Assembly (NCBI RefSeq): GCF_015732155.1
Contig: NZ_WIQK01000001.1
Coordinates: 468,501-532,500, forward strand
Source: Pectinatus sottacetonis
GTDB lineage: Bacteria; Bacillota; Negativicutes; Selenomonadales; Selenomonadaceae
DNA: 64,000 nucleotides
Reading direction: 5' to 3'
Made by a program: the position numbers and the translations under genes. Under the pieces are notes generated by a model that was not told the origin of the DNA, made no database searches, and saw nothing but the letters and a program-made list of their open reading frames with translations. Numbering within the stretch: position 1 is the stretch's first letter; the number at the start of each line of letters is the position of its first letter. Of the stretch, positions 1 through 64,000 are shown in pieces.

Positions 1-1
1 A

Positions 2-67
2 TCCGTATTTCGTGATGGCAAGACCATCCGTTTTGAGGATTTGGAGGTCAGTGCCAATGGAGAATAA
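2..67 (+). CDS. C-terminal end of a truncated upstream gene
   Basis: Frame 2 is open from the window edge and ends with TAA at 65-67, giving about 21 residues (…GKTIRFEDLEVSANGE). The upstream part lies outside the window and no family can be assigned. It precedes phage-like genes on the same strand, so it is probably part of that module. Confidence 0.4.
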   Translation, partial: SVFRDGKTIRFEDLEVSANGE

Positions 68-152
68 CTTAAAAGTTTCTACATAATTAGCTTGCTATTT
101 ATTCCTTTTAGAGTGATATATGTAGTACCGAAGAAAAGGAGGTACTTACAAA

Positions 153-902
153 ATGAAAGTTATTTACAACATCACCGACAGAAAGCCTTTTGTAAAGGCA
201 CTGGAAGAAATCACAGGGGCGAAAGCAGTCTACATGAGAACCCCAACCTACGCATACACGGTGGACTATTTTACCGTGACTCGTGAGGGCAACCTTACCT
301 TCAATGACATGGCAGGCAGCGAGGAAATCGAGCGTGTGCTGGAGGGACTTGATCAGAGAGGTTTTCACTGCGCGAGTTCGGAGTACGATGAACCACAGCC
401 GGAAATCGACTGTGAGGAGCTTTTGGAGGACTGCCCGTCTGCATATGGAGTTCCGGAAACCGCGCCACAGGGCGAAACCATGGGGCTTACGGTGGTGATG
501 CCGCTAGATAAGGTGCTGGTCGGCAACCTTACGAATCTCTTGGAAGCCAAGGGCAGTTTGATTAAGAAGGCACTGGGAATCAGCGAACTGCCGATTGAAA
601 TTACAGAGAAGCAGATTTCCTTCCCTTGGTTTGCAGACGGATTGGATGCCGAAACGGTTAAAGCCTACACCAACTTCATCGCCGCTATGTGCAAAATGAG
701 CCTGGAGCAGAAACGTATCTCCAATACCGAAAAGACTGTGAAAAATGAAAAGTATGCATTCCGATGCCTGCTTCTTCGACTGGGATTTGTGGGTGCCGAG
801 TACAAGGCTGACCGAAAAATCCTGCTGAAGAATCTGACTGGCAGCAGTGCATTCAAGAGCGGTGCGAAAAAGGAGGCGGCAGACGATGAGATTTCCGAGT
901 AA
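153..902 (+). CDS. Phage/ICE 'virulence-related' conserved protein
   Basis: A 249-residue soluble protein without a signal peptide or membrane segment. It resembles a conserved protein of clostridial phages and integrative elements that databases often call 'virulence protein'; the biochemical function is unknown. Its tail is charged and rich in Lys, Ala, Asp and Glu. A strong ribosome binding site (AAGGAGG) lies 9 bases before the ATG. The site sits between AGTACC and GGTACT, which could form a small hairpin. The gene overlaps the next (DUF4314) by 17 bases, implying co-translation. The family assignment comes from memory of such clusters, not a search. Confidence 0.6.
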   Translation: MKVIYNITDRKPFVKALEEITGAKAVYMRTPTYAYTVDYFTVTREGNLTFNDMAGSEEIERVLEGLDQRGFHCASSEYDEPQPEIDCEELLEDCPSAYGVPETAPQGETMGLTVVMPLDKVLVGNLTNLLEAKGSLIKKALGISELPIEITEKQISFPWFADGLDAETVKAYTNFIAAMCKMSLEQKRISNTEKTVKNEKYAFRCLLLRLGFVGAEYKADRKILLKNLTGSSAFKSGAKKEAADDEISE

Positions 903-1107
903 AGAAATTGTGGAGATGGTACGCAGACAGTATCCGGCAGGAACTAGAGTGGAGATTTTAAAGATGGACGATGTGCAGGCTCCGCCAGTCGGCACAAAAG
1001 GAACCGTGACTGGCGTGGATGATACTGCCAGTATTTTAGTAAATTGGGATAACGGGAGCAGTCTTAATGTAGTCTATGGCGAGGATCTTTGCCGGAAGGA
1101 TACATAA
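886..1107 (+). CDS. DUF4314 domain protein
   Basis: A 73-residue protein that matches the DUF4314 pattern over its whole length: an N-terminal helix (MRFPSKEIVEMVRRQYPAG), then a small beta domain with PPVGTKGTV, a central DDTASILV and a C-terminal LNVVYGEDLCRK. The beta part looks like an SH3- or KOW-like barrel. The family is common in phages and conjugative elements of Firmicutes and its role is unknown. The start at 886 is chosen over an upstream ATG at 847 because AAGGAGG precedes it at normal spacing and family members begin with MRFP. Confidence 0.75.
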   Translation: MRFPSKEIVEMVRRQYPAGTRVEILKMDDVQAPPVGTKGTVTGVDDTASILVNWDNGSSLNVVYGEDLCRKDT

Positions 1108-1228
1108 TAAGACCTGCTGAAAGGTGCTGATTATAAGAACAGAGATAATGTATACTTGCCGATAATGAGTTGCTATTATGCACATAAAGAGCGAATATGT
1201 GTATAACAAAAACAAGGAGGCAAGAACC

Positions 1229-1421
1229 ATGAACGAAAAGATTATAAGACAAGCGGTACAAGGCGAAACAGTTTTTAAAAATCATAACTGAAACAGGGCG
1301 AATCAAGGAATTCGATATTGACCTATATTTTGCGTTAACGGAAAAAGTAGTAGTTTATGCTGACAGCAGGTTGACAGTGAGTTGGCTTGATAGTACAGAA
1401 GTCGAGTGTTTCATTAAATAG
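1229..1421 (+). pseudogene. Small mobile-element gene broken by a frameshift
   Basis: A good ribosome binding site (AAGGAGG) precedes ATG at 1229. The frame MNEKIIRQAVQGETVF then meets a run of A residues near 1280 and stops at TGA. Shifting frame at TTTTTAAAAA continues as LKIITETGRIKEFDIDLYFALTEKVVVYADSRLTV up to TAG at 1419-1421. The two parts together give about 63 residues that look like one small conserved phage or ICE protein. The homopolymer suggests a slippage mutation, or less likely a programmed or sequencing frameshift. Function unknown. Confidence 0.5.
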
Positions 1422-1436
1422 AGACAGAAATAAGCA

Positions 1437-1476
1437 GGTTGGGGTTGCTGTAAAAGTAATCCTGACCGATTTTTTT
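1437..1476 (+). terminator. Rho-independent terminator after the phage-like block
   Basis: GGTTGGGGTT (1437-1446) pairs with AATCCTGACC (1458-1467) over 10 positions if G-U pairs are allowed. The loop is 11 bases, and GATTTTTTT follows. It separates the phage-like genes from the exporter operon. Confidence 0.6.
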
Positions 1477-1617
1477 GTTTTAGGTATTTCTATAAAAAAC
1501 CAAAGCAACAAACTGGAAATTCTTTACCCTATAAGCTTCAGTAGATGGGCCTAATTTTGAATTATGCGAGGGACAAATGAAATTTTAAATAAAATGTTTT
1601 TTAAAATGATAGAACAG

Positions 1618-1672
1618 TTGCTTTTTGCAATACTTCGTGTTATATTTTAAGTGAAAGTGAATTTACATTCAC
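1618..1672 (+). promoter_or_regulatory. Promoter and palindromic operator of the exporter operon
   Basis: TTGCTT (1618-1623) and TATATT (1641-1646) are separated by 17 bases, a plausible sigma-70 promoter. Just downstream, at 1657-1672, lies the palindrome GTGAATTTACATTCAC with perfect 6-base arms, overlapping the expected transcript start. A TetR-family gene at 7187 ends the exporter part of the cluster, so it is the obvious candidate for binding here. That link is inferred. The rest of 1477-1730 shows nothing recognisable. Confidence 0.5.
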
Positions 1673-1730
1673 GAATAATATTGAGTAAATTATTAGGCGT
1701 GCTATCCAAAAATTTCTTGGGGGCGTTGGT

Positions 1731-2723
1731 ATGAATAAGAGAAAGAAAGTATTGATCTTTGTTTTGATCATCGCATTGGCGGCAAGCGGTTATTTCCTTT
1801 ATTTCAAAAAACAAGTTGACCCGAATCAGGTCAAGGTATCCGGCAATATCGAAACCACTACCGTTGGCGTAGGATTTAAAATTGCCGGGCATGTTGTCCA
1901 GCGTCTTGTAGAAGAAGGGGACAGTATCAAGAAAGGGCAACCGATAGCCAAACTGGAAACCGCAGACCTCGAGCTTGAGGTTGCCAACGCCAAAGCACAA
2001 TTGCTCGCGTCTCAGGCAACTCTTGCCCAACTGACAAACGGTTCTCGCCCTCAAGATGTATCTGCGGCGAGAGCGACACTGCGCAGTGCTGAAGCGGATA
2101 AGAATAATGCTGCGGCAGAATATTGGCGTACGCAACAATTGTTTGCCCAAAACGCAATATCAACGCAGGATCGGGACCGAAGTCAAACTGCCTATGCAAC
2201 GGCGACCGCCCGTGCTGATCAGGCGGCGCAGCAGCTTAGCCTGGTGCTGGAGGGGCCGCGACAGGAAGAAATTGAATTGGCTGCGGCCCGGTTAGAGCAG
2301 GCAAAACAGACTCTAAAATTAGCCCAGACACGATTAGCCTACGCACAAGTTGCATCTCCTATCGATGGGGTTGTGTTGTCAAAAAATATAGAGTCTGGCG
2401 AATATGTCTCACCGGGAACACCCGTAGTGACTATTGGGGAGCTTGACCAGGTGTGGTTAAAAGCATATATTTCGGAAAGCGATCTTGGCAAGGTGAAGCT
2501 GGGACAAAAAGTGGCGGTAACTACAGATACTTATCCAAATAAAATTTACAAAGGCACCATCGGCTATATTGCTTCAGAGGCTGAATTTACGCCCAAGAAC
2601 ATCCAGACGGCGGAAGAGCGGGTAAAATTGGTATATCGCATCAAAATCATGATCGAAAATACCGCTCGCGAATTAAAACCCGGCATGCCTGCTGACGCAG
2701 TCATCAAGCTGAGCGGGGAATGA
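1731..2723 (+). CDS. HlyD/YbhG-type membrane fusion protein
   Basis: A periplasmic adaptor of 330 residues for an ABC-2 exporter. It has one N-terminal membrane anchor (about residues 6-26) and a biotinyl-lipoyl half-motif (VGFKIAGHVVQRLVEEGDSIKKGQPIA). A long Ala/Gln-rich coiled coil follows (about 70-200), then the second lipoyl half (ASPIDGVVLSKNIESGEYVSPG) and a beta-barrel domain. This order is that of E. coli YbhG and YhiI. It is the first gene of the operon, and the ATPase gene follows after 3 bases. An adaptor of this kind fits a diderm Firmicute. The substrate cannot be read from the sequence; related systems export cationic drugs. Confidence 0.85.
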   Translation: MNKRKKVLIFVLIIALAASGYFLYFKKQVDPNQVKVSGNIETTTVGVGFKIAGHVVQRLVEEGDSIKKGQPIAKLETADLELEVANAKAQLLASQATLAQLTNGSRPQDVSAARATLRSAEADKNNAAAEYWRTQQLFAQNAISTQDRDRSQTAYATATARADQAAQQLSLVLEGPRQEEIELAAARLEQAKQTLKLAQTRLAYAQVASPIDGVVLSKNIESGEYVSPGTPVVTIGELDQVWLKAYISESDLGKVKLGQKVAVTTDTYPNKIYKGTIGYIASEAEFTPKNIQTAEERVKLVYRIKIMIENTARELKPGMPADAVIKLSGE

Positions 2724-2726
2724 GTT

Positions 2727-3665
2727 ATGGATGTTATTAGAGCCGAAGGGCTGACTCAGAGATTTGGCGACAACACGGCCGTAGATAACCTGACACTTAC
2801 GGTCAACGAGGGAGAGGTTTTCGGGTTGGTGGGACCGGACGGCGCTGGTAAAACGACTGTGATGCGGCTTCTCGCTGGCCTGATGCTACCAACGGCTGGC
2901 GAGGCCTGGGTATATGGCTGCAACACTGTTAAGGATTCGGAGCAGCTGCGAAGTCATATCAGCTATATGCCGCAACGTTTTGGGCTGTATCAGGATCTGA
3001 CCGTGCAGGAAAATATAGATTTTTATGCCGACCTGTATAATGTGCCGCGGCAAATACGCAAAGAGAAAATCCCCGAACTGCTTGCCTTCAGCAATATGGA
3101 GCCGTTTCGCGACCGTCAGGCACGAAAATTATCCGGCGGGATGAAACAGAAATTGGCGCTTGCCTGCGCTTTGGTACATACCCCTAAGGTTTTACTGCTG
3201 GATGAACCTACGAATGGAGTCGATCCATTGTCTCGGCGGGACTTTTGGCGAATCCTGTACCGGCTACTCGAAGAAAAGGTCACTATTTTCGTTTCCACGG
3301 CTTATCTCGATGAAGCGGAGCGATGCGCGAGAATTGCCCTGCTGCATAAGGGTAAGTTGATCATTTCCGGCACGCCGGATGAAGTTAAGGAACAGATGCG
3401 CGGCGTATTGGTTGAAATCCGTTGCGGTGAGCCGAGGCAGGTCCTTGCTTCATTGGTTGCGGGGTTAGCTCCTGTATCGGCAGGGTTGTTCGGCGCAAAA
3501 ATCCATCTGGTGCTGGAAGGGGAAATGCCACAGGTCCTGCGTATGGTAAACAGCTCGCTAACAGAGATAGGAGTGCAGGCAGAAGTGGAAATTGTTGTGC
3601 CATCGCTGGAAGATGTGTTCATTTCCATGATAATGCCTACGGAGGGAAGTGGTTCGGGTGGCTGA
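2727..3665 (+). CDS. ABC transporter ATPase, first subunit (YbhF N-half type)
   Basis: A 312-residue nucleotide-binding subunit with Walker A GPDGAGKTT (36-44), Q-loop YMPQRFG, signature LSGGMKQKLALA and Walker B LLLDEPTNGVDP. The switch region reads STAYLDEAER, so the usual histidine is missing. In E. coli YbhF two such domains are fused; here they are separate genes. The signature is canonical while its partner's is not (see the next gene), so the pair looks like an asymmetric heterodimer with one good ATP site. It overlaps the next gene by 17 bases. Confidence 0.88.
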   Translation: MDVIRAEGLTQRFGDNTAVDNLTLTVNEGEVFGLVGPDGAGKTTVMRLLAGLMLPTAGEAWVYGCNTVKDSEQLRSHISYMPQRFGLYQDLTVQENIDFYADLYNVPRQIRKEKIPELLAFSNMEPFRDRQARKLSGGMKQKLALACALVHTPKVLLLDEPTNGVDPLSRRDFWRILYRLLEEKVTIFVSTAYLDEAERCARIALLHKGKLIISGTPDEVKEQMRGVLVEIRCGEPRQVLASLVAGLAPVSAGLFGAKIHLVLEGEMPQVLRMVNSSLTEIGVQAEVEIVVPSLEDVFISMIMPTEGSGSGG

Positions 3666-4635
3666 TGATACGACGGCAGCTGAATATGCGGTTACGGTGG
3701 AGAACCTGGAAAAGCGGTATGGAGATTTTCAGGCCGTCAATAAGGTGTCATTTCAAGTTAAGCGGGGCGAAATATTCGGGTTTCTTGGACCAAACGGAGC
3801 GGGAAAGTCAACCACTATGAGAATGCTCTGCGGCATTATTGTTCCTACAGCGGGCAAAGCGAACGTCCTCGGTTATGACGTATTCGAAGAAGCTGAAAAA
3901 ATAAAGGCCCAAATCGGCTACATGTCGCAAAAATTTTCACTCTATGAAGACCTTACAGTCGAAGAGAACATTGATTTTTACAGTGGGATCTATCAAATAC
4001 CGCAGGCCGAAAAAAACGCCCGTAAAAAATGGGTCATAAAGATGTCAGGGCTTGACGAGCACCGGAACAGCCTTACTTCGGTTCTGGCGGGCGGCTGGCG
4101 GCAACGATTGGCCTTGGGATGCGCTTTGCTTCATAAACCTCCTGTGATATTTCTTGATGAACCGACCTCAGGAGTAGACCCCATATCTAGGCGCAACTTC
4201 TGGGATCTGATTTATGAACTCGCGGCGGAAGGCGTCACTGTTTTTGTAACAACCCACTATATGGATGAAGCCGAATACTGCGACCGTCTGGCAATGATTT
4301 ATCGGGGTGAGCTAGTGGCTATCGGCACTCCCGATGAAATGAAAACCCGATATATGAGCGCAGATATATTAAATTTGGAGTGTTCTGATCCTTTTAAGAT
4401 GCTGCAAGAGGTAAAGAAAATTCCAGAAATAAAGGAAGCGGCCCTCTTTGGACGTGGTCTGCATCTTTCGGTAGAAAACGCACAACAAGCCATTCCTGTT
4501 ATAGTCACAGCCTTAAAAGAGCAGGAATCTTCTTATACTAGGCTGGATAAAATTAAACCCTCCCTCGAAGACGTGTTTGTTTCGATCATTGAAGCTCGCG
4601 ATAGTAAAAAGAATCTTCAGGCGGTGACGATATGA
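3649..4635 (+). CDS. ABC transporter ATPase, second subunit (YbhF C-half type)
   Basis: A 328-residue nucleotide-binding subunit with Walker A GPNGAGKST, Q-loop YMSQKFSLY, Walker B IFLDEPTSGVDP and an intact switch histidine (TTHYMDEAE). The signature is degenerate (LAGGWRQRLALG rather than LSGGQ). Combined with the first subunit, one composite site has all consensus elements and the other has lost both the signature serine and the switch histidine. The start may be GTG at 3649 or GTG at 3658; GGAGGG at 3641 favours 3658 by spacing. It overlaps the permease gene by 4 bases (ATGA). Confidence 0.88.
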   Translation: MVRVADDTTAAEYAVTVENLEKRYGDFQAVNKVSFQVKRGEIFGFLGPNGAGKSTTMRMLCGIIVPTAGKANVLGYDVFEEAEKIKAQIGYMSQKFSLYEDLTVEENIDFYSGIYQIPQAEKNARKKWVIKMSGLDEHRNSLTSVLAGGWRQRLALGCALLHKPPVIFLDEPTSGVDPISRRNFWDLIYELAAEGVTVFVTTHYMDEAEYCDRLAMIYRGELVAIGTPDEMKTRYMSADILNLECSDPFKMLQEVKKIPEIKEAALFGRGLHLSVENAQQAIPVIVTALKEQESSYTRLDKIKPSLEDVFVSIIEARDSKKNLQAVTI

Positions 4636-5765
4636 ATATCCATCGCATAATAGCAATTATCCGGAAGGAATTTATCCACATCATCCGCGACCCGCGCAGT
4701 TTGGGAATGGCTATTGCCATGCCCGTTCTGTTGATATTCCTCTTTGGTTCGTCTTTAAGTTTGGATGTGGATAATGTTCCGTTGGTGGTGTGGGACCAAA
4801 ACGATACAAACGAAAGCCGGGAATTCATTGGACGTTTTACTTCTTCCCGATATTTTGGCCTATCCGGTTACGTTAATTCGTATGCAGAAATTGAACAGGT
4901 CGTAGACAAGCGTGAGGCGATTTTGGCCCTGGTCATTCCGGTTGATTTCAGCCGAAAACTGGAAAGCGGCCGCAAAGCTGATGTGCAACTGATTGTCGAC
5001 GGCAGTGACGCCAATACCGCTACAATTGCCATAGGATATGCCCAAATGGTAACTGACGGCTATACCAGTTCACTGCTGATTGAAGCAGCCCAAAAGAGGG
5101 GGGGCAAAACAGCAATTGTCCCTTTGGAGGCGAAACCGCGGGTTTGGTTCAATCAGAATATGCAGGCGAAGAATTACATTATACCGGGTCTTATCGCAGT
5201 GATTATGATGGTTATCGCCGCGCTCCTGACGTCTCTCACCATTGCCCGTGAATGGGAGAATGGCACGATGGAACAACTGATCACCACGCCGCTGAAACCT
5301 ATCGAACTGATCATTGGTAAACTGACGCCCTATTTTCTAATCGGTATGTTTGATGTGCTATTTGCCGTTCTGATGGGGCAATACTTTTTTGAAGTGCCTT
5401 TGAGAGGCAATGCAGCGCTTGTTTTTGGGGTTGCTGCAATCTTTCTCCCCGGATCGCTTGCCATGGGCATGCTGATCAGCATATTGACAAGGTCGCAGCT
5501 CTTAGCAAGCCAGCTGGCTATGGTGCTGACTTTTCTCCCTTCCTTCCTGTTGTCTGGTTTTATGTACGCCATAGCGAATATGCCAATAGCCATTCAGGGA
5601 ATAACCTATTTGGTCCCTTCCCGCTATTTCGTCGCTATACTTAAGAACATTTATCTGAAGGGTGCCGGGCTATCGATAATCTTGTCTGAAACGATGATTC
5701 TAATGTTTTTTGCCGTGGCTCTTATCCTCATTGCTAATAAAAAGCTCAAAAAAAGGTTGGTGTAG
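4632..5765 (+). CDS. ABC-2 type permease, first subunit (YbhS/YbhR-like)
   Basis: A 377-residue integral membrane subunit with one N-terminal transmembrane helix (MAIAMPVLLIFLFGSSL). A large extracytoplasmic domain (about residues 45-175) follows, then five hydrophobic helices starting at YIIPGLIAVIMMVIAALLTS. The conserved cytoplasmic segment REWENGTMEQLITTPLKPIELIIGK is typical of the ABC2_membrane family. The ATG overlaps the ATPase stop and the second permease follows after 3 bases, so the two permeases probably form a heterodimer. Confidence 0.87.
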   Translation: MNIHRIIAIIRKEFIHIIRDPRSLGMAIAMPVLLIFLFGSSLSLDVDNVPLVVWDQNDTNESREFIGRFTSSRYFGLSGYVNSYAEIEQVVDKREAILALVIPVDFSRKLESGRKADVQLIVDGSDANTATIAIGYAQMVTDGYTSSLLIEAAQKRGGKTAIVPLEAKPRVWFNQNMQAKNYIIPGLIAVIMMVIAALLTSLTIAREWENGTMEQLITTPLKPIELIIGKLTPYFLIGMFDVLFAVLMGQYFFEVPLRGNAALVFGVAAIFLPGSLAMGMLISILTRSQLLASQLAMVLTFLPSFLLSGFMYAIANMPIAIQGITYLVPSRYFVAILKNIYLKGAGLSIILSETMILMFFAVALILIANKKLKKRLV

Positions 5766-5768
5766 ATC

Positions 5769-6893
5769 ATGACATTTGAGCGTCTGCGTCACATGATTCG
5801 GAAAGAATTCATCCAGGTATTCCGTAATTCTAAAATGAGGGCGATCGTTTTAGTAATGCCTCTGGTTCAGAGCATGGTCTTCGGTTATGCGGTAACAACT
5901 GACGTGAGACAGGTTGAAACGGCGATTTACGACCAGGACCAAACCCCGGAAAGCCGTGACCTGGTCGACCGTTTTGTACATTCTGGTTATTTTTTGGTCA
6001 AGACACAAATCCATAGCGACCGTGAGATCGATGAACTGATCGACTACGGAAAAGTTGCAGCCATCATCCGGATTCCTCCCGATTTCAGCGGAAAGATTGC
6101 CGCAGGTGCAACCGCTACCGTTCAAATTATCGTTGACGGAACGGATTCCAATACGGCAGGAGTCGTTTTGAATTACGCAGGTAACATCGTGCGCAGTGAT
6201 GCCCTCGAATTGTTGCGGAAGCGGACTGGCAGTCATGGTGGGGAAGCGGTTGGGGTCAATCTGCAAACCAGGGCCTGGTTCAATGAAAACTTGACCAGCC
6301 GCAATTTTTACGTGCCTGGGGTTATCGCGGTTATCGTAATGCTTGTCACGCTTTTATTGACCAGTATGTCGGTAGTCCGGGAAAAAGAAATGGGCACCAT
6401 GGAACAGATTGTGGTCACGCCGATCACACCTCTGGAGTTTATTCTGGGCAAGACCATGCCGTCGATCATTCTCGGCTTTGTAAATATGATTTTTGTCACG
6501 CTGATCAGTGTGTTCTGGTTTGATATACCAGTTCGGGGCAGCATCATCACGCTATTTGTCGCCAACGGATTTTATCTGATGACGACGATTGGCATCGGGC
6601 TGATTATTTCCACACTGTCAGAAACGCAGCAACAAGCAATGATGTCTACTTTCTTCTTTTATCTCCCGGCGGTCCTGCTGTCTGGTTTCATGTTTCCCAT
6701 CGCTAACATGCCGGAGGTGGTGCAAGCCGTCACTTATTTAAACCCATTACGCTATTTCTTGGTGATTATCCGGGGAATCTTCCTGAAAGGGGTGGGAGTG
6801 GCGATATTGTGGCCGCAAATCATGGCGCTCTTGATACTGGGCATTTTAGTACTGACACTAGCTGTTAAGAAGTTTCGTAAGAATTTGGCCTAG
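5769..6893 (+). CDS. ABC-2 type permease, second subunit (YbhR/YbhS-like)
   Basis: A 374-residue paralogue of the preceding permease with the same layout: an N-terminal helix, a large outer domain, and five C-terminal helices beginning at YVPGVIAVIVMLVTLLLTS. It has the same coupling segment (REKEMGTMEQIVVTPITPLEFILGK). Together with 1731-5765 it completes a tripartite exporter of the YbhGFSR type. A gene for an outer membrane channel is not seen nearby, so a TolC-like partner would have to be encoded elsewhere. Confidence 0.87.
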   Translation: MTFERLRHMIRKEFIQVFRNSKMRAIVLVMPLVQSMVFGYAVTTDVRQVETAIYDQDQTPESRDLVDRFVHSGYFLVKTQIHSDREIDELIDYGKVAAIIRIPPDFSGKIAAGATATVQIIVDGTDSNTAGVVLNYAGNIVRSDALELLRKRTGSHGGEAVGVNLQTRAWFNENLTSRNFYVPGVIAVIVMLVTLLLTSMSVVREKEMGTMEQIVVTPITPLEFILGKTMPSIILGFVNMIFVTLISVFWFDIPVRGSIITLFVANGFYLMTTIGIGLIISTLSETQQQAMMSTFFFYLPAVLLSGFMFPIANMPEVVQAVTYLNPLRYFLVIIRGIFLKGVGVAILWPQIMALLILGILVLTLAVKKFRKNLA

Positions 6894-6915
6894 AAAAATT
6901 GAGGAGGGAAATGAT

Positions 6916-7140
6916 ATGGCAAAAATCAAAATCGACAGGGATGGTTGCATTAGCTGCGGAGCTTGCTGGGGGGCATGTCCTGAAATTTACGAGCAAAATG
7001 CCGAGGATGAGAAAAGTCAAATTGTTGGCAAGTTTCGAGTTGCGGAAAACATCGCTGAAGGAAGTGTGGAAGGGACTTTGGTCGAATGCGCCCAACAAGG
7101 AGCAGATGGCTGTCCCGTACAGGTAATTTCACTGGATTAG
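6916..7140 (+). CDS. Single-cluster [4Fe-4S] ferredoxin
   Basis: A 74-residue ferredoxin with CISCGACWGAC near the N-terminus (Cys 11, 14, 17, 21) and ECAQQGADGCP near the C-terminus. In single-cluster ferredoxins such as that of Thermotoga, the first three cysteines and the last CP cysteine hold the cluster, and the other two form a disulfide. The count here fits that scheme. It lies 22 bases after the exporter and before the TetR gene. It may supply electrons to Hcp or another redox enzyme; this is inferred from proximity only. Confidence 0.85.
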   Translation: MAKIKIDRDGCISCGACWGACPEIYEQNAEDEKSQIVGKFRVAENIAEGSVEGTLVECAQQGADGCPVQVISLD

Positions 7141-7186
7141 TTGAGATTGGTCGGAGTAATATTGCTGGATATTCGGGAGGATTGAC

Positions 7187-7774
7187 GTGAGAAGTCGAAA
7201 GAGCACTGAAGTTAGAAAAGAGGAAATTGTGCGGGCTGCGCTATTTTTAGTCGAGCAAAACGGCTTGGACAAATTGAACATTATTGACATAGCCGTGGAA
7301 GTTAAACTTGTGCCGGCCGCGATATATAGGCACTTCAAAGGGAAAGAAGATATTGTCGCTGCCCTTATCGAGTTTACCGATAAATGCCTGCAATGCAATT
7401 TAAGCCAGGCAATGGATTATGACGGCACGGCGATTGTTAAATTGAAACTGCTCTTTGAATTGCACGTCAAGCTGCTCAAGGAGGAAGCCGCTATTCCTAG
7501 GATACTTTATTTTCTTCTCAGCAGTGAACGTAAACCCGAATTAAAAGTCGGTATGTTGTCTGCGGTTGGCTCCTATGTGCAACAGGTGAAAAAAATGATA
7601 CTTCAAGGGCAAAAAAAAGGAGAGATCAATGCGGACGTTGATGTCACGGCAGCTGCGATGCTGTTTCTTGGAATGATTCAACCGTTAGCCATCCTTGGTC
7701 AAGTGGACCCTAACGTATTGGATGAGTGCCCAACTAAGTTGTGGCAGTGTTACCAACGTTCCATAGATTTATAA
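7187..7774 (+). CDS. TetR/AcrR family transcriptional regulator
   Basis: A 195-residue protein with an N-terminal helix-turn-helix (RKEEIVRAALFLVEQNGLDKLNIIDIAVEVKLVPAAIYRHFKGKEDI), the TetR_N signature, followed by an all-helical ligand domain. It starts with GTG behind GGAGG. Regulators of this type usually repress an adjacent exporter. The palindrome at 1657-1672 in front of the HlyD gene is the best candidate operator. As it lies inside the same run of genes, it would be autoregulated. Confidence 0.8.
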   Translation: MRSRKSTEVRKEEIVRAALFLVEQNGLDKLNIIDIAVEVKLVPAAIYRHFKGKEDIVAALIEFTDKCLQCNLSQAMDYDGTAIVKLKLLFELHVKLLKEEAAIPRILYFLLSSERKPELKVGMLSAVGSYVQQVKKMILQGQKKGEINADVDVTAAAMLFLGMIQPLAILGQVDPNVLDECPTKLWQCYQRSIDL

Positions 7775-7791
7775 TTTTAAGGAGAAATTCC

Positions 7792-8406
7792 TTGGATAGT
7801 GAAGAAAATGAAAGAGTTAAAACCAAATATGACAATATAGCCGGCATTTACGGTGTGGTTGATTTGCTTATTCCCGACGCTTGGCGTCGTAGGGCGACCA
7901 GTTTTGCCTACGACCGTGTTTTGGAAGTGGGGGTCGGAACGGGTTTAAATCTTCCCTATTACTCGGATCATTGCCAAGAAATTATTGGAATTGATGTCAG
8001 CTCGCGAATGCTTGATAGAGCTCGAGAGAAAGCGGCTCAGTGCAAGACGCCTGTTAAGCTGGAAGTGATGGATGTTCAAGACTTGCGGCTACCTTCCGGC
8101 AGTTTCGATTGTTTGGTGGCCACCTTTGTCTTTTGCACTGTACCAGATCCCATCAAGGGGCTAAAAGAATGCTATAGGGTTCTTAGGCCGGGAGGCAGGT
8201 TAATCCTGTTGGAACATATGGGCAGTGACAAATCAGTGCTTCGCTGTCTGATGAATTGGTTAAATCCGATTGCAGTTATGCTTTTAGGGGACCACATTAA
8301 CCGGAATACGGCCGACTTGGTGACCGGGGCAAGGTTTGGAACACAAATTATGGAATACCTCCTCTGGGATATTGTAAGAGTGATTGTAGCAGAACGTACA
8401 CTTTGA
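7792..8406 (+). CDS. Class I SAM-dependent methyltransferase
   Basis: A 204-residue methyltransferase of the UbiE/PmtA-like type. Motif I is VLEVGVGTGLNLPYY, followed by an acidic strand end (IIGIDVS) and motif II/III regions (FDCLVATFVFCTV, LRPGGRLILLEHMGS). The HMGSDKS segment and the C-terminal helices resemble phospholipid or small-molecule N-methyltransferases. The substrate is unknown. TTG at 7792 is chosen because AAGGAG lies at good spacing; the frame stays open upstream but overlaps the TetR gene. Confidence 0.78.
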   Translation: MDSEENERVKTKYDNIAGIYGVVDLLIPDAWRRRATSFAYDRVLEVGVGTGLNLPYYSDHCQEIIGIDVSSRMLDRAREKAAQCKTPVKLEVMDVQDLRLPSGSFDCLVATFVFCTVPDPIKGLKECYRVLRPGGRLILLEHMGSDKSVLRCLMNWLNPIAVMLLGDHINRNTADLVTGARFGTQIMEYLLWDIVRVIVAERTL

Positions 8407-8510
8407 TTATGTCAAGGAGCCTAATGATCTAGACAAGCTGTTTTATCATCGAAAAAAGATCGCTTAGTTTAACCGCTTCGATTGAAAAATATTGAAAGAA
8501 GGTGCTGTTC

Positions 8511-8801
8511 ATGTTCATCTCCATCGTTCAGTTTCCGGCGATTAAAGAAGGTCAAGACGAGGCATTTAAGGATTGGTTTAAATGGTCAAACTCAGAGTTT
8601 CGCAAGTTCTCGGGGTTTATCCGGCGAAGTCTCTTAGAACCTGAAAATGGTGGAACATATGTCGCCATAGTGGAGATGGAAACAAAAGAAGCATTTTTGG
8701 CCATGCATTCCAGTCCAATACATGCGGAAGCTGGAAAAAAAGTGGCTTCATTATTCCAAGGAAATCCGAAGCCCACTTTTTACAAAATCATAATTCCCTA
8801 G
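8511..8801 (+). CDS. ABM-fold (antibiotic biosynthesis monooxygenase-like) small protein
   Basis: A protein of about 96 residues with the dimeric alpha-beta ferredoxin-like fold pattern of ABM domains: beta strand FISIVQFPAIKEGQDEAFKDWF, then EFRKFSGFIRRSLLEPENGGTYVAIVEMETKEAF and HSSPIHAEAGKKV. Members act as small monooxygenases or heme-degrading enzymes, but many have no known substrate. ATG at 8511 follows GAAAGAAGG. It lies between the methyltransferase and the hemerythrin gene. The 104 bases before it hold no clear gene. Confidence 0.7.
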   Translation: MFISIVQFPAIKEGQDEAFKDWFKWSNSEFRKFSGFIRRSLLEPENGGTYVAIVEMETKEAFLAMHSSPIHAEAGKKVASLFQGNPKPTFYKIIIP

Positions 8802-8874
8802 AATATTGGTGTTTAATGGCATCTGGTTACCATGATGGTTAGCGATTTACCAAATAATAGAGGAGGGTACAGGA

Positions 8875-9450
8875 ATGAAAGCAACTGATGCCTTGAAAAA
8901 AGAACACGAAGCGGTTAGGTTGATGATGAAAATCATGGATGCTGCCTGCGTAAAAATTAATGCTCAACAGAAACTTCAGACTGCAGATATTGACGACATG
9001 ATCGACTTTCTCAAAGTATTCGTGGATCGGTGCCATCATGGCAAAGAGGAACAAATCCTGTTTCCCCAGCTGGAGTTGGCGGGAGTGCCGAAGGAAGGCG
9101 GTCCAATCGGCGTTATGCTTGCCGAACATGAACAGGGAAGGGTTTACATCCGGAATATGAGTCAGGCCGTAGTCGATTATGAAGTGGGGAATGCAGAGGC
9201 GACGGCTTTGTTGGTTAAATATATCACGGACTACATCGAACTGCTGGAACAACACATCAGCAAAGAAAACACAATGCTTTTCTCAATGGCCGATAAGCTT
9301 TTATCGGCAGAGATGCAGGAGAAACTGTTCGACAGGTTCGAGACGCTGGAAGAAGAAGTGATCGGAATGGGTAAACACGAAGAATTGCACAAGCGGCTGG
9401 AAAGATTGGGAACAACGTATCTTGGTCGTTCCGGTCACGGGCAACACTGA
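8875..9450 (+). CDS. Hemerythrin HHE-domain protein
   Basis: A 191-residue helical protein with the metal-binding pattern of hemerythrin: KKEHEAVR (helix A), CHHGKEEQILFP (helix B), LAEHEQGR (helix C) and LEQHISKENTMLFSMA (helix D). These supply His and Glu ligands for a di-iron centre. Such proteins sense or bind O2 or NO, or take part in repair of iron-sulfur centres. It stands directly before hcp, which supports a role in nitrosative or oxidative stress. GAGGAGGG precedes the ATG. Confidence 0.85.
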   Translation: MKATDALKKEHEAVRLMMKIMDAACVKINAQQKLQTADIDDMIDFLKVFVDRCHHGKEEQILFPQLELAGVPKEGGPIGVMLAEHEQGRVYIRNMSQAVVDYEVGNAEATALLVKYITDYIELLEQHISKENTMLFSMADKLLSAEMQEKLFDRFETLEEEVIGMGKHEELHKRLERLGTTYLGRSGHGQH

Positions 9451-9588
9451 AAAATCAAACGGGAACAGCCATATATGAAAGATTCGGTCATTGGACTAAT
9501 TTAGTGATGAATGGTTGGTGGCCTAAGCTTTGATATGGTAGCCAACGTTTCATAGTTTTGTGGACAAAAATAAAAGGGGGAAATTTTA

Positions 9589-11220
9589 ATGAGTATGTTC
9601 TGTTATCAATGCCAGGAAACTGCAAAAGGCACGGGGTGTGAAGTCAGAGGAGTATGCGGCAAAACAGAAGAAGTAGCCAAACTTCAGGATCTACTGATTT
9701 ATACCCTGAAAGGCATTTCGGAAGTCGTTGTGAAAGGAAAACTTGACACCAAGGGATTGGGGAACATTAACCATGAGGTTATGAAGAGCTTGTTTATGAC
9801 AATTACGAACGCGAATTTTGATGCGGCTGCCTTTGAAGCAGAAATTAAAAAAATGCTTAAATTGAGAAATGAGTTACGGGCGAAAATTGCTGCTGGTCAA
9901 CTGCATGACGCCGCAACGTTTGAAGTTTCGTTAAAAGAAGCCATGGTGGAAAAAGCTGCTGCGGTCGGCGTGCTGGCAACACAGAACGAAGACGTGCGCT
10001 CCTTGCGGGAGCTGATTACCTATGGCTTGAAAGGATTGGCGGCATACGCTCATCACGCTCTCAATATCGGCAAAGAAAATGGTGAGCTTTACACTTTTAT
10101 TTATGAAGCCCTGGCGGCAACACTTAATGACGGACTTTCTGCTGACGAGTTGGTTGCTTTGACACTGAAAACAGGCGAATATGGTGTAAAAGCGATGGCA
10201 CTTCTGGACGAAGCTAATACTTCAAAGTATGGCAATCCTCAAATCACGGAAGTGAACATCGGTGTACGCAATAACCCTGCAATCCTAATATCTGGCCACG
10301 ACCTGACTGACCTGGAGCAACTGCTGGAACAGACAAAAGGCACAGGGGTCGATGTGTACACACATAGTGAGATGCTGCCGGCTCATTATTATCCTTTTTT
10401 CAAGAAATATGACAACCTCGTGGGGAACTACGGGAACGCTTGGTGGAAACAGGTGGGCGAGTTCGAAACTTTCAACGGCCCAATTCTGTTTACGACCAAT
10501 TGCATTGTTCCGCCTCGGAGCGAAGAAGTACAAACTCGGATATTCACAACCGGCGCTGCGGGCTACCCTGGCTGCCCGCATATCGTAGCAGATACGAGCG
10601 GCAAAAAAGATTTTTCGACGGTCATTGCGATGGCAAAAAAACTGAAGGCACCGACAGAAATTGAAACCGGTAAGATTGTTGGAGGATTTGCTCATGAGCA
10701 GGTCTTTGCCGTGGCGGACAAAGTTGTGGCTGCTGTGAAGTCAGGCGCGATTAAGAGATTCTTTGTAATGGCCGGTTGTGATGGTCGCATGAAGTCAAGG
10801 GAATATTACACCGAGTTTGCGACAAAACTGCCGAAAGACACGGTAATTCTGACTGCCGGTTGTGCAAAATATAGATACAACAAGCTAGCTTTAGGAGATA
10901 TTGGCGGTATTCCGCGCGTATTGGATGCAGGGCAATGCAATGACTCATATTCACTCGCTGTCATAGCACTAAAACTGAAAGAAGTCTTCGGCGTCGATGA
11001 TGTCAACAAACTACCTATTGCCTACAATATCGCTTGGTATGAGCAGAAAGCGGTTATTGTTCTATTGGCGTTGCTCTACCTCGGAGTGAAAAATATCCAT
11101 CTGGGGCCGACGTTGCCGGGATTCTTGTCACCCAATGTTGCAAAGGTCCTTGTTGAGACTTTTGGTATCGCGGGTATCGGAAGCGTAGACGACGATATCA
11201 AACTGTTCATGGGGGCCTAA
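9589..11220 (+). CDS. hcp: Hybrid cluster protein (hydroxylamine reductase / NO reductase)
   Basis: A 543-residue hybrid cluster protein. The N-terminus [19 protein letters not shown] shows the Cys-x2-Cys-x8-Cys-x5-Cys spacing of the anaerobic class, which holds a [4Fe-4S] cubane. The hybrid cluster ligands lie further on ([34 protein letters not shown]). The enzyme reduces hydroxylamine or NO in the cytoplasm and is normally induced under nitrosative stress. AAGGGGGAAA precedes the ATG. The 138 bases upstream contain no clear FNR-type palindrome. It is the last intact gene before the insertion sequence pile. Confidence 0.93.
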
Positions 11221-11263
11221 ATATTAAGAAGTAAACAGCCCTTATTAGCATTCGGATATTCAT

Positions 11264-12003
11264 ATGATACCCCTTAAGTAGACAAGGTAAATAACCAAAA
11301 TCTACTTAGGGGGTATTTTCATGCCTAGAAAATCCAAATATTCTATTGAACAACGAGTGCAAGCCTGCAAGGATTATCGCAGTGGCACACGTAGCTTAAA
11401 AGAAATATGTATTTCTCTTGGAACACCGAGGGAAAAGACAATTATGGAATGGTCTAAGAAATATGAAAAGTATGGAATAATGGCTTTTCAGGAACATTCA
11501 GGCAACAAAAGTTATACAAAAGAATTCAAACTTCGGGTAGTTGAAGAATATATCGCTGGTTTGGGTTCTTTACAAGATTTGATAATAAAATATGATATTT
11601 CTTCTTCACACCAGCTACGAGAATGGATTTCGTTGTATAATGCCAATAGAAAACTTAAGGACTACTGTCCGAAACGGGAGGTCTATATGGCAGAGGCGAG
11701 ATGAAAAACAACTATTGAAGAACGTAAGCAAATCGTTGAATACTGTTTAAATCACGAACGGAATTATAAAGATACAGCATCACTTTATGATGTGTCTTAT
11801 AGCCAGGTATATTCGTGGGTGAAGAAATACGATGCAGGTGGTGAAAACACATTATTTGATAAACGAGGACATCACAAAACAGACGATGAGGTTGATGAAC
11901 TTGAGCAACTTAGACGTGAAAACATCAGGCTAAAACGCCAACTTGAAGAAAAGGATATGCTAGCAGAACTGTTAAAAAAAGTGAAAGAATTCGAAAGGAT
12001 TTG
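11264..12003 (+). mobile_element. Truncated IS3-family (IS150-like) element
   Basis: Only the left end and most of orfA remain. Next to the left end is an inverted repeat, ATACCCCTTAAGTAGA against TCTACTTAGGGGGTAT (about 11266-11317), overlapping the orfA leader. The element stops at about 12003, where another IS3-type element begins; no orfB follows. It is therefore defunct. Confidence 0.6.
11321..12000 (+). pseudogene. IS150-like transposase OrfA with an internal stop
   Basis: ATG at 11321 opens a frame of 127 residues that ends at TGA (11702-11704). The same frame continues straight on with KTTIEERKQIVEYC, a second HTH domain (YSQVYSWVKKYDAGG) and a leucine-zipper-like tail (LEQLRRENIRLKRQLEEKDMLAELLKKVKEFER). 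Family members carry AEA-R-x-KTT without a stop, so TGA probably arose from CGA by one transition. Two or three helix-turn-helix units in series followed by a zipper are normal for this OrfA type. The end is cut by the next element. Confidence 0.75.
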
Positions 12004-12046
12004 CACTATAGTCAAGCAAGTGGACACAAATTCAGCTAATTTGTTA

Positions 12047-12722
12047 TCAAGCAGAAGCAGAAGATATTTGGCTGTCATAGGCAGCCTCAGCTTCATTGGG
12101 CGTCAAGTAGCCTAAGGCGCCATGAGGACGCTTAGGATTGTAGTAGCCTTCTATATATTCAAAGATCGAGCTTTTCAATTCTTCAAAAGTATGGTATGTC
12201 TTTCTGTTAGTTTCTTCTTTCTTCAGATATTTGAAGAAAGATTCACATACAGCGTTGTCAAAAGGGTAGCCTTTTTTAGAGAAAGACTGAACGACGTTCA
12301 AAGAGTCTAGTAGCTGCCGGAAAGCAAATGCAGTGTACTGGGAACCACGGTCTGAGTGGAACATCAGGCCGAATGGTGCATTCCTTTTTGCATAGGCTTT
12401 TTTAAATGTTTTCAGGACAAGGTCTACATCGGGTTTGCCGGAAAGATGCCAAGAAATTACTTTCCTTGAGAAAAGATCGATGATTATGCATAAGTAATAC
12501 CATTTGCCACCGGCTCTGATGTAGGTAAAGTCGCTGACCCAAGCAAGGTTAGGAGCTTTTTGCGTAAAGAGCTGTTTTAAATGATTCGGGCAGTCGTCCT
12601 CGTCTGCTGCAGCACGAACAAAAGAAGGCTTAACGGTAGACATTGGTGGTAGCTGCATGGTTTTCATCAGGCGGTACACTCTGCCAACGCTGATTTTGAT
12701 GCCATAATCACGCTCCAATACG
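12047..12722 (-). pseudogene. IS3 transposase OrfB, C-terminal part
   Basis: This encodes the larger part of the DDE integrase, from TYVLERDYGIKISVGRVYRLM to the end. WVSDFTYI holds the first Asp, FHSDRGSQYT the second, and DNAVCESFFKYLKKEE the Glu. The C-terminal PHGALGYLTPNEAE is typical. The first part of the protein is encoded some 4.2 kb away, beyond the IS4-type insertion. The 5' join falls in codons for TY (TTACATAC on the minus strand). Confidence 0.85.
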
Positions 12723-12861
12723 TATGTAACTCAAACTTCGCAGTTGTGAAACGGTCCATTAATTCTTAAATCAACTTTTTCAAAATAAAATAGCATAAGT
12801 CATCTCCGCTTTGTATAATGAAAGTGACAAAAATCCATAACACAAACGGAGGGCTTATGCC

Positions 12862-14030
12862 ATGAATATTGTAGCACATCATCATCGTTCCAGTGAACTT
12901 CTTTCTTCGAAAATCTCACATTTTCTTGAAGAATTCCATGTCAGCAAGATCCTCAGCTCCTGCAATGCATATAAAGTACGCGGATTTTCAGTAAAAACGG
13001 TATTTCAGGTTGCCTTTGAAAATGCATTCAGCAACAAATCGTTTTTTCAGAAGGAGAAAGAGACTTTGCCCTCTCTCCCCTTTGCCAAAGATACGTTTTA
13101 CCGTTTCATGAACTCCTGCAGTGTCAACTGGCGTAAGTTTACGCTTCAGCTGGGCTTTGCTGTTATCCATAAAATTGCTCCGCTTACGGATGAGAGTCGT
13201 CGCAATGTGCTCATAATCGATGATTCTCTTTTCAGCAGATCTCGTTCCAAGAAGGTTGAGCTGCTGGCAAAGGTCTATGACCATGTGGAGCACAAATATA
13301 CCAAAGGTTTCCGCATGCTGACGCTTGGATGGAGTGATGGTAATTCATTCCTTCCGCTCAGTCATTGCCTGCTTTCCTCTGCCAACCGTGAAAACCGTCT
13401 GCAGGAAGCGTCCGTTGGCGTTGATGCCAGGAGTAATGGCGGTAAGCAACGTAAGCTGGCACAGACTAAAGCAACCAGCGTACTCCAGACGCTTCTGAAA
13501 GAGGCGAAAGCAGTCGAAATTCCAGCTAAGTATGTTCTCTTTGACACCTGGTTCTGTTCGCCGATTTCGCTGATTCAAATCAAGGAAATCGGCTACGACG
13601 TTATTGCCATGGTCAAGAAATCGGAGACCATCCATTTCCGTTATAATGGCCGAATGCAAAGCGCGCCAGCTATCTTCCGTGCTGCTACGAAACGTCGTGG
13701 GCGTGCCAAGTTCCTGCTTTCTGTAGAAGTTGAAGCAGTAAAAGACTCAATGTCAACACCGGTGAAATTAGTCTTCGTAAGGAACAAGAATAACCGTCAG
13801 GAGTATCTCATCCTAGCTTCGACTGATGTCAATTTGTCAGAAGAAGAAATCATCCAGACTTATGGTAAGCGCTGGAACATTGAAGTCTTTTTCAAGATGT
13901 GCAAATCGTTCCTGAAGCTGGGGAAAGAAAACCGGACAATGTCTTATGATGCCATGACGGCTCATGTCTCCATTGTCTTTGCTCGCTACACGATGTTGTC
14001 GCTGGAGCAGCGCCGAAATGCAGATAAACG
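12862..14030 (+). pseudogene. IS4-type transposase, N-terminal part
   Basis: This covers about 389 residues up to the IS66 insertion. NVLIIDDSLFSRSRSKKVELL carries the first catalytic Asp, YVLFDTWFCS the second, and YGKRWNIEVFFKMCK fits the Y-x2-R-x3-E-x6-K (YREK) signature of the IS4 superfamily with the catalytic Glu. All catalytic residues are in this part. The last 67 or so residues lie at 16656-16860. A run-on reading adds only one or two residues after the break, so a truncated product could be made but probably would not work. Confidence 0.85.
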
Positions 14031-14104
14031 GTAAGCGGTAAATCATCTGGTGTTACCGGTAAATAAAATAAGCATAACCGGGATATCGGTCATGCTCAGG
14101 AAAC

Positions 14105-15676
14105 TTATTTGCAGTTTTTCTGTATTTCATCCGTCCAAGGAAGGACCGCATCCAGTTTTTCCGGATGTATTTTGAAATCCATGTTGGGAATTCGCTCAAA
14201 GAGATAGGTCAGGTAGCTGAATGGGGCAAGTCCATTGGCCTTGCAGGTTTCTACGATACTGTAGATAGCAGCACTGGCTGCTGCGCCTTTTGGCGATGCG
14301 CTGAAAAGCCAGTTTTTGCGGCCGATGGTAAAGTTGCGGATCGCACGCTCACAGATGTTGTTGGATAAAGCCACATTCCCATCTTTCAAGAAAACGCGCA
14401 AGCCTTCTTTATGGTTAAGAGTATAATTTACAGCCTTGCCCAGTGCCGATTTTGGCAATGTGCCAGGGCGGATGGTTTCCAGCCATGCAAAGAAAGCCTC
14501 CAGCTTGTTCTTTATAAGCCGCAGACGCTCTGCTTGCCGTGCTTCCGGGGTCTTGTCAGCCAGACCCTTATCCAAGGCAAAGAACTCGTTGATCCGTTGG
14601 ATGGCCTGTCCGCTGACGGAAGTGGCGGCATCCTCTTTTGTCAGCCCTGCAGGAATGGAATCCACAAAGTATCTGCGGGCATGTACCCAGCAAAGCGCGT
14701 GTTCCTTGCTGGAAATCTGCTCATAGCCGGCGTAACCGTCGGTCTGCAGGATGCCCTTATAATCCTTAAGGAACTCTCCTGCGAAGCTGCCGCTGCGTCC
14801 GGGATGATACTCGTAGATGCGAATCTGCTGCCCATCGGTCTGGAACTCGCCGTTGGTATACACCCACATATAAGACTTCGTCTTATTCTTACGGCCCTTC
14901 TCATGAAGGACTTGTACGGGGGTTTCGTCGGCATGGATAATGGGTTTCTCCAGCAGCAGACTATGCATACGGTCCACAAGAGGCATGAGCCAATCTTCTG
15001 CGGCACGGATGACCCAATTGGCCAGCGTTGCCCGGGGCAAAGCGAGCCCGATTGCTTTCCATTCTTGTTCCTGCCGGTAAAGAGGCATGGAGAACTGATA
15101 CTTTTGCGTGATAACATGAGCGACACTGGAAGGTGAGGCAATGGATTTGGCCAGCACCGGCTGCGGCATGACAGGCTTCTCAATGGAGAAATGCTCCTGC
15201 TTACGACACTCCAGGCATTGGAACGACGCACGGTAAAAGTCGATGACTTTCACCTGAGACGGAATGAACTGCACCTCCGTGCGGATCTTTTCCTTGCCCA
15301 TGGGGGTAAGCGGCGTACCGCAACGTTTACAGATGCGCACATCTTCCGGCAGCGTAATGAGGCGTTCCTCATGGGGCAGTTCCCTGAGCAGCTGCTCAAG
15401 ATGCCCTTTTTGTTTCTTGTGACGCTGATGTGCCGGCACGTCGATGACCGGTTCCGGAGCATTGACCCGGACCTCGATTTCAGCCTCATTGAAAAGATTC
15501 AGCTCTGCGGGATCACCGAGGACTTCCGTAGTCTTCTCTGTACGGCAGCCGAAAGCCATTTTCTTTAACTGGGCAAGTTGCTCCTTGAGATAACCTACCT
15601 CATGGTTCAGGTTCTCCTTTTCCAAGAGGAGACCATCTATGCGGTTCTGCATCTCTTGCTCGCGTTGGTCTGTCAT
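14105..15676 (-). CDS. tnpC: IS66 family transposase TnpC
   Basis: A DDE transposase of about 523 residues. It has an N-terminal coiled coil (EQEMQNRIDGLLLEKENLNHEVGYLKEQLAQLKK), then a zinc-finger domain (CKRCGTPL … CLECRK), the catalytic domain (IHADETPVQVLHEKGRKNKTKSYMWVY; LQTDGYAGY; NNICERAIRN) and the C-terminal tail TYLFERIPNMDF. ATG at 15676 is preferred over the longer frame from 15778 because GGAGG lies just before it. It would insert the element together with TnpA and TnpB. Confidence 0.9.
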   Translation of the reverse strand: MTDQREQEMQNRIDGLLLEKENLNHEVGYLKEQLAQLKKMAFGCRTEKTTEVLGDPAELNLFNEAEIEVRVNAPEPVIDVPAHQRHKKQKGHLEQLLRELPHEERLITLPEDVRICKRCGTPLTPMGKEKIRTEVQFIPSQVKVIDFYRASFQCLECRKQEHFSIEKPVMPQPVLAKSIASPSSVAHVITQKYQFSMPLYRQEQEWKAIGLALPRATLANWVIRAAEDWLMPLVDRMHSLLLEKPIIHADETPVQVLHEKGRKNKTKSYMWVYTNGEFQTDGQQIRIYEYHPGRSGSFAGEFLKDYKGILQTDGYAGYEQISSKEHALCWVHARRYFVDSIPAGLTKEDAATSVSGQAIQRINEFFALDKGLADKTPEARQAERLRLIKNKLEAFFAWLETIRPGTLPKSALGKAVNYTLNHKEGLRVFLKDGNVALSNNICERAIRNFTIGRKNWLFSASPKGAAASAAIYSIVETCKANGLAPFSYLTYLFERIPNMDFKIHPEKLDAVLPWTDEIQKNCK

Positions 15677-15783
15677 GAAAAGCCTCCTAAAATCTATGCT
15701 TCTATTATACTGCAAGAAAGCCAGCAAAGCCAGGAATAGCGAAGGCTGACTGTCCACAGATTTCGGTTCGTTATGCACAGATT

Positions 15784-16140
15784 TTAGAAATTATGGAGGG
15801 GATAAACCTTTTGCACAGCTTTTGACGGGGAGATGGATAAGCCTTCCGTCAGCCAGCGAAGCTGCTGCTCTGAGATTTCCCGCAAATCCTCCGGCTTGTC
15901 CGGCCATTGATACCGACCGTTTTCAAGGCGCTTGTATAAAAGCAGGAAGCCGGTTTCCTCCCACAGCAGGCCTTTGATGCGATCTTTGTGGCGGCCGCAA
16001 AAAAGGAATAGGAATGGCTGCTGTGGATCCAGCTTAAAGCGAGACAGAACCAAAGCAGCTAACCCGTCTATAGACTTACGCATATCCGTCCGACCGCAGG
16101 CAAGGTAAACATGATCTGCCGTGAGCGCATGGACTAGCAT
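15784..16140 (-). CDS. tnpB: IS66 accessory protein TnpB
   Basis: A 118-residue protein with the IS66 Orf2 pattern: VYLACGRTDMRKSIDGLAALV, then FLFCGRHKDRIKGLLWEETGFLLLYKRLENGRYQWP and the tail LRWLTEGLSI. It is required with TnpA for transposition in the family, but its biochemical role is unknown. ATG at 16140 overlaps the tnpA stop codon (ATGCTAG), giving translational coupling. It is unrelated to the RNA-guided TnpB at 56338, which shares only the name. Confidence 0.88.
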   Translation of the reverse strand: MLVHALTADHVYLACGRTDMRKSIDGLAALVLSRFKLDPQQPFLFLFCGRHKDRIKGLLWEETGFLLLYKRLENGRYQWPDKPEDLREISEQQLRWLTEGLSISPSKAVQKVYPLHNF

Positions 16141-16517
16141 ACTGGAAACACATCCTTGATGCATCGCAGCGTTTGTGTAAGTAATTGCCGTGACGTCGAC
16201 TCCGTGATTTCAAGTATGACAGGGCCGCAGGAAAGCTTTAGCATGGACGATTGTGATAACGCCGGAACCGTAGTGATGACAGCAGCCGTCGACAAGACGG
16301 CAAACCGGGGACCGGACGTTGTTTCCGCAGGAAGCTGCGGAACCACTTCCGCAAACTCCTTACGGATCTTGCGGAGCCAGTAATAAAAAGCGTTGTACTT
16401 GATATCCTGCTGCCGGCAATACTCAGTAGCAGGCAGGCCGCTTTGCTGCTGGGCGATGAGAATCTGTTTCCAGTATTTCATAGAATGCTGGTGCTTGATC
16501 TGTTGCATTTGAGTCAA
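16134..16517 (-). CDS. tnpA: IS66 accessory protein TnpA
   Basis: A protein of about 127 residues with an N-terminal helix-turn-helix (HSMKYWKQILIAQQQSGLPATEYCRQQDIKYNAFYYWLRKIR), probably the DNA-binding subunit of the IS66 transposition machinery. TTG at 16517 lies 7 bases after GGGGAGG; an ATG at 16508 is the alternative. It overlaps tnpB by 7 bases. Confidence 0.83.
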   Translation of the reverse strand: MTQMQQIKHQHSMKYWKQILIAQQQSGLPATEYCRQQDIKYNAFYYWLRKIRKEFAEVVPQLPAETTSGPRFAVLSTAAVITTVPALSQSSMLKLSCGPVILEITESTSRQLLTQTLRCIKDVFPVC

Positions 16518-16655
16518 AAGAAAACCTCCCCAATGAGATGACAAAAATGACTGAAATGGCTTTTTCAGCTTTTTTGTGTGACTTATTTAAGTCTATTATC
16601 TCACTTGGGAGGCGTGGATTAAATACACCGTATTATTGTGCGCTTACGATAAACG

Positions 16656-16860
16656 CAGCATTGGTGATCTGTTTTTTGCCTCGTATGATGAGCTGCAAGA
16701 TTTACGTTATATGGACGCGTTGCTATTGATTTTGAAAAAATTCATTGACAGGATAAAGGAACGAATGCTTTTCATGGAAAAAGAACTGGATGAGATGCTT
16801 AATTCTTTCTTAGAAAAACTGCCACTCTTATGGCACAACTGTTTGAAACACCGTGCATGA
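16656..16860 (+). pseudogene. IS4-type transposase, C-terminal part
   Basis: This continues the reading of 12862-14030 after removal of the IS66 element and one copy of GATAAACG: NADK-R-SIGDLFFASYDELQDLRYMDALLLILKKFIDRIKERM…WHNCLKHRA, ending at TGA 16858-16860. The clean rejoining of the frame confirms the insertion history. Confidence 0.85.
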
Positions 16861-16933
16861 TGTTGGCATTTAAGGAGTCACATTCCCTTGCTGTGCATTA
16901 TTGCAGGCTTGTTTGGGATGTGCGAAGTTTGAG

Positions 16934-17150
16934 TATGTAATCTTGTAAGCACCGAGTCTTTTCTTGTAGTCAGCGTAGATGTGGAGTATGTAGGATTTAA
17001 TGATCTGGTTTTCCAGACTTCGGGGTGCCGGAGCAGAATGGAAGTGCTTGTAGTATGTACTGCGGTTTACACGCAGGACTTTGCACAGGATTTTGATGTT
17101 GTGTTGGAATCTGAGCTTATGAACGGCGACTAGTCGTTCTTTGAGTGTGG
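16934..17150 (-). pseudogene. IS3 transposase OrfB, N-terminal part
   Basis: The minus strand reads KERLVAVHKLRFQHNIKILCKVLRVNRSTYYKHF… to DYKKRLGAYKITY, where the IS4-type element interrupts it. It is the HTH_21-like N-terminal part of OrfB and normally would be translated by a -1 frameshift from orfA. The segment is too short and broken to make an active enzyme. Confidence 0.75.
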
Positions 17151-17414
17151 CGTGAAGATGGCAATCGCTTTTTTTAGTATGACATTTTCTTCTTCAAGCT
17201 GGGCGTTGCGTTTCTGCAGGTCTTTAATCTGTCTGGCGGAGAGAATTTCGCCATCTTCAGTCTTAACCGTGGAATACTGTTTAATCCATTTGGCCAAGGC
17301 CGATTGGGAAATACCGTATTCCTTGCACAGGGACGTCTGAGTTTTACCATTGTTAAACAGGGACACAACAGACTTTTTGAATTCTTCGTCATAACGTGTT
17401 GATTTGTCAGCCAT
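17130..17414 (-). CDS. IS3 transposase OrfA
   Basis: A 94-residue protein with an HTH_Tnp_1 domain (RYDEEFKKSVVSLFNNGKTQTSLCKEYGISQSALAKWIKQY) followed by a leucine zipper (DLQKRNAQLEEENVILKKAIAIF). Its end overlaps the start of orfB as usual for IS3. It is intact, but the partner OrfB is destroyed, so the element cannot move by itself. Confidence 0.87.
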   Translation of the reverse strand: MADKSTRYDEEFKKSVVSLFNNGKTQTSLCKEYGISQSALAKWIKQYSTVKTEDGEILSARQIKDLQKRNAQLEEENVILKKAIAIFTPHSKND

Positions 17415-17482
17415 AATATTACCTCCGTTTGGGTGTGTAATTTATTGTAACAAGTAACATGTATTTGTGTCTACTTTATTAA

Positions 17483-17674
17483 TATAGATCCAAGAGCGAG
17501 CTGACTGTATTGAAGAAAACCTCACAGATGCAGACGGACTTATTGCAGGGTGCCAACGCATCCTTGAAAACGTACGCGTCCGAGGAGAAGAAAAAAATGC
17601 AGGCAATTAAGAATCAGAGGAATGTAGCCTACGGAGTTGGAGCGGTTTTACTATATGCTTTAGTTAGGAAATAG
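17483..17674 (+). pseudogene. 3' remnant of a phage-like gene beside the IS3 end
   Basis: Downstream of the IS3 end a frame is open to TAG at 17672: SKSELTVLKKTSQMQTDLLQGANASLK… ending in GVGAVLLYALVRK. It is helical with a hydrophobic C-terminal segment and starts without an ATG directly at the IS boundary. The beginning of the gene was probably lost with the IS insertion. No family recognised. Confidence 0.45.
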
Positions 17675-17744
17675 AATAGATAATTTGATGCCCACTGAGG
17701 ATGAATTTTCTTGGTGGGTTTATTTTTTTTATTTATATTTTTTC

Positions 17745-17795
17745 AAAACCGTCAGATTTACTTCTTTTTCAAGGCTATTAGGTAGAGGGTCAAAA
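17745..17795 (+). ncRNA. Structured RNA element, copy 1 (possible DUF2800 motif)
   Basis: The sequence AACCGTCAGATT is followed by a hairpin with the loop AAGGCTATTA. The stem (ACTTCTTTTTC against GGTAGAGGGT) pairs with several G-U pairs. The same conserved lead sequence and loop recur at 22873-22920 with a much stronger stem. A motif upstream of DUF2800 genes has been described as 'DUF2800 RNA'; assignment to it is inferred. It lies 27 bases before the gene at 17822. Confidence 0.5.
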
Positions 17796-17821
17796 AACAC
17801 TCTCGGAAAGAGGGGATAAAG

Positions 17822-18019
17822 ATGGAACACAATTTGAGAATCAGTGTATCCAAGAAACAAAAATCAGATGGTATTCTTTCTTGCCGCAGTATTAGTGTAC
17901 GAGAACGTATTCTATGCTTCTTCCTCGGAAGAAAACAGAAACTCACAATTCTTGTACCCGGTGACAACGTGGAAGAAGTTTCCATTTGTACGGTTAAGGA
18001 AGGAGGTGCGACATCGTGA
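17822..18019 (+). CDS. Small phage-like hypothetical protein
   Basis: A 65-residue protein with predicted beta strands (RISVSKKQKSDGILSCRSISVRERILCFFLGRKQKLTILVPGDNVEEVSICTV). It has no known domain. It follows RNA element copy 1 and overlaps the next gene by 4 bases (GTGA), so it looks like the first gene of the phage replication operon. The start ATG follows AGAGGGGATAAAG. Confidence 0.6.
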   Translation: MEHNLRISVSKKQKSDGILSCRSISVRERILCFFLGRKQKLTILVPGDNVEEVSICTVKEGGATS

Positions 18020-18378
18020 GTAAAGTAAGCGAATTATCCATGCTCGTGGATGAACTCAAAAAGTGCGGCGAAACCTTGGTACGTATTTCCGAAGAACTGG
18101 CTGATTTGTTCAGCAGTGGAAAGGACGCAATGCAGCCTGTAAAAAAGACTGCTGTTAAGAAGAAAACCAACGAGGAGCCAAAAGCTGAAGCGCCGGAAGA
18201 AAAAGCACTCACGTTGGAAGATGTCAGAGCCGTGTGTGCGGATAAATCCCGCAAAGGCTATACGGCAGAAGTCAAAGCAATCCTTACAAAGCATGGTGCA
18301 GAAAAGCTGTCCGGGATAAATCCAGCAGAATATAAGGCACTGCTTGCTGAAGTGGAGGTACTTGGGAATGCCCAATAA
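18016..18378 (+). CDS. Phage protein with Lys/Glu-rich linker ('rrp5-like')
   Basis: A 120-residue protein starting with GTG behind AAGGAGG. It has an N-terminal helical segment (ELSMLVDELKKCGETLVRISEELADLF), a charged linker and a C-terminal small helical domain (LTLEDVRAVCADKSRKGYTAEVKAILTKHGAEKLSGINPAEYKALLAEVEVL). This C-terminal part is common in clostridial phages next to DUF2800 genes, where it is sometimes mislabelled as rRNA biogenesis protein rrp5. It may bind DNA or partner proteins; function unknown. It overlaps the next gene by 11 bases. Confidence 0.65.
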   Translation: MSKVSELSMLVDELKKCGETLVRISEELADLFSSGKDAMQPVKKTAVKKKTNEEPKAEAPEEKALTLEDVRAVCADKSRKGYTAEVKAILTKHGAEKLSGINPAEYKALLAEVEVLGNAQ

Positions 18379-19540
18379 ACAGAAGGTGAATTGTACTGTA
18401 GGTGCAAGAGAGACCGGTCTGGACCACGCAGTCTTATCAGCATCCTCCAGTCACAGGTGGCTGGAGTGTCCGCCATCGGCATTGCAGTGTGCTAAGGTCG
18501 GTGACACCACAAGCGAGTTTGCAATGCAGGGCACCGATGCCCACAGCCTTTGCGAACACAAACTGAAAACAGCACTGGGGCAGAAATCGAAAGATCCAAC
18601 AGAAAACCTTACTTTCTTCGATGAAGAAATGGCGGACTGCTCGGATATGTATGCCCAGTATGTGATGGAGCAGCTTGCTGTGGCAAAAGAAAAATGCAAA
18701 GACCCTATTGTTCTAATTGAACAGCATCTTGATTTTTCCAAATGGGTGCCGCAGGGCTTCGGCACCGGGGACTGCGTGATTGTTGCAGATGAAACGCTGA
18801 CCGTCATTGATTTTAAATACGGTGTCGGCATTCTGGTAGAAGCAGAAAAGAATCCGCAGATGATGTGCTACGCACTGGGAGCCTTACAACTGTTTGACGG
18901 TATCTATGATATTGATTCGGTGACCATGACTATCTTCCAGCCAAGGCGGGATAGTGTCAGCACATACACCATTTCCAAAGAAGAACTTCTGAAATGGGCG
19001 GATGAAGTGCTGAGTCCAACAGCACAGCTGGCGGCAATAGGCGAGGGCGAATACAAAGCCGGAAACCACTGTCAGTTCTGCAAAGTAAAAGCCACCTGCC
19101 GTAAGAGAGCCGAATACAACCTTGAACTTGCACGTTACGATTTTGAGATGCCTTCCACCCTTGAAGATGATGAGATAGAGGCCATTCTTTCAAAAGTTGA
19201 TGCACTGGTATCTTGGGCAGGCGATATCAAGGAATACGCATTGCAGCAGGCAGTCAGCGGCAAGGAGTGGAATGACTGGAAGATTGTCGAAGGACGCTCC
19301 AACAGGAAATATGTTAATGAAACCGCTGTGGTAGATACGGTTAAGGGTGCCGGTTATGACCCATACGAATACAAGGTTCTGGGTGTTACGGCAATGACCA
19401 AACTGCTCGGCAAGACAAGATTTGAAGAACTGCTCTCCGGTTTTATCGAAAAACCGCAGGGCAAGCCAACCTTAGTACCTATGTCGGACAAGCGTCCAGC
19501 AATGAATACAGCAGCAAACGATTTTAAGGAGGACAAATAA
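18368..19540 (+). CDS. DUF2800 protein, RecB/Cas4-like phage nuclease
   Basis: A 390-residue protein of the DUF2800 family. The N-terminus HAVLSASSSHRWLECPPSA resembles the entry of Cas4/RecB nucleases. Acidic residues and a lysine follow in FGTGDCVIVADETLTVIDFKYGVG, the D…E-x-K-like core. A late cysteine cluster (CQFCKVKATCRKRAEY) could hold an iron-sulfur cluster together with the first Cys. It is probably an exonuclease for phage DNA replication or recombination, paired with the DUF2815 protein that follows. ATG at 18368 is preferred, with GGAGGT in front. Confidence 0.8.
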   Translation: MPNKQKVNCTVGARETGLDHAVLSASSSHRWLECPPSALQCAKVGDTTSEFAMQGTDAHSLCEHKLKTALGQKSKDPTENLTFFDEEMADCSDMYAQYVMEQLAVAKEKCKDPIVLIEQHLDFSKWVPQGFGTGDCVIVADETLTVIDFKYGVGILVEAEKNPQMMCYALGALQLFDGIYDIDSVTMTIFQPRRDSVSTYTISKEELLKWADEVLSPTAQLAAIGEGEYKAGNHCQFCKVKATCRKRAEYNLELARYDFEMPSTLEDDEIEAILSKVDALVSWAGDIKEYALQQAVSGKEWNDWKIVEGRSNRKYVNETAVVDTVKGAGYDPYEYKVLGVTAMTKLLGKTRFEELLSGFIEKPQGKPTLVPMSDKRPAMNTAANDFKEDK

Positions 19541-19541
19541 T

Positions 19542-20108
19542 ATGTCAAAGAATTATACCAACCCTACCAAGGTAATCACAGGAGTAAAAACACGCTGGTC
19601 TTATGCAAATGTGTGGGATGCAAAATCCATCAACGGCGGCACACCTAAGTTCAGCGTGAGCCTTATCATTCCAAAGGACGATACTGCAACGGTCAACAAA
19701 ATCAAGGCAGCCATCCAGTCTGCTTACGAGGAAGGCCAGTCCAAGCTGAAGGGCAATGGCAAGACAGTGCCTGCACTTTCTGTACTTAAGACTCCGCTTC
19801 GTGACGGTGATCTGGAAAGGCCCGATGATGAAGCCTACGCGAACAGCTACTTCATCAATGCCAACAGTGCATCTGCACCTGGTATCGTGGATGCAGACCG
19901 TCAGCCTATCATCGACCGCAGCGAGGTATACAGCGGTGTGTATGGCCGTGCATCCATCAATTTCTATGCCTTCAATTCCAACGGAAATAAGGGTATCGCC
20001 TGTGGCCTTAATAATCTGCAGAAAATCAAGGATGGTGAGCCGCTTGGTGGCAAGAGCCGTGCCGAGGACGATTTTGCCACTGAAGACGATGAAGATTTTC
20101 TCTCTTAA
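19542..20108 (+). CDS. DUF2815 protein, probable single-strand DNA binding protein
   Basis: A 188-residue protein with the family opening NPTKVITGVKTRWSYANVWDAKSINGGTPKFSVSLIIPK and the acidic tail DDFATEDDEDFLS. The OB-fold-like beta pattern and acidic tail fit phage single-strand binding proteins. It starts one base after the DUF2800 stop, as in many clostridial phages. The pair would act in phage recombination or replication. Confidence 0.8.
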   Translation: MSKNYTNPTKVITGVKTRWSYANVWDAKSINGGTPKFSVSLIIPKDDTATVNKIKAAIQSAYEEGQSKLKGNGKTVPALSVLKTPLRDGDLERPDDEAYANSYFINANSASAPGIVDADRQPIIDRSEVYSGVYGRASINFYAFNSNGNKGIACGLNNLQKIKDGEPLGGKSRAEDDFATEDDEDFLS

Positions 20109-20183
20109 GAAAATGCAGTGACAATCAATGCAGGCGGTGGGAAACTGCTGTCTGCAGATATTATGAAAATGTGAGGTAAACAG

Positions 20184-20366
20184 ATGGATTTATATGAATT
20201 TGCAAAGCAGTTTGATGTGATTGTGATTTTTGTGGTGCTGTACGGCTTTGGTATCGGCAGCTTGGTATATTGGATTATGGATTTCCTGCACTGGTGCTTT
20301 AAGAAATGGAAACTGCACAGGGAAAAGAAAAAGGCAGCAGTCAAAGCAGAACAGAATAATCAGTAA
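20184..20366 (+). CDS. Small membrane protein
   Basis: A 60-residue protein with one or two hydrophobic helices (VIVIFVVLYGFGIGSLVYWIMDFLHWCF) followed by a strongly basic tail (KKWKLHREKKKAAVKAEQ). No known family. It stands between phage replication genes and has a usable ribosome binding site (GTGAGGTAAACAG). Confidence 0.55.
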   Translation: MDLYEFAKQFDVIVIFVVLYGFGIGSLVYWIMDFLHWCFKKWKLHREKKKAAVKAEQNNQ

Positions 20367-20427
20367 ACAGCGGGCGGTGGAGGTGTATTCTTCGCCGCCT
20401 TGCTTATCGTAAGGACGGTGACAACAT

Positions 20428-20952
20428 ATGACAGATGAAATATGGAAAGATATCCCCGGTTACGAAGGGAAATATCAGGCAAGCAATATGGGGAGAATCA
20501 AAAGTTTAGCCCGTATTGTTACGAGTAAAAACCAGTATGGTGATTTTGAATGGCGTACCAAGGAAACTATATTATCGCCTGGAAAAAGAGACTCCTATGG
20601 TCATTTGTCGGTGGTGCTTCATGACCATCACAGAAAATCATATGGCATCCATCAGTTGGTAATGCTCGCCTTTTGTGGTGAACCGCCTATGGGTATGGAA
20701 GTATGCCATAACAATTGCAACGGCTCAGATAATCACCTTGAAAACCTAAGATACGATACCCGCACTGAAAATATGATAGACGCATATAAAAACGGCAAGG
20801 GCAAGAGTGTGCTTTCCTTGGATGATATTGACGCCATCCGATTTGGTCTTGCCTGCGGAATAAGCTTCCGTGAACTGGGTCAAATGTATGGGGTGTGCCA
20901 CCAAACTATAAGCAAAATAAAAAGAAGGGAGCATTATTCGTGGATGAAATAA
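20428..20952 (+). CDS. HNH homing-type endonuclease with NUMOD4 domain
   Basis: A 174-residue protein. The N-terminal NUMOD4 motif is EIWKDIPGYEGKYQASNMGRIKSL, the HNH core is HQLVMLAFCGEPPMGMEVCHNNCNGSDNHLENLRY, and a C-terminal helix-turn-helix reads GISFRELGQMYGVCHQTISKIKRR. The order is typical of phage free-standing homing endonucleases that insert next to DNA polymerase genes. It overlaps the polymerase gene by 13 bases. An HNH metal site is formed by the His-Asn-His pattern. Confidence 0.85.
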   Translation: MTDEIWKDIPGYEGKYQASNMGRIKSLARIVTSKNQYGDFEWRTKETILSPGKRDSYGHLSVVLHDHHRKSYGIHQLVMLAFCGEPPMGMEVCHNNCNGSDNHLENLRYDTRTENMIDAYKNGKGKSVLSLDDIDAIRFGLACGISFRELGQMYGVCHQTISKIKRREHYSWMK

Positions 20953-22871
20953 AAATTTTAAGCATCGATATTGAAACACGCAGCAACATCGATTTGGCGA
21001 AGTGCGGCGTGTATAAATACTGTGACACAGATAGATTTGATATTTTGCTGTTTGCATACTCCGTTAATTATGGTGCGGTAAAGGTTATCGATCTGGCAAA
21101 TGGAGAAAAGATTCCACAGGATATTTTGAATGCACTTGAGGATGAAACTGTCATAAAAACCGCGTATAACAGTCAGTTTGAGAGAATCTGTCTCTCTCGA
21201 TACACCGGATATCCTATTGGAGAGTACTTATCTCCAAATTCATGGAATTGCACGATGGTTTGGGCATCCACGCTGGGCTTGCCTAAATCACTCGCGGGTG
21301 TAGGATCTGTACTGGGCCTTGAAAAACAAAAAATGACCGAAGGAAAGGATCTTATCAAGTTTTTTTGTGTGCCAAACAAATCTGGTGAATTTAATGATCC
21401 TGTAGACCACCTTGAAAAATGGTCAGCTTTCAAGAACTATAATAAGCGTGATGTTGAGGTTGAACTGCAAATACAGCAACGACTAATCCGTTATCCTGTC
21501 CCGGAATTCCTATGGGGAGAGTTCTATCGAAGTGAGGAAATAAATGATAGAGGAATTCTTATAGATCGCACGCTGGTAAAAAATGCTTTAACAATGGCTG
21601 AGAAGTCAAACGCAGAGCTTATCGACAAGTTGAAGGAATTAACCGGACTTGAAAACCCAAACAGTGTACCGCAGATTAAAGGTTGGTTGTCTCAACAGGG
21701 ACTTACTATGGATTCGCTCGGCAAAAAAGAAGTTGCCAAAGCTGTTAAAAGCACAGAGGGAACGCTCAAAGAAGTGCTTGCCTTAAGGCAGAAAAGTTCC
21801 AAATCATCTGTAAAAAAGTATGTGGCGATGGAGAATTGTATGTGCTCAGATGACCGTGCCAGAGGAATGTTTGGCTTTTATTCTGCAAACCGAACTGGAC
21901 GCTGGTCTGGGAAATATATACAGCTGCAAAATCTCCCTCAGAACCATATGCCGGATTTAGAACAGGCGCGAGGTCTGGTGGAGTCCGGCAATTATGATGC
22001 GATAGAGCTTCTATATGATGATATCCCGGATACCCTGTCACAGCTTATCCGCACAGCCTTTGTGCCAAGAGCTGGGATGAAGTTTGTGGTGGCGGACTTT
22101 TCTGCCATCGAAGCAAGGGTGCTTTCCTATCTTGCCAAGGAAAGCTGGCGAACAGCTGTCTTTGCAGATAACGGGGACATCTATTGTGCATCAGCATCCG
22201 CTATGTTTGGTGTTCCTGTGGAAAAGCACGGTGTTAATGGATATCTCCGTCAAAAGGGTAAAATCGCTGAATTGGCTCTCGGCTACGGCGGTTCTGTCGG
22301 TGCTCTAAAAGCGATGGGTGCTTTGGATATGGGACTTGAGGAAGAAGAACTTCAGCCACTTGTGGATTCATGGAGAGCCGCCAACCCAAACATTGTGCGT
22401 TTTTGGTGGGATGTTGACCGCTGTGTAAAGAATACGGTCAAAAACAGAGTGACCACGGAAACACATGGCATTCGCTTTTTCTACCAGAGCGGAATGCTGT
22501 TCATTCAGCTGCCAAGCGGCAGATGGCTTTCCTATGTGAAACCACGTATGGGAGAGAACCGTTTCGGCGGTGAGGCTGTGACCTATGAAGGTGTGGGTGG
22601 TACAAAGAAATGGGAACGCATCGAAAGCTATGGACCCAAGTTTGTGGAAAATATCGTGCAGGCAATCAGCAGGGATATTTTGGCTCATTCCATGCGAACG
22701 CTGTCGCACTTTTTTGTTTGCGGTCATGTTCATGATGAACTGATTATCGAGTGCAGCATGGGAGTTTCCCTTTATGCTGTGTGTGAACAAATGGGCAGGA
22801 CTCCGCATTGGATTTCCGGGCTTCTTCTCCGTGCGGATGGATACGAATGCAGCTTCTATAAAAAAGATTAG
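20940..22871 (+). CDS. Phage-type family A DNA polymerase
   Basis: A 643-residue DNA polymerase I-like enzyme. The exonuclease domain starts with LSIDIETRSNIDL (the DxE motif). Polymerase motif A is VVADFSAIEARVLSYLAKE, motif B RQKGKIAELALGYGGSVGAL and motif C CGHVHDELIIE. A 5' nuclease domain is absent, as in phage enzymes. GTG at 20940 is chosen as start since GAAGGGA stands before it and the longer frame overlaps the HNH gene deeply. It would replicate the mobile element DNA. Confidence 0.9.
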   Translation: MDEIKILSIDIETRSNIDLAKCGVYKYCDTDRFDILLFAYSVNYGAVKVIDLANGEKIPQDILNALEDETVIKTAYNSQFERICLSRYTGYPIGEYLSPNSWNCTMVWASTLGLPKSLAGVGSVLGLEKQKMTEGKDLIKFFCVPNKSGEFNDPVDHLEKWSAFKNYNKRDVEVELQIQQRLIRYPVPEFLWGEFYRSEEINDRGILIDRTLVKNALTMAEKSNAELIDKLKELTGLENPNSVPQIKGWLSQQGLTMDSLGKKEVAKAVKSTEGTLKEVLALRQKSSKSSVKKYVAMENCMCSDDRARGMFGFYSANRTGRWSGKYIQLQNLPQNHMPDLEQARGLVESGNYDAIELLYDDIPDTLSQLIRTAFVPRAGMKFVVADFSAIEARVLSYLAKESWRTAVFADNGDIYCASASAMFGVPVEKHGVNGYLRQKGKIAELALGYGGSVGALKAMGALDMGLEEEELQPLVDSWRAANPNIVRFWWDVDRCVKNTVKNRVTTETHGIRFFYQSGMLFIQLPSGRWLSYVKPRMGENRFGGEAVTYEGVGGTKKWERIESYGPKFVENIVQAISRDILAHSMRTLSHFFVCGHVHDELIIECSMGVSLYAVCEQMGRTPHWISGLLLRADGYECSFYKKD

Positions 22872-22872
22872 G

Positions 22873-22920
22873 AAACCGTCAGATTGCACCTCCTGCCAAG
22901 GCTATAAGGTAGGAGGTGCT
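22873..22920 (+). ncRNA. Structured RNA element, copy 2, covering a ribosome binding site
   Basis: The lead sequence AACCGTCAGATT is followed by a 12-pair hairpin: GCACCTCCTGCC (22886-22897) pairs with GGTAGGAGGTGC (22908-22919) around the loop AAGGCTATAA. The 3' arm contains the AGGAGG that serves the ATG at 22927, so the hairpin would block translation when formed. The lead and loop match copy 1 at 17745 while the stem differs, which is evidence for RNA structure. It is probably the DUF2800 RNA motif or a relative. Confidence 0.6.
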
Positions 22921-22926
22921 TTTCTA

Positions 22927-23160
22927 ATGAATGATGAGAATAAAACAGTAACGAAAATTACAGAGCCGGACAGTTTACCTGTCCTTATGAAATCACGCAT
23001 GACGGAGGAACAGCTGTGCGGTGATTATAAATATTGTATGGCACAGAAAATGACAAAAGCATTGCTTGATAAGGACCTGATTTCTGTGGATGAATTCAAC
23101 AAAATCAGCGAAAGAAACCGCCAAGCTTTCTCTCCATATTTAGCTGAAATTATGCCATAA
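22927..23160 (+). CDS. Small SHOCT-like protein of recombinase modules
   Basis: A 77-residue protein containing MTEEQLCGDYKYCMAQKMTKALLDKDLISVDEFNKISERNRQAFSPYLAEIM. The short 'helix - LLDKDLISVDEFNKI' part resembles SHOCT domains, and such genes commonly precede serine recombinase modules in clostridial elements. Its ribosome binding site lies in the 3' arm of the hairpin at 22886-22919. Role unknown, perhaps a recombination directionality or control factor. Confidence 0.6.
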   Translation: MNDENKTVTKITEPDSLPVLMKSRMTEEQLCGDYKYCMAQKMTKALLDKDLISVDEFNKISERNRQAFSPYLAEIMP

Positions 23161-23220
23161 AAGACTTGATATATATCGATTAGTACGGGAATATGTCCAT
23201 ACCGAAAGCGAGGTGAGTTG

Positions 23221-24783
23221 ATGAAAAGGATAACAAAAATTGAAGAAAATAATGCCTTATCGGTTAAGACGAAAACCCGTGTTGCTGCCTATTGCAGAGT
23301 GTCCACGGCAAGCGATGAACAGCTTATCAGCCTTGATACGCAGAAAGCACATTATGAGGATTATATCAAATCCAATAGCGAGTGGGAGTACGCAGGGGTA
23401 TTTTTTGATGAAGGTATTACTGGCACCAAAAAGGAGTGTCGTGACGGTCTGAATTCCCTGATTGATTCCTGCGAAAAAGGTCTTGTGGACTTGGTCATTA
23501 CAAAGTCCATCAGCCGATTCAGCAGAAATACAACAGACTGTTTGGAACTGGTAAGAAAGCTGATGGCGCTAAATGTGACCGTGATTTTCGAGAAAGAAAA
23601 TATTAACACGGATACGATGGAAAGTGAATTGATGCTTTCCATATTAAGCAGTCTTGCGGAAAGCGAGTCGGTGTCCATTTCTGAAAACAATAAATGGTCA
23701 ATACAAAAACGCTTTCAGAATGGCACCTACATTATTTCCTATCCGCCTTATGGTTATGAAAATGCCGGCGGAGAAATGATTGTTGTGCCGGAGCAGGCAG
23801 AGGTTGTCAAAAAGATATTTGAAGATACGCTTGCCGGGAAAAGTACCCATGCCGTTGCAAAGGAACTGAATGACAGCGGTGTGAGAAGCAAGAAAGGCGG
23901 AAAATGGACTCCCGGAGCAATCAATGCGATTATTCGCAATGAGAAGTTTACGGGAGATGTTATTTTTCAAAAGACCTACACCGACAGTCAGTTTAGCCGC
24001 CACACCAATGATGGCGAGTTAAATAAATATCTGTGTGAAAATCATCATGAGCCGATTGTAAGCCACGAAATTTTTGAAAAGGCAAATGAGGTCCTGAATC
24101 AGCGTGGCAAGGAAAAAGGCAATGGAGAGCGAACCGAACGCTATCAGAATCGTTATGGCTTCTCAGGCAGAATCAAGTGCGGAGAGTGCGGCGGAGTCTT
24201 TAAAAGAAGAATCCACTATAAGCCCAGCGGAAGTTACATTGCTTGGTGCTGCACCCATCATATCGAGGACAGGAACTCCTGTTCCATGAAGTACATTACG
24301 GATGATGGCATAAAGACGGCGTTCCTTACTATGATGAATAAACTGATATTTGCCCATCAGATGATATTAAAGCCACTGCTTCACAGCCTGCAGGGATTTG
24401 ATGATAAGGATAGGCTTCTACAGATACAGGAATATGAAACTAAACTGGAAAAGAATATGGAGAAAAGGCAGGTGCTGACGAGCCTTATGGCAGGCGGACT
24501 ATTAGAGCCAGCACTTTTTAGCAAGGAAAACAATGCTTTGATTTTGGAAGAAAAGCATTTGCAGGAAGAAAAGAAACAAATGATAAATTCCGTCAGCGGT
24601 GACAGGACAAAGATTGAAGCCTTGGAGACACTTATAAAATTTGCATCCGGCAGTGAGATGCTGACGGAATATTCGGATGAGATATTCCTTTCCTATGTAG
24701 AAGGGATTATCGTGCTTTCAAGAGAAAAAATCGTCTTTGAACTGAAGTGTGGACTGAAATTAAAGGAAAGGTTGGTGGGATAA
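23221..24783 (+). CDS. Large serine recombinase (first)
   Basis: A site-specific recombinase of about 520 residues. The resolvase domain starts at [15 protein letters not shown] with the catalytic Ser, and carries further active-site arginines (SISRFSRNT). A recombinase domain follows (PPYGYENAGGEMIVVPEQAEVVKKIFEDTLAGKSTHAVAKELN), then a zinc ribbon (CGECGGVFKRRI … CCTHH) and a coiled coil. It would integrate and excise the element. ATG at 23221 is chosen after GAGGTGAG; a TTG three bases upstream is possible. The stop overlaps the next gene. Confidence 0.88.
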   Translation: MKRITKIEENNALSVKTKTRVAAYCRVSTASDEQLISLDTQKAHYEDYIKSNSEWEYAGVFFDEGITGTKKECRDGLNSLIDSCEKGLVDLVITKSISRFSRNTTDCLELVRKLMALNVTVIFEKENINTDTMESELMLSILSSLAESESVSISENNKWSIQKRFQNGTYIISYPPYGYENAGGEMIVVPEQAEVVKKIFEDTLAGKSTHAVAKELNDSGVRSKKGGKWTPGAINAIIRNEKFTGDVIFQKTYTDSQFSRHTNDGELNKYLCENHHEPIVSHEIFEKANEVLNQRGKEKGNGERTERYQNRYGFSGRIKCGECGGVFKRRIHYKPSGSYIAWCCTHHIEDRNSCSMKYITDDGIKTAFLTMMNKLIFAHQMILKPLLHSLQGFDDKDRLLQIQEYETKLEKNMEKRQVLTSLMAGGLLEPALFSKENNALILEEKHLQEEKKQMINSVSGDRTKIEALETLIKFASGSEMLTEYSDEIFLSYVEGIIVLSREKIVFELKCGLKLKERLVG

Positions 24784-25208
24784 TGGCACATATACCCTAC
24801 GGATACAAAATTGTGAATGGAAAAGCAGAAGTCGATGAAAAACAGGCGGAAGCAGTCAGAAAGCTGTTTGACGGCTACATTGCAGGACTTGGATTAAAGC
24901 CTGCGGCGGAGAATGCAGGCTTTGAGATTTATCATGGCAGTGCAGGCAGAATGCTGCGAAACACGCATTACCTTGGAGATGAATATTATCCTGCCGTCAT
25001 CGACAGAGAGCGTTTTGACAAGGCAGAAGAAATTAGAATGTCGAGGGCATCCTCTTTGGGCAGGGTCAGAGAACTGCAGGATGCACCAAAACCAATGGCA
25101 GATACAATGTTTACCATGCCGTTTGTTGAGAGAAAATTTGCAGATCCATTTGAACAGGCAGAATATGCCTACAGCTTAATTGAAAGTGAGGTGGCGATAG
25201 TTGAATAA
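24783..25208 (+). CDS. Short recombinase-domain protein without catalytic domain
   Basis: A 141-residue protein that matches only the 'recombinase' middle domain of large serine recombinases ([43 protein letters not shown] … [27 protein letters not shown]). The resolvase catalytic domain is absent. It lies between two full recombinases, overlapping both by a few bases, and the arrangement recurs in clostridial elements, so it is probably a real accessory protein rather than a remnant. Confidence 0.7.
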
Positions 25209-26766
25209 GAGTATCACAGTTATCCCGGCACGAAGACGTGTGGGAAACACAGTAAATAAAGAAGTAAAGCCGAAGCTCAGAGTCGCAGCGTACTGCCGTG
25301 TCAGTACCGACAGCGATGAGCAGGCTACCAGTTATGATACACAGGTGGAACATTACTCTAATTTTATACAGAAAAATGAGGAATGGGAATTTGCCGGAAT
25401 ATTCGCAGATGATGGTATCTCAGGCACCAATACCAAAAAGCGTGAGGAGTTTAACCGCATGATTTCCGAGTGTATGGAAGGCCATATTGATATGATTATT
25501 ACCAAGTCCATCAGCCGATTTGCCCGTAATACCTTGGACTGCCTTCGCTACATAAGACAGCTGAAGGAAAAGAACATCCCCGTGTTTTTTGAAAAGGAAA
25601 ACATCAATACAATGGATTCCAAGGGCGAGGTTCTGCTGACCATCATGGCCAGCCTTGCACAGCAGGAATCGGAATCCTTAAGCAAAAATGTAAAGATGGG
25701 GATGCAGTTTCGATTTCAGAAGGGAGAGGTGCAGGTCAACCATAATCGCTTTATGGGATATACAAAAGACGAAGATGGACACCTCATCATTGAGCCTGCC
25801 GAGGCAGAAATCGTCAAACGAATCTACCGAGAATACCTGCAGGGTGCAAGCCTAAAGCAAATCGGAGACGGCTTGATGGAGGATGGTATTTTAACGGGTG
25901 CCAGAAAACCAAAGTGGCGTCCTGAATCAGTGAAGAAAATACTTCGAAATGAAAAGTACATTGGTGATGCCCTTTTGCAAAAGACTTATACCGTGGATGT
26001 ACTAACAAAAAAGCGAGTGAAAAATAACGGCATCGTTCCGCAGTATTATGTAGAAAACAGTCATGAACCGATTATCCCCCGCGACCTTTATATGCAGGTG
26101 CAAGAAGAAATGCTCAGAAGGTCCAATCTTCATAGCGGTGCGAACCGAAAGAAACGAGTCTACAGCAGCAAATATGCACTTTCCAGTATTGTCTATTGCT
26201 CGAAATGCGGGGAGATTTACCGCAGGGTTGCTTGGAACAATCATGGAAAACGCTCTACGGTATGGCGATGCGTAAACCGAGTGGAGCATGGTCCCGACTG
26301 CTGTGATGCACCAACTGTGAAGGAAGAAGAATTACAGAGCGTTGTGGTAAAGGCAATTAATATGGCACTCGGTGGCAAGGAGGATATGCTTGCCGACTTA
26401 GAAGAAAATATAGCGATGGTGCTTGCTTTGGAAGATGAGACTTCAATAGAAAGCCTTGATGCCAAGCTGGAAGACCTGCAGCAGGAACTTCTGAAACGAG
26501 CCAATGCCAGACAGGATTATGAATACCTTGCTGATGAGATTGACCACTTGCGTGAGAGAAAGCAAAAGGTAATGGCGGATAATGCCGAGCGAGACGGAAC
26601 AAAACAGCGAATTGCCGAAATGCAGCAGTTCCTTGCCGGGCAGACGGAACAGATTGAGGAATACGATGAAAACTTGGTCAGAAGAATGGTGGAGAAGATA
26701 ACGGTTTACGAGGAAAAGTTCACTATCGAGTTTAAGTCTGGCATGAGCGTGGATGTAGGGAGATAA
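25201..26766 (+). CDS. Large serine recombinase (second)
   Basis: A 521-residue recombinase with [18 protein letters not shown] (catalytic Ser), SISRFARNT and a recombinase domain ([45 protein letters not shown]). It ends with a zinc ribbon ([10 protein letters not shown] … [11 protein letters not shown]) and a long coiled coil ([27 protein letters not shown]). It starts with TTG overlapping the previous stop. With 23221 it forms a two-enzyme recombination module. Confidence 0.87.
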
Positions 26767-26793
26767 GGATAATTTCATGCATAAAAACTGGGG

Positions 26794-26970
26794 ATTCTCA
26801 TTCAGACCCTTGAGGAGCATGGAGAGTCTATTACGGAATTCGATGCCGGGATGTGGGGCGGCATGGTAGATTTCATCACGGTGGATAAGGATAAAAAAAT
26901 GACCGTCACATTTAAGGACGGATCGGAGATACATGGACACCTTGCAGAGATGCAGGGTGTATTCTTTTGA
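26794..26970 (+). pseudogene. C-terminal remnant of a third recombinase
   Basis: An open frame with no start encodes ILIQTLEEHGESITEFDAGMWGGMVDFITVDKDKKMTVTFKDGSEIHGHLAE, ending at TGA 26968. This looks like the C-terminal beta strands of large serine recombinases, compare [23 protein letters not shown] at the end of the preceding gene. It probably marks the deleted end of the recombinase module and the right border of the phage-like element. Confidence 0.55.
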
Positions 26971-26990
26971 ATTGAAAAAAGTGATAATAT

Positions 26991-27060
26991 CCATTCGAAA
27001 GTCAAGTTGTATATATTGACTTTCGAATGGATATACAGTATAATACCGTATGAAAGTCAA
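26991..27060 (+). promoter_or_regulatory. Promoter and operator of the abiEi-abiEii operon
   Basis: CCATTCGAAAGTCA (26991-27004) is perfectly inverted at 27017-27030 as TGACTTTCGAATGG, with 12 bases between. The right arm overlaps a near-consensus promoter: TTGACT (27016-27021), 17 bases, TATAAT (27039-27044). A further half site GAAAGTCAA lies at 27052-27060, before the ribosome binding site. AbiEi proteins are known to repress their own operon by binding inverted repeats, and this layout fits. Confidence 0.75.
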
Positions 27061-27076
27061 CGATGGAGGTGAAGCA

Positions 27077-27670
27077 ATGAATATCAATCAGACGATTTAT
27101 GATCAGATTAAAAAGAACAATAATATGATAACCACATCTCAAGTGCTTTCATTAGGATATTCAAAACAACTGCTGACGAATTATGTAAAAGAAGGATTGC
27201 TTGAACGATGCAGACATGGTGTCTATACGCTTCCAAATGCGGTGCATGATGATATGTACACTTTGATGCTTCGTTCTGAAAAAATTGTTTTTTCGCATGA
27301 TACAGCATTGTTTTTGAATGGATTATCAGAACGAACACCATTTATGCATACAGTTACGATTCCAAGCAATGCGGCACTGCCCAATTCTCTGAAAGGCGAA
27401 TGCGCCTGCTTTTATGTGAAACCGGAGCTGCATGATATTGGGATTATAGAAAAAAATACTACATTCGGAAATATTGTCAGGTGCTATAATGTGGAGAGAA
27501 CGATTTGTGATTTTCTAAGATGCCGTAATCGCTGTGATGAAGAAACGGTTATCAGTGCTATCAAGAATTATGCTTTGTATGATAAGAAGGATTTGAATCT
27601 CCTGTCGGTATATGCGAAGCAGTTCAAGGTGGCAAAAGACTTGAAAAAATATCTAGAGGTGCTGCTATGA
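27077..27670 (+). CDS. abiEi: Type IV antitoxin AbiEi
   Basis: A 197-residue antitoxin. The N-terminal winged helix is YDQIKKNNNMITTSQVLSLGYSKQLLTNYVKEGLLERCRHGVYTLPNAVHDDMY. The C-terminal domain (YNVERTICDFLRCRNRCDEETVISAIKNYALYDKKDLNLLSVYAKQFKVAKDLKKYLEVLL) has the AbiEi pattern. It represses the operon and counteracts the AbiEii toxin without forming a stable complex. ATG at 27077 follows GGAGGTGAAGCA; an earlier ATG at 27050 lies within the operator region. It overlaps the toxin gene by 4 bases (ATGA). Confidence 0.88.
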   Translation: MNINQTIYDQIKKNNNMITTSQVLSLGYSKQLLTNYVKEGLLERCRHGVYTLPNAVHDDMYTLMLRSEKIVFSHDTALFLNGLSERTPFMHTVTIPSNAALPNSLKGECACFYVKPELHDIGIIEKNTTFGNIVRCYNVERTICDFLRCRNRCDEETVISAIKNYALYDKKDLNLLSVYAKQFKVAKDLKKYLEVLL

Positions 27671-28497
27671 GTTCCAAAGCAATGAGTCTGAAAGCAAAAA
27701 TAAAAAACTATGCCAAGAGCAGTAATATCGCTGCACAAGTGGTTCTTCAGAATTATATGTTTGAGCGGTTCTTGGCAAGAATGTCTGAGTCAGAATACAG
27801 CGAGAAATTTGTTATAAAGGGCGGTATGTTGATTGCAGCTATTGTAGGCTTGGATACCAGATCGACAATGGATTTGGACACCACATTAAAAAACCTTCCG
27901 CTGACGGAAGAAAAAGTTGTGGAAGCAGTAACGAACATATGCAGTATTGACCTTGGAGATGATGTGAATTTTGAAACGGTATCCATCGCACCGATTCGCA
28001 AAGATGACAAATATGGTGGATTCTGTGTGAGACTTAATGCGGTATATGATACGATAGTTACCCCACTTTCGATAGATGTGTCTACTGGTGATGTGATTAC
28101 TCCGTCTGCAGTACAGTATGAATTTGGCGGGATTTTTGATGATAATGTCCGTATCAAACTGTGGGGTTATAATATTGAAACGGTAATGGCGGAAAAAGTA
28201 GAAACCGTTTTAAGCCGTGGTATATTTAACACAAGACCGAGAGATTATTATGATATTTACATTCTTTGTACAACGCAAGCATATGATAAGAAACTGTTCC
28301 AAGAAGCACTCGCAGCCACGGCATCACATAGAGGAAGTACAGAGAATATTGCAGATACAAAAGCCATACTGACATTAATATCTAGCAGTGAAGAATTGCA
28401 GGATATGTGGTCGAAGTACCGGAAAAAGTTTGCTTATGCACAGGATATCACTTATGAACAAATCATTAAAGTGCTGGAGCAGATGATGCAGAGTTGA
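27667..28497 (+). CDS. abiEii: Type IV toxin AbiEii (nucleotidyltransferase)
   Basis: A 276-residue toxin of the DUF1814 nucleotidyltransferase family. Motif I is KGGMLI, motif II STMDLDTTL with the metal-binding Asp pair. A motif III lysine appears in MAEKVETVLSRG, followed by RDYYDIYIL (motif IV Asp). All four motifs are present, so it should be active. AbiEii adds nucleotides to RNA targets such as tRNA and stops growth, giving protection against phage. It forms a complete toxin-antitoxin operon with abiEi right after the phage-like element. Confidence 0.88.
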   Translation: MSSKAMSLKAKIKNYAKSSNIAAQVVLQNYMFERFLARMSESEYSEKFVIKGGMLIAAIVGLDTRSTMDLDTTLKNLPLTEEKVVEAVTNICSIDLGDDVNFETVSIAPIRKDDKYGGFCVRLNAVYDTIVTPLSIDVSTGDVITPSAVQYEFGGIFDDNVRIKLWGYNIETVMAEKVETVLSRGIFNTRPRDYYDIYILCTTQAYDKKLFQEALAATASHRGSTENIADTKAILTLISSSEELQDMWSKYRKKFAYAQDITYEQIIKVLEQMMQS

Positions 28498-28519
28498 ATA
28501 GAAACAGAGGTGGCAACAG

Positions 28520-28705
28520 ATGCTGACAATAACGAAAAAGCAATTAGAGGATTATGAGCAGCTTTGCCGTGACAGGAACAATGGCTGTCTGCTGACATCG
28601 GACGGACTGAGGTTCATCTGTGAAGCGTGTTACTATGATGCGGAAAAAATAGGACAGCATTTCTTGGAGGAACTGCCGAGGATATGTCCGAAGAAAGATG
28701 ATTAA
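28520..28705 (+). CDS. Small hypothetical protein
   Basis: A 61-residue protein starting behind AGAGGTGGCAACAG: LTITKKQLEDYEQLCRDRNNGCLLTSDGLRFICEACYYDAEKIGQHFLEELPRICP. It has four cysteines, three near the middle and one near the end, and no recognised family. Similar short proteins occur beside recombinases and AbiE genes in clostridial elements. It may share the abiE transcript. Confidence 0.5.
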   Translation: MLTITKKQLEDYEQLCRDRNNGCLLTSDGLRFICEACYYDAEKIGQHFLEELPRICPKKDD

Positions 28706-28722
28706 TAGAGGATGGTGTATAA

Positions 28723-29775
28723 ATGAAAGTCGGTATTAAAAAAGAAGTAGATTCAAACACGGTTCAATATTATGAGTCATTTTATGATGTGGTGCGTACG
28801 CCAGATTTTGATGAAAAGTCAAGATTATTAATACCAAATCATGGAATGAACACAATAGGATGTTCAAAAAACAAAATATGTAGGTTTTGCGGTAAAGGCG
28901 AAGATGAAGTGAATTTTAAGAAAATTGCACACGTGTTTCCAGAATCTATTGGTAATAATGCTTTAGCATCAAATTATGAGTGTGATGTTTGCAATCAATT
29001 TTTTGGTAATATTATTGAAAACGATTATGCTAATTTCTTTAGTCTCTATCATAGCATAATGCAGGTAGATGGCAAGAGTGGAATACCAAAATGTAGTTTT
29101 AAAATACCTTGCTTGATACGTACTAATGAATGTGCCAAGTATTGTGTGGATATTGATTTTAAAGATAGTATACCTTCTATTCGCAAATGTAGGGAAGTAA
29201 ATGATCAGTATATAAAATGCATGAATAATTCAATGACTATTTCAAAACCAGTAGGAAAGCATTGTCCAATTGCGGTATTTAAAGCCATCGTTAAAATGGC
29301 AATTACAGTTATGCCAATTGAAGAAATACCGATTTTCTCTGATACAATAAAGTGGATTCTTAATCCAGAACATTCTAATCTGTATAACAATAAAAAATTA
29401 CTTGTTAGATATAAAATGATTCCCGGATTCAATGTAACAAAATATCCGCATTATGTGTTGTTTAAACGAAAAAAGACTGTTTGGGATAAGCCATATATGC
29501 TCTTTAATTTGACATACGGATGTTTTTCATTATTTGTAGAAATACCAAGAAACAGTGATAACTGTCCGAATTCTGAATTTATAAACATTCCATTTCCAGA
29601 AATCCCTTTCTATACATCAACAGAAGGAACCTGGGATTTGTCGAAGAAAGATGGAGACAAGAACTTTAAACATAGTATAACTTTGTCTTTCGACAATATG
29701 AATGAATGCACCGAGGATGTCGAAATAAGGCAAGAAAAAGGGAAAAAACGAATAATGTTTAAATCAGAGTCATGA
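28723..29775 (+). CDS. HNH_5 family endonuclease-like protein
   Basis: A 350-residue protein with an HNH_5-type core at about residues 50-105: CRFCGKGEDEVNFKKIAHVFPESIGN followed by YECDVCNQFFGNIIENDYANF. The two Cys pairs would hold a zinc ion and the His would be catalytic. The remaining 240 residues have no recognised domain. HNH_5 proteins are frequent in defence islands, and its place between AbiE and a DUF4268 gene fits such a role, but this is inferred. Codon use is AT-rich compared with the phage genes to its left. Confidence 0.7.
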   Translation: MKVGIKKEVDSNTVQYYESFYDVVRTPDFDEKSRLLIPNHGMNTIGCSKNKICRFCGKGEDEVNFKKIAHVFPESIGNNALASNYECDVCNQFFGNIIENDYANFFSLYHSIMQVDGKSGIPKCSFKIPCLIRTNECAKYCVDIDFKDSIPSIRKCREVNDQYIKCMNNSMTISKPVGKHCPIAVFKAIVKMAITVMPIEEIPIFSDTIKWILNPEHSNLYNNKKLLVRYKMIPGFNVTKYPHYVLFKRKKTVWDKPYMLFNLTYGCFSLFVEIPRNSDNCPNSEFINIPFPEIPFYTSTEGTWDLSKKDGDKNFKHSITLSFDNMNECTEDVEIRQEKGKKRIMFKSES

Positions 29776-29811
29776 TTATTGGAATACTAAAAAATTTTAA
29801 CATAGGATGGA

Positions 29812-29915
29812 TTTTGCACCCAATCGTTAACAGGGGTGTGCATTTGCACCCATTATCGTTAAATAATGCACCCCCTAAAGCCTTGGTGGGTGCATCGTTA
29901 AAAGGTTATTCGTTA
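29812..29915 (+). repeat. Short repeats TGCACCC…ATCGTTAA
   Basis: Two copies of TTGCACCC followed within 1-4 bases by ATCGTTAA occur near 29815 and 29840. They are followed by inverted or partial copies (TGCACCCCC, GGGTGCATCGTTAAA). The spacing is 20-35 bases. No gene is evident. The role is unknown; it may be a protein binding region or debris. Confidence 0.4.
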
Positions 29916-29980
29916 CATTGTATCATTTTGGGAACGGCAACAGAGCCTGCTATGGAATGACAACTTTGTGGAATACTGTT

Positions 29981-30119
29981 GACATATTCCCACAAAGCGA
30001 TAAAATATCGTGGATATATTTCCACGGACGAGGGGTGTCGAAAATGTGGATTTGACATTCATTCACTCCTCTCGTTTCACGTCGAGAGTGTCTGCTTGAT
30101 GTCAAGGGTTCAAAAGTAA
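29981..30119 (+). pseudogene. Possible rumA/rlmCD 3'-end relic, copy A (island border)
   Basis: GACATATTCCCACAAAGC reads DIFPQS, and 84 bases later TTTCACGTCGAGAGTGTC… reads FHVESVCLMSRVQK-stop. In RumA/RlmCD proteins 'VDMFPQT(H)HVESVxLxSR' is one continuous stretch, so the relic appears split by about 84 bases. A related block with the same order lies at 39139-39297. Genomic islands are known to use the 3' end of rumA as integration site. The remaining 29776-30352 holds no gene. Confidence 0.45.
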
Positions 30120-30352
30120 TGTCTAAAAAAGCCTTGAAATAAAGGTATTTCCGAGAATTGGAGGTCAAACTTCAGCTCTCGAATTTTTAGCTATACGCTA
30201 GGAACTAAACATATCCACTGACAAAATACCGTAGGGTTGAGTTGACAGGATTGTTAACGGTAAAGGACTATATCCTAGGGGAATCATTGCAAATGTTATG
30301 GAATGACTGTGTATAAATTACTTCATATGGTAGAAAGTGAGGAGATTTTTAA

Positions 30353-31279
30353 ATGCCGACTTTGGGGAAACTGAGCGAGATAAAAGACTTGAGAACAGTA
30401 TGGCCGCATGAGGCTTTAGATTTCACACCGTGGCTTGCTGATGAAGAAAACCTAGCTATGCTATCAGATACAGTGGGCTTGGAAATAACTCTGGATGAAA
30501 CTGAGTCAAACGTGGGCGATTTTAATGTTGATATATACGCTACTGAAACAGGAACTGATAGAAAGATAATTATTGAAAATCAGCTTGAGGATACCGACCA
30601 TGACCATCTTGGCAAGCTGATTACTTATGCTTCTGGCAAGTCTGCCGATGTCGTGATATGGGTTGTGAAACGTGCAAGAGAAGAACATCGTTCAGCTATT
30701 GAATGGCTGAATAATCACACAGATGAAAATATCGCATTCTTCCTTTTGGAAATTAAACTGTATCAAATTGGGAATTCAGATATCGCCGTAAAATTTGAGG
30801 TAATTGAAAAACCAAACGATTGGACGAAGGAAATCAAACGTCAAACAAGTAGTTCTGCTACACTTCAGGCCAGGTATGATTATTGGGTTGCGTTTAATGA
30901 ACACGCATTTAATGATGAAGCGTTTGCAAGGGCATTTAACAGGAGAAAAGCTAGCACTGACCATTGGATGACACTAAGCGTTGGTTCTTCGGCTTGCCAT
31001 ATTAGCCTATTGCAAGTCAGGAAAGACAATACTCTTACGGTAGAATGGTATATTACTGACGACAAGGAATTATACCAGAAATTTTATGCACATAAGGCAG
31101 AAATTGAAACAGAAATGGGAATAGCCCTTGATTGGCGAGAACTGCCAGATAAAAAGGCAAGTAGGGTTATTATTACACATCCAGCTGAGTTTGATAACAA
31201 AGACAAGTGGTCAGAACAGTTTGAATGGGCGATGGATGTTGCAATGAAGATGAAAAAGGCCTTTAAGAAATATCTGTGA
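30353..31279 (+). CDS. DUF4268 domain protein, PD-(D/E)XK nuclease-like
   Basis: A 308-residue protein. The N-terminal half has the nuclease-like core FNVDIYATETGTDRKIIIENQLEDTDHDHLGKLITYASGKSADVVIWVV, where the Asp and the E-N-Q triad replace D-(E/Q)-x-K. The C-terminal half (YDYWVAFNEHAFNDEAFARAFNRRKASTDHWM … EMGIALDWRELPDKKASRV) matches DUF4268. Such proteins occur as lone genes in defence islands and are suspected nucleases. GTGAGGAG precedes the ATG. A weak terminator-like sequence follows. Confidence 0.78.
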   Translation: MPTLGKLSEIKDLRTVWPHEALDFTPWLADEENLAMLSDTVGLEITLDETESNVGDFNVDIYATETGTDRKIIIENQLEDTDHDHLGKLITYASGKSADVVIWVVKRAREEHRSAIEWLNNHTDENIAFFLLEIKLYQIGNSDIAVKFEVIEKPNDWTKEIKRQTSSSATLQARYDYWVAFNEHAFNDEAFARAFNRRKASTDHWMTLSVGSSACHISLLQVRKDNTLTVEWYITDDKELYQKFYAHKAEIETEMGIALDWRELPDKKASRVIITHPAEFDNKDKWSEQFEWAMDVAMKMKKAFKKYL

Positions 31280-31327
31280 TATTTTTAGAAAATCCGAGTG
31301 GAAGTCAAAATCTGATCGGCTTTTTTT

Positions 31328-31355
31328 GACCATATTCTTTGACCATATTCTTTGA
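31328..31355 (+). repeat. Tandem 13-base repeat in an otherwise empty intergenic region
   Basis: GACCATATTCTTT occurs twice in a row. In the intergenic stretch 31280-31595 the only other item is a short open frame from ATG at 31490 (about 51 residues, MRMSKDNSMDDNYISIDEAWCC…) that runs into the RhuM gene; it may be a remnant of an upstream partner gene. Confidence 0.4.
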
Positions 31356-31595
31356 ATCAGCTGTATCATCAAATATTATAAAATATCATATAAAGAGGAG
31401 AAAGATAATAAAAATTATCGCGAATCAAAGTCGCTGGTGTTATAATAAAAAATATATATTTGTGTCTACATACATAAAGTGAGCGGCGATGAGAATGAGT
31501 AAAGACAACAGTATGGATGATAACTATATTAGTATCGATGAAGCTTGGTGTTGTGAATGCAAAGGTAATAAAGTTAGTGAGCGGAGGATAACTAA

Positions 31596-32603
31596 GTGGA
31601 CAATCATGGAGATATTATTATTTATCAAACCGAAGATGGTCTGACAAAAATAGATGTAAATATGCAGGATGAAACTGTGTGGTTGACACAAGAGCAAATG
31701 GCGGAGTTGTTTCAAAGGGACAAATCTACGATTTCTCGGCATATAAAGAATATTTTTTCTGAAGGAGAGTTGGATGAAAAAGTGGTTGTTGCAGAATTTG
31801 CAACAACCAGTCAACATGGTGCTATAGAGGGGAAGACACAGAATAACATTACAAGGTTTTACAATCTCGATGTCATCATCTCCGTTGGCTATCGTGTAAA
31901 ATCACAGCGTGGTGTGCAGTTCCGTATATGGGCAACAAATATACTGAAAGAGTACATAAAAAAAGGCTTTGCAATGGATGATGACCGTTTAAAAGAATTG
32001 GGCGGTGGTGGATACTTTAAGGAACTGCTGGAAAGAATCCGTGACATCCGAGCTTCTGAAAAGGTATTCTATCGGCAGGTGCTCGAAATTTATGCGACCA
32101 GTATCGATTACAATCCTACAGCAGCAGTTTCTATGCAGTTCTTCAAGCGAGTGCAAAACAAAATCCATTATTCTGTTTCAGGTGAAACTGCAGCGGAGGT
32201 CATCTATCATCGGGCGGATGCAGAGAAGGATTTCATGGGCTTGATGACTTTTTCAGGAGATGAGCCTACTTTGCGTGAGGCAAAGATTGCTAAGAACTAT
32301 TTGGATGAAAAGGAACTAAGATCGATGGGACAGCTCGTCTCAGGTTATCTTGATTTTGCAGAGAGACAGGCTGAGCGTGAAATCAAGATGACCATGGAGG
32401 ATTGGTCGAAGCATCTGGATGGAATTTTAACATCTACCGGTGAAAAACTTTTAACTGGAAACGGAAGTATTAGCCATAATCAGGCTATGAATAAAGCGCA
32501 GACGGAATACAAAAAATATGAAGCCAAAACACTTAGCAGTGTGGAGCGGGACTATTTTGATAGCATAAAACAGCTGGAGAAAAAGGCAAGTGGTAGAAGA
32601 TAA
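31596..32603 (+). CDS. rhuM: RhuM family protein
   Basis: A 335-residue member of the RhuM family named after a Salmonella pathogenicity island gene. The N-terminal winged helix is DETVWLTQEQMAELFQRDKSTISRHIKNIFSEGELDE, followed by the family core TQNNITRFYNLDVIISVGYRVKSQRGVQFRIWATNILKEYIKKGFAMDDDRL and a Fic/DOC-like helical second half. The biochemical role is unknown; some relatives are fused to death-on-curing domains. GTG at 31596 lies behind GCGGAGGA. Related genes occur frequently next to restriction systems. Confidence 0.85.
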   Translation: MDNHGDIIIYQTEDGLTKIDVNMQDETVWLTQEQMAELFQRDKSTISRHIKNIFSEGELDEKVVVAEFATTSQHGAIEGKTQNNITRFYNLDVIISVGYRVKSQRGVQFRIWATNILKEYIKKGFAMDDDRLKELGGGGYFKELLERIRDIRASEKVFYRQVLEIYATSIDYNPTAAVSMQFFKRVQNKIHYSVSGETAAEVIYHRADAEKDFMGLMTFSGDEPTLREAKIAKNYLDEKELRSMGQLVSGYLDFAERQAEREIKMTMEDWSKHLDGILTSTGEKLLTGNGSISHNQAMNKAQTEYKKYEAKTLSSVERDYFDSIKQLEKKASGRR

Positions 32604-32618
32604 AGAAGGTGATTTTTA

Positions 32619-32848
32619 GTGGTTGAAAAAAATAACAAGCTTCAAATCCGTAATAGTACCGTAGATTTCCTTGTGTTCACTATGGATGCGAAGGAAGACG
32701 GAATAGAAGTACGTGTACAGGATAATGATGTGTGGCTGACCCAAAAAGCAATTGGACAGCTTTTTAATGTGGATAGAAGTGTTGCAACAAAGCATTTAAA
32801 AAATATTTTTGACAGTGGGGAACTTGACGAAAATGGATGCAAGGCTCT
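32619..32848 (+). pseudogene. 5' fragment of a second RhuM-like gene
   Basis: This reads VEKNNKLQIRNSTVDFLVFTMDAKEDGIEVRVQDNDVWLTQKAIGQLFNVDRSVATKHLKNIFDSGELDENG, the winged-helix start of RhuM or related proteins. It then runs into unrelated sequence and stops at 32853-32855. In full-length relatives GELDEN is followed by SVCAKFAH or similar. A deletion has joined it to the next fragment. It begins 13 bases after the RhuM stop with a GTG. Confidence 0.7.
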
Positions 32849-33319
32849 GGACTGAGTTTTATTATAGTAAAGGCAATTGAATATAAGCAACAACATCCAT
32901 CCACTGGCGTTATGTTTAAGGGAAAGATTATCCCTTATGATAATTCATTGCAACACCGCAATATTGTTATTGCTGAAACATTGGGTGTAATTGAAAACAT
33001 AATTTTATTTAGTATTTCTAATTATTTTTTACGATTTACAAATGAATATAAAAAATACCATCAAATACAAACGTTACAGAATGATTGGTATGAATATGTG
33101 GAATATGGTACAACTAATCCATTAACAATTGTGTTGCAACGGAGTGGCTTTTCTCGTGAAACATCCACTTACATAAAGAAAAATAGGGATGAATATGTAT
33201 TTACTATGAAAAACGGTGAGAAAAAAATAAGAAAATCAATTTTAGAATGCCATAATCAAAGTTTGAAAAGAGAAGCATTGGAAATTCAATATAATATGCC
33301 AGAATTATTTATAAGTTAA
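32845..33319 (+). pseudogene. C-terminal fragment of an unidentified large protein
   Basis: An open frame without own start signals encodes FIIVKAIEYKQQHPSTGVMFKGKIIPYDNSLQHRNIVIAETLGVIENIILFSISNYFLRFTNEYKKYHQ … ILECHNQSLKREALEIQYNMPELF. It is highly charged and has no recognised motif; the pattern resembles C-terminal regions of helicase-type proteins in defence loci, but I cannot name the family. It begins inside the broken RhuM-like gene, so it is the other side of a deletion. Confidence 0.5.
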
Positions 33320-33520
33320 AGGTTATAAGTTAAATCAAGTTCATAAAAATTAATTTATATATAAGCAGAACCCAGAAATTAGAAAATTTGTTTGTAGAAT
33401 GAATACCTAAAGGGTGTATCATAAATAATTTAGAAATTAGACAGCAAGTTCGTCAATGGCGTTAAAATCATATGAGTAATAAAAGAGATTCCCAAAACTA
33501 TTATAATAGGAGTGGTACTA

Positions 33521-34396
33521 ATGAGAAACTTTAGAGATTTTACCCCTCATGAACGACGTAATTATATAACTCTTTCTACAGGCGAGTATTATCCAGATAT
33601 TTTAGAAGATGCTTGCAGGTTATATTCACCTGTATTAGAGATGTTTTCTAATATGTTAAGACGCTCAGAAAGTTCCTCAGCATTGCTTATGAATATATCT
33701 GAAGCGCCAAATCAATGGATGCGTATTCAGCTTTGTCGGGTGTTTAGGAAGTATGTTTCGCCAGAAACACCTGTTGAAATGTTAAAGAAAAAATCTCAGG
33801 CAGAGAAGATTTGTAAAGATTTTGGTGATGGATTTAGAGCAATACATATAGTGCAAGAACGCTTTGATATGCGGCCGCTTCCGGATGAGGCATTATGTGC
33901 TATTTTATGGGAATATAAAGATCGAGGCAAAAAAGGATACGACCTTACAGGTAAGTTTTTTGACTTGATTCAAAGCGAATTTCCACATTTGATTATTGAA
34001 GGACCACGTGGTGCTGGAGCAGATATTCAAGCAACATCTATTTGGAATGATTATCCTAATAAGAGTAGACCTTTGGACTTTGTTATTTATTCGAAAGATA
34101 AAAAATATATATATGCTGTTGGACTTGCTAGATATGATGGTGATAGAGGCGGGGCTCAGGAAGATGATAGAACCGGTGGATACAAAAATTGTGCTGATGA
34201 GATATTGGGATATGTACATACACATGATTTAAAAACAAAGGTAATTTTTTTAAATGATGGACCTGGATTACTGTTAGGTTCAATGTGGGATGATTATTCT
34301 AGTATAGAGGAACGTTTTCCGAATGAAGTTATAGTTATTACCTTACGCATGATAAACGAACGCTTGACAAAAGAGTGGTTGACAGGAGGAGAGTAA
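33521..34396 (+). CDS. Restriction endonuclease-like protein of an R-M operon
   Basis: A 291-residue soluble protein. The N-terminal half is helical (DILEDACRLYSPVLEMFSNMLRRSE). The C-terminal half has IIEGPRGAGADIQATS, then LDFVIYSKDKKYIYAVGLARYDGDRGGAQEDDR with clustered acidic residues. The order GxGxD, DFVIY and LARYDGDRGG could be a PD-(D/E)XK-type nuclease core with an altered E-x-K. The stop overlaps the spacing to the methyltransferase gene (ATG one base later), so they are co-translated. It is probably the restriction subunit; no exact family is recognised. ATG at 33521 follows ATAGGAG. Confidence 0.6.
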   Translation: MRNFRDFTPHERRNYITLSTGEYYPDILEDACRLYSPVLEMFSNMLRRSESSSALLMNISEAPNQWMRIQLCRVFRKYVSPETPVEMLKKKSQAEKICKDFGDGFRAIHIVQERFDMRPLPDEALCAILWEYKDRGKKGYDLTGKFFDLIQSEFPHLIIEGPRGAGADIQATSIWNDYPNKSRPLDFVIYSKDKKYIYAVGLARYDGDRGGAQEDDRTGGYKNCADEILGYVHTHDLKTKVIFLNDGPGLLLGSMWDDYSSIEERFPNEVIVITLRMINERLTKEWLTGGE

Positions 34397-35635
34397 ATGG
34401 CTACAGGCATACCGCCTAAAAAATATTTAAAACATAAGAAGATTTCCGTTTCCCTTACATATGAAGGAAAGGAGGATGTTAAAAGAATTTTATCATATCA
34501 TAATAAGCCTTTTGATATACAAATACCTGTAAACGGTGATGGGGATAATCGCTTATTTTATGGGGATAATCTTGATGCTTTAAGCTATTTATTAAATAAT
34601 GGATATCGAAAAAAAATAAAATTAATATATATAGATCCGCCATTTGCTACCTCTTCAAACTTTGTTAATCGCAAGCAAGAGCATGCGTATAGCGACGTAC
34701 TTGATGGTGGAGAATATGTTGAGTTCTTGCGTAAGAGGATTGTATTTCTATATGAATTATTATCAGATGATGGATCGATTTATCTTCACTTAGACAATAA
34801 AATGGTTTTTACTATGAAATTAGTCATGGATGAAGTTTTTGGAGAAAGTAATTGTCGGGCATTTATTACGAGGAAGAAGTGCAGTACAAAAAATTATACT
34901 AAAAATACTTATGGAAATATTTCTGATTATATATTATTTTATTCTAAATCCAATAAGTATACATGGAATCGTCCATACGATCCATGGGAGTATGAAAAAA
35001 TGATTGAACAATATCCTTATGTTGATGAAAGGACAGGGAGACGATACAAAAAGGTTCCAGTTCATGCACCTGGTATCAGAAATGGAGAAACAGGAAAAGA
35101 ATGGCGTGGTAAGATGCCACCACCTGGTAAACATTGGCAATATACACCTGATAAATTAGATAAATTTGATGCTGCAGGAGAAATTTATTGGAGTCCAACA
35201 GGAAATCCAAGGCGGATGGTTTTTTGTGATCCACAAAAAGGTATTCCAGTACAAGATATTTGGTTAAATTATCGTGACTCAATTAATCAGGCACAAAAAA
35301 CGACGGGATATCCGACAGAGAAAAACTTAAATATGCTCAAGTTAATAGTGCTGGCTTCATCTGATCCTGGAGATTTAGTTCTTGATTGCTTTGCTGGCAG
35401 TGGAACAACTTTAGGGGCAGCTTTTGAAAATAATCGATATTGGATTGGTGTAGATAATAGTATTGAAAGCATAAAAGCGATTATGAAACGTTTTACAGAT
35501 GGATTAGATATTTATGGTAATTATGTTAATAATCAAGAATATGTAAAGTCTACTTTAGATTTTATGGGCAAATGTTCGTTTAGTATTATAACATCGAAGG
35601 AAAATGAAAAAAACATTAGTGATTTATGCATATAA
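34397..35635 (+). CDS. Beta-class site-specific DNA methyltransferase
   Basis: A 412-residue enzyme. Motif IV is LIYIDPPFATSSNF near residue 80. Motif I (LDCFAGSGTTLGAAFENNRYWIGVDNS) lies near residue 330. This reversed order with DPPF is typical of beta-class adenine-N6 or cytosine-N4 methyltransferases such as type III Mod. The target recognition part would be the segment between (about 120-290). It is translated directly after the endonuclease-like gene and is probably its protecting partner. The recognition sequence cannot be predicted. Confidence 0.87.
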   Translation: MATGIPPKKYLKHKKISVSLTYEGKEDVKRILSYHNKPFDIQIPVNGDGDNRLFYGDNLDALSYLLNNGYRKKIKLIYIDPPFATSSNFVNRKQEHAYSDVLDGGEYVEFLRKRIVFLYELLSDDGSIYLHLDNKMVFTMKLVMDEVFGESNCRAFITRKKCSTKNYTKNTYGNISDYILFYSKSNKYTWNRPYDPWEYEKMIEQYPYVDERTGRRYKKVPVHAPGIRNGETGKEWRGKMPPPGKHWQYTPDKLDKFDAAGEIYWSPTGNPRRMVFCDPQKGIPVQDIWLNYRDSINQAQKTTGYPTEKNLNMLKLIVLASSDPGDLVLDCFAGSGTTLGAAFENNRYWIGVDNSIESIKAIMKRFTDGLDIYGNYVNNQEYVKSTLDFMGKCSFSIITSKENEKNISDLCI

Positions 35636-35751
35636 AAAATGAGCTAAATAAAATCCATTTTAAAGAATATATCTGTATATCTTATATGGAGTAGAAAATT
35701 GAGTTTTAAAATTATCTGATTGATGATTTTTTGAAAGAATTCTAAATCTGT

Positions 35752-35820
35752 CGATCTCTTAGTGCTAAAGGATATCCTTATGATAACGTGGTAACAGAAG
35801 CTAAATTTAAAATTATATAA
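35752..35820 (+). pseudogene. Small relic of an IS3 orfB
   Basis: One frame reads RSLSAKGYPYDNVVTEAKFKII-stop, matching the conserved RSLSxKGCPYDNAVAEATFKI region of IS3 OrfB (compare the intact version near 43900). Nothing else of the element is left. The surrounding 35636-36112 is AT-rich and holds no other gene. It shows that an insertion sequence once sat between the methyltransferase and the helicase gene. Confidence 0.65.
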
Positions 35821-36112
35821 AGTAAAAATTCGATGATAGTATAGATTTATGTCTGCACCCCTTTATATGCTACATTCATGAAAACTTAAATGAAAATCCT
35901 AATCTTCCAGCTATGCTGGGGAGAATGGAATAAATCGTAATGTTACATCCGTGGAATTTGGAAACCCAATGATACGTGGTGCTTGTGAGTTAGTAGAAAT
36001 TATATATGATTGTATCAAATACTGTTAATAAATGGAAAAATTTATAGTAATAAAAAACTGATTTTTATTGAATTTGTTAGTGATATTCTAGCATTATAAG
36101 GAGGCGGCATGG

Positions 36113-39088
36113 ATGGATATTATTGAGAAAAAGTTTCAGAATAATTTGTTTGCAGGAATACAATCTAATGGTGTATATTTACAACCTGAACAGATTGTTG
36201 GAACATGGGGGAATGGCATTCATGATGGTAAATTACGTCCTGCGCAAATTGGGGCTGTGTGTGCTATAAAGTCTCGTTGGACAATAAAAGGGAATAATTC
36301 AACAATCGTCATGCCAACTGGAACTGGGAAAACAGAGACCATGTTAGCAGTAATAGTTGCTGGAAAAATTTTAAGATCTCTTGTTGTTGTACCGTCTGAT
36401 TTATTGCGCTCACAGCTATACGAAAAATTTAAAAATTTTGGCATTCTTTATCAGATTGGTGTATTAGATGATGATATTAAGACGCCGAATGTTTTGAAGT
36501 TAGAACATTCTACGAAAAATTTTGATGAATTTAAGCAGGCGATACTTCAATCGAATGTTATTATATCAACCATGTCGTTATTACAGCATTTATCATCACA
36601 GCAGGTGAATTTTTTAGCAGATAATGTTAATTTATTTATGGTGGATGAAGCGCACCATATTGCTTCTAGAACATGGGCTAATACAAAAAAATGGTTTTTA
36701 ACAAATAAAATTCTACAATTTACAGCTACGCCTTTTCGTGAAGACGGAGAAAAAGTAGATGGAACAATTATATACAATTTCCCATTATCTCTTGCTCAGG
36801 AGCAAGGATATTTTAAAAAAATCCAATTTGTATCAGTTGAAGAATATGATGACAGAAAAAGTGATCTGGCGATAGCAACAAAAGCGGTTTCACTTTTGAA
36901 AAAAGATATACAAGCAGAATATAAGCATATTTTGCTTGTAAGAGGAAATACGATTACTAGAGCCAATGAACTTTTTAAAATATACAACAAGAAGTTTTCA
37001 CAGTATCATCCTGTCTTAATTACAAATAAACAATCCAAAAAGGAGCAACAAGAAAATCTGTTGCTATTAAAATCATTAAAATCTAAAATTCTGGTTTGTG
37101 TTGATATGTTTGGGGAAGGAATTGATATTCCAAATTTAAAAATTGCAGCTATTCATGATAAATATAAATCAATGCCAATAACATTGCAATTTATAGGACG
37201 TTTTGCAAGAGCGGCAGATGGGGTTGGTAGTGCTAAAATTGTAGCTAATATTGCTGACGATAATATCGTGGAGGCAATAGAGGATCTTTATTCGCAGGAT
37301 GCTGATTGGAATAAGTTATTGCCACTTAAGGCCGATGAATTTATTGATAGCGAGATATCTTTACAAAAAATGGTTAGTGGTTTTCAAGGTAATGGGATAG
37401 ACAAACTAAATATTTCCCAAATAAGAACGAAGGTTAGCATGATTGCTTATAAGACTGTTGGTAAACAATGGCATCCTGATAATTGGATTCATATATTTAG
37501 TAGCGACAGTTGTAGACGCTTTATTAATCAAAAAGAAAAAATAATGATTATCGTAGAACCAACGGAAATTGGTGTAAAATGGACTAATCAGAAAGATTTT
37601 AATGATTTGGAATGGCATTTGTATATTATATATTGGAATTGTGAGAAAAATGTAGTTTTTCTTAATGCAACAGATAAGTCTAAAGGATATCGTTTAATCA
37701 AGGCTATTTTTGATGTAGAGCCGAAAACAATTAAATCTGATATAGTTTTCCGTAGCTTTAGCGGTATCAAACGATTGATGTTAGGAACAGTTGGCCTTAA
37801 TTCAGCTATTGATGGACCTGTACGGTATAAAATGTTTGCAGGGATAGATGTTGCGGAAGGAATATCTGAATCACAAAAAGCTAATTGTGTTAAGTCCAAT
37901 CTATTTGGGAACGGATATAATGGTAAAGGACGCATTAGCATAGGGGCATCATATAAAGGTACAATTTGGTCACGTTGGATAGAAAGCATTGATTTTTGGA
38001 AAAATTGGTGTAATCAGATTATTGATAAGGTACTTGATGTAAATATCGATGTTAAGGATATATTAAAAGGAGTTCTTACACGACAAATAATAAAAAAGTT
38101 ACCTTCAAGACCACCTTATCGGATTGATTGGCCATTTAGATTAGAGAACGAATGTAATGAAAATTTGTGGTTATCTAATACAGTAATAGATATTCCATTT
38201 TATGAAAGTAGTATTGAGTTGTGTTATAACGAAATTACTGATGAAAAAATAGTATTCAAAGTTTATACAGACGCGTTTGAGGAAAAAATTTCTTTTGTGA
38301 TAGAACCTGATGGTGAAAAATTATCTAGTATTTCTAACACAAAATTATTAATAAAAAACCGTCGTGAAAGCAAATCTTTGCTGGAGTTTTTTCGGGAGAA
38401 TTATCCGATAATTTGGTTTACTGATGGTTCATCACTACAAGGAAATAGTTATGTAAAAGTGCCAACCGATCAGCGTATACGTTTTCCTAAAAGTAATATT
38501 ATTCAGAGAAGTTGGCCTAGCACGATGGATATTACAGTGGAATCTCAATTGGATAAGGCAACTCATGCTAAGAAACCGGAATCTATACAATATTGTATGA
38601 TTGATATACTGAAAAATATGAATAAATATGAAATCATTTTTGATGATGATGGAGCAGGAGAAATAGCAGATATCGTTGCGATATATGAGGATCAGGGAAA
38701 TCATATGGTAGTATTTGATTTATTTCATTGTAAATATGCTCATGCTAAAAAAACAGGAGCACGAGTTAGTGATTTATATGAGGTTTGTGGGCAGGCTGAA
38801 AAATCTATAACATGGGCACAGCAATTAACTATGCTATTGGAGCGTATGAAATATCGAGAAAGGCAACGTAGCACTACAGCTAATCCGTCAAGATTTGAGG
38901 TCGGTAATTTGCATGAATTATCTATAATGCATAAAAAAGCATTAAGGAAAAAAATGAAAATGAACATTTATATTGTTCAACCAGGAGTGCAAGCAGATAA
39001 AATAACACAAGATATGGATTATATCTTATCTACAGCTCATTCATATTGTATGGATACATTTGGAATTGATTTGAAATTAATATGTTAG
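36113..39088 (+). CDS. SF2 helicase with C-terminal nuclease-like domain
   Basis: A 991-residue protein. The helicase core has Walker A MPTGTGKTE (about 67-75), DEAH (about 179-182), motif III FTATPFRED and motif VI LQFIGRFARAADG. The middle region (400-800) has no recognised domain. Near the C-terminus GEIADIVAIYE (about 848) and VVFDLFHCKYA (about 868) form a D…(D/H)-x-K pattern like a PD-(D/E)XK nuclease. It could be the Res-like motor of the preceding methyltransferase or an independent defence protein. AAGGAGGCGG precedes the ATG. Very AT-rich. Confidence 0.8.
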   Translation: MDIIEKKFQNNLFAGIQSNGVYLQPEQIVGTWGNGIHDGKLRPAQIGAVCAIKSRWTIKGNNSTIVMPTGTGKTETMLAVIVAGKILRSLVVVPSDLLRSQLYEKFKNFGILYQIGVLDDDIKTPNVLKLEHSTKNFDEFKQAILQSNVIISTMSLLQHLSSQQVNFLADNVNLFMVDEAHHIASRTWANTKKWFLTNKILQFTATPFREDGEKVDGTIIYNFPLSLAQEQGYFKKIQFVSVEEYDDRKSDLAIATKAVSLLKKDIQAEYKHILLVRGNTITRANELFKIYNKKFSQYHPVLITNKQSKKEQQENLLLLKSLKSKILVCVDMFGEGIDIPNLKIAAIHDKYKSMPITLQFIGRFARAADGVGSAKIVANIADDNIVEAIEDLYSQDADWNKLLPLKADEFIDSEISLQKMVSGFQGNGIDKLNISQIRTKVSMIAYKTVGKQWHPDNWIHIFSSDSCRRFINQKEKIMIIVEPTEIGVKWTNQKDFNDLEWHLYIIYWNCEKNVVFLNATDKSKGYRLIKAIFDVEPKTIKSDIVFRSFSGIKRLMLGTVGLNSAIDGPVRYKMFAGIDVAEGISESQKANCVKSNLFGNGYNGKGRISIGASYKGTIWSRWIESIDFWKNWCNQIIDKVLDVNIDVKDILKGVLTRQIIKKLPSRPPYRIDWPFRLENECNENLWLSNTVIDIPFYESSIELCYNEITDEKIVFKVYTDAFEEKISFVIEPDGEKLSSISNTKLLIKNRRESKSLLEFFRENYPIIWFTDGSSLQGNSYVKVPTDQRIRFPKSNIIQRSWPSTMDITVESQLDKATHAKKPESIQYCMIDILKNMNKYEIIFDDDGAGEIADIVAIYEDQGNHMVVFDLFHCKYAHAKKTGARVSDLYEVCGQAEKSITWAQQLTMLLERMKYRERQRSTTANPSRFEVGNLHELSIMHKKALRKKMKMNIYIVQPGVQADKITQDMDYILSTAHSYCMDTFGIDLKLIC

Positions 39089-39138
39089 GTTAGTAATATT
39101 AAATACAACATAAGTAGTGCCATTTCAGGGTTAAACTG

Positions 39139-39297
39139 GACATATTCCCAAGAACGGATAAAAGCACAAAATGCCGTGGACTTGTTTCCGAGGACGAATG
39201 GGTGTTAAAAACACACTGAAAATACATCCGAAACATCAAAATGAGCTCTTGGAACCACGTCGAGGCTGTAGCATTGATACAACGCCGTACTATGTAG
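39139..39297 (+). pseudogene. Possible rumA/rlmCD 3'-end relic, copy B (island border)
   Basis: GACATATTCCCAAGAACG reads DIFPRT; about 105 bases later CACGTCGAGGCTGTA… reads HVEAVALIQRRTM-stop, a typical RumA C-terminus. Downstream bases (CTTAATTTCCGGTACTTC) also resemble those after copy A. Copy A lies 9.1 kb upstream at 29981. The two blocks share order and many bases but are clearly diverged, so they are not a recent duplication. The rest of 39298-39493 shows no gene. Confidence 0.45.
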
Positions 39298-39493
39298 AAA
39301 TCCTTAATTTCCGGTACTTCTACCGCCATTGCATATTTGTAAAAAAAGATGGTTTTGAACGCAAAAAGGTCATTAAGGACTACATCAATGTCTCGGTAGT
39401 TATCAACCTAGTATGAGTAGACACAAGAAATCACCTATTTTGTCGGAAGCAAAGATTTTCATTCTACAATAAATAATGAGTTTATTAATTATT

Positions 39494-39526
39494 AGACGTT
39501 CAATATTCGTATTGGGCGTCTTTTTG
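39494..39526 (+). terminator. Rho-independent terminator
   Basis: AGACGTTCAATA and TATTGGGCGTCT form a 12-pair stem (two G-U pairs) with the loop TTCG, followed by TTTTT. It could serve the helicase transcript. Confidence 0.75.
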
Positions 39527-39560
39527 TATATGAGAAGTAAGCGCTTAATAAAACAATGGA

Positions 39561-41438
39561 ATCGAGTAGGAGGTCACTCATTAATTGAATGACCGACCTC
39601 TCACACCACCGTACTTACTGTTCAGTATACGGCGGTTCAATAATTTAACGTGAATGAAACATCTCATATTTCTTGGCTATATTCATATAACCAAGCGACT
39701 CAAGATATTTATCTGTTAGTGTTTTGCCTAATATTGGACTGTTTGCGATGCGCCAGTACCCCAGTCTTGTATTGGCATACTCCCACGCCTTGCCTTTGTA
39801 CAATCCTAATCGATTCAGATTTTTAAATCTCGCGGAAATTTTCTTCCACTGTTTCCACAGATACATTCTCAATCTACGCCTAATCCACTGGTTTAAATCT
39901 TGTATTCTGCTGCGCATATCGCTTATGGAAAAGTAATTAAGCCAGCCTATTGTATAATTTTTTAATTCAAGCAAGATGCTTTCTATTGACCGGCCGCGAC
40001 TGCGGCCGGTTATTTCTTTCACCTTTTGCTTGAATTTCCGGATTACATTTTGGTGTGGCCTGATTCCTATTTTCCCTACTACTTTGTGCAGAGAAAATCC
40101 TAAAAACTTTTCCCGCAATGGGCTGCCTATTTTACTTTTCTTCCGGTTGACTTTTAGTTTCAGTTTTCCTTCAAGATAGTTTATACAGCTCTCCATTACA
40201 CGTTTTGCCGCTCTTGGCGTTTTTACATAGATGTTACAGTCATCGGCGTATCTTACAAATTTATGTCCCCTGCTTTCTAGCAGTTTGTCAAATTTTGTAA
40301 GATAGATGTTAGACAGTAATGGTGACAGGTTTCCTCCCTGCGGCGTTCCTGCCATTGTCGGGCTTATTATTCCGCCTTCCATTACTCCGCTCTTTAAATA
40401 TTTTCGGATGAGTGCTATTGCGCGCTCATCCTGTATTTCTTCTCGGAGCATGTTTATGAGCATGTCATGATTTACCGTGTCAAAGTACTGTGCAAGGTCA
40501 AGGTCCACTATTTTAGTGTATCCTTCTTTATAATAGGCTTCCGCCTGTTTTATGGCCAGGTGCGCACTCTTTCCCGGTCTGAATCCATAACTGTTGTCTG
40601 AGAATGTCTGTTCGAAAATTGGCTGTAGTACCTGCATTATTGCTTGTTGTATTACTCTGTCCAGTACTGTTGGTATGCCAAGCTTTCTTTTCCCTCCGTC
40701 TGGCTTAGGTATTTCTACCCGCCGTACCGGCTGTGGTTTATATTTCCCGTTCTTTAGCGATTCAAGGAATTCTTCCTTATGTTCTTTTAACCATCCGTAC
40801 ATTTCGTCAACTTTCATGCCATCTACTCCGGCTGCGCCTTTCTTTCGCTTTACCCTGAGATAGGCTTCATTGAGATTTGCCGGACTTAGGATTATTTCTA
40901 ACAGGTTCACACGGTTCTTTGTTGCAGTTCCCAGCGATGTCATGCTCTGCGCTCCCTTGCTACTATCTGTTTCCAACATACCCTTACAAGGGCAGTCCAT
41001 TTTATTGGTTTTCTGCTTTCTTTGCATGACTTCTCCTCCCTCTGCCCAAGAACGCTATTATTGTTCGGTCCTTCCTGGATTTCTTCCAGTACTATGACCT
41101 CAGCTGACTTCTCACGATAAATCTTATTTCAACCATGTTTCAATTTTATTTCTGCATGTCCGCGAGACCTCCCCGGGTAAGAACGCAGTCTTTCTCTCCA
41201 TCCATCTGCCACATTTACAGGATTGGCCTCGAATAGTTTTGGGCTTTGGTTTGTCTAGCAACCTTACCCGGTTACTCCTGCCTTATATGTGATTTCTGTT
41301 CGTCAGACCAGAGATTTGCCGCTGGCTTCCTTTAGATTCCACCTCGCGATGGACACCCTTGCCTTAAGCTATGTGCTTGGCACTATTAACCTGCACTCGG
41401 GACTTTCACCCGTTAGACTGCGCCCATGCCGGGCACAC
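39561..41438 (-). mobile_element. Group II intron, class C
   Basis: On the minus strand the element starts at 41438 with GTGTGCCCGGCATGGGCGCA, almost identical to the start of the Oceanobacillus iheyensis group IIC intron. It also shares GGGTGAAAGTCCCG, CGCAAGGGTGTCC-like and GGGGAGGTCT segments with it. Domain V is the GAACCGCCGTATACTGAACA…TACGGTGGT hairpin near 39610-39645, and domain VI follows with the 3' end near 39561. It encodes the reverse transcriptase at 39645-41027. Directly upstream in transcript sense lies a strong hairpin plus TTTCTGC, the usual class C target. Confidence 0.88.
39645..41027 (-). CDS. ltrA: Group II intron reverse transcriptase/maturase
   Basis: A 460-residue protein. 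The reverse transcriptase domain includes LGIPTVLDRVIQQAIMQVLQPIFE, NSYGFRPGKSAHLAI, VDLDLAQYFDTVNHD, AGTPQGGNLSPLLSNIYL and the catalytic FVRYADDCNIY. The maturase X domain follows (IESILLELKNYTIGWLNYFSI, RRRLRMYLWKQWK). No HNH endonuclease domain follows, as expected for class C. It assists splicing and copies the intron into new sites. Confidence 0.92.
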   Translation of the reverse strand: MQRKQKTNKMDCPCKGMLETDSSKGAQSMTSLGTATKNRVNLLEIILSPANLNEAYLRVKRKKGAAGVDGMKVDEMYGWLKEHKEEFLESLKNGKYKPQPVRRVEIPKPDGGKRKLGIPTVLDRVIQQAIMQVLQPIFEQTFSDNSYGFRPGKSAHLAIKQAEAYYKEGYTKIVDLDLAQYFDTVNHDMLINMLREEIQDERAIALIRKYLKSGVMEGGIISPTMAGTPQGGNLSPLLSNIYLTKFDKLLESRGHKFVRYADDCNIYVKTPRAAKRVMESCINYLEGKLKLKVNRKKSKIGSPLREKFLGFSLHKVVGKIGIRPHQNVIRKFKQKVKEITGRSRGRSIESILLELKNYTIGWLNYFSISDMRSRIQDLNQWIRRRLRMYLWKQWKKISARFKNLNRLGLYKGKAWEYANTRLGYWRIANSPILGKTLTDKYLESLGYMNIAKKYEMFHSR

Positions 41439-41447
41439 TAGCAGAAA

Positions 41448-41485
41448 GACCGGTAAATTCATAGCAATTTATGAATTTACCGGTC
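41448..41485 (-). terminator. Strong hairpin just upstream of the group II intron
   Basis: GACCGGTAAATTCATA and TATGAATTTACCGGTC form a perfect 16-pair stem with a 6-base loop. On the minus strand it is followed by TTTCTGCTAG and then the intron. It touches the stop codon of the IS66-type tnpB gene, so it may be that transcript's terminator. Class C introns prefer such sites. Confidence 0.7.
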
Positions 41486-41840
41486 ATATACAATTTTTAG
41501 CGGTTATTTTCTTTACAGCTTTAGGCTGGTTTATGCATAAACCTTCCAGCAGCCAGCGTAATTGCTGCCGGCTTAAATCCAGTACTTCTTCAGGTGTATC
41601 CGGCCACTGGAATTTGCCATTTTCCAGCCGTTTATATAAAAGGACAAAACCGTCACCTTCAAATAATAATGCTTTAAGCCGGTCGTGTTTCCTGCCGCTG
41701 AATAAAAACAAACTCTTGTCAAACGGATCCATCTTGAATTTTTGCTGTACTAAACAGCAAAGACCATCTATTGACTTTCTCATATCCGTATGACCACAGG
41801 CTATATAAATATGTTCTACTGAAGATATGTCACCGAGCAT
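41484..41840 (-). CDS. tnpB: IS66 accessory protein TnpB (second element, partial IS)
   Basis: A 118-residue IS66 Orf2 protein (HIYIACGHTDMRKSIDGLCCLVQQKF … FLFSGRKHDRLKALLFEGDGFVLLYKRLENGKFQWPDTPEEV). It is about half identical to the copy at 15784 but AT-rich, hence from a different element. It overlaps its tnpA by 11 bases. The transposase gene tnpC that should follow is missing and the hairpin and group II intron occupy its place, so the element is incomplete. Confidence 0.85.
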   Translation of the reverse strand: MLGDISSVEHIYIACGHTDMRKSIDGLCCLVQQKFKMDPFDKSLFLFSGRKHDRLKALLFEGDGFVLLYKRLENGKFQWPDTPEEVLDLSRQQLRWLLEGLCINQPKAVKKITAKNCI

Positions 41841-42153
41841 ACTTCTGTTCCATTTTTATAAATAACGCCAGCGTTTCTTCCAGATATTGAGGGCGTATAT
41901 TATCCCGTGTTTCCAAGCAAAAATCACCATAGCGAATGATGATTTTTGCTGGAACAGCTGCTGATTTTAACGAGCAGGCACCCGAAATATTAACAGGAAC
42001 AATAGCACCTACTAAAGACTTAGCTGCTTCATTACGGATTATTTTCTGCCAATAATAATAACTTTTTACGTTTAAACCATACTTTTCACAAAAAGATTTT
42101 ACTGTAAGATTGCTGCCCGCTCGCTCTTTCAAATACTTCCGCCATTGCTGCAA
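41830..42153 (-). CDS. tnpA: IS66 accessory protein TnpA (second element)
   Basis: A 107-residue helix-turn-helix protein (MQQWRKYLKERAGSNLTVKSFCEKYGLNVKSYYYWQKIIRNEAA) typical of IS66 OrfA. It starts the remnant tnpA-tnpB pair. Upstream, at about 42207-42232, three near-perfect copies of TTTTTCGAG stand in tandem. The 262 bases between it and the Fic gene hold no other feature. Confidence 0.8.
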   Translation of the reverse strand: MQQWRKYLKERAGSNLTVKSFCEKYGLNVKSYYYWQKIIRNEAAKSLVGAIVPVNISGACSLKSAAVPAKIIIRYGDFCLETRDNIRPQYLEETLALFIKMEQKYAR

Positions 42154-42415
42154 ACGATATTGTCTTGTTAATTCTTTAGTACTTATGAGAAAATCCCCCT
42201 TTAGACTTTTTCGAGTTTTTCGAGTTTTTCGACCTGCTTTGAAAACTCTAAAGAAATTATCTCATGTTTGAGGTATGTTTTATAGCCACTGCTTTATTTT
42301 GCGGTTACTATGAGAAAACCACGCGATGTGTCCTGCTTTGGTTTAATTATCTTTTTATGGTAACCATTTTTCACTGTTTGCTTCTGGATTGATACGAGAG
42401 CCTGGCGGGACGGTT

Positions 42416-43135
42416 TTACTTCTGGAAAATGTTTTGGACGACAAATTCTTGCTCGTTTTCATGAACAAAAGCTTGGATGCGTTCTATTTCTTTTTGTTGC
42501 AGTCCCTTTGAAAAATTGATAAGTCCCGCTAAGTTTTCCGTATTGAGATAGTTGATGTATTTTTTCTTTTCTTCTACAGGAATGACAATGGGCGGCACTT
42601 TCATCTGAAGGCAGCTATAGACCATTAAAGCCCGTCCAACGCGCCCGTTTCCGTCTGGAAAAGGATGAATGTGTTCAAACTGGATATGCTGCCGACAGAT
42701 TCCCTCTACCATTTCATCATTGCTTTTGGCCTGTTCTAATTGATACTTCAAATTTTGCCGCCAATTTTCTAGCTCGGTTGGTACAAGGTAAGGAGGTATT
42801 GTCTCAAAGTTAGCTCCAACAATCATGTTCTGGCGAACTTTAAATTTACCCGGAACGGATTCAATTGCTTCATGACAAAGAATCGCATGTATAGATTGAA
42901 TATATTCCAGAGAGATTTCTGTTTTAAGCCTTAAATCTTCCAGCATTTTAGGGACATACGTTTTGTAATTTAATACCTCATGGAGTTCACGCATATCCAT
43001 AGGCCGTGGCACGTAGCCATCAATCAGAATGCTTTTCGTTTCACCCTGGGTAAGGCTGTTTCCTTCAATGGCAGTACTGTGGTGAGCCATTCTTACCATA
43101 AGGTCATTAAAATAATCTTGCGATAAATACAACAT
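42416..43135 (-). CDS. Fic family protein (probable AMP transferase)
   Basis: A 239-residue Fic protein. The catalytic loop HIHPFPDGNGRVGR fits HPFx(D/E)GNGRxxR exactly. An N-terminal inhibitory helix motif HSTAIEGNSLT is present at about residues 18-28, the (S/T)xxxE(G/N) pattern that keeps Fic enzymes inactive. It would attach AMP to a target protein when released. It lies 20 bases downstream of an XRE regulator gene and forms an operon with it, similar to toxin-antitoxin arrangements. Confidence 0.88.
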   Translation of the reverse strand: MLYLSQDYFNDLMVRMAHHSTAIEGNSLTQGETKSILIDGYVPRPMDMRELHEVLNYKTYVPKMLEDLRLKTEISLEYIQSIHAILCHEAIESVPGKFKVRQNMIVGANFETIPPYLVPTELENWRQNLKYQLEQAKSNDEMVEGICRQHIQFEHIHPFPDGNGRVGRALMVYSCLQMKVPPIVIPVEEKKKYINYLNTENLAGLINFSKGLQQKEIERIQAFVHENEQEFVVQNIFQK

Positions 43136-43155
43136 TTGATCGTCTCCTTTCCCAA

Positions 43156-43563
43156 TTATTTAGAATCAGATTTCTTTAGCGATTTGGCATACAGCTCAAG
43201 CCATTGACGGCAAAAACGTAATTCTTCATAGGAAAGAGAACCCAAAATTTTATTGATTTGAATTTTTTCCCAGTTTAACGCAGTATTGGTCACCGTTATT
43301 TCTGATAGTTCTTTTTTAGGTGTTTCCCCATAAAGCAACCAATAGAGATCAAAGCCCATTTTCCCGATTTTTTGTATGATATCGGCCGACGGCATGCCTC
43401 TATCAAGTTCAATGGCCGAAAGAGCAGATTGACTGATGCCTAATTCTTTGGCAAATTCCGTTTGTGATTTATCATAGTAGCCGCGCACCACACGGATTCG
43501 CTGCGCTAGGGTTTCTTTATTCATTTGTTTTAGATCATCTATCTTTTTTTGCGGACGATTCAT
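43156..43563 (-). CDS. XRE family transcriptional regulator paired with Fic
   Basis: A 135-residue protein with a helix-turn-helix XRE domain (LAQRIRVVRGYYDKSQTEFAKELGISQSALSAIELDRGMPSADIIQKI) and a short C-terminal region (LGSLSYEELRFCRQWLELYAKSL). It probably represses its own operon through the palindrome at 43588-43622. ATG at 43563 follows TGAGGTAG on the minus strand. Confidence 0.82.
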   Translation of the reverse strand: MNRPQKKIDDLKQMNKETLAQRIRVVRGYYDKSQTEFAKELGISQSALSAIELDRGMPSADIIQKIGKMGFDLYWLLYGETPKKELSEITVTNTALNWEKIQINKILGSLSYEELRFCRQWLELYAKSLKKSDSK

Positions 43564-43587
43564 CAAAGACTACCTCACAATTATCAG

Positions 43588-43622
43588 ATATGTGGTAAAC
43601 ATAAATATATTTTACCACATAT
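43588..43622. promoter_or_regulatory. Palindromic operator between divergent genes
   Basis: ATATGTGGTAAA (43588-43599) and TTTACCACATAT (43611-43622) are perfect inverted repeats separated by 11 AT-rich bases. The site lies 25 bases before the XRE start and 24 bases before a truncated divergent gene. It is the likely binding site of the XRE regulator. Confidence 0.65.
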
Positions 43623-43645
43623 AGAGTAAAAAGGAAGTGTATACT

Positions 43646-43726
43646 TTGAAAAAACTCTTTATTGCCAAAAACCCGGATATAAGGAAGGCACTGGATTGTC
43701 AACACTTTGTCGAACACTTTTTATAA
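43646..43726 (+). pseudogene. Start of a divergent gene cut by an IS3 remnant
   Basis: TTG at 43646 behind AAAAGGAAG opens MKKLFIAKNPDIRKALDCQHF…, but from 43697 (TGTCAACACTTTGTCG) the sequence belongs to an IS3 end. Only about 17 native codons remain. The gene shared the operator with the Fic operon; identity unknown. Confidence 0.4.
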
Positions 43727-44290
43727 GGTCAATTTTCTAAATTCCACCGGAGTCATATAATTTAATGATCCATGAATTCTATTATTGTTAAACCATTTCA
43801 CATAACTCTTTAATTCGTACCGCAACTGGCTCAAACTGTCAAAATTGCGTCCATAAACAAATTCCGTTTTAAATATTTTTAACGTCGCCTCGGCAACAGC
43901 ATTGTCATACGGACACCCCTTCATACTCAAAGATCGTTTAATTTCAAATGTAGTGATTACTTTTTCAAGCAGTTCATTTTTAAATTCACTGCCTCTGTCT
44001 GAGTGAAATATTTGGATTTTTCGCAAATCTGTTTTTACTGTTGCAAAGGCATCATATACCAATTGAGCATTTTTATGCACGCCAGCACTATAACCAATAA
44101 TTTCCCGGTTAAATAAATCTACCAGCACACACGCGTAATTTCATTTGTAGTTTACTCTAACATATATCAAATCACTTACAACTACAGATAAGGCCTCTGA
44201 CCGTTAAATTCCCGGTTCAATTCATTCTTTACAGGATCTTCATTGTATTTTTGAATTTGGAAAGTTGTGCTATTTACTGCGTTGTGGACA
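43697..44290 (-). mobile_element. IS3-family remnant
   Basis: The end TGTCAACACTTTGTCGAACA is followed by the 3' half of an orfB on the minus strand. The upstream part is degenerate: TAGTTTACTCTAACATATATC on the plus strand corresponds to a broken YVRVNY region. OrfA is missing. The other border, near GTTGTGGACA at about 44281, is not certain. Confidence 0.65.
43721..44128 (-). pseudogene. IS3 transposase OrfB, C-terminal half
   Basis: It encodes VDLFNREIIGYSAG, IFHSDRGSEFKNELL (second catalytic Asp), SMKGCPYDNAVAEATLKIFKTEF (catalytic Glu) and NNNRIHGSLNYMTPVEFR. The first catalytic Asp region is lost through stop codons further upstream. Not functional. Confidence 0.8.
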
Positions 44291-44320
44291 GGCAATCTTC
44301 TCGTTGATGTTGAATTGAAG

Positions 44321-44368
44321 AGTAAAAATCAATTTTACTTGATAAAAATTAATACATCTGGTTATACT
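44321..44368 (+). promoter_or_regulatory. Promoter and operator of the second AbiE-like locus
   Basis: AGTAAAA (44321-44327) and TTTTACT (44333-44339) form an inverted repeat. It abuts a promoter with TTGATA (44339-44344), 18 bases, TATACT (44363-44368). The antitoxin ATG is at 44390. Autoregulation by the antitoxin is inferred by analogy with AbiEi. Confidence 0.5.
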
Positions 44369-44389
44369 GAAAGTGTGGAGGTGATATAG

Positions 44390-45085
44390 ATGATTAACTA
44401 TTCGAAATATGTGGAAGAGCTAATTCTGAAGCAGGAAGAAAATAAAATCATAGAAGCTGGAACTTTTTACCGCGAGTCTGTAATGGATGTTCCGGCACAA
44501 ACATATTATAAAATAATTACGCGATTGGTAAAGCATGGGAAACTTGTGCATTTGACAAAGGGAGTGTATTATCGTCCCAAGCAATCTAGATTTGGTCTGG
44601 TGACAATCAGTGATAATGAAATTTCAAAACATTATGTAGCCAATAATAGCGGTATGGTAATAGGATATCAGCTGTATCATCAAAAAGGATTGACCACGCA
44701 AATTGCAAAAAAACTGGAGATATTATCCACTGCATTGAATGAAGAAAAGAAAAATATTCGTAATGTCATAATACGTAAGCTGAATATGACATTAAATTCA
44801 GAGGTCATTTCTATAATTGAAATGCTAGAAATTCTTCAAAATTACGATAAAATAGAAGAAATAAATTATCGTAGGCTGCTTGAATACATGAAGGAATTTG
44901 CTAATGAATATTCTGAGCAAGCAGTGGAGTACGTTTTAGCACATCGAAAATATAAAAAATCGACGTTGGCATTTTTGGAAAGAGTTCTAAGTAATTTTCA
45001 TGTAAAAAATAACATACGAAAATTTCTATCTCCTGTATCTAAGTATGCCATTCCAAGCATGAAGGAAATATATGGAGGAAAATAA
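44390..45085 (+). CDS. AbiEi-like antitoxin (DUF6088 type)
   Basis: A 231-residue protein with a winged-helix start (YVEELILKQEENKIIEAGTFYRESVMDVPAQTYYKIITRLVKHGKLVHLTKGVYYRPKQSRFG), a middle domain with VIGYQLYHQKGLTTQIAKKLEIL, and a helical end. It matches the DUF6088 family of AbiEi-type antitoxins. It is complete, with GGAGGTGATATAG in front. The toxin gene behind it is truncated, so the antitoxin may be kept as an orphan. Confidence 0.75.
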   Translation: MINYSKYVEELILKQEENKIIEAGTFYRESVMDVPAQTYYKIITRLVKHGKLVHLTKGVYYRPKQSRFGLVTISDNEISKHYVANNSGMVIGYQLYHQKGLTTQIAKKLEILSTALNEEKKNIRNVIIRKLNMTLNSEVISIIEMLEILQNYDKIEEINYRRLLEYMKEFANEYSEQAVEYVLAHRKYKKSTLAFLERVLSNFHVKNNIRKFLSPVSKYAIPSMKEIYGGK

Positions 45086-45542
45086 TTTATATGATGCTGT
45101 TGCAGAATTTGAATTGGAACCAATTTCTATAAATACACTAGCCATAGAGCGGACTTTTCTTGATAAGGTGATGGCTGTAAAAAGGCATGCGATTTGTGGA
45201 ACATTGGTTAATAAAGTTCGTCACATCTATGATGTAACAGCACTTTTTAAACGAGAGGATATTCAGCGCTTTTTGAGTAATGCGCCAGAGTTAAAAAGGC
45301 TGCTTGAGCTTACAAAGACTACGGACGGATTTTACCTGCAGAAGCGCAATATTGATAAAGATTATAACCCAGTTGGTAAATATGATTTTTCTTCGTGGAA
45401 GCACTGTTTTGATGATGCTATTCACCGCAGATATGAATCGTTGCATGAGGATTTACTCTATACAAATCAAAATCAGGAATTTAATCAGGCAGTTAATACG
45501 TTTGAACAGTTAGACCATATCTTTGAAGGTATCGGTGAATGA
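45072..45542 (+). pseudogene. AbiEii-like toxin lacking its catalytic N-terminus
   Basis: The frame starts at an ATG overlapping the antitoxin end by 14 bases, as for an intact operon. It then begins with EENNLYDAVAEFELEPISINTLAIERTFLDKVMAVKRHAICGTLVNKVRHIYDV, which is the middle of AbiEii-type proteins. The GG-x and D-x-D nucleotidyltransferase motifs at the front are absent, while the motif III Lys and motif IV Asp regions remain. About 100 residues are missing by an apparently clean deletion. The 156-residue product should not be toxic. Confidence 0.75.
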
Positions 45543-45668
45543 TGAGAAAGATTGTAGCATAAAGATTATAGCTCGAGACGTTATCCGTGGACATGTTGCA
45601 CCGATTAAGACAAAACGAACTGATTTTCCTGCTTCTAATGAAAAATTTCTAGTTTATTATAAAAAAGT

Positions 45669-46295
45669 CTATTCTAAATAATAACCTTTTTTATATAAAT
45701 CAAACCATTCAATTGCCTGTTTTTCATTCTCTAACATATTCATTTTGATTAATATTTCTCGTACAAATTCCAAAGCTGCGGTTCCATTGGCAGTTATTAT
45801 ATTATGATCGGTTACTGCTTGTTTCTCTTTAAAATACCCGGTCCCTTTGTATAATGGAGCTTTTTCCTGTAGATATTCAACTGTATTACCAGTGTGAACA
45901 ATACTATCTAAATAGCCGTTATCTGCTAAAAATGTAACCCCGTCGCAAATTGCTGCAACTAAGATGTCAGATGATAAACACTTGTTTATAAAGTCATTGA
46001 TCTTGTTGCTCATATCAGAATCGTATCGTCCCAGGTTGTATCCTCTTATTAAGTTTCTGTTGCCCCAGCCAATACCACCAATTAATATAAATGCAGACAG
46101 CGTGCTAAAATCGTGAAAAGAGTCTAGAGAATAATCTATATTAGTAGAGATATTACCTTGTGAAATAACCGGTGAATCGTTTAAGGAAATTGTTTGAACG
46201 CAATATCCTAATTCAGCTTTATTTAACTTAGCACTTGCATATTCCGATTCCCAATCCGCATAACCTTCTAATAAAAAAAGCAAAATTTTTTTCAT
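45669..46295 (-). CDS. DJ-1/PfpI family protein
   Basis: A 208-residue class I glutamine amidotransferase-like protein. The nucleophile elbow is VAAICDGVTFLADNG with the Cys; ILIGGIGWGNRN precedes it and DHNIITANGTAALEFVREIL follows. Members act as chaperones, deglycases or hydrolases, and the exact activity is unclear. ATG at 46295 follows GGAGGAGAGA. Its start overlaps the stop of a short upstream frame (TGATG). A close relative is encoded at 50965. Confidence 0.8.
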   Translation of the reverse strand: MKKILLFLLEGYADWESEYASAKLNKAELGYCVQTISLNDSPVISQGNISTNIDYSLDSFHDFSTLSAFILIGGIGWGNRNLIRGYNLGRYDSDMSNKINDFINKCLSSDILVAAICDGVTFLADNGYLDSIVHTGNTVEYLQEKAPLYKGTGYFKEKQAVTDHNIITANGTAALEFVREILIKMNMLENEKQAIEWFDLYKKGYYLE

Positions 46296-46462
46296 CAAAG
46301 ATCTCTCCTCCACATTGTGTAGTTATAATAAGAACTATTTATATCCGACATTTTTCTTGGAACAAGATCAGGGCTGGCGTGAATATGGGTGTCAATAGCT
46401 CCTTGAAGAAGAGCTTCAACAATATCATCCGTCACTGGTGTACGTTTGGCATTCGTTTTCAT
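46295..46462 (-). pseudogene. N-terminal fragment of a DUF6282-like amidohydrolase
   Basis: This reads MKTNAKRTPVTDDIVEALLQ, then GAIDTHIHASPDLVPRKMSDIN and a short unrelated tail to TGA at 46297-46295. HxH followed by SPD is the metal-binding start of DUF6282/amidohydrolase proteins, which are normally about 300 residues. The rest of the enzyme is missing. The stop overlaps the ATG of the PfpI gene, so the frame may still work as an upstream translated leader. Confidence 0.55.
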
Positions 46463-46638
46463 AGGATATGTTCCTCACTTTCATGATTCATTGTTTTTAT
46501 TCTCATTTTGGTACACTACCAATACTTTCCCATAACATATCAAATTCCTGGATTTTATGCATCTTGCAGGCACTAATAAACGAAATGCGTGATCCTGCGA
46601 TAGTGACCAAAATTCCTAAGCTATGAGGTTATTCCTTA

Positions 46639-47463
46639 TTAGTTCAATAATATTTTCATCTTATCTACCGTATCCGTTGCTTTTTCCGGTGTATTAATAT
46701 ATATTTTAAAATTATTTTCCGGTGTTAAAAATACCGTATGCTCAAATGATAATTTACCGACCTGCGGATGATTGATTATTTTACGTATTTCTTTTTCCGC
46801 TGCCACATCATACAATTGCCACCACTTAGCAAACGCCGTACTTTTTACTTCTAAATCACCGATAAACTTTTTAAGCCAGATGTCGTTTACAGTATCAGCA
46901 CATTCAGCGCGAAAAACAGCCAGCATTCTTTTGGCCTTTTTTTCCCAATTAGCAAAACGACTTTGATATTCTTCGTTGGTAAACATCAATTTTAATATAT
47001 TTCTTTCGACAATATCAATGTCCGCAAAATTAATAAATACAGTTTCTGCCGCCTTATTCCAAGCTATTACATTCCAATATTTATCAATCATTGTTGCCGG
47101 TGAATAATTAAGGCTGTCTAGAAAATTTTGGTACATAGTATCGGCTTTTACAACCGCTTCTAATTTTTTTTCCTGTTTTAACTGCGCTAATTCAAAAATA
47201 TACGCTGTTTCATGACTATCAAGCAATAATGCTCGGGCTACACTTGCCAATACACTATCAGATACACTTATCTGCCGCCCCTGTTCCAGCCATGTATACC
47301 ATGTAGTCCCTATTCCCGCCAGCACAGCGACTTCTTCCCGCCGCAGTCCCGGTGTGCGCCGTCGTCCGTTATCGGGCAATCCTACCTGCGATGGACGTAT
47401 TTTTTCCCGCCGTGATTTTAAAAAATTTCCTAATTCTTTATTTTTACCAATATTATTACTCAT
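46639..47463 (-). CDS. XRE regulator with MmyB-like ligand domain
   Basis: A 274-residue regulator with an N-terminal HTH_31-type domain (LGNFLKSRREKIRPSQVGLPDNGRRRTPGLRREEVAVLAGIGTTWYTWLEQGRQISVSDSVLASVARAL). A PAS-like MmyB ligand-binding domain follows (YSPATMIDKYWNVIAWNKAAETVF … KWWQLYDVAAEKEIRKIINHPQVGKLSFEHTVFL). This family often controls a divergent transporter or redox enzyme. Here an MFS gene starts 114 bases away on the other strand. Confidence 0.87.
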   Translation of the reverse strand: MSNNIGKNKELGNFLKSRREKIRPSQVGLPDNGRRRTPGLRREEVAVLAGIGTTWYTWLEQGRQISVSDSVLASVARALLLDSHETAYIFELAQLKQEKKLEAVVKADTMYQNFLDSLNYSPATMIDKYWNVIAWNKAAETVFINFADIDIVERNILKLMFTNEEYQSRFANWEKKAKRMLAVFRAECADTVNDIWLKKFIGDLEVKSTAFAKWWQLYDVAAEKEIRKIINHPQVGKLSFEHTVFLTPENNFKIYINTPEKATDTVDKMKILLN

Positions 47464-47494
47464 AACGCTCCTAAAAATATGCTGTTAGTATTTA

Positions 47495-47528
47495 TACTAT
47501 GATAATTAAACATCTTGTACTATGATAA
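47495..47528. promoter_or_regulatory. Direct repeats in the divergent XRE-MFS promoter region
   Basis: TACTATGATAA occurs at 47495-47505 and again at 47518-47528, a 23-base period or about two helical turns. The repeats lie between the divergent XRE and MFS genes and are likely regulator binding sites. Confidence 0.5.
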
Positions 47529-47577
47529 ATTTATTGTATATTTATATAAAGAAAATAGCAATAGCAAAGGAGTTTTT

Positions 47578-48762
47578 ATGAATACTACTAATTACATTTC
47601 GGTCCCAGCAACAGCCGAAAAAAACAGCCTTACTAATTTATTATTAATAATAATGTCAATTGCTGCCGGTATTTCTGCAGCCAGCCTTTATTATATGCAG
47701 CCCTTACTGGCACAAATAGCCGCCTATTACAATATCAATCCGGCTAATGCCGGTCTCATCGTAACCTTAACCCAAATAGGTTTTGCTCTAGGTATACTGT
47801 TACTGCTTCCCTTAGCTGACATTTTAGAAAAACGGCGTTTTATTGTTATAATGTCAACTTTAGCTGGCATAGCTTTATTAACTTTATATATTTCGCCTAA
47901 TCTGTATTTAATGACCGTTGCCGCTTTATTTATCGGTTTTACTTCTGTTATTCCTCAGCTTTTAATTCCACTTGGTGCCCAACTGGCCAAGCCACAAAAA
48001 CGTGGCAGCGCTATCGGCTCTATTATGAGCGGTATATTGATCGGCATACTATTATCACGTGTTTTCAGTGGCTATATCGCTCAATTCTATAATTGGAAAA
48101 CCATTTATATAATAGCTTCTTTTATCATGTTTATTCTAGCAGTAATACTGCGTTTCACTCTGCCCCGTTCACCTGCCCTTAACAAAATTAAATATTCACA
48201 ATCGTTATTATCAATATTTACTGTTATAAAAAATTATCCAGCCCTGCGACAGGCTTCTATTATTGGTGCTATGGCTTTTTTTGCCTTTAGTATTTTTTGG
48301 ACTACACTTACATTTCAATTACATGATTATTATCAACTTAATTCCAGTTATGCCGGTTTATTTGGTCTTATTGGTGTCATTGGCGCCGCCTCAGCTCCAT
48401 TTTTTGGTCGTATTGCCGATAAAAAAGGCACCCGTTTTACTGTTGGAAGCAGCATTTTAGTCATTATTATTTCCTATCTTATTTTTCTGCTGTGCGGCTA
48501 CACTTTATGGGGATTAATCATCGGCTTAATTTTACTCGATATCGGTGTTCAGTGCTGCAATGTCAGCAATCAAACCCGCATTCACCAATTAAATGAAAAT
48601 GCCCGCAGCCGTATTACGGCAGTATATATGATTACCTTTTTTGTCGGCGGTGCACTTGGTTCCTTCAGCGGTGCCTGGGCTTATCAGCATTATAGCTGGA
48701 CAGGCAGCTGCCTATTGGCATTACTTACACAAATAATTGCTCTAATTCGTTTTATTAAATAA
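47578..48762 (+). CDS. MFS transporter, 12-helix drug-efflux type
   Basis: A 394-residue inner membrane protein with about 12 transmembrane helices. The second-third helix loop holds LADILEKRRFIVIMS, the MFS motif A region, and a second copy occurs as FGRIADKKGTRFTVG. It resembles YgaY/YnfM-like exporters. Its neighbour regulator (46639) is divergent. ATG at 47578 follows AAAGGAG. Confidence 0.85.
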   Translation: MNTTNYISVPATAEKNSLTNLLLIIMSIAAGISAASLYYMQPLLAQIAAYYNINPANAGLIVTLTQIGFALGILLLLPLADILEKRRFIVIMSTLAGIALLTLYISPNLYLMTVAALFIGFTSVIPQLLIPLGAQLAKPQKRGSAIGSIMSGILIGILLSRVFSGYIAQFYNWKTIYIIASFIMFILAVILRFTLPRSPALNKIKYSQSLLSIFTVIKNYPALRQASIIGAMAFFAFSIFWTTLTFQLHDYYQLNSSYAGLFGLIGVIGAASAPFFGRIADKKGTRFTVGSSILVIIISYLIFLLCGYTLWGLIIGLILLDIGVQCCNVSNQTRIHQLNENARSRITAVYMITFFVGGALGSFSGAWAYQHYSWTGSCLLALLTQIIALIRFIK

Positions 48763-48864
48763 AAAGCATCTACTATTAAAGTAGACGCTGATAATTCATT
48801 ATGATATACTAATTTTCACGGATAGTTGATGTTTCGGTTCTTCCTCTATGGAGGAGGTGGTGCT

Positions 48865-48948
48865 GTGAATACATTTCAAGTCTTATCTCTAATGATAAGT
48901 TTTGGTATTCTTATAGTTGCCATTATTTCATATACTAAAATGAAATAG
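48865..48948 (+). CDS. Tiny holin-like toxin (type I toxin-antitoxin)
   Basis: GTG at 48865 behind GGAGGAGGTGGTGCT encodes 27 residues: NTFQVLSLMISFGILIVAII then SYTKMK. This matches the pattern of the 'putative holin-like toxin' family (…FQ(A/V)LSLMIxFG…), relatives of TxpA and BrnT-type type I toxins. The Shine-Dalgarno sequence lies in a small hairpin (CCTC-TAT-GGAGG). A convergent hairpin follows. An antisense RNA antitoxin from the other strand would be expected. Confidence 0.65.
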   Translation: MNTFQVLSLMISFGILIVAIISYTKMK

Positions 48949-48964
48949 ACCGACTCACATATGT

Positions 48965-49013
48965 AAGCCGGCTTTCTTCCAAACATATTCATTATATGAG
49001 GAAAGCCGAGCTT
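48965..49013. terminator. Bidirectional hairpin behind the small toxin gene
   Basis: AAGCCGGCTTTCTTCC (48965-48980) pairs imperfectly with ATGAGGAAAGCCGAGCTT (48996-49013). In type I systems such a hairpin ends both the toxin mRNA and the antisense RNA; here this is inferred from position. Confidence 0.5.
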
Positions 49014-49080
49014 GCAGGCATCAACTATCCTTTTATTATTTTTTATACTATCATAATTTATTTAATAATGCAATGGGGAG

Positions 49081-49311
49081 TGTAAAATAGTTTGTGTAAA
49101 AAGAACTTTACCTTAATCTACTCAATCCTTCATAATAGGGTAAATATCATTTAATGAAGGTATCCACCATGACTAAAAAAACTCCCGGTGAACAGATATT
49201 AGCAAATTCTCTCAAACTATGATTTACAAACTGCTGAAGATGTTCAAGGTGCATTAAAACAAATCTTTGGCTCCATCTTTGAATCGATGTTAAAAGGTGA
49301 AATGGAATAAT
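49081..49311 (+). mobile_element. IS256-family remnant
   Basis: GTGTAAAATAGTTTGTGTAAA at the start resembles IS256 ends. ATG at 49169 begins MTKKTPGEQILAN; then, after a small frame disruption, NYDLQTAEDVQGALKQIFGSIFESMLKGEME follows. This is the N-terminus of IS256-type (mutator) transposases. The catalytic domain is missing. Confidence 0.7.
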
Positions 49312-49331
49312 TTTATGTGAGGTGAGCATCT

Positions 49332-50282
49332 TTGAAAACAGGTCGATTAGCCAGCATACTTTATGTACTTGCAAATACTGATAAAACTACAGTCAGGGAA
49401 CTTGCTGACCGTTTCGAAACATCAAAAAGAACAATTCAAAGAGATTTAGCTGCCTTAAGTTGCGCTGGAATCAAAATTGAATCTATTTCTGGCCATGATG
49501 GTGGCATACATATTTTAGAAAAACATAAATTTAACAAGAATATCCTTTCAACTGGCGAAATTAAACAAATATTTACAGGACTAAATGCTCTTAAAAGTAT
49601 TGACAGTGATACTTCTATAACAAATTTAATTGCAAAGCTTATTCCTGAAAAAGAAGGAACTGCTTTTTCTAAAAGTGAGTATGCCATCGATTTTTCAGCA
49701 TGGTACCCGAATGATATCACTGCTAAAAAAATGTCTGACCTGCATCAGGCCATTACTGACCAGCATTGCATTCGTTTAGAATACATATCTACAGATTCCC
49801 GAATAGAGAGGATAATAGAACCGTACAAATTAGTTTTTAAACAGTCAAACTGGTATCTGTATGCTTTTTGCCGGAAGCGAAAAGATTTCCGGCTATTTAA
49901 AATCAGCCGGATTGCCTCATATAAGGTGCTGGAGGAAACATTTCAAGTTCAGCCTATTGAAAAAATTAAAATGCTGCAAAATAATGAAGCAGACATTTTC
50001 AATTCCAAGGATAAAACTAAACTTTTTGAAGTTGTCCTTGAATATAATAAAGCAGATGAATTTTATTTGACAAATAAAATCGATGCTTGTTTCTTGAAAC
50101 GTTCGATTAAAAAACGTGATACCAAAGGACAAATCTGTTTTAATGTTTATAATTTAAACTGGGCAGCAGATTTTGTATTTAGTATCCTGGACAAAGTTAA
50201 GATTATTTCTCCTGTAGAGTTGAAAGCAGAAATTGAGCAGAAATTAAATAAAATATATTCTTTTTATAAAGGTGACATATAG
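49332..50282 (+). CDS. WYL-domain transcriptional regulator (YafY-like)
   Basis: A 316-residue protein with an N-terminal HTH_11 domain (RLASILYVLANTDKTTVRELADRFETSKRTIQRDLAALSCAGIKIESI). It also has a WYL domain (CIRLEYISTDSRIERIIEPYKLVFKQSNWYLYAFCRKRKDFRLFKISRI) that senses a ligand. TTG at 49332 lies behind GAGGTGAGC. It is probably the regulator of the PfpI and GyrI-like genes that follow on the same strand. Confidence 0.85.
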   Translation: MKTGRLASILYVLANTDKTTVRELADRFETSKRTIQRDLAALSCAGIKIESISGHDGGIHILEKHKFNKNILSTGEIKQIFTGLNALKSIDSDTSITNLIAKLIPEKEGTAFSKSEYAIDFSAWYPNDITAKKMSDLHQAITDQHCIRLEYISTDSRIERIIEPYKLVFKQSNWYLYAFCRKRKDFRLFKISRIASYKVLEETFQVQPIEKIKMLQNNEADIFNSKDKTKLFEVVLEYNKADEFYLTNKIDACFLKRSIKKRDTKGQICFNVYNLNWAADFVFSILDKVKIISPVELKAEIEQKLNKIYSFYKGDI

Positions 50283-50348
50283 TTGTCACCTTTATTGCTG
50301 TATAATAAGCAGAAAAGGTTTTTTGATTTCTCCTAAGAAGGTAATAAA

Positions 50349-50908
50349 ATGGATATTGATTTTCACTTTTTGGCCATGTATATTCTATCACGTTGGGCAG
50401 GATTTGATGAATATTCAACTATTATTCTCTCAATGGAGGACAAGTAACAAGTGCTCAAGGACTAGAAGTCAATACATCACCAATAGCGCAGGCTAATCCG
50501 TCCGGTGTTTTGGTTATCCCTGGTAAAATGGGGACCAGAAAATTGATTTCAGATACTATATTTTTAAAAGCTTTATATGCTATGGCGTCAACAGCCACAT
50601 ATTGTTTATCTATTTGTACCGGGTCAGCAGTACTTGCTAAAGCAGGCGTATTAGACGGTAAAAAAGCAACATTTAATAAAAAAGCTTTTAATTGGGTCAT
50701 GACAAGTTCAGATAAAGTATTATGGTAAAAATCTGCCAGATGGGTAGTAGATGGTAAATTTTATACAGCATCAGGAGTTTCTGCCGGCATTGATATGGCA
50801 TTAGGATTCATTAAGGATATTTATGGAACATACATTGCGCGTCAGTATGCTGATGATATTGAATATATCTGGCCTGAGGATAAAGGACAGGATCCATTTG
50901 ATGTCTAA
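50349..50908 (+). pseudogene. DJ-1/PfpI family gene, decayed
   Basis: Fragments of one protein are spread over several frames. GQVTSAQGLEVNTSPIAQANPSGVLVIPGKMGTRK is followed by CLSICTGSAVLAKAGVLDGKKATFNKKAFNWVM, with the nucleophile Cys context. A stop (W-TAA-K) near 50726 is followed by SARWVVDGKFYTASGVSAGIDMALGFIKDIYG, ending at 50906-50908. The N-terminal start is also shifted. It belongs to the isonitrile hydratase/AraC-ligand-like PfpI branch, different from the neighbour at 50965. Confidence 0.75.
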
Positions 50909-50964
50909 AGATTTAATCTCTGAAAGCATACATATAATAAAATAAAAGGATGGTTAGAAAATTT

Positions 50965-51576
50965 ATGAAAAAACTTCTTCTAGTAGTTATATTGCCAGAA
51001 TTTGCTGATTGGGAGGCAGCCTTTTTAACTTCAACAATAAAAAGCATCGATCCTGATTATCAAGTCAAATATGTAAGTAGTGAAAAAGGGATATGTACTT
51101 CTATCGGAGGATTACAGGTCAATGTCGACTGTACAGTACAGGATGCTCCAGAAGAATTCTCCGGATTAGTGTTGGTTGGCGGCCTTTCTTGGAGAACAAA
51201 AGGAGCAGAAAAGGTAATGACATTAGTCAATACAGCTTTAGCAAAAAAAATCCCTATAGGTGCAATTTGCGATGCCACAGTATTTTTAGGAGCTAACGGG
51301 GTTTTAAACAATGTAAAACATACCAGCAATGCTTTAACTGAATTAAAATCGTATGCTAAAGATAAGTATACCAATGAAGAAAATTATATAAATGAGCAGG
51401 CTGTAGTCGATGGTAATATAGTCACCGCCAATGGAGCAGCAACATTAGAATTTACAAAATTGATGTTATCCATATTAGGTATTATACAGGGGAAACAGCT
51501 TGATGATTACTACTATTTTATGAAAAATGGGCTATATAAATCCATTCAGCAGGGAATAGACATACCATTTAGATGA
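50965..51576 (+). CDS. DJ-1/PfpI family protein (second)
   Basis: A 203-residue protein related to the one at 45669: MKKLLLVVILPEFADWEAAFLTS, GLVLVGGLSW, nucleophile IGAICDATVFLGANG, and DGNIVTANGAATLEFTKLML. A putative glutamine amidotransferase-like hydrolase or chaperone; substrate unknown. An ATG at 50950 would add five residues, but its ribosome binding site is too close. It lies between the decayed PfpI gene and the GyrI-like gene, and all probably belong to the WYL regulator's operon. Confidence 0.8.
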   Translation: MKKLLLVVILPEFADWEAAFLTSTIKSIDPDYQVKYVSSEKGICTSIGGLQVNVDCTVQDAPEEFSGLVLVGGLSWRTKGAEKVMTLVNTALAKKIPIGAICDATVFLGANGVLNNVKHTSNALTELKSYAKDKYTNEENYINEQAVVDGNIVTANGAATLEFTKLMLSILGIIQGKQLDDYYYFMKNGLYKSIQQGIDIPFR

Positions 51577-51626
51577 TGGACAATATATACTACCCAAATA
51601 GAGTGTAATAAAAACGGAAGGGAAAT

Positions 51627-52262
51627 ATGATTTTTGATTTTAAAAAGCAATACAAAGAACTTTATATGCCAAAAAAGAAACCGGAAATTATAACTATTCC
51701 AGCAATGAATTATATTGCTGTGCGTGGTAAGGGTAATCCAAATGAAAAAGATGGTATATATCAACAGGCGATCAGTGTATTATATGCAGTATCCTATACA
51801 TTAAAAATGAGCTATAAAGGAGAATACAAGATTGATGGATTTTTTGAATATGTAGTACCACCGCTTGAAGGTTTTTGGTGGCAGAATAATGTTGAAGGTG
51901 TTGACTATAGCAATAAGGATAATTTTCATTGGATCTCCGTTATCAGACTGCCGGATTTTGTAAAAGAAGTCGATTTTAACTGGGCAGTTGAAACAGCAGC
52001 GAAGAAAAAGAAGATAGATTGTTCTTCTGCTGAATTTATTACAATTAACGAAGGTTTGTGTGTGCAAATGATGCATATTGGTCCATTTGATGACGAACTG
52101 GCTACTGTTGCAATCATAGATGAATATATTAAGAACAACGGATTTAAAAATGATATTACGGATGAGCGATTACATCATGAAATATATCTTTCTGATCCCA
52201 GAAAGACCATATCTGCTAAAATGAAAACGGTTATTCGTCATCCGATTAGAAAAATAAAGTGA
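51627..52262 (+). CDS. GyrI-like small-molecule binding protein
   Basis: A 211-residue stand-alone GyrI-like domain: YMPKKKPEIITIPAMNYIAVRGKGNPNEKDGIYQQAISVLYAVSYTLK, GFWWQNNVEGVDY, CVQMMHIGPFDDE and LHHEIYLSDPRKT. Such proteins bind or hydrolyse hydrophobic small molecules and often accompany transcription factors. It follows the PfpI gene by 50 bases with GGAAGGG as ribosome binding site. The 250 bases behind it contain decayed sequence only. Confidence 0.82.
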   Translation: MIFDFKKQYKELYMPKKKPEIITIPAMNYIAVRGKGNPNEKDGIYQQAISVLYAVSYTLKMSYKGEYKIDGFFEYVVPPLEGFWWQNNVEGVDYSNKDNFHWISVIRLPDFVKEVDFNWAVETAAKKKKIDCSSAEFITINEGLCVQMMHIGPFDDELATVAIIDEYIKNNGFKNDITDERLHHEIYLSDPRKTISAKMKTVIRHPIRKIK

Positions 52263-52515
52263 TGGATATAAAATAAAACGCTGTTATTTATGGGGGAAAA
52301 TCAAATAAAGTTTATTTATCTATAGTCAAGACAGCAATAAGGAAGACGCTGAAATTCTTGCGAAATAGTGTCGTTAAGATTATTTCCGGCTTTAAGGTCT
52401 GAAGCAAAGAGAATAAGGTTTAGTATTAGAATAAAAATAGTACAAGCCAAAATGAGAAAATCCTATACATGAAACCATGATACAATAGAAGTATCAGTAA
52501 TAGGAGAAATTTATT

Positions 52516-52812
52516 ATGGCAAAACATTTTAAGCTGGATGCCGTTCACTACTATCATGATCATCGAGATCTGGGGTTGGTCGGTTGTGCTAAAAATCTCA
52601 ACATAAGCCAGCAAACATTGAGACCAACCATTGGTTATTCATTCAGACCGCGGCAGTGCTTACGTATCACAGGAGTACATACGTGCTACGAAAAACATGC
52701 AGCGCAGTTACTCAAAAAAAGCTTTTCCGTGGGATATAATGCCTGTATCGAGTCCTTTCATTCGCTGATTAAACGGGAATGGCTAAATCGATTCCGTATC
52801 CGTGTTAAGTGA
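52516..52812 (+). pseudogene. IS3-type remnant: orfA start fused to orfB end
   Basis: MAKHFKLDAVHYYHDHRDLGLVGCAKNLNISQQTL is the helix-turn-helix start of an IS3 OrfA. After about 35 codons it passes into a piece resembling OrfB (GYNACIESFHSLIKREWLNRF, the region of the catalytic Glu). About 1 kb is missing between them. The surrounding 52263-52515 and 52813-53050 hold no gene. Confidence 0.7.
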
Positions 52813-53054
52813 TATAATAGCATAAATGAAATAATATTTTCCAAGGGGTATTTCTTTATTATATATCCCCAGAAATTAGAAACTAGATTTATACAATTAA
52901 TACTATCTGTGTTTTACTTTTAGATAAAAATGCATAAAACATAGAGAATAGGGAGAAAATATCCATGACACACAAAAACAAAAAAATTATCTACTCATAA
53001 TATTGAAATAAATACTATCAGTCTTATATAATATACATAAGGGAGATGATTAAT

Positions 53055-53111
53055 ATGATTCTTTGTATTGCAAAAGCTTCATACAAAGCTGGTACAGCGA
53101 CGATTGTATGA
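53055..53111 (+). CDS. Short leader peptide upstream of the cat-like gene
   Basis: ATG at 53055 behind AAGGGAGATGAT encodes 18 residues, MILCIAKASYKAGTATIV. Its coding region contains an inverted repeat (CTTCATACAA at 53077-53086, TTGTATGAAG at 53104-53113), the right arm covering the stop codon. A second possible pairing (CTTTGC with GCAAAG) lies just before the cat ribosome binding site. Inducible cat genes of Gram-positive bacteria use ribosome stalling on such leaders; whether this one does is inferred. Confidence 0.4.
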   Translation: MILCIAKASYKAGTATIV

Positions 53112-53183
53112 AGTAAAAAAGTTGCTGGCTGCCGGCTTTGCATCATAATTTAATAAAAAATTAAGGCAAAGAAGGCAAAATAC

Positions 53184-53837
53184 ATGAATTACAAAATTAT
53201 TAATATGGATAAATATTATCGGCGCGGTGTATTCCGCCATTTTTCTGAGGACTGCAAATGCTCTATATCAATGACCAGCCACCTAGATGTAACAGTATTA
53301 AAAAAGTATTCGCAGGACACGAAAACAAAGTTTTATATAAATTTTCTTTATATACTGGCAAAAACACTAAACTCGCGGGAAGATTACCGAATGGGATATT
53401 TCTGGCAGACACAACAGGTTGTTATATATGATAAAATAAATCCTACACACTATATTTTTCATAAAGATACAGAAACCTGCACCCCGGTTTATAGCCAATA
53501 CCAGAATGACTATGTATATTTTTATGCCGCATGTGCAAAAGACATAGTAAAAGCAAAACAGTCGCAAAAATACGCACTGGATATAGAAAACCACCCCAAC
53601 TGGTTCGATGCATCATATATTTCCTGGTTATCCTATGACTCAATGCACGTGGAATTACCAGATGGATATCTTTATTTTATGCCAATTGTAAATTGGGGAC
53701 GTTATCACGAAGAAAATAATCGACTGATAATGCCAGTAAGTGTACGCTTAAATCACGCAGCAGCTGATGGATATCTATTAGCTAAAGTATTCTTGCTATT
53801 ACAAGAGGAAATCCTGAAATTCACTCAGCAAAAATAA
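53184..53837 (+). CDS. cat: Chloramphenicol acetyltransferase-like protein (CatA type)
   Basis: A 217-residue member of the classic CAT family. The start MNYKIINMDKYYRRGVFRHFSEDCKCSISMTSHLDVT has the family pattern, as do FYINFLYILAKTLNSREDYRMGYF and LPDGYLYFMPIVNWGRYHEENNRLIMPVSVRLNHAAADGYLLAKVF. The catalytic His and structural Asp are kept (HAAADG), but the first His of the usual HHxxxDG is Asn. The enzyme would acetylate chloramphenicol or a related alcohol in the cytoplasm. It lies alone after IS relics, a sign of transfer. Confidence 0.82.
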   Translation: MNYKIINMDKYYRRGVFRHFSEDCKCSISMTSHLDVTVLKKYSQDTKTKFYINFLYILAKTLNSREDYRMGYFWQTQQVVIYDKINPTHYIFHKDTETCTPVYSQYQNDYVYFYAACAKDIVKAKQSQKYALDIENHPNWFDASYISWLSYDSMHVELPDGYLYFMPIVNWGRYHEENNRLIMPVSVRLNHAAADGYLLAKVFLLLQEEILKFTQQK

Positions 53838-53880
53838 TATAATACACGTAATATATTAACTAATAAGGGAGGAACCACAC

Positions 53881-54159
53881 ATGAAAACAATTACTGCATT
53901 TTATCTAGCAGACTGTCCATATTGTCATAAAGCAAAAAAAGCCATTAAGGAATTAATAATGGAAAATCAAGCTTATTCGGCTATTTCTATCCAGTGGCAT
54001 GAAGAAAATGAAGACCCAAGTGCCATAAAAGGTTACGAATATTATTATGTGCCTTCTTTATTCATCGGCAGGGAAAAATTATATGAAGCTCAACCAGGAC
54101 AAAGTTACGAAGAAATAAAAAGTTACGTAAAAGCAGCACTTGACAAAGCATTAGCTTGA
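53881..54159 (+). CDS. Glutaredoxin-like thioredoxin-fold protein
   Basis: A 92-residue protein with the redox motif CPYC at residues 13-16 (FYLADCPYCHKAKKAIKEL) and the cis-Pro loop YYVPSLFIG. It is a glutaredoxin-type disulfide reductase, probably used in thiol redox balance. GGGAGGAACCACAC precedes the ATG. A terminator follows. Confidence 0.85.
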   Translation: MKTITAFYLADCPYCHKAKKAIKELIMENQAYSAISIQWHEENEDPSAIKGYEYYYVPSLFIGREKLYEAQPGQSYEEIKSYVKAALDKALA

Positions 54160-54182
54160 TTTTAAATAATTTTAGAAAAGTC

Positions 54183-54229
54183 CTCATGTAATGATTATTT
54201 TAAAACAACCATTACATGAGTCTTTTTTT
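54183..54229 (+). terminator. Rho-independent terminator
   Basis: CTCATGTAATG (54183-54193) pairs perfectly with CATTACATGAG (54210-54220), followed by TCTTTTTTT. It ends the glutaredoxin transcript and may also serve the convergent gene. Confidence 0.8.
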
Positions 54230-54237
54230 ACGTAATT

Positions 54238-54594
54238 TTAAAAAGGTGTATTTGTCTTGCTAAGAATAGCAGCTGCAGCTGTACAAGCAGGGCAATCACA
54301 ATATTTCGCCCCGGCAGATTGAATCTGTCTGCCATGTGCTGCAATATTTTTGGCTGTATCAACACCAAAAAGCTGTATGCCCTTATCTGATTCAGCAAAA
54401 TCAACCAGCATCCCAACGGGCATGATATCGGCCTTCAATTCTGCAATATATTTTTGGGTTTCAGCAACTTCCTGCTTTGTATTAACAGCAGCCAGCCAGG
54501 CCTGGGCTGCTGCCTTTGCTTCATCACAACACGATGCAGCATTTATCAAGTCATGTGTCTTTTCCGTTATATAGTCCAACCATTCTTTATCCAT
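54238..54594 (-). CDS. Conserved Cys-rich hypothetical protein
   Basis: A 118-residue helical protein with a CC pair (NAASCCDEAKAAAQAWLAAV) and a C-terminal CDCPAC motif (AGAKYCDCPACTAAAAIL). The middle reads QKYIAELKADIMPVGMLVDFAESDKGIQLFG. Proteins of this kind are frequent in anaerobic Firmicutes, sometimes mislabelled as 'molecular chaperone Hsp90'. The cysteines may bind metal. No experimentally known function. GGAGATG precedes the start. Confidence 0.65.
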   Translation of the reverse strand: MDKEWLDYITEKTHDLINAASCCDEAKAAAQAWLAAVNTKQEVAETQKYIAELKADIMPVGMLVDFAESDKGIQLFGVDTAKNIAAHGRQIQSAGAKYCDCPACTAAAAILSKTNTPF

Positions 54595-54702
54595 AACTTA
54601 ACATCTCCATTTTTATTATTTGCTCGTATTTTAGCATAACTAATGTACTTATACAAATCATTATCTAAAAATTATTTTGCCAAAGCACCTATCATCCCCA
54701 GT

Positions 54703-55015
54703 TTATTTTCTTACTCGTAGCTGCCAAAATGCTACAGCACTTGCAGCAGCTACGTTAAGTGAATCCACTTGATGTGACATAGGAATTTTTACTACATAAT
54801 CGCAGGCAGTGATAATATTTGATGGTAAACCATAACCTTCACTGCCAAATATTAAAGCCAGACGTTTTTCCGCAGACAATTTTTTATCTTCAATGCTTAT
54901 GGAATTAGTATTCAATGCCATTGCAACTGTTTTAAATCCCCAGTTTCTCAATATAGAGACATCACTACCCATTCTGGTCCATGGTAGTTGAAAAATAGTT
55001 CGGGAGCATAAAGAT
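54703..55015 (-). pseudogene. SpoU/TrmH rRNA methyltransferase, C-terminal fragment
   Basis: The readable part is RTIFQLPWTRMGSDVSILRNWGFKTVAMALNT… LALIFGSEGYGLPSNIITACDYVVKIPMSHQVDSLNVAAASAVAFWQL, including the trefoil knot motifs (FGSEGYGL and IPMSHQVDSLNVAAA). The first 150 or so residues, with the RNA-binding domain and motif 1, are missing. Sequence before 55015 is not continuous with the family. The fold's SAM-binding knot is incomplete. Confidence 0.75.
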
Positions 55016-55091
55016 CATGTATTTCTATAACATTGACCAAAATGATATCATCATCCTCATATAATATTCAATTACTAATGCTTATATAATA

Positions 55092-55286
55092 CTATAAGAT
55101 TTCCTGAACTCTACCAATTAGTCCACTTTCAAGCCGTACTTTTATGCCTCTGTGATGCACAGCACTATTTGTCAATATATCTTTTACAATTCCTTCAGTT
55201 AGCTGTCCAGTTTTTTGATGTTGTTTCCGTACTATTTTTACCTTGATCCCTGGTTGAATATTTTTCCGTTCAGTTCCGCTAATCAT
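55092..55286 (-). CDS. ywbE: YwbE family protein
   Basis: A 64-residue protein that covers the whole YwbE/DUF2196 family: NIQPGIKVKIVRKQHQKTGQLTEGIVKDILTNSAVHHRGIKVRLESGLIGRVQEIL. It forms a small beta barrel of unknown function and is highly conserved in Firmicutes. GGAGAAATAAA stands before the start. The function remains open. Confidence 0.88.
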   Translation of the reverse strand: MISGTERKNIQPGIKVKIVRKQHQKTGQLTEGIVKDILTNSAVHHRGIKVRLESGLIGRVQEIL

Positions 55287-55409
55287 ATATTTTATTTCTC
55301 CTTTTATAATAACCGTACTATCCCTGATTTCAAATATACTGTCCTTATTATACTCAAAATTTTTCTTTAAAATTTTCTAAATATTTTACAATAAATCAGG
55401 ACAGCAGCG

Positions 55410-55560
55410 CAGTTCCAGATATTAAGCTTATTATCCGTGACAGCGCAATTGCCCTAGAACTATTATATTAGAAGCACAGCAGCAAGGAATAGGGATCTGT
55501 ACCAATAAATTTTGCTACCAATTTAATAAATATGATTGTAACATTATTATTTTGTCTATA
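55410..55560 (+). other. Possible nitroreductase relic in an otherwise empty region
   Basis: The stretch 55287-55666 has no intact gene. One frame reads SSAVPDIKLIIRDSAIALELL, and after a stop and frame change LEAQQQGIGIC follows. Nitroreductases carry DxSxAxxNLLLxAxxxGxGxC in this order. The match is short and should be taken as a hint. Confidence 0.3.
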
Positions 55561-55666
55561 CTTGAATTAGTTCAACATTTGCTACACTTTTTTAAAGTCA
55601 AATACTTAGAAGAATAGCCTGTTGAACCTTTTTTGTAATTTAACTTTATTTATAATCCTAATATTG

Positions 55667-56218
55667 TTAATCATCTACATTCTTGTATGTGACATTATTA
55701 AATATACCATTTTTTAAATAACTAATTTTATTTGTTTTCGTATTAAAAAAATGAACATTATAAAAAGTAATATTTTCATGTGGCATCTCTGCCAATCCGT
55801 CAACTTCTATTGCTGGCCCTCCTGTCCCATCAACATTACAATCTTCTATTCTAATATCACGAAATTGTCCTGGTTTGGCTGATTTATAATCAGTAACAAA
55901 ATTTTCATCAATATATTTTGTTGTAAAAATAAATCCCTGCCGCTTCATTTTTTTCATGACATTATTCCGAAAAACAATATTACGCGCCCCACCGCCGATA
56001 TTTTTACCTGTTTTACAACGAAGCCCTGTATCTGTCTTTTCCATTACATTATCTTCTGCCAAAATATTTTGAATCCATGCTCCAGTGTGACTACCACATA
56101 CAATAGCCCCATGTCCATGTGCAAAATAATTATTGAATATCTATATTCCACTAACTGGTAATTTATTGGCAGCCTGATTTCCTATGCCAGCACTAAAATC
56201 AATACAATCATCACCAGT
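55667..56218 (-). pseudogene. Family 28 glycoside hydrolase, 3' part after the IStron
   Basis: Reading continues from the upstream part as TGDDCIDFSAGIGNQ, with the catalytic Asp pair, to FAHGHGAIVCGSHTGAW with the catalytic His, and on to the beta-helix end at 55667. An in-frame TAG lies at 56143-56141 (SGI-stop-IFNNYFAHGHG), so even after removal of the IStron the frame is interrupted unless the stop is suppressed. An internal ATG at 56062 gives a 131-residue frame lacking catalytic residues. Confidence 0.8.
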
Positions 56219-56340
56219 CTGAACCTCCCACGACTAAAGTCGCGGGGTTCCTGCTTCATAGATAGTTGCGCCAAAAGCACGTCTTACATTATCTCCACAG
56301 GCTATCCCCGTAGTTCCTACGGTTCTTATATATGTTATTA
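56199..56340 (-). ncRNA. Candidate omega RNA (guide RNA of TnpB) with its guide
   Basis: TnpB proteins use an RNA from the 3' end of their gene through the right end of the element, with the adjoining flank as guide. On the minus strand the region after the tnpB stop has several hairpins, e.g. AAGAACCGTAGGAACTACGGGG, and ends with CCCCGCGACTTTAGTCGTGGG and AGGTTCAG at 56219. The guide would be 56218-56199, ACTGGTGATGATTGTATTGA. Its start within tnpB is not determined. Confidence 0.5.
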
Positions 56341-57447
56341 TGCTGTTATGTTTAATATTCTTAGTCCTTCATTGCGAATGTTTATGGCGGCATTTATATC
56401 TCTGTCATGCTGGGCTTTACAGTTAGGACATTCCCATTTCCTTATAGTAAGGTCTTTTATTTCTTTGTTCTGGTAACCACAATTATGGCACAGCTGGCTT
56501 GATGGATAGAATTTGTCTATTTGTACTATTTCTTTGCTATACCACTGAGCTTTATATTTTAGCTGGCGGGTAAATTCTGACCAGCTGGCATCTATAATAC
56601 TTCGGGCAAGTTTGTGGTTTTTCAGCATGTTATTTATTTGTAAGTCTTCTAAGCAGATAACATCGTAGTTTTCTATAAGTTTATGAGATAGTTTATGCAG
56701 CATATCTTTTCGCTGATTTGCAATACGTGCCTGCAGCCTTGCTACTTTGATTCTTGCTTTGTTCCTGTTTATACTTCCCTTTGTTTTTCGGGACAAGCTT
56801 TTTTGCAGTTTGGCAAGTTTTCGTAATGACTGTTTCAGGTATTTGTGATGGGGATGTTTATCGCCATCGGAAGTAATTGCAAATTCTTTTAGGCCAAGGT
56901 CGATACCGACATAGTTGTCAGTACGATTAAAAACAGGTTTTTCTATTTCTGTACAGCATAGGGATACAAAGTATTTACCATCAGGGGTTTGTGATATTAC
57001 TGCGTTTAAGATTCTGCCCTGCGGTACTTGCTTATCTCTTATTTTTACTTTACCTAGTTTGGGAAGTTTTATTTTTGTTCCCAGAAATTCAATGTTGCTA
57101 TTGGTAAAGTTTGTCTTGTAGGATTTATGCCTGTTTTTTTTGGTCTTGAATTTAGGAAAGCCAACTTTTTTGTGTTTAAAGAAGTTCTGGTAAGCTGTAT
57201 CGAGGTCTTTTAACGCGTTTTGTAAGGAACATTTATCTGGTTCTTTTAACCAGGTGTTTTCTTTTTTCAACTGCGTTAAATTACTGGAACATTTGGTATA
57301 GGTAAGTGTGGTTTTATCATTATTGTATGCTTTGATTCGCATGTCGAGATAGTGATTAAAAACATATCTTACGCAGCCAAATGTTTTTTGCAGCAGTAGT
57401 TCTTGTGTTTTGTTGGGGTATATCCTAAATTTGAAGGCTTTTTCCAT
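56338..57447 (-). CDS. tnpB: RNA-guided nuclease TnpB of the IStron
   Basis: A 369-residue TnpB. The N-terminal helix-turn-helix domain is AFKFRIYPNKTQELLLQKTFGCVRYVFNHYL. The RuvC-like nuclease has Asp in YVGIDLGLKEFAI, Glu in DVICLEDLQINNM and Asp in HDRDINAAINIRNEG, with a zinc finger CHNCGYQNKE…CPNCKAQ in front of the last. All three catalytic residues are intact. Such enzymes cut DNA next to a TAM (here TTGAT) guided by omega RNA, and help the element persist after excision. It is the only protein of the element. Confidence 0.92.
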   Translation of the reverse strand: MEKAFKFRIYPNKTQELLLQKTFGCVRYVFNHYLDMRIKAYNNDKTTLTYTKCSSNLTQLKKENTWLKEPDKCSLQNALKDLDTAYQNFFKHKKVGFPKFKTKKNRHKSYKTNFTNSNIEFLGTKIKLPKLGKVKIRDKQVPQGRILNAVISQTPDGKYFVSLCCTEIEKPVFNRTDNYVGIDLGLKEFAITSDGDKHPHHKYLKQSLRKLAKLQKSLSRKTKGSINRNKARIKVARLQARIANQRKDMLHKLSHKLIENYDVICLEDLQINNMLKNHKLARSIIDASWSEFTRQLKYKAQWYSKEIVQIDKFYPSSQLCHNCGYQNKEIKDLTIRKWECPNCKAQHDRDINAAINIRNEGLRILNITA

Positions 57448-58020
57448 GATTGCTCACTTTTCTTTTTATCTTTACAAGATTATTGCCTGATTATTTTAAA
57501 CTTAACATGCAGGCTTTAGAAAAGCAAGTTCTTTGCAGTAACATATATAAGAATCGTAAGTTCTTTTTTAGTCGTATGGGGGAGGTGTCGTTCACACGGG
57601 CTCGCTGCTTCCTATGCGGTTCTCTTATGAACTCCTTTATGTTTCCATAAAGCACAGACTATATCTTGTCCTTCGGCATTATCCGTTAAGGTCTGCCCAC
57701 TTCCAGCCGCTTGGCTGTACTTCCCTCAAGAGGAATAGTCGTTGGGGATTCTCCTGTTCGGAGCTTTCCTGCTGATTGTCCATTTTCTTAGTGTTTAGGG
57801 TTTAACCTTGCACCATACAGCATATTTTTTTTACTTTCGTCGCCGTCACGTTTGAGCTTGTTTCATCTTAGCGTTGTGGCTATGCTGTCTTTAGGAGTTT
57901 CCAGCATTTCAGGCAGTATTGGATTGGTCTTTGCCAATCTCTATATGCATATTTCTATACATACTGACTAGTTTAGTCGCCTAACTCTGACTGAAGTCAC
58001 GAGTGTGCGGCTCCCATTTA
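57448..58020 (-). ncRNA. Group I intron 5' part and catalytic core of the IStron
   Basis: On the minus strand the exon ends TTGAT, and GTCAG at 57991-57987 can act as internal guide, pairing with TTGAT with a U-G pair at the splice site (P1). Core landmarks follow: GGAAACTCCTAAAG (57902-57889), AATCAGCAGGAAAGCTCC (57777-57760), CAACGACTA (57744-57736) and AAGATATAGTC (57667-57657). GACTA and TAGTC form P7. The element's last base is G (56219), the expected terminal G before the 3' splice site. No protein is encoded here. Confidence 0.82.
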
Positions 58021-59124
58021 ATCAAAATAAGAATTTGCTATAAGCAGATCAGTTCCGGAAAAATCAATACCATCCCCATTATTACAATTATATGTCATGA
58101 CTTTTACATTATTTAAACGCATATTATTACAATTATTTGCAACAATCATATGCATAGATGGATTGGTTAATGTAATTCCCGCCAAATATATATTATGGAC
58201 ATTATGAAAAACCAATACACTGGAACGACTGTTATAAGCAGTTTTAAAATCATATTTTTTATTAAGCAATGATTCTGTCTGCGCTTTAGCCAATATTCCT
58301 ATATTTAATACATTTTCATCACTTTTATTATTTGCCTTCAGATAATAGTGCCCTGTATTATCCTTTCTCCAACCATTCCCACTAATAGTCCCCTTGCCAA
58401 TGATACGGATATTACTTATACTATCAGCATTTAGCATTCCAGTATAATGATTATTTTTTTTCAATATATAATCACTTGCTTTTCCAGATCCTATAAGAAC
58501 GGCTCCTTGATCAAGCTGTAACGTCATATCACTTTTGAGATTTACTGATCCTGTAACAAAACTTCCTCTAGGTATTTCCAAAGTACCTGCAAACGGACAG
58601 GCATTGATTGCTTTTTGCAAAGCAGTAGTATTTACCGTAATTCCATCCCCTATTGCCCCAAAATCTGTTATCTTAATTACATTTTTCTCATTGGATGGAG
58701 TATGTCCCTTCACAGCAACACTAACCACAGATTCCCTACCATTAATATCTACAGCAGACACCTTAAAATAATAATCCGTATCTGGTTGCAAATTTTCTAC
58801 ATTAAAGCTATGAAAAGAAATTAAATTTTTCGCTAATTTTCTATTTTCACTTTGAAATTTTTGGATATGTTTTATACCAATTTCAGCGGACAAGTTTTTA
58901 GTATTACCTACCTTTTTATTATCAACATAAATATTATAATATGCAATCTGTGAATTATCAGACCGGTTCCAAATAAGCCAAATACTATGACTACTACAAC
59001 TTAGAACAGGTATTTTTAATCCCGTCGGTGACGGAATTTTTCCGTATGCTTTACAATTAACCAAAACAAAAACAATGCTAATTACAGTAGTGAACAGCAA
59101 CAGCCCGCATATAACTTTTTTCAT
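58021..59124 (-). pseudogene. Family 28 glycoside hydrolase (polygalacturonase-like), 5' part
   Basis: This covers 368 codons up to the IStron. A signal peptide (VICGLLLFTTVISIVFVLVNC, possibly a lipoprotein Cys) is followed by a fibronectin type III-like domain (about 30-140, DNSQIAYYNIYVDNK … LQPDTDYYFKVSAVDINGRES). The pectate-lyase-type beta helix then starts at ITDFGAIGDGITVNTTALQKAI. It contains the first GH28 residues (NGDGIDF). The enzyme would cleave pectic polymers outside the cell. The rest is at 55667-56218. The run-on reading stops at TAA two codons into the element if unspliced. Confidence 0.87.
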
Positions 59125-59283
59125 AACTCACTCTCCAAATAATATTACGCATTTAATTAAACTGTTCTCCTCAATTTTATTTGCAATTTAACTAATGATT
59201 TTCCAAATCACTTTATTCATATGCTTTTAGAAAACTTGTGTTTTGCCAGCTATGCAGCACTTTAACTTGGGAAAAATACCATA

Positions 59284-60723
59284 TTATTTAGTAAACATAG
59301 CACCGAGAATCCGCATACCTGTTTCTATTTCCTGCAGAGAAAGTGTAGCAAAACTTATACGTATATGCCGTGTATCCATATGCTGTGGATAAAAATTGGT
59401 TCCATCAGTAATCAGTAGATTATTTTCTTTAGCTTTCCGGCAAAACTCCTTTGACTTAAACCGCTCTGGTAATTTAAGCCAAAACGATAGCCCCCCTTCT
59501 GGATTATGCCAGGTAACATCACACGGAAAATACTGCCTTGCTGTTTTATAGGCAAATTCGAACTGAGTCTTATAGATACGCCTAATATCCTTAATGTGCT
59601 TTTCCCAATAACCTTCCCGCAAATAAAGATCAAATATACGCTGGGTAAAACCAGAAGTAGATATATCCGTTATATACTTAACGTTGAGTAGTTTGGCTGC
59701 TAAATATTCCGGCATGGTCAAAAAACCTAATCGCAATCCCGGCATAAAAATCTTTGATAAGCTTTTCAAATAGATAACATTATCATGCCGATCAATTGAT
59801 TTTAACGGTGCCAATAATTTTGTTCTGTAAGAAAGCTCACTTATATAATCATCCTCTAAAATTATTACGTTATGTTTCTGCGCTAATTTTATTATTTTAT
59901 CACGCTTGGCTAGACTATATGAACAGCCTGAAGGATTTTGCAATACAGGCATGAGATATATCAGTTTAGGATGAAACTGCTGTAAATTTTTTTCCAAAAC
60001 ATTCATATCAAGACCATCTTGTTCCAACGGAATGTCAATTATTTTAGCTCCATTGGCAAGAAATGATGCAATTGCCCCAGGGTAAGTGGGAGATTCCGTG
60101 AATACGTAATCTCCATGTTTCAAAAGAGCACGTGCCACTATATCTATCCCTTGCTGGGCACCAGAAATTATCTGTAAATTTTTAGCACTTGTATGTATAT
60201 TAATACTACGCAGATTAGCTGCTATTGACTCCCGCAGTGGAAGGAATCCCTGGCTGTCCTGATAACTAAACGCACGTCCTTGATCACGATCAAGAACTTC
60301 TATGAAAATTTTTTTCAATTGCTCAACAGAAATTACATCAGGGTTAAGTGAAATACTGCTCATATTCACTGCCTGACTATTTTTTTGCGGTTTTAATACT
60401 TCATCCATATAAATATTATCTGTCGCAAATTCATAATCAGCAGCACTGTGCTGTCGCAAAGTTTGGCTGGAAACATAGCTGCCACTCCCAGCTGACGAAA
60501 AAATAAAACCATTTTTTTCCAATTCCTTATAGGCATTGACTATCGTCCCGGGATTGATAGATAAATACCTTGCCAATTTTCTTACAGGAGGAAGTTTACA
60601 GCCTGAACCAAGCCGTCCAGTATGAATCATGGTCAATAACTGATCATAAAGTTGTACATATAATGGCTCTTTATCTTTCTTTGATAATTGTATCGATACA
60701 AAAATATTTATTTCTTCTTTAAT
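59284..60723 (-). CDS. pdxR: PdxR, GntR/MocR-type regulator of vitamin B6 synthesis
   Basis: A regulator with a GntR winged helix (KDKEPLYVQLYDQLLTMIHTGRLGSGCKLPPVRKLARYLSINPGTIVNAYKELEKNGFIFSSAGSGSYV) fused to an aminotransferase-like domain. The PLP lysine is in YLKSLSKIFMPGLRLGF, with NPSGCSYS and DDYISEL around the cofactor. It is divergent from pdxST and would sense PLP. No ATG, GTG or TTG fits the only good Shine-Dalgarno (AGGAGG at 60737-60732), which is followed by ATT at 60723. The longer frame to 60795 overlaps the promoter and is unlikely. Confidence 0.85.
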   Translation of the reverse strand: MKEEINIFVSIQLSKKDKEPLYVQLYDQLLTMIHTGRLGSGCKLPPVRKLARYLSINPGTIVNAYKELEKNGFIFSSAGSGSYVSSQTLRQHSAADYEFATDNIYMDEVLKPQKNSQAVNMSSISLNPDVISVEQLKKIFIEVLDRDQGRAFSYQDSQGFLPLRESIAANLRSINIHTSAKNLQIISGAQQGIDIVARALLKHGDYVFTESPTYPGAIASFLANGAKIIDIPLEQDGLDMNVLEKNLQQFHPKLIYLMPVLQNPSGCSYSLAKRDKIIKLAQKHNVIILEDDYISELSYRTKLLAPLKSIDRHDNVIYLKSLSKIFMPGLRLGFLTMPEYLAAKLLNVKYITDISTSGFTQRIFDLYLREGYWEKHIKDIRRIYKTQFEFAYKTARQYFPCDVTWHNPEGGLSFWLKLPERFKSKEFCRKAKENNLLITDGTNFYPQHMDTRHIRISFATLSLQEIETGMRILGAMFTK

Positions 60724-60794
60724 CTTGCATTCCTCCTGTTTTATTGGTAAAATAAGAAAATTTATTAAAAAACATATATAATTGTGCTGATACA

Positions 60795-60823
60795 ATTATA
60801 TATGTTTTAATGATTTTTTACAA
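60795..60823 (-). promoter_or_regulatory. Promoter of pdxR
   Basis: On the minus strand TTGTAA (60823-60818) and TATAAT (60800-60795) are separated by 17 bases. The transcript would start near 60788, inside the longest possible pdxR frame, which supports a start further downstream. The intergenic region 60724-60849 must also hold the pdxS promoter and PdxR sites, which I cannot place with certainty. Confidence 0.55.
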
Positions 60824-60849
60824 TTTGTCAACTATAAGGAGATACTAAC

Positions 60850-61728
60850 ATGGAAAAAAGAACTCAATTAAACAAGAATCTAGCACAAATGTTAAAAGGC
60901 GGTGTCATTATGGATGTCACCAATGTTGAACAGGCAAAAATTGCCGAAAATGCCGGTGCTGTAGCAGTAATGGCATTAGAACGCGTACCAGCTGATATAA
61001 GACGTGAAGGCGGCGTAGCCAGAATGTCTGATCCCAAAATGATCCGCGAAATACAAAATGCCGTATCTATTCCAGTCATGGCAAAAGTAAGAATAGGCCA
61101 TTTTGTAGAAGCACAAATCCTTGAAGCTATTGGCATTGATTATATTGATGAGTCAGAAGTTCTGACTCCGGCTGATGATGTAAACCACATTGATAAGGCT
61201 TCTTTTAAAATTCCCTTTGTCTGCGGAGCCAGAAATCTGGGCGAAGCATTGCGGAGAATAGGTGAAGGTGCCTCTATGGTCAGGACAAAAGGAGAAGCAG
61301 GTACCGGCAATGTCATTGAAGCTGTACGCCATATGCGCACAATGAAAAATGACATGAGGAGAGTACAAACAGCATCAGCTATGGAACTTATGCATATTGC
61401 CAAGGAATTTGGTGCCCCGTTTGAGTTAATAAAATATGTCCATGAAAACGGTAAGCTTCCTGTCGTTAACTTTGCTGCCGGTGGAATAGCAACACCTGCC
61501 GATGCAGCACTTATGATGCAGCTTGGTGTTGACGGTGTTTTTGTCGGTTCAGGTATATTCAAATCAGGTGATCCGGCCAAAAGAGCTAAAGCCATTGTTG
61601 AAGCAACTACATATTATAACGACCCGAAAAAATTAGCTGCTATTTCAGAAGATCTGGGAGAAGCCATGGTCGGTATCAACATCGAAACGCTACCGGAAGA
61701 AGAAAAATTAGCAAACAGAGGCTGGTAA
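60850..61728 (+). CDS. pdxS: Pyridoxal 5'-phosphate synthase subunit PdxS
   Basis: A 292-residue PLP synthase subunit that condenses ribose 5-phosphate, glyceraldehyde 3-phosphate and ammonia. The key residues are in place: Asp 22 (GGVIMDVTN), Lys 79 (VMAKVRIGH) and Lys 147 ([12 protein letters not shown]). [32 protein letters not shown] is the phosphate-binding part. TAAGGAGAT precedes the ATG. It is followed after one base by pdxT; twelve of each form the complex. Confidence 0.95.
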
Positions 61729-61729
61729 A

Positions 61730-62296
61730 ATGAAAACTATTGGGGTACTGGCTCTACAGGGAGCTGTTGCTGAACATTTAAACAAATTAGAACAACTCGG
61801 CGCAGGTCATAAGGAAATCCGCAATATTAATGAATTAAAAGAAATAGATGGTATTATTATACCCGGCGGAGAATCTACAGCCATCGGCAAACTGCTTACT
61901 GATTTTAAACTAATGGAACCTTTAAATAAAGCTATACAAAATGGATTACCCGTATGGGGTACTTGTGCCGGAATGATTTTACTGGCTAAAAAAATCTGCG
62001 GACAAAAAAACACCTATCTTAATACTATGGATATTACTGTGCGGCGTAATGCATACGGAAGTCAGCTGGATAGTTTTATAACCCAAAAATTAATTTCCAG
62101 TATAGCACCATATGAATTACCATTAGTGTTTATCCGGGCTCCGTATATCGAGTCAGTTACTGATAGTGTGAGCATTCTGGCAAAAGTAAACAGTAACATA
62201 GTTGCTGCCCGACAGAAAAATATGCTGGCAACATCATTTCATCCTGAACTTACAGATGATACCAGCTTTCATAAATACTTTTTGTCAATGTGCTGA
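61730..62296 (+). CDS. pdxT: Pyridoxal 5'-phosphate synthase glutaminase PdxT
   Basis: A 188-residue class I glutaminase that supplies ammonia to PdxS. Motifs: GVLALQGAVAEH, PGGEST, the nucleophile Cys 79 in WGTCAGMILLAK, and the His-Glu pair in TSFHPELTDD near residue 172. The family's usual length is 185-200. It starts one base after pdxS and has its ribosome binding site within the pdxS end. Confidence 0.95.
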   Translation: MKTIGVLALQGAVAEHLNKLEQLGAGHKEIRNINELKEIDGIIIPGGESTAIGKLLTDFKLMEPLNKAIQNGLPVWGTCAGMILLAKKICGQKNTYLNTMDITVRRNAYGSQLDSFITQKLISSIAPYELPLVFIRAPYIESVTDSVSILAKVNSNIVAARQKNMLATSFHPELTDDTSFHKYFLSMC

Positions 62297-62306
62297 TAAA
62301 AACTTA

Positions 62307-62437
62307 AGGGAGCTGCCGCATTAATGACATTAATTTCATAAAATGCTAAACATCTCAAAACTCTTATAAGCAGACTGGGATAATATACTGCATATTTATG
62401 ACTAAAAATGTTCGTGGGCGACAGCTCCCTGGTTTTT
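62307..62437 (+). ncRNA. Long-range hairpin of about 125 bases behind pdxT
   Basis: AGGGAGCTGCCGC (62307-62319) pairs with GCGACAGCTCCCT (62418-62430) with a single mismatch, closing a 98-base internal region that has no reading frame. GGTTTTTACT follows. It may be a structured terminator, an attenuated sRNA, or the footprint of a small mobile element with inverted ends. The 62440-62583 region behind it contains an open minus-strand stretch without start, similar to no known protein. Confidence 0.45.
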
Positions 62438-62583
62438 ACTGCCTATTAATTAAACAAGATACATACTCTGTTCTGATATCTCCCATTAGTGGCCATGGTA
62501 TATCTTTATTAGTGTGGTGATAAATCAATCGTGCTGTTTTTAGAACCACATTATTTTCTCCATATTTTTTAATACATATAACT

Positions 62584-63966
62584 TTACTGCTTAGTAAGCG
62601 TAAACTGACCAATACTTTTAGGAAGCAAAAACACTTCACATACAGGTGGAATCATTAATAATCCAAGAAATATAAATCCTAATTTATAAGCTACACTGAT
62701 AGAAACAATTATCTGTAAAAGATTAATAACCACAGTGATAAGGGATATCCCCAAGCCTTGTGATAATGTCTGGATAACAGCATTCAGGGTGTTAGCACTA
62801 TTTCTGTCTTCTGGACTAACTTCAGAAAAACATAAGCCACTGTAATTAGTTAAAGCCAATGAACGACCTGCCCCTGAAATCACTGCAAGTACTATTATAT
62901 ACCCGGCAATAGTATCATTAGTGATAAATGCCAAAGCTATCGAAGTAATAAATATCATTCCAAATGAAACTAACAGGGAACTCCGATAACCAATCCTACG
63001 AATAATAAAGTTTGTAAAAGGTTTTATGCCTATATTTCCGATAAAAATAAACAAAACATAACTGCCTGCTTTTATGGCAGACCAATGAAAGATCGTCTGC
63101 AAAAAAATAGTAAGAATATATGGCAGTGCTCCGACACACAGCCATAAAACAGAGCCACTCGTCTGGCAAATCCTAAAAGAAGTTATCTTCAGTGCATTGA
63201 CAGAAAACAAGGGAACAGATGTTTTTTGCAAGTGCCTGTAAACAATAAAGCCCAATACTATACCTGCTATAACCAGGCCTAAAGCTGCATACCAATAATT
63301 TCTGCCATGTGTAGCCAGCTCTGCCCCTAATAATATTATACCAGATGAAACAGCAATTTCTATAAAACCTAAAAGGTCAAAACCAGTTTGGGAATTTACT
63401 TCATCAGCATCAATTAATACAATTCCCAGCAAAATTATCACCAATCCTATAGGAATATTAATAAGGAATATCCACTGCCAACTCCAGTATGTAATAATGA
63501 AGCCTCCTACCAGAGGTGCTATTACCGGTGCTATCAACGCCGGCCATATAAGATAACTCACCATTTCCAATAATCTTGCTGTCGGTGCTTTTTCTAATAC
63601 TATCAATCGCGCTGTTGGCAGCATAAGCGAGCTGGATATTCCCTGGATAATTCTAGTCAGCAATAAAAAACAAAAATTGGGAGCCACAGCATTAGCCAGT
63701 GAACTTAAAGTAAAAATAAACACAGCAGCAAGCCAGATCTTTTTCTTGCCAAATTGGCTTACCATCCATGCACTTAGTGGAATAAAAATAGCCGATGTAA
63801 TTAAATAAGCACTTATAAGCAACGAAACCGTAGCCATACTCATATTAAAATACTGTGCCATTCTCGGCAGGGCAGTAATCACTATTGTTCCATCCAGCAT
63901 TGCCATAAAAAGACTGGCCGCCATCAATAAAGCTGTTTTTATTTCTTTCGGAATCATATTTAACAA
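62584..63966 (-). CDS. MFS transporter of the DHA2 (EmrB/QacA) type
   Basis: A 460-residue membrane protein with about 13-14 helices. It opens with LMAASLFMAMLDGTIVITALPRMAQYF, the DHA2 motif D1-like LDGTIVxxALP. Motif A-like WMVSQFGKKKIWLAAV, motif C-like WPALIAPVIAPLVGGFI and the WSWQWIFLINIPIG block follow. It should export drugs by proton antiport. TTG at 63966 lies 7 bases behind AGGAGG; an ATG at 63957 is the alternative. No regulator is seen within the window. Confidence 0.88.
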   Translation of the reverse strand: MLNMIPKEIKTALLMAASLFMAMLDGTIVITALPRMAQYFNMSMATVSLLISAYLITSAIFIPLSAWMVSQFGKKKIWLAAVFIFTLSSLANAVAPNFCFLLLTRIIQGISSSLMLPTARLIVLEKAPTARLLEMVSYLIWPALIAPVIAPLVGGFIITYWSWQWIFLINIPIGLVIILLGIVLIDADEVNSQTGFDLLGFIEIAVSSGIILLGAELATHGRNYWYAALGLVIAGIVLGFIVYRHLQKTSVPLFSVNALKITSFRICQTSGSVLWLCVGALPYILTIFLQTIFHWSAIKAGSYVLFIFIGNIGIKPFTNFIIRRIGYRSSLLVSFGMIFITSIALAFITNDTIAGYIIVLAVISGAGRSLALTNYSGLCFSEVSPEDRNSANTLNAVIQTLSQGLGISLITVVINLLQIIVSISVAYKLGFIFLGLLMIPPVCEVFLLPKSIGQFTLTKQ

Positions 63967-64000
63967 ATTAAGAACCTCCTGATAATAATTATTGATTTCT

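What the first reader, a model, noticed from the sequence alone, without database searches (positions are those of the whole stretch)
17745..22920. Two copies of a conserved hairpin RNA in the phage module, one covering a ribosome binding site
AACCGTCAGATT followed by a stem with the loop AAGGCTAT(A/T)A occurs at 17745 and 22873. The stems differ in sequence but both pair, which is the signature of selection on structure. In the second copy the 3' arm contains the AGGAGG of the next gene. A bioinformatically found 'DUF2800 RNA motif' is known upstream of genes like the one at 18368; this may be it, or a new relative with a protein or RNA ligand.
Basis: partly seen in the sequence, partly recalled or inferred. 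Interest (0 to 1): 0.65.

Follow-up and report, generated by a model that had tools for sequence, protein, structure and literature searches.

The report
Promoters of a phage sigma factor
The two repeated elements are most likely start sites for transcription that a prophage's own sigma-factor-like protein switches on, not a new ligand-binding RNA; at the second one a hairpin should also keep transcripts that run in from upstream from being translated, and the same system recurs in many gut phages.

Summary
The repeated motif is real but is not mainly an RNA structure. Its common core, in phages and prophages of Streptococcus, Ruminococcus, Erysipelothrix, Acidaminococcus and others, is two boxes, CGTCAG(ATT) and GGCTA(Y), 17 bp apart: bacterial -35/-10 geometry. 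The prophage has a third copy outside the window, overlapping the stop codon of a gene whose C-terminal half matches sigma-70 region 4. The sites precede the antirepressor-primase genes, the DUF2800-polymerase genes and the gene after the polymerase. Five -35 variants occur. They agree between sites about 4-41 kb apart in one phage (one exception among the records compared) and track the recognition helix of that phage's sigma-like protein, while GGCTA stays fixed (partial Mantel 0.65, 0 of 5000 permutations; 26 proteins). In a comparison set, 8 of 8 records with a strong sigma-like match had variant sites, against 1 of 27 without. I therefore read both elements as promoters of a phage sigma-factor-like protein. 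Copy 2 is also a 12-bp hairpin closing the Shine-Dalgarno of the next gene, but only in read-through RNA; RNA started at the promoter would lack the 5' arm, as at T4 gene e. Copy 1 does not form the claimed stem. There are no transcript data, and sigma region 2 was not found.

The parts
17690..17729 (+). intrinsic-terminator-like hairpin and T run just upstream of site L
   Evidence: 12 pairs, 5 GC; 1 found, 0.1 expected in shuffles
17747..17758 (+). site L (copy 1), -35-like box AACCGTCAGATT (CGTCAG at 17750-17755)
17773..17778 (+). site L, -10-like box GGCTAT, 17 bp after CGTCAG; predicted start near 17785
   Evidence: start point inferred
17785..17804 (+). possible 5'-terminal leader hairpin GAGGGT (17785-17790) with ACTCTC (17799-17804)
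   Evidence: segments 2:3 in 19 representative leaders: own -9.23 v swapped -8.26 kcal/mol, 11 of 5000 permutations
17822..18019 (+). first gene after site L, 65 aa, phrog_7234, unknown function
18016..18378 (+). 120 aa gene, phrog_408, unknown function
18368..19540 (+). DUF2800 / PD-(D/E)XK exonuclease-like gene
19542..20108 (+). ssDNA-binding protein gene (Enc34_ssDNA-bd, Gp2.5-like)
20940..22871 (+). family A DNA polymerase gene
22874..22885 (+). site P (copy 2), -35-like box AACCGTCAGATT (CGTCAG at 22877-22882)
22900..22905 (+). site P, -10-like box GGCTAT; predicted start near 22912
   Evidence: start point inferred
22886..22919 (+). 12-bp hairpin of read-through RNA; 5' arm in the promoter spacer, 3' arm with Shine-Dalgarno AGGAGG 22911-22916
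22927..23160 (+). gene after site P, 77 aa, SHOCT_2 domain, phrog_2996
23221..24783 (+). serine recombinase downstream of site P

Best explanation
Both elements are promoters of one small phage regulon. A phage protein with a sigma-70 region 4 (phrog_11138; here locus L342:3808-4356 = contig C1:458808-459356, about 9 kb left of the window) recognises the -35-like box CGTCAGATT; RNA polymerase then starts about 7 nt after the -10-like box GGCTAY. Three such promoters precede the antirepressor-primase genes (site A, overlapping the stop codon of the sigma-like gene), the exonuclease-ssDNA-binding-polymerase genes (site L, copy 1) and the gene after the polymerase (site P, copy 2). At site P the promoter spacer is also the anti-Shine-Dalgarno arm of a hairpin: RNA that runs in from the polymerase gene carries the whole hairpin and should not be translated there; RNA started at P begins inside the hairpin, lacks the 5' arm and should be translated. 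Shown from sequence: the boxes, the fixed spacing, the three sites in this genome, linkage to the sigma-like gene, covariation of the -35 box with the recognition helix, the hairpin at P. Inferred: promoter activity, start points, direction of regulation.
For: (1) In 159 loci fetched by protein homology or as annotated phage regions (L047-L126, L247-L325), TCAG(A/G)-to-GGCTA distances peak at 21 nt (= 17-bp spacer): 69 forward cases, 0-9 at every other distance from 8 to 44; 2 at that distance on the reverse strand. (2) PWM scan of complete or near-complete phages: strong sites, all with spacer 17, are 3 in Javan630 (whole), 3 in 50 of 53.6 kb of NatCom_38182, 1 in 50 of 64.4 kb of phage 15682261, 0 in 50 of 59.2 kb of NatCom_28274 (which carries the TCCAAT variant), 2 in the window. 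(3) Pattern TC-N19-GGCTA-N5-YRGRRRG: 41 of 42 records hit (1 site in 8, 2 in 13, 3 in 18, 4 in 2); own genome exactly 3; reversed control 0 in all 42. (4) Gene just upstream of the A position: Sigma70_r4_2 in 4 of 4 phages. In records chosen because no TCAGA-type site had been seen in their loci, 8 of 8 with a strong match (E<1e-20, one record already known to carry sites set aside) have variant sites, against 1 of the other 27. (5) -35 variants TCAGA, TCCAAT, TCCTTTT, TCAACT, TCAAGT agree within phages and with recognition helices NNITQK-like, TVYKR, TVSHRY-like, AISHR, AVSHR (31 records). Partial Mantel, C-terminal identity v -35 similarity given N-terminal identity: 0.65, 0 of 5000; N-terminal given C-terminal: -0.23, 5000 of 5000 (26 nonredundant proteins). 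(6) C-terminal half resembles sigma region 4. (7) Site P: mean Shine-Dalgarno accessibility 0.67 from the predicted start, 0.05 in read-through RNA, 0.22 with shuffled spacer; 47 of 51 below their shuffled mean, 38 of 51 at rank <=0.05. (8) No sigma-A-type consensus match within 17600-17860 or 22700-22960.
Against: No RNA-seq, start-site or biochemical data. Sigma region 2, expected to read the -10 box, was not found: profile and fold matches cover the C-terminal half, the model is weak in the N-terminal half (mean pLDDT 71.1, pTM 0.40), Foldseek gave no match at E<=0.001 and KorA, another helix-turn-helix protein, ranks among the sigma hits. Exceptions: G195 has a TCAGA-type protein and site A but TCCAAT at L and P; G189 has an unusual helix with ordinary TCAGA sites. 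G210, G213, G251 (2 sites each) and G217 (1) show sites without a family match; G212 (2 sites) has only a weak match to a different-looking protein. The family profile also rings at E<=0.01 in 10 of 14 control genomes and weakly in 17 of the 27 comparison records, so only strong matches count. Insulation is not shown for L and A: 81 sites, own start 0.53, read-through 0.27, shuffled spacer 0.30, 11 at rank <=0.05. Sites and proteins share ancestry, which the permutation tests do not fully remove.
Confidence: 0.78

Rival explanations
1. An RNA-level regulon: a phage protein (perhaps the same region-4 protein, or another) binds RNA at TCAGAUU and GGCUA and opens or closes the anti-Shine-Dalgarno arm between them, at all three leaders.
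For: The stretch between the boxes is pyrimidine-rich and can pair with the Shine-Dalgarno; segments 1:4 of leaders pair better than swapped ones (own -10.74 v -9.61 kcal/mol, 70 of 5000 permutations); site P hairpin.
Against: Several sites lack complementary arms (for example L163, L336, L240); spacing is fixed at 17 bp whatever the fold; the covarying protein carries a fold whose solved relatives bind -35 DNA.
Confidence: 0.1
2. The upstream box is a DNA operator for a helix-turn-helix activator or repressor, with transcription by the host sigma factor from another start.
For: Region 4-like domains also occur in activators; region 2 was not found.
Against: No sigma-A consensus near either copy; GGCTA at a fixed 17 bp is as conserved as the upstream box.
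Confidence: 0.09
3. A member or relative of a known Rfam leader (DUF2800 RNA motif) or a small-molecule riboswitch.
For: Copy 1 lies upstream of a DUF2800 gene; copy 2 closes a Shine-Dalgarno.
Against: No Rfam match; copy 1 has no stem; no significant covariation in the copy-2 stem; the upstream box changes in step with a protein.
Confidence: 0.02
4. Ordinary translational coupling: the copy-2 hairpin only makes translation of the SHOCT gene depend on ribosomes finishing the polymerase gene.
For: The hairpin follows the polymerase stop codon by a few bases.
Against: Explains neither the boxes nor the sites without hairpins nor sites L and A.
Confidence: 0.01

Closest known systems
T4 gene e (lysozyme), soc, 49 and I-TevI leaders (passages of PMC3014915 section 29)
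   Same: For gene e, late promoters lie in the stretch that encodes the 5' strand of an RNA structure closing the ribosome binding site; longer early RNAs are poorly translated, promoter-started RNAs lack the strand and are well translated. Site P has the same layout.
   Different: Other promoter and other phages; here only predicted, and specific complementarity is shown only for site P; the gene behind it is a SHOCT gene before recombinases, not a lysis gene.
Phage 7-11 SaPh711_gp47 and phiEco32 gp36 sigma factors (passages of PMC8948821)
   Same: A phage-encoded sigma-like protein with its own small promoter set; the 7-11 promoters are bipartite, GTAAtg-(16)-aCTA, with starts 6-9 bp from the element.
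   Different: Other boxes and spacer; promoters of middle or late genes; the passages seen describe no -35 variants that track region 4.
ECF sigma factors, region 4 (PDB 5fgm SigR region 4; 2h27 SigE region 4 with -35 DNA)
   Same: C-terminal fold (5fgm: Foldseek probability 1.00, TM 0.79 of target, E 0.079; VIA Z 8.5, rmsd 2.5, 65 aligned) and Sigma70_r4_2 profile.
   Different: N-terminal half not recognisable as region 2; nearly all profile scores lie below the curated cut-offs.
Candidatus Heliusviridae gut phages (PMC9226167, passages)
   Same: Shared genes DUF2800, DUF2815, DNA polymerase I, VRR-NUC and SNF2-like helicase; four phage records opened here are labelled Ca. Heliusvirales.
   Different: In the held main text 'promoter' has 0 occurrences and 'sigma' 1, a supplier's name.

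Membership tests
sigma-70 family sigma factor | region 4 (-35 reading helix-turn-helix) | tested here: met
   Sigma70_r4_2 in 4 of 4 proteins, E 7.5e-4 to 3.2e-9, one of them over Pfam's cut-off; region 4 among the best fold matches, though weak by E-value
sigma-70 family sigma factor | region 2 (core binding, -10 reading) | tested here: inconclusive
   no match to it; N-terminal half of the model of low confidence
sigma-70 family sigma factor | directs core RNA polymerase to a cognate promoter | not testable with these tools
   only box-helix covariation
sigma-type promoter | two boxes with a spacer of about 17 bp | tested here: met
sigma-type promoter | transcription start a few nt after the -10 box | not testable with these tools
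   no transcript data
T4 gene e-type insulated promoter | promoter spacer encodes the strand that closes the ribosome binding site in longer RNAs, at site P | tested here: met
   prediction only: 51 sites; copy 2
T4 gene e-type insulated promoter | the same at sites L and A | tested here: inconclusive
   81 sites, 0.27 v 0.30 with shuffled spacer, 11 at rank <=0.05
   over the 4227 families of the copy; the DUF2800 accession was not identified (RF02954 and RF02953 are DUF3577 and DUF1874)

The most novel reading that the evidence does not exclude
A widespread group of gut prophages carries a sigma factor whose N-terminal half reads an invariant, non-canonical -10 box (GGCTAY) through an unrecognised fold, while its region 4 is exchanged by recombination together with the -35 boxes of the phage's promoters. 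This would make a natural set of separate sigma/promoter pairs, with one promoter built into a translation-blocking hairpin so that only sigma-started transcripts are translated.
Probability: 0.4. Interest if true: 0.75.

Novelty: new variant of a known kind. Interest (0 to 1): 0.62.

Why it matters
It would give a specific, testable control circuit to a common group of gut phages whose regulation is not described in the papers I could search (open-licence papers only), put a function on phrog_11138 ('unknown function'), and supply natural pairs of region 4 and -35 box for asking how sigma specificity changes. It would also show the T4 gene e layout, a promoter inside the hairpin it defeats, in unrelated phages. 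It warns against reading conserved hairpins over a ribosome binding site as riboswitches before promoter geometry is checked.

Tried and rejected
Hairpin RNA as the common principle: rejected because copy 1 has no local stem and several sites have no complementary arms. Covariation in the copy-2 stem: not significant. Four-segment attenuator for leaders: in 19 L representatives pairings 2:3 and 1:4 beat swapped ones (11 and 70 of 5000) but 1:2 and 3:4 do not; in 7 A representatives none does; and the accessibility test against shuffled spacers does not support specific insulation at L and A. Rfam: no match. Guessing the Rfam DUF2800 accession failed. Order-level genome search: 3 of 189 genomes matched, only the own genome convincingly. 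Phylum-level search: 8 of 398 genomes matched, 4 of them (G000, G346, G423, G448) with sites that look genuine, the other 4 with one chance-like match each; reversed control 1. PDB profile search: two hits only, E 0.04-0.08, to an unrelated stretch. Sigma region 2 absent from fold matches. No paper found on these promoters (searches give listings only). Models for RNA (build_rna_model) were not built.
Full report
What was claimed and what is there. The two 12-mers are exact and sit at 17747 and 22874; the joint motif is found twice in the genome and not at all in reversed form. Copy 2 is a strong 12-bp hairpin that includes the Shine-Dalgarno of the 77-aa gene at 22927. Copy 1 is not a hairpin of that kind. 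No Rfam family fits.

Relatives. Similarity searches found the element in Streptococcus, Ruminococcus and Erysipelothrix phages, in IMG/VR contigs and in Acidaminococcus and other Bacillota genomes. Three settings recur: L, at the head of the DUF2800-ssDNA-binding-polymerase genes and here right behind a terminator-like hairpin; P, between the polymerase gene and the next gene; A, before an antirepressor. I classed 46 distinct fragments as P, 12 as A and 40 as L; 28 of the 126 fragments with the right distance were left out as other or unclear.

The invariant is spacing, not stem. In 159 loci fetched by protein homology or as annotated phage regions the distance from TCAG to GGCTA is 21 nt in 69 forward cases, with 0-9 cases at every other distance tested. 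That is CGTCAG, 17 bp, GGCTAY. Javan630 (whole record) has exactly three strong sites, NatCom_38182 three in the 50 kb scanned, phage 15682261 one in 50 kb (also one in the whole record with the generic pattern), and NatCom_28274 none of this type but three of a variant type.

The sigma-like gene. The gene just upstream of the A position scores as sigma-70 region 4 in four of four phages, although PHROGs calls its family (phrog_11138) unknown. The own genome has it, intact, 182 aa, at C1:458808-459356; the third site of the genome overlaps its stop codon and the antirepressor gene follows. Of 36 records chosen mostly for carrying the motif, 27 match the family at E<=0.01; two of these matches are weak (G200, G212) and the G212 protein looks different. 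Of the nine misses, five are contigs of 9-27 kb, one (G207) proved to have no site, and three (G210, G213, G217) have sites and no match.

A prediction tested. The second set of 36 records had been picked because no TCAGA-type site had been seen in their loci; 26 match the family at E<=0.01 but only nine strongly, one of which (G194) was already known to carry sites. The other eight all proved to have sites with a different -35 box; of the remaining 27 only one did. The variant boxes TCCAAT, TCCTTTT, TCAACT and TCAAGT agree among the sites of one phage, about 4-41 kb apart, except in G195. They agree with the recognition helix of that phage's protein with the same exception, while G189 shows an unusual helix with the common box. 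The C-terminal half of the protein, not the N-terminal half, carries the association (partial correlations 0.65 and -0.23; 0.69 and -0.22 without G195). Pairs such as G203/G256 (N 0.54, C 0.20 identity) and NatCom_38182/G240 (N 0.58, C 0.32) have related N-terminal halves, different C-terminal halves and different -35 types, as domain exchange would leave them. This test used boxes at sites other than the one overlapping the gene.

Structure. AlphaFold gives mean pLDDT 71.1, with the C-terminal half at about 80-90. Foldseek's best matches to it are sigma region 4 domains and KorA, none at E<=0.001; VIA-align puts sigma region 4 chains on top, Z 8-9.5 over residues 95-182. No region 2 is seen. 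The protein may be a full sigma factor with a diverged N-terminal half, or a region-4 adaptor with an unknown partner.

How it probably works. The phage protein starts transcription at A, L and P. At P the polymerase genes are transcribed from L straight into the site, so read-through RNA is expected; there the spacer is complementary to the Shine-Dalgarno far beyond what its composition gives (accessibility 0.05 against 0.22 for shuffled spacers and 0.67 for promoter-started RNA; 38 of 51 sites at rank <=0.05). For copy 2 itself the three values are 0.00, 0.29 and 0.83. At L and A the same comparison gives no specific effect on average. The logic at P is that of T4 gene e. One A-position site, in NatCom_38182, instead carries a perfect terminator-like repeat of which the promoter-started RNA would lack the 5' arm (sequence; my reading, not tested).

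Spread. In 398 genomes of the phylum four, the own one included, have sites that look genuine, one of them (G346) again with exactly three, about 30 and 4.3 kb apart.

Limits. Everything rests on sequence. Start points are predicted from spacing alone; regulation in time is unknown; relatedness inflates permutation results; records were chosen by me and are not a random sample.

Noticed in passing
window 153-17414 with L342: Between the primase/methyltransferase part of the prophage (L342) and site L the window holds chromosomal-looking genes (HlyD-like, two ABC ATPases, two permeases, TetR-like, Hcp-like) and several transposase genes, so the structural phage genes seem to be missing and the prophage rearranged. 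Read from ORF translations, not family-tested.
   Followed up: no
window 39561-41353 (-): Group II intron pieces (RF02001, RF01998, RF00029) over the gathering score.
   Followed up: no
G254, G255, G256: Two promoter-like sites in tandem, 81, 81 and 84 bp apart, at the head of the L operon.
   Followed up: no
L338:37567 (-): A-position site of NatCom_38182 with GCCGAGGCTA...TAGCCTCGGC-AAATTTTTT: a terminator-like repeat that only read-through RNA would carry whole.
   Followed up: partly
L100:3905, L101:6508: Sites of the same type followed by a strong hairpin and U run instead of a nearby Shine-Dalgarno; the downstream gene was not examined.
   Followed up: no
L342:4341-4358; L374 and relatives: The stop codon of the sigma-like gene lies inside the promoter: the -35 box encodes ...NRQI-stop in most TCAGA phages, and in TCAACT phages the tail ...CHG-stop runs through the -10 box.
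   Followed up: partly
L372 and L240: Sigma-like proteins with an insertion of about 16 residues before the recognition helix, which itself keeps NNITQK.
   Followed up: no
L048/L339:36391-38330: The DNA polymerase of phage Javan630 is annotated as two adjacent genes.
   Followed up: no
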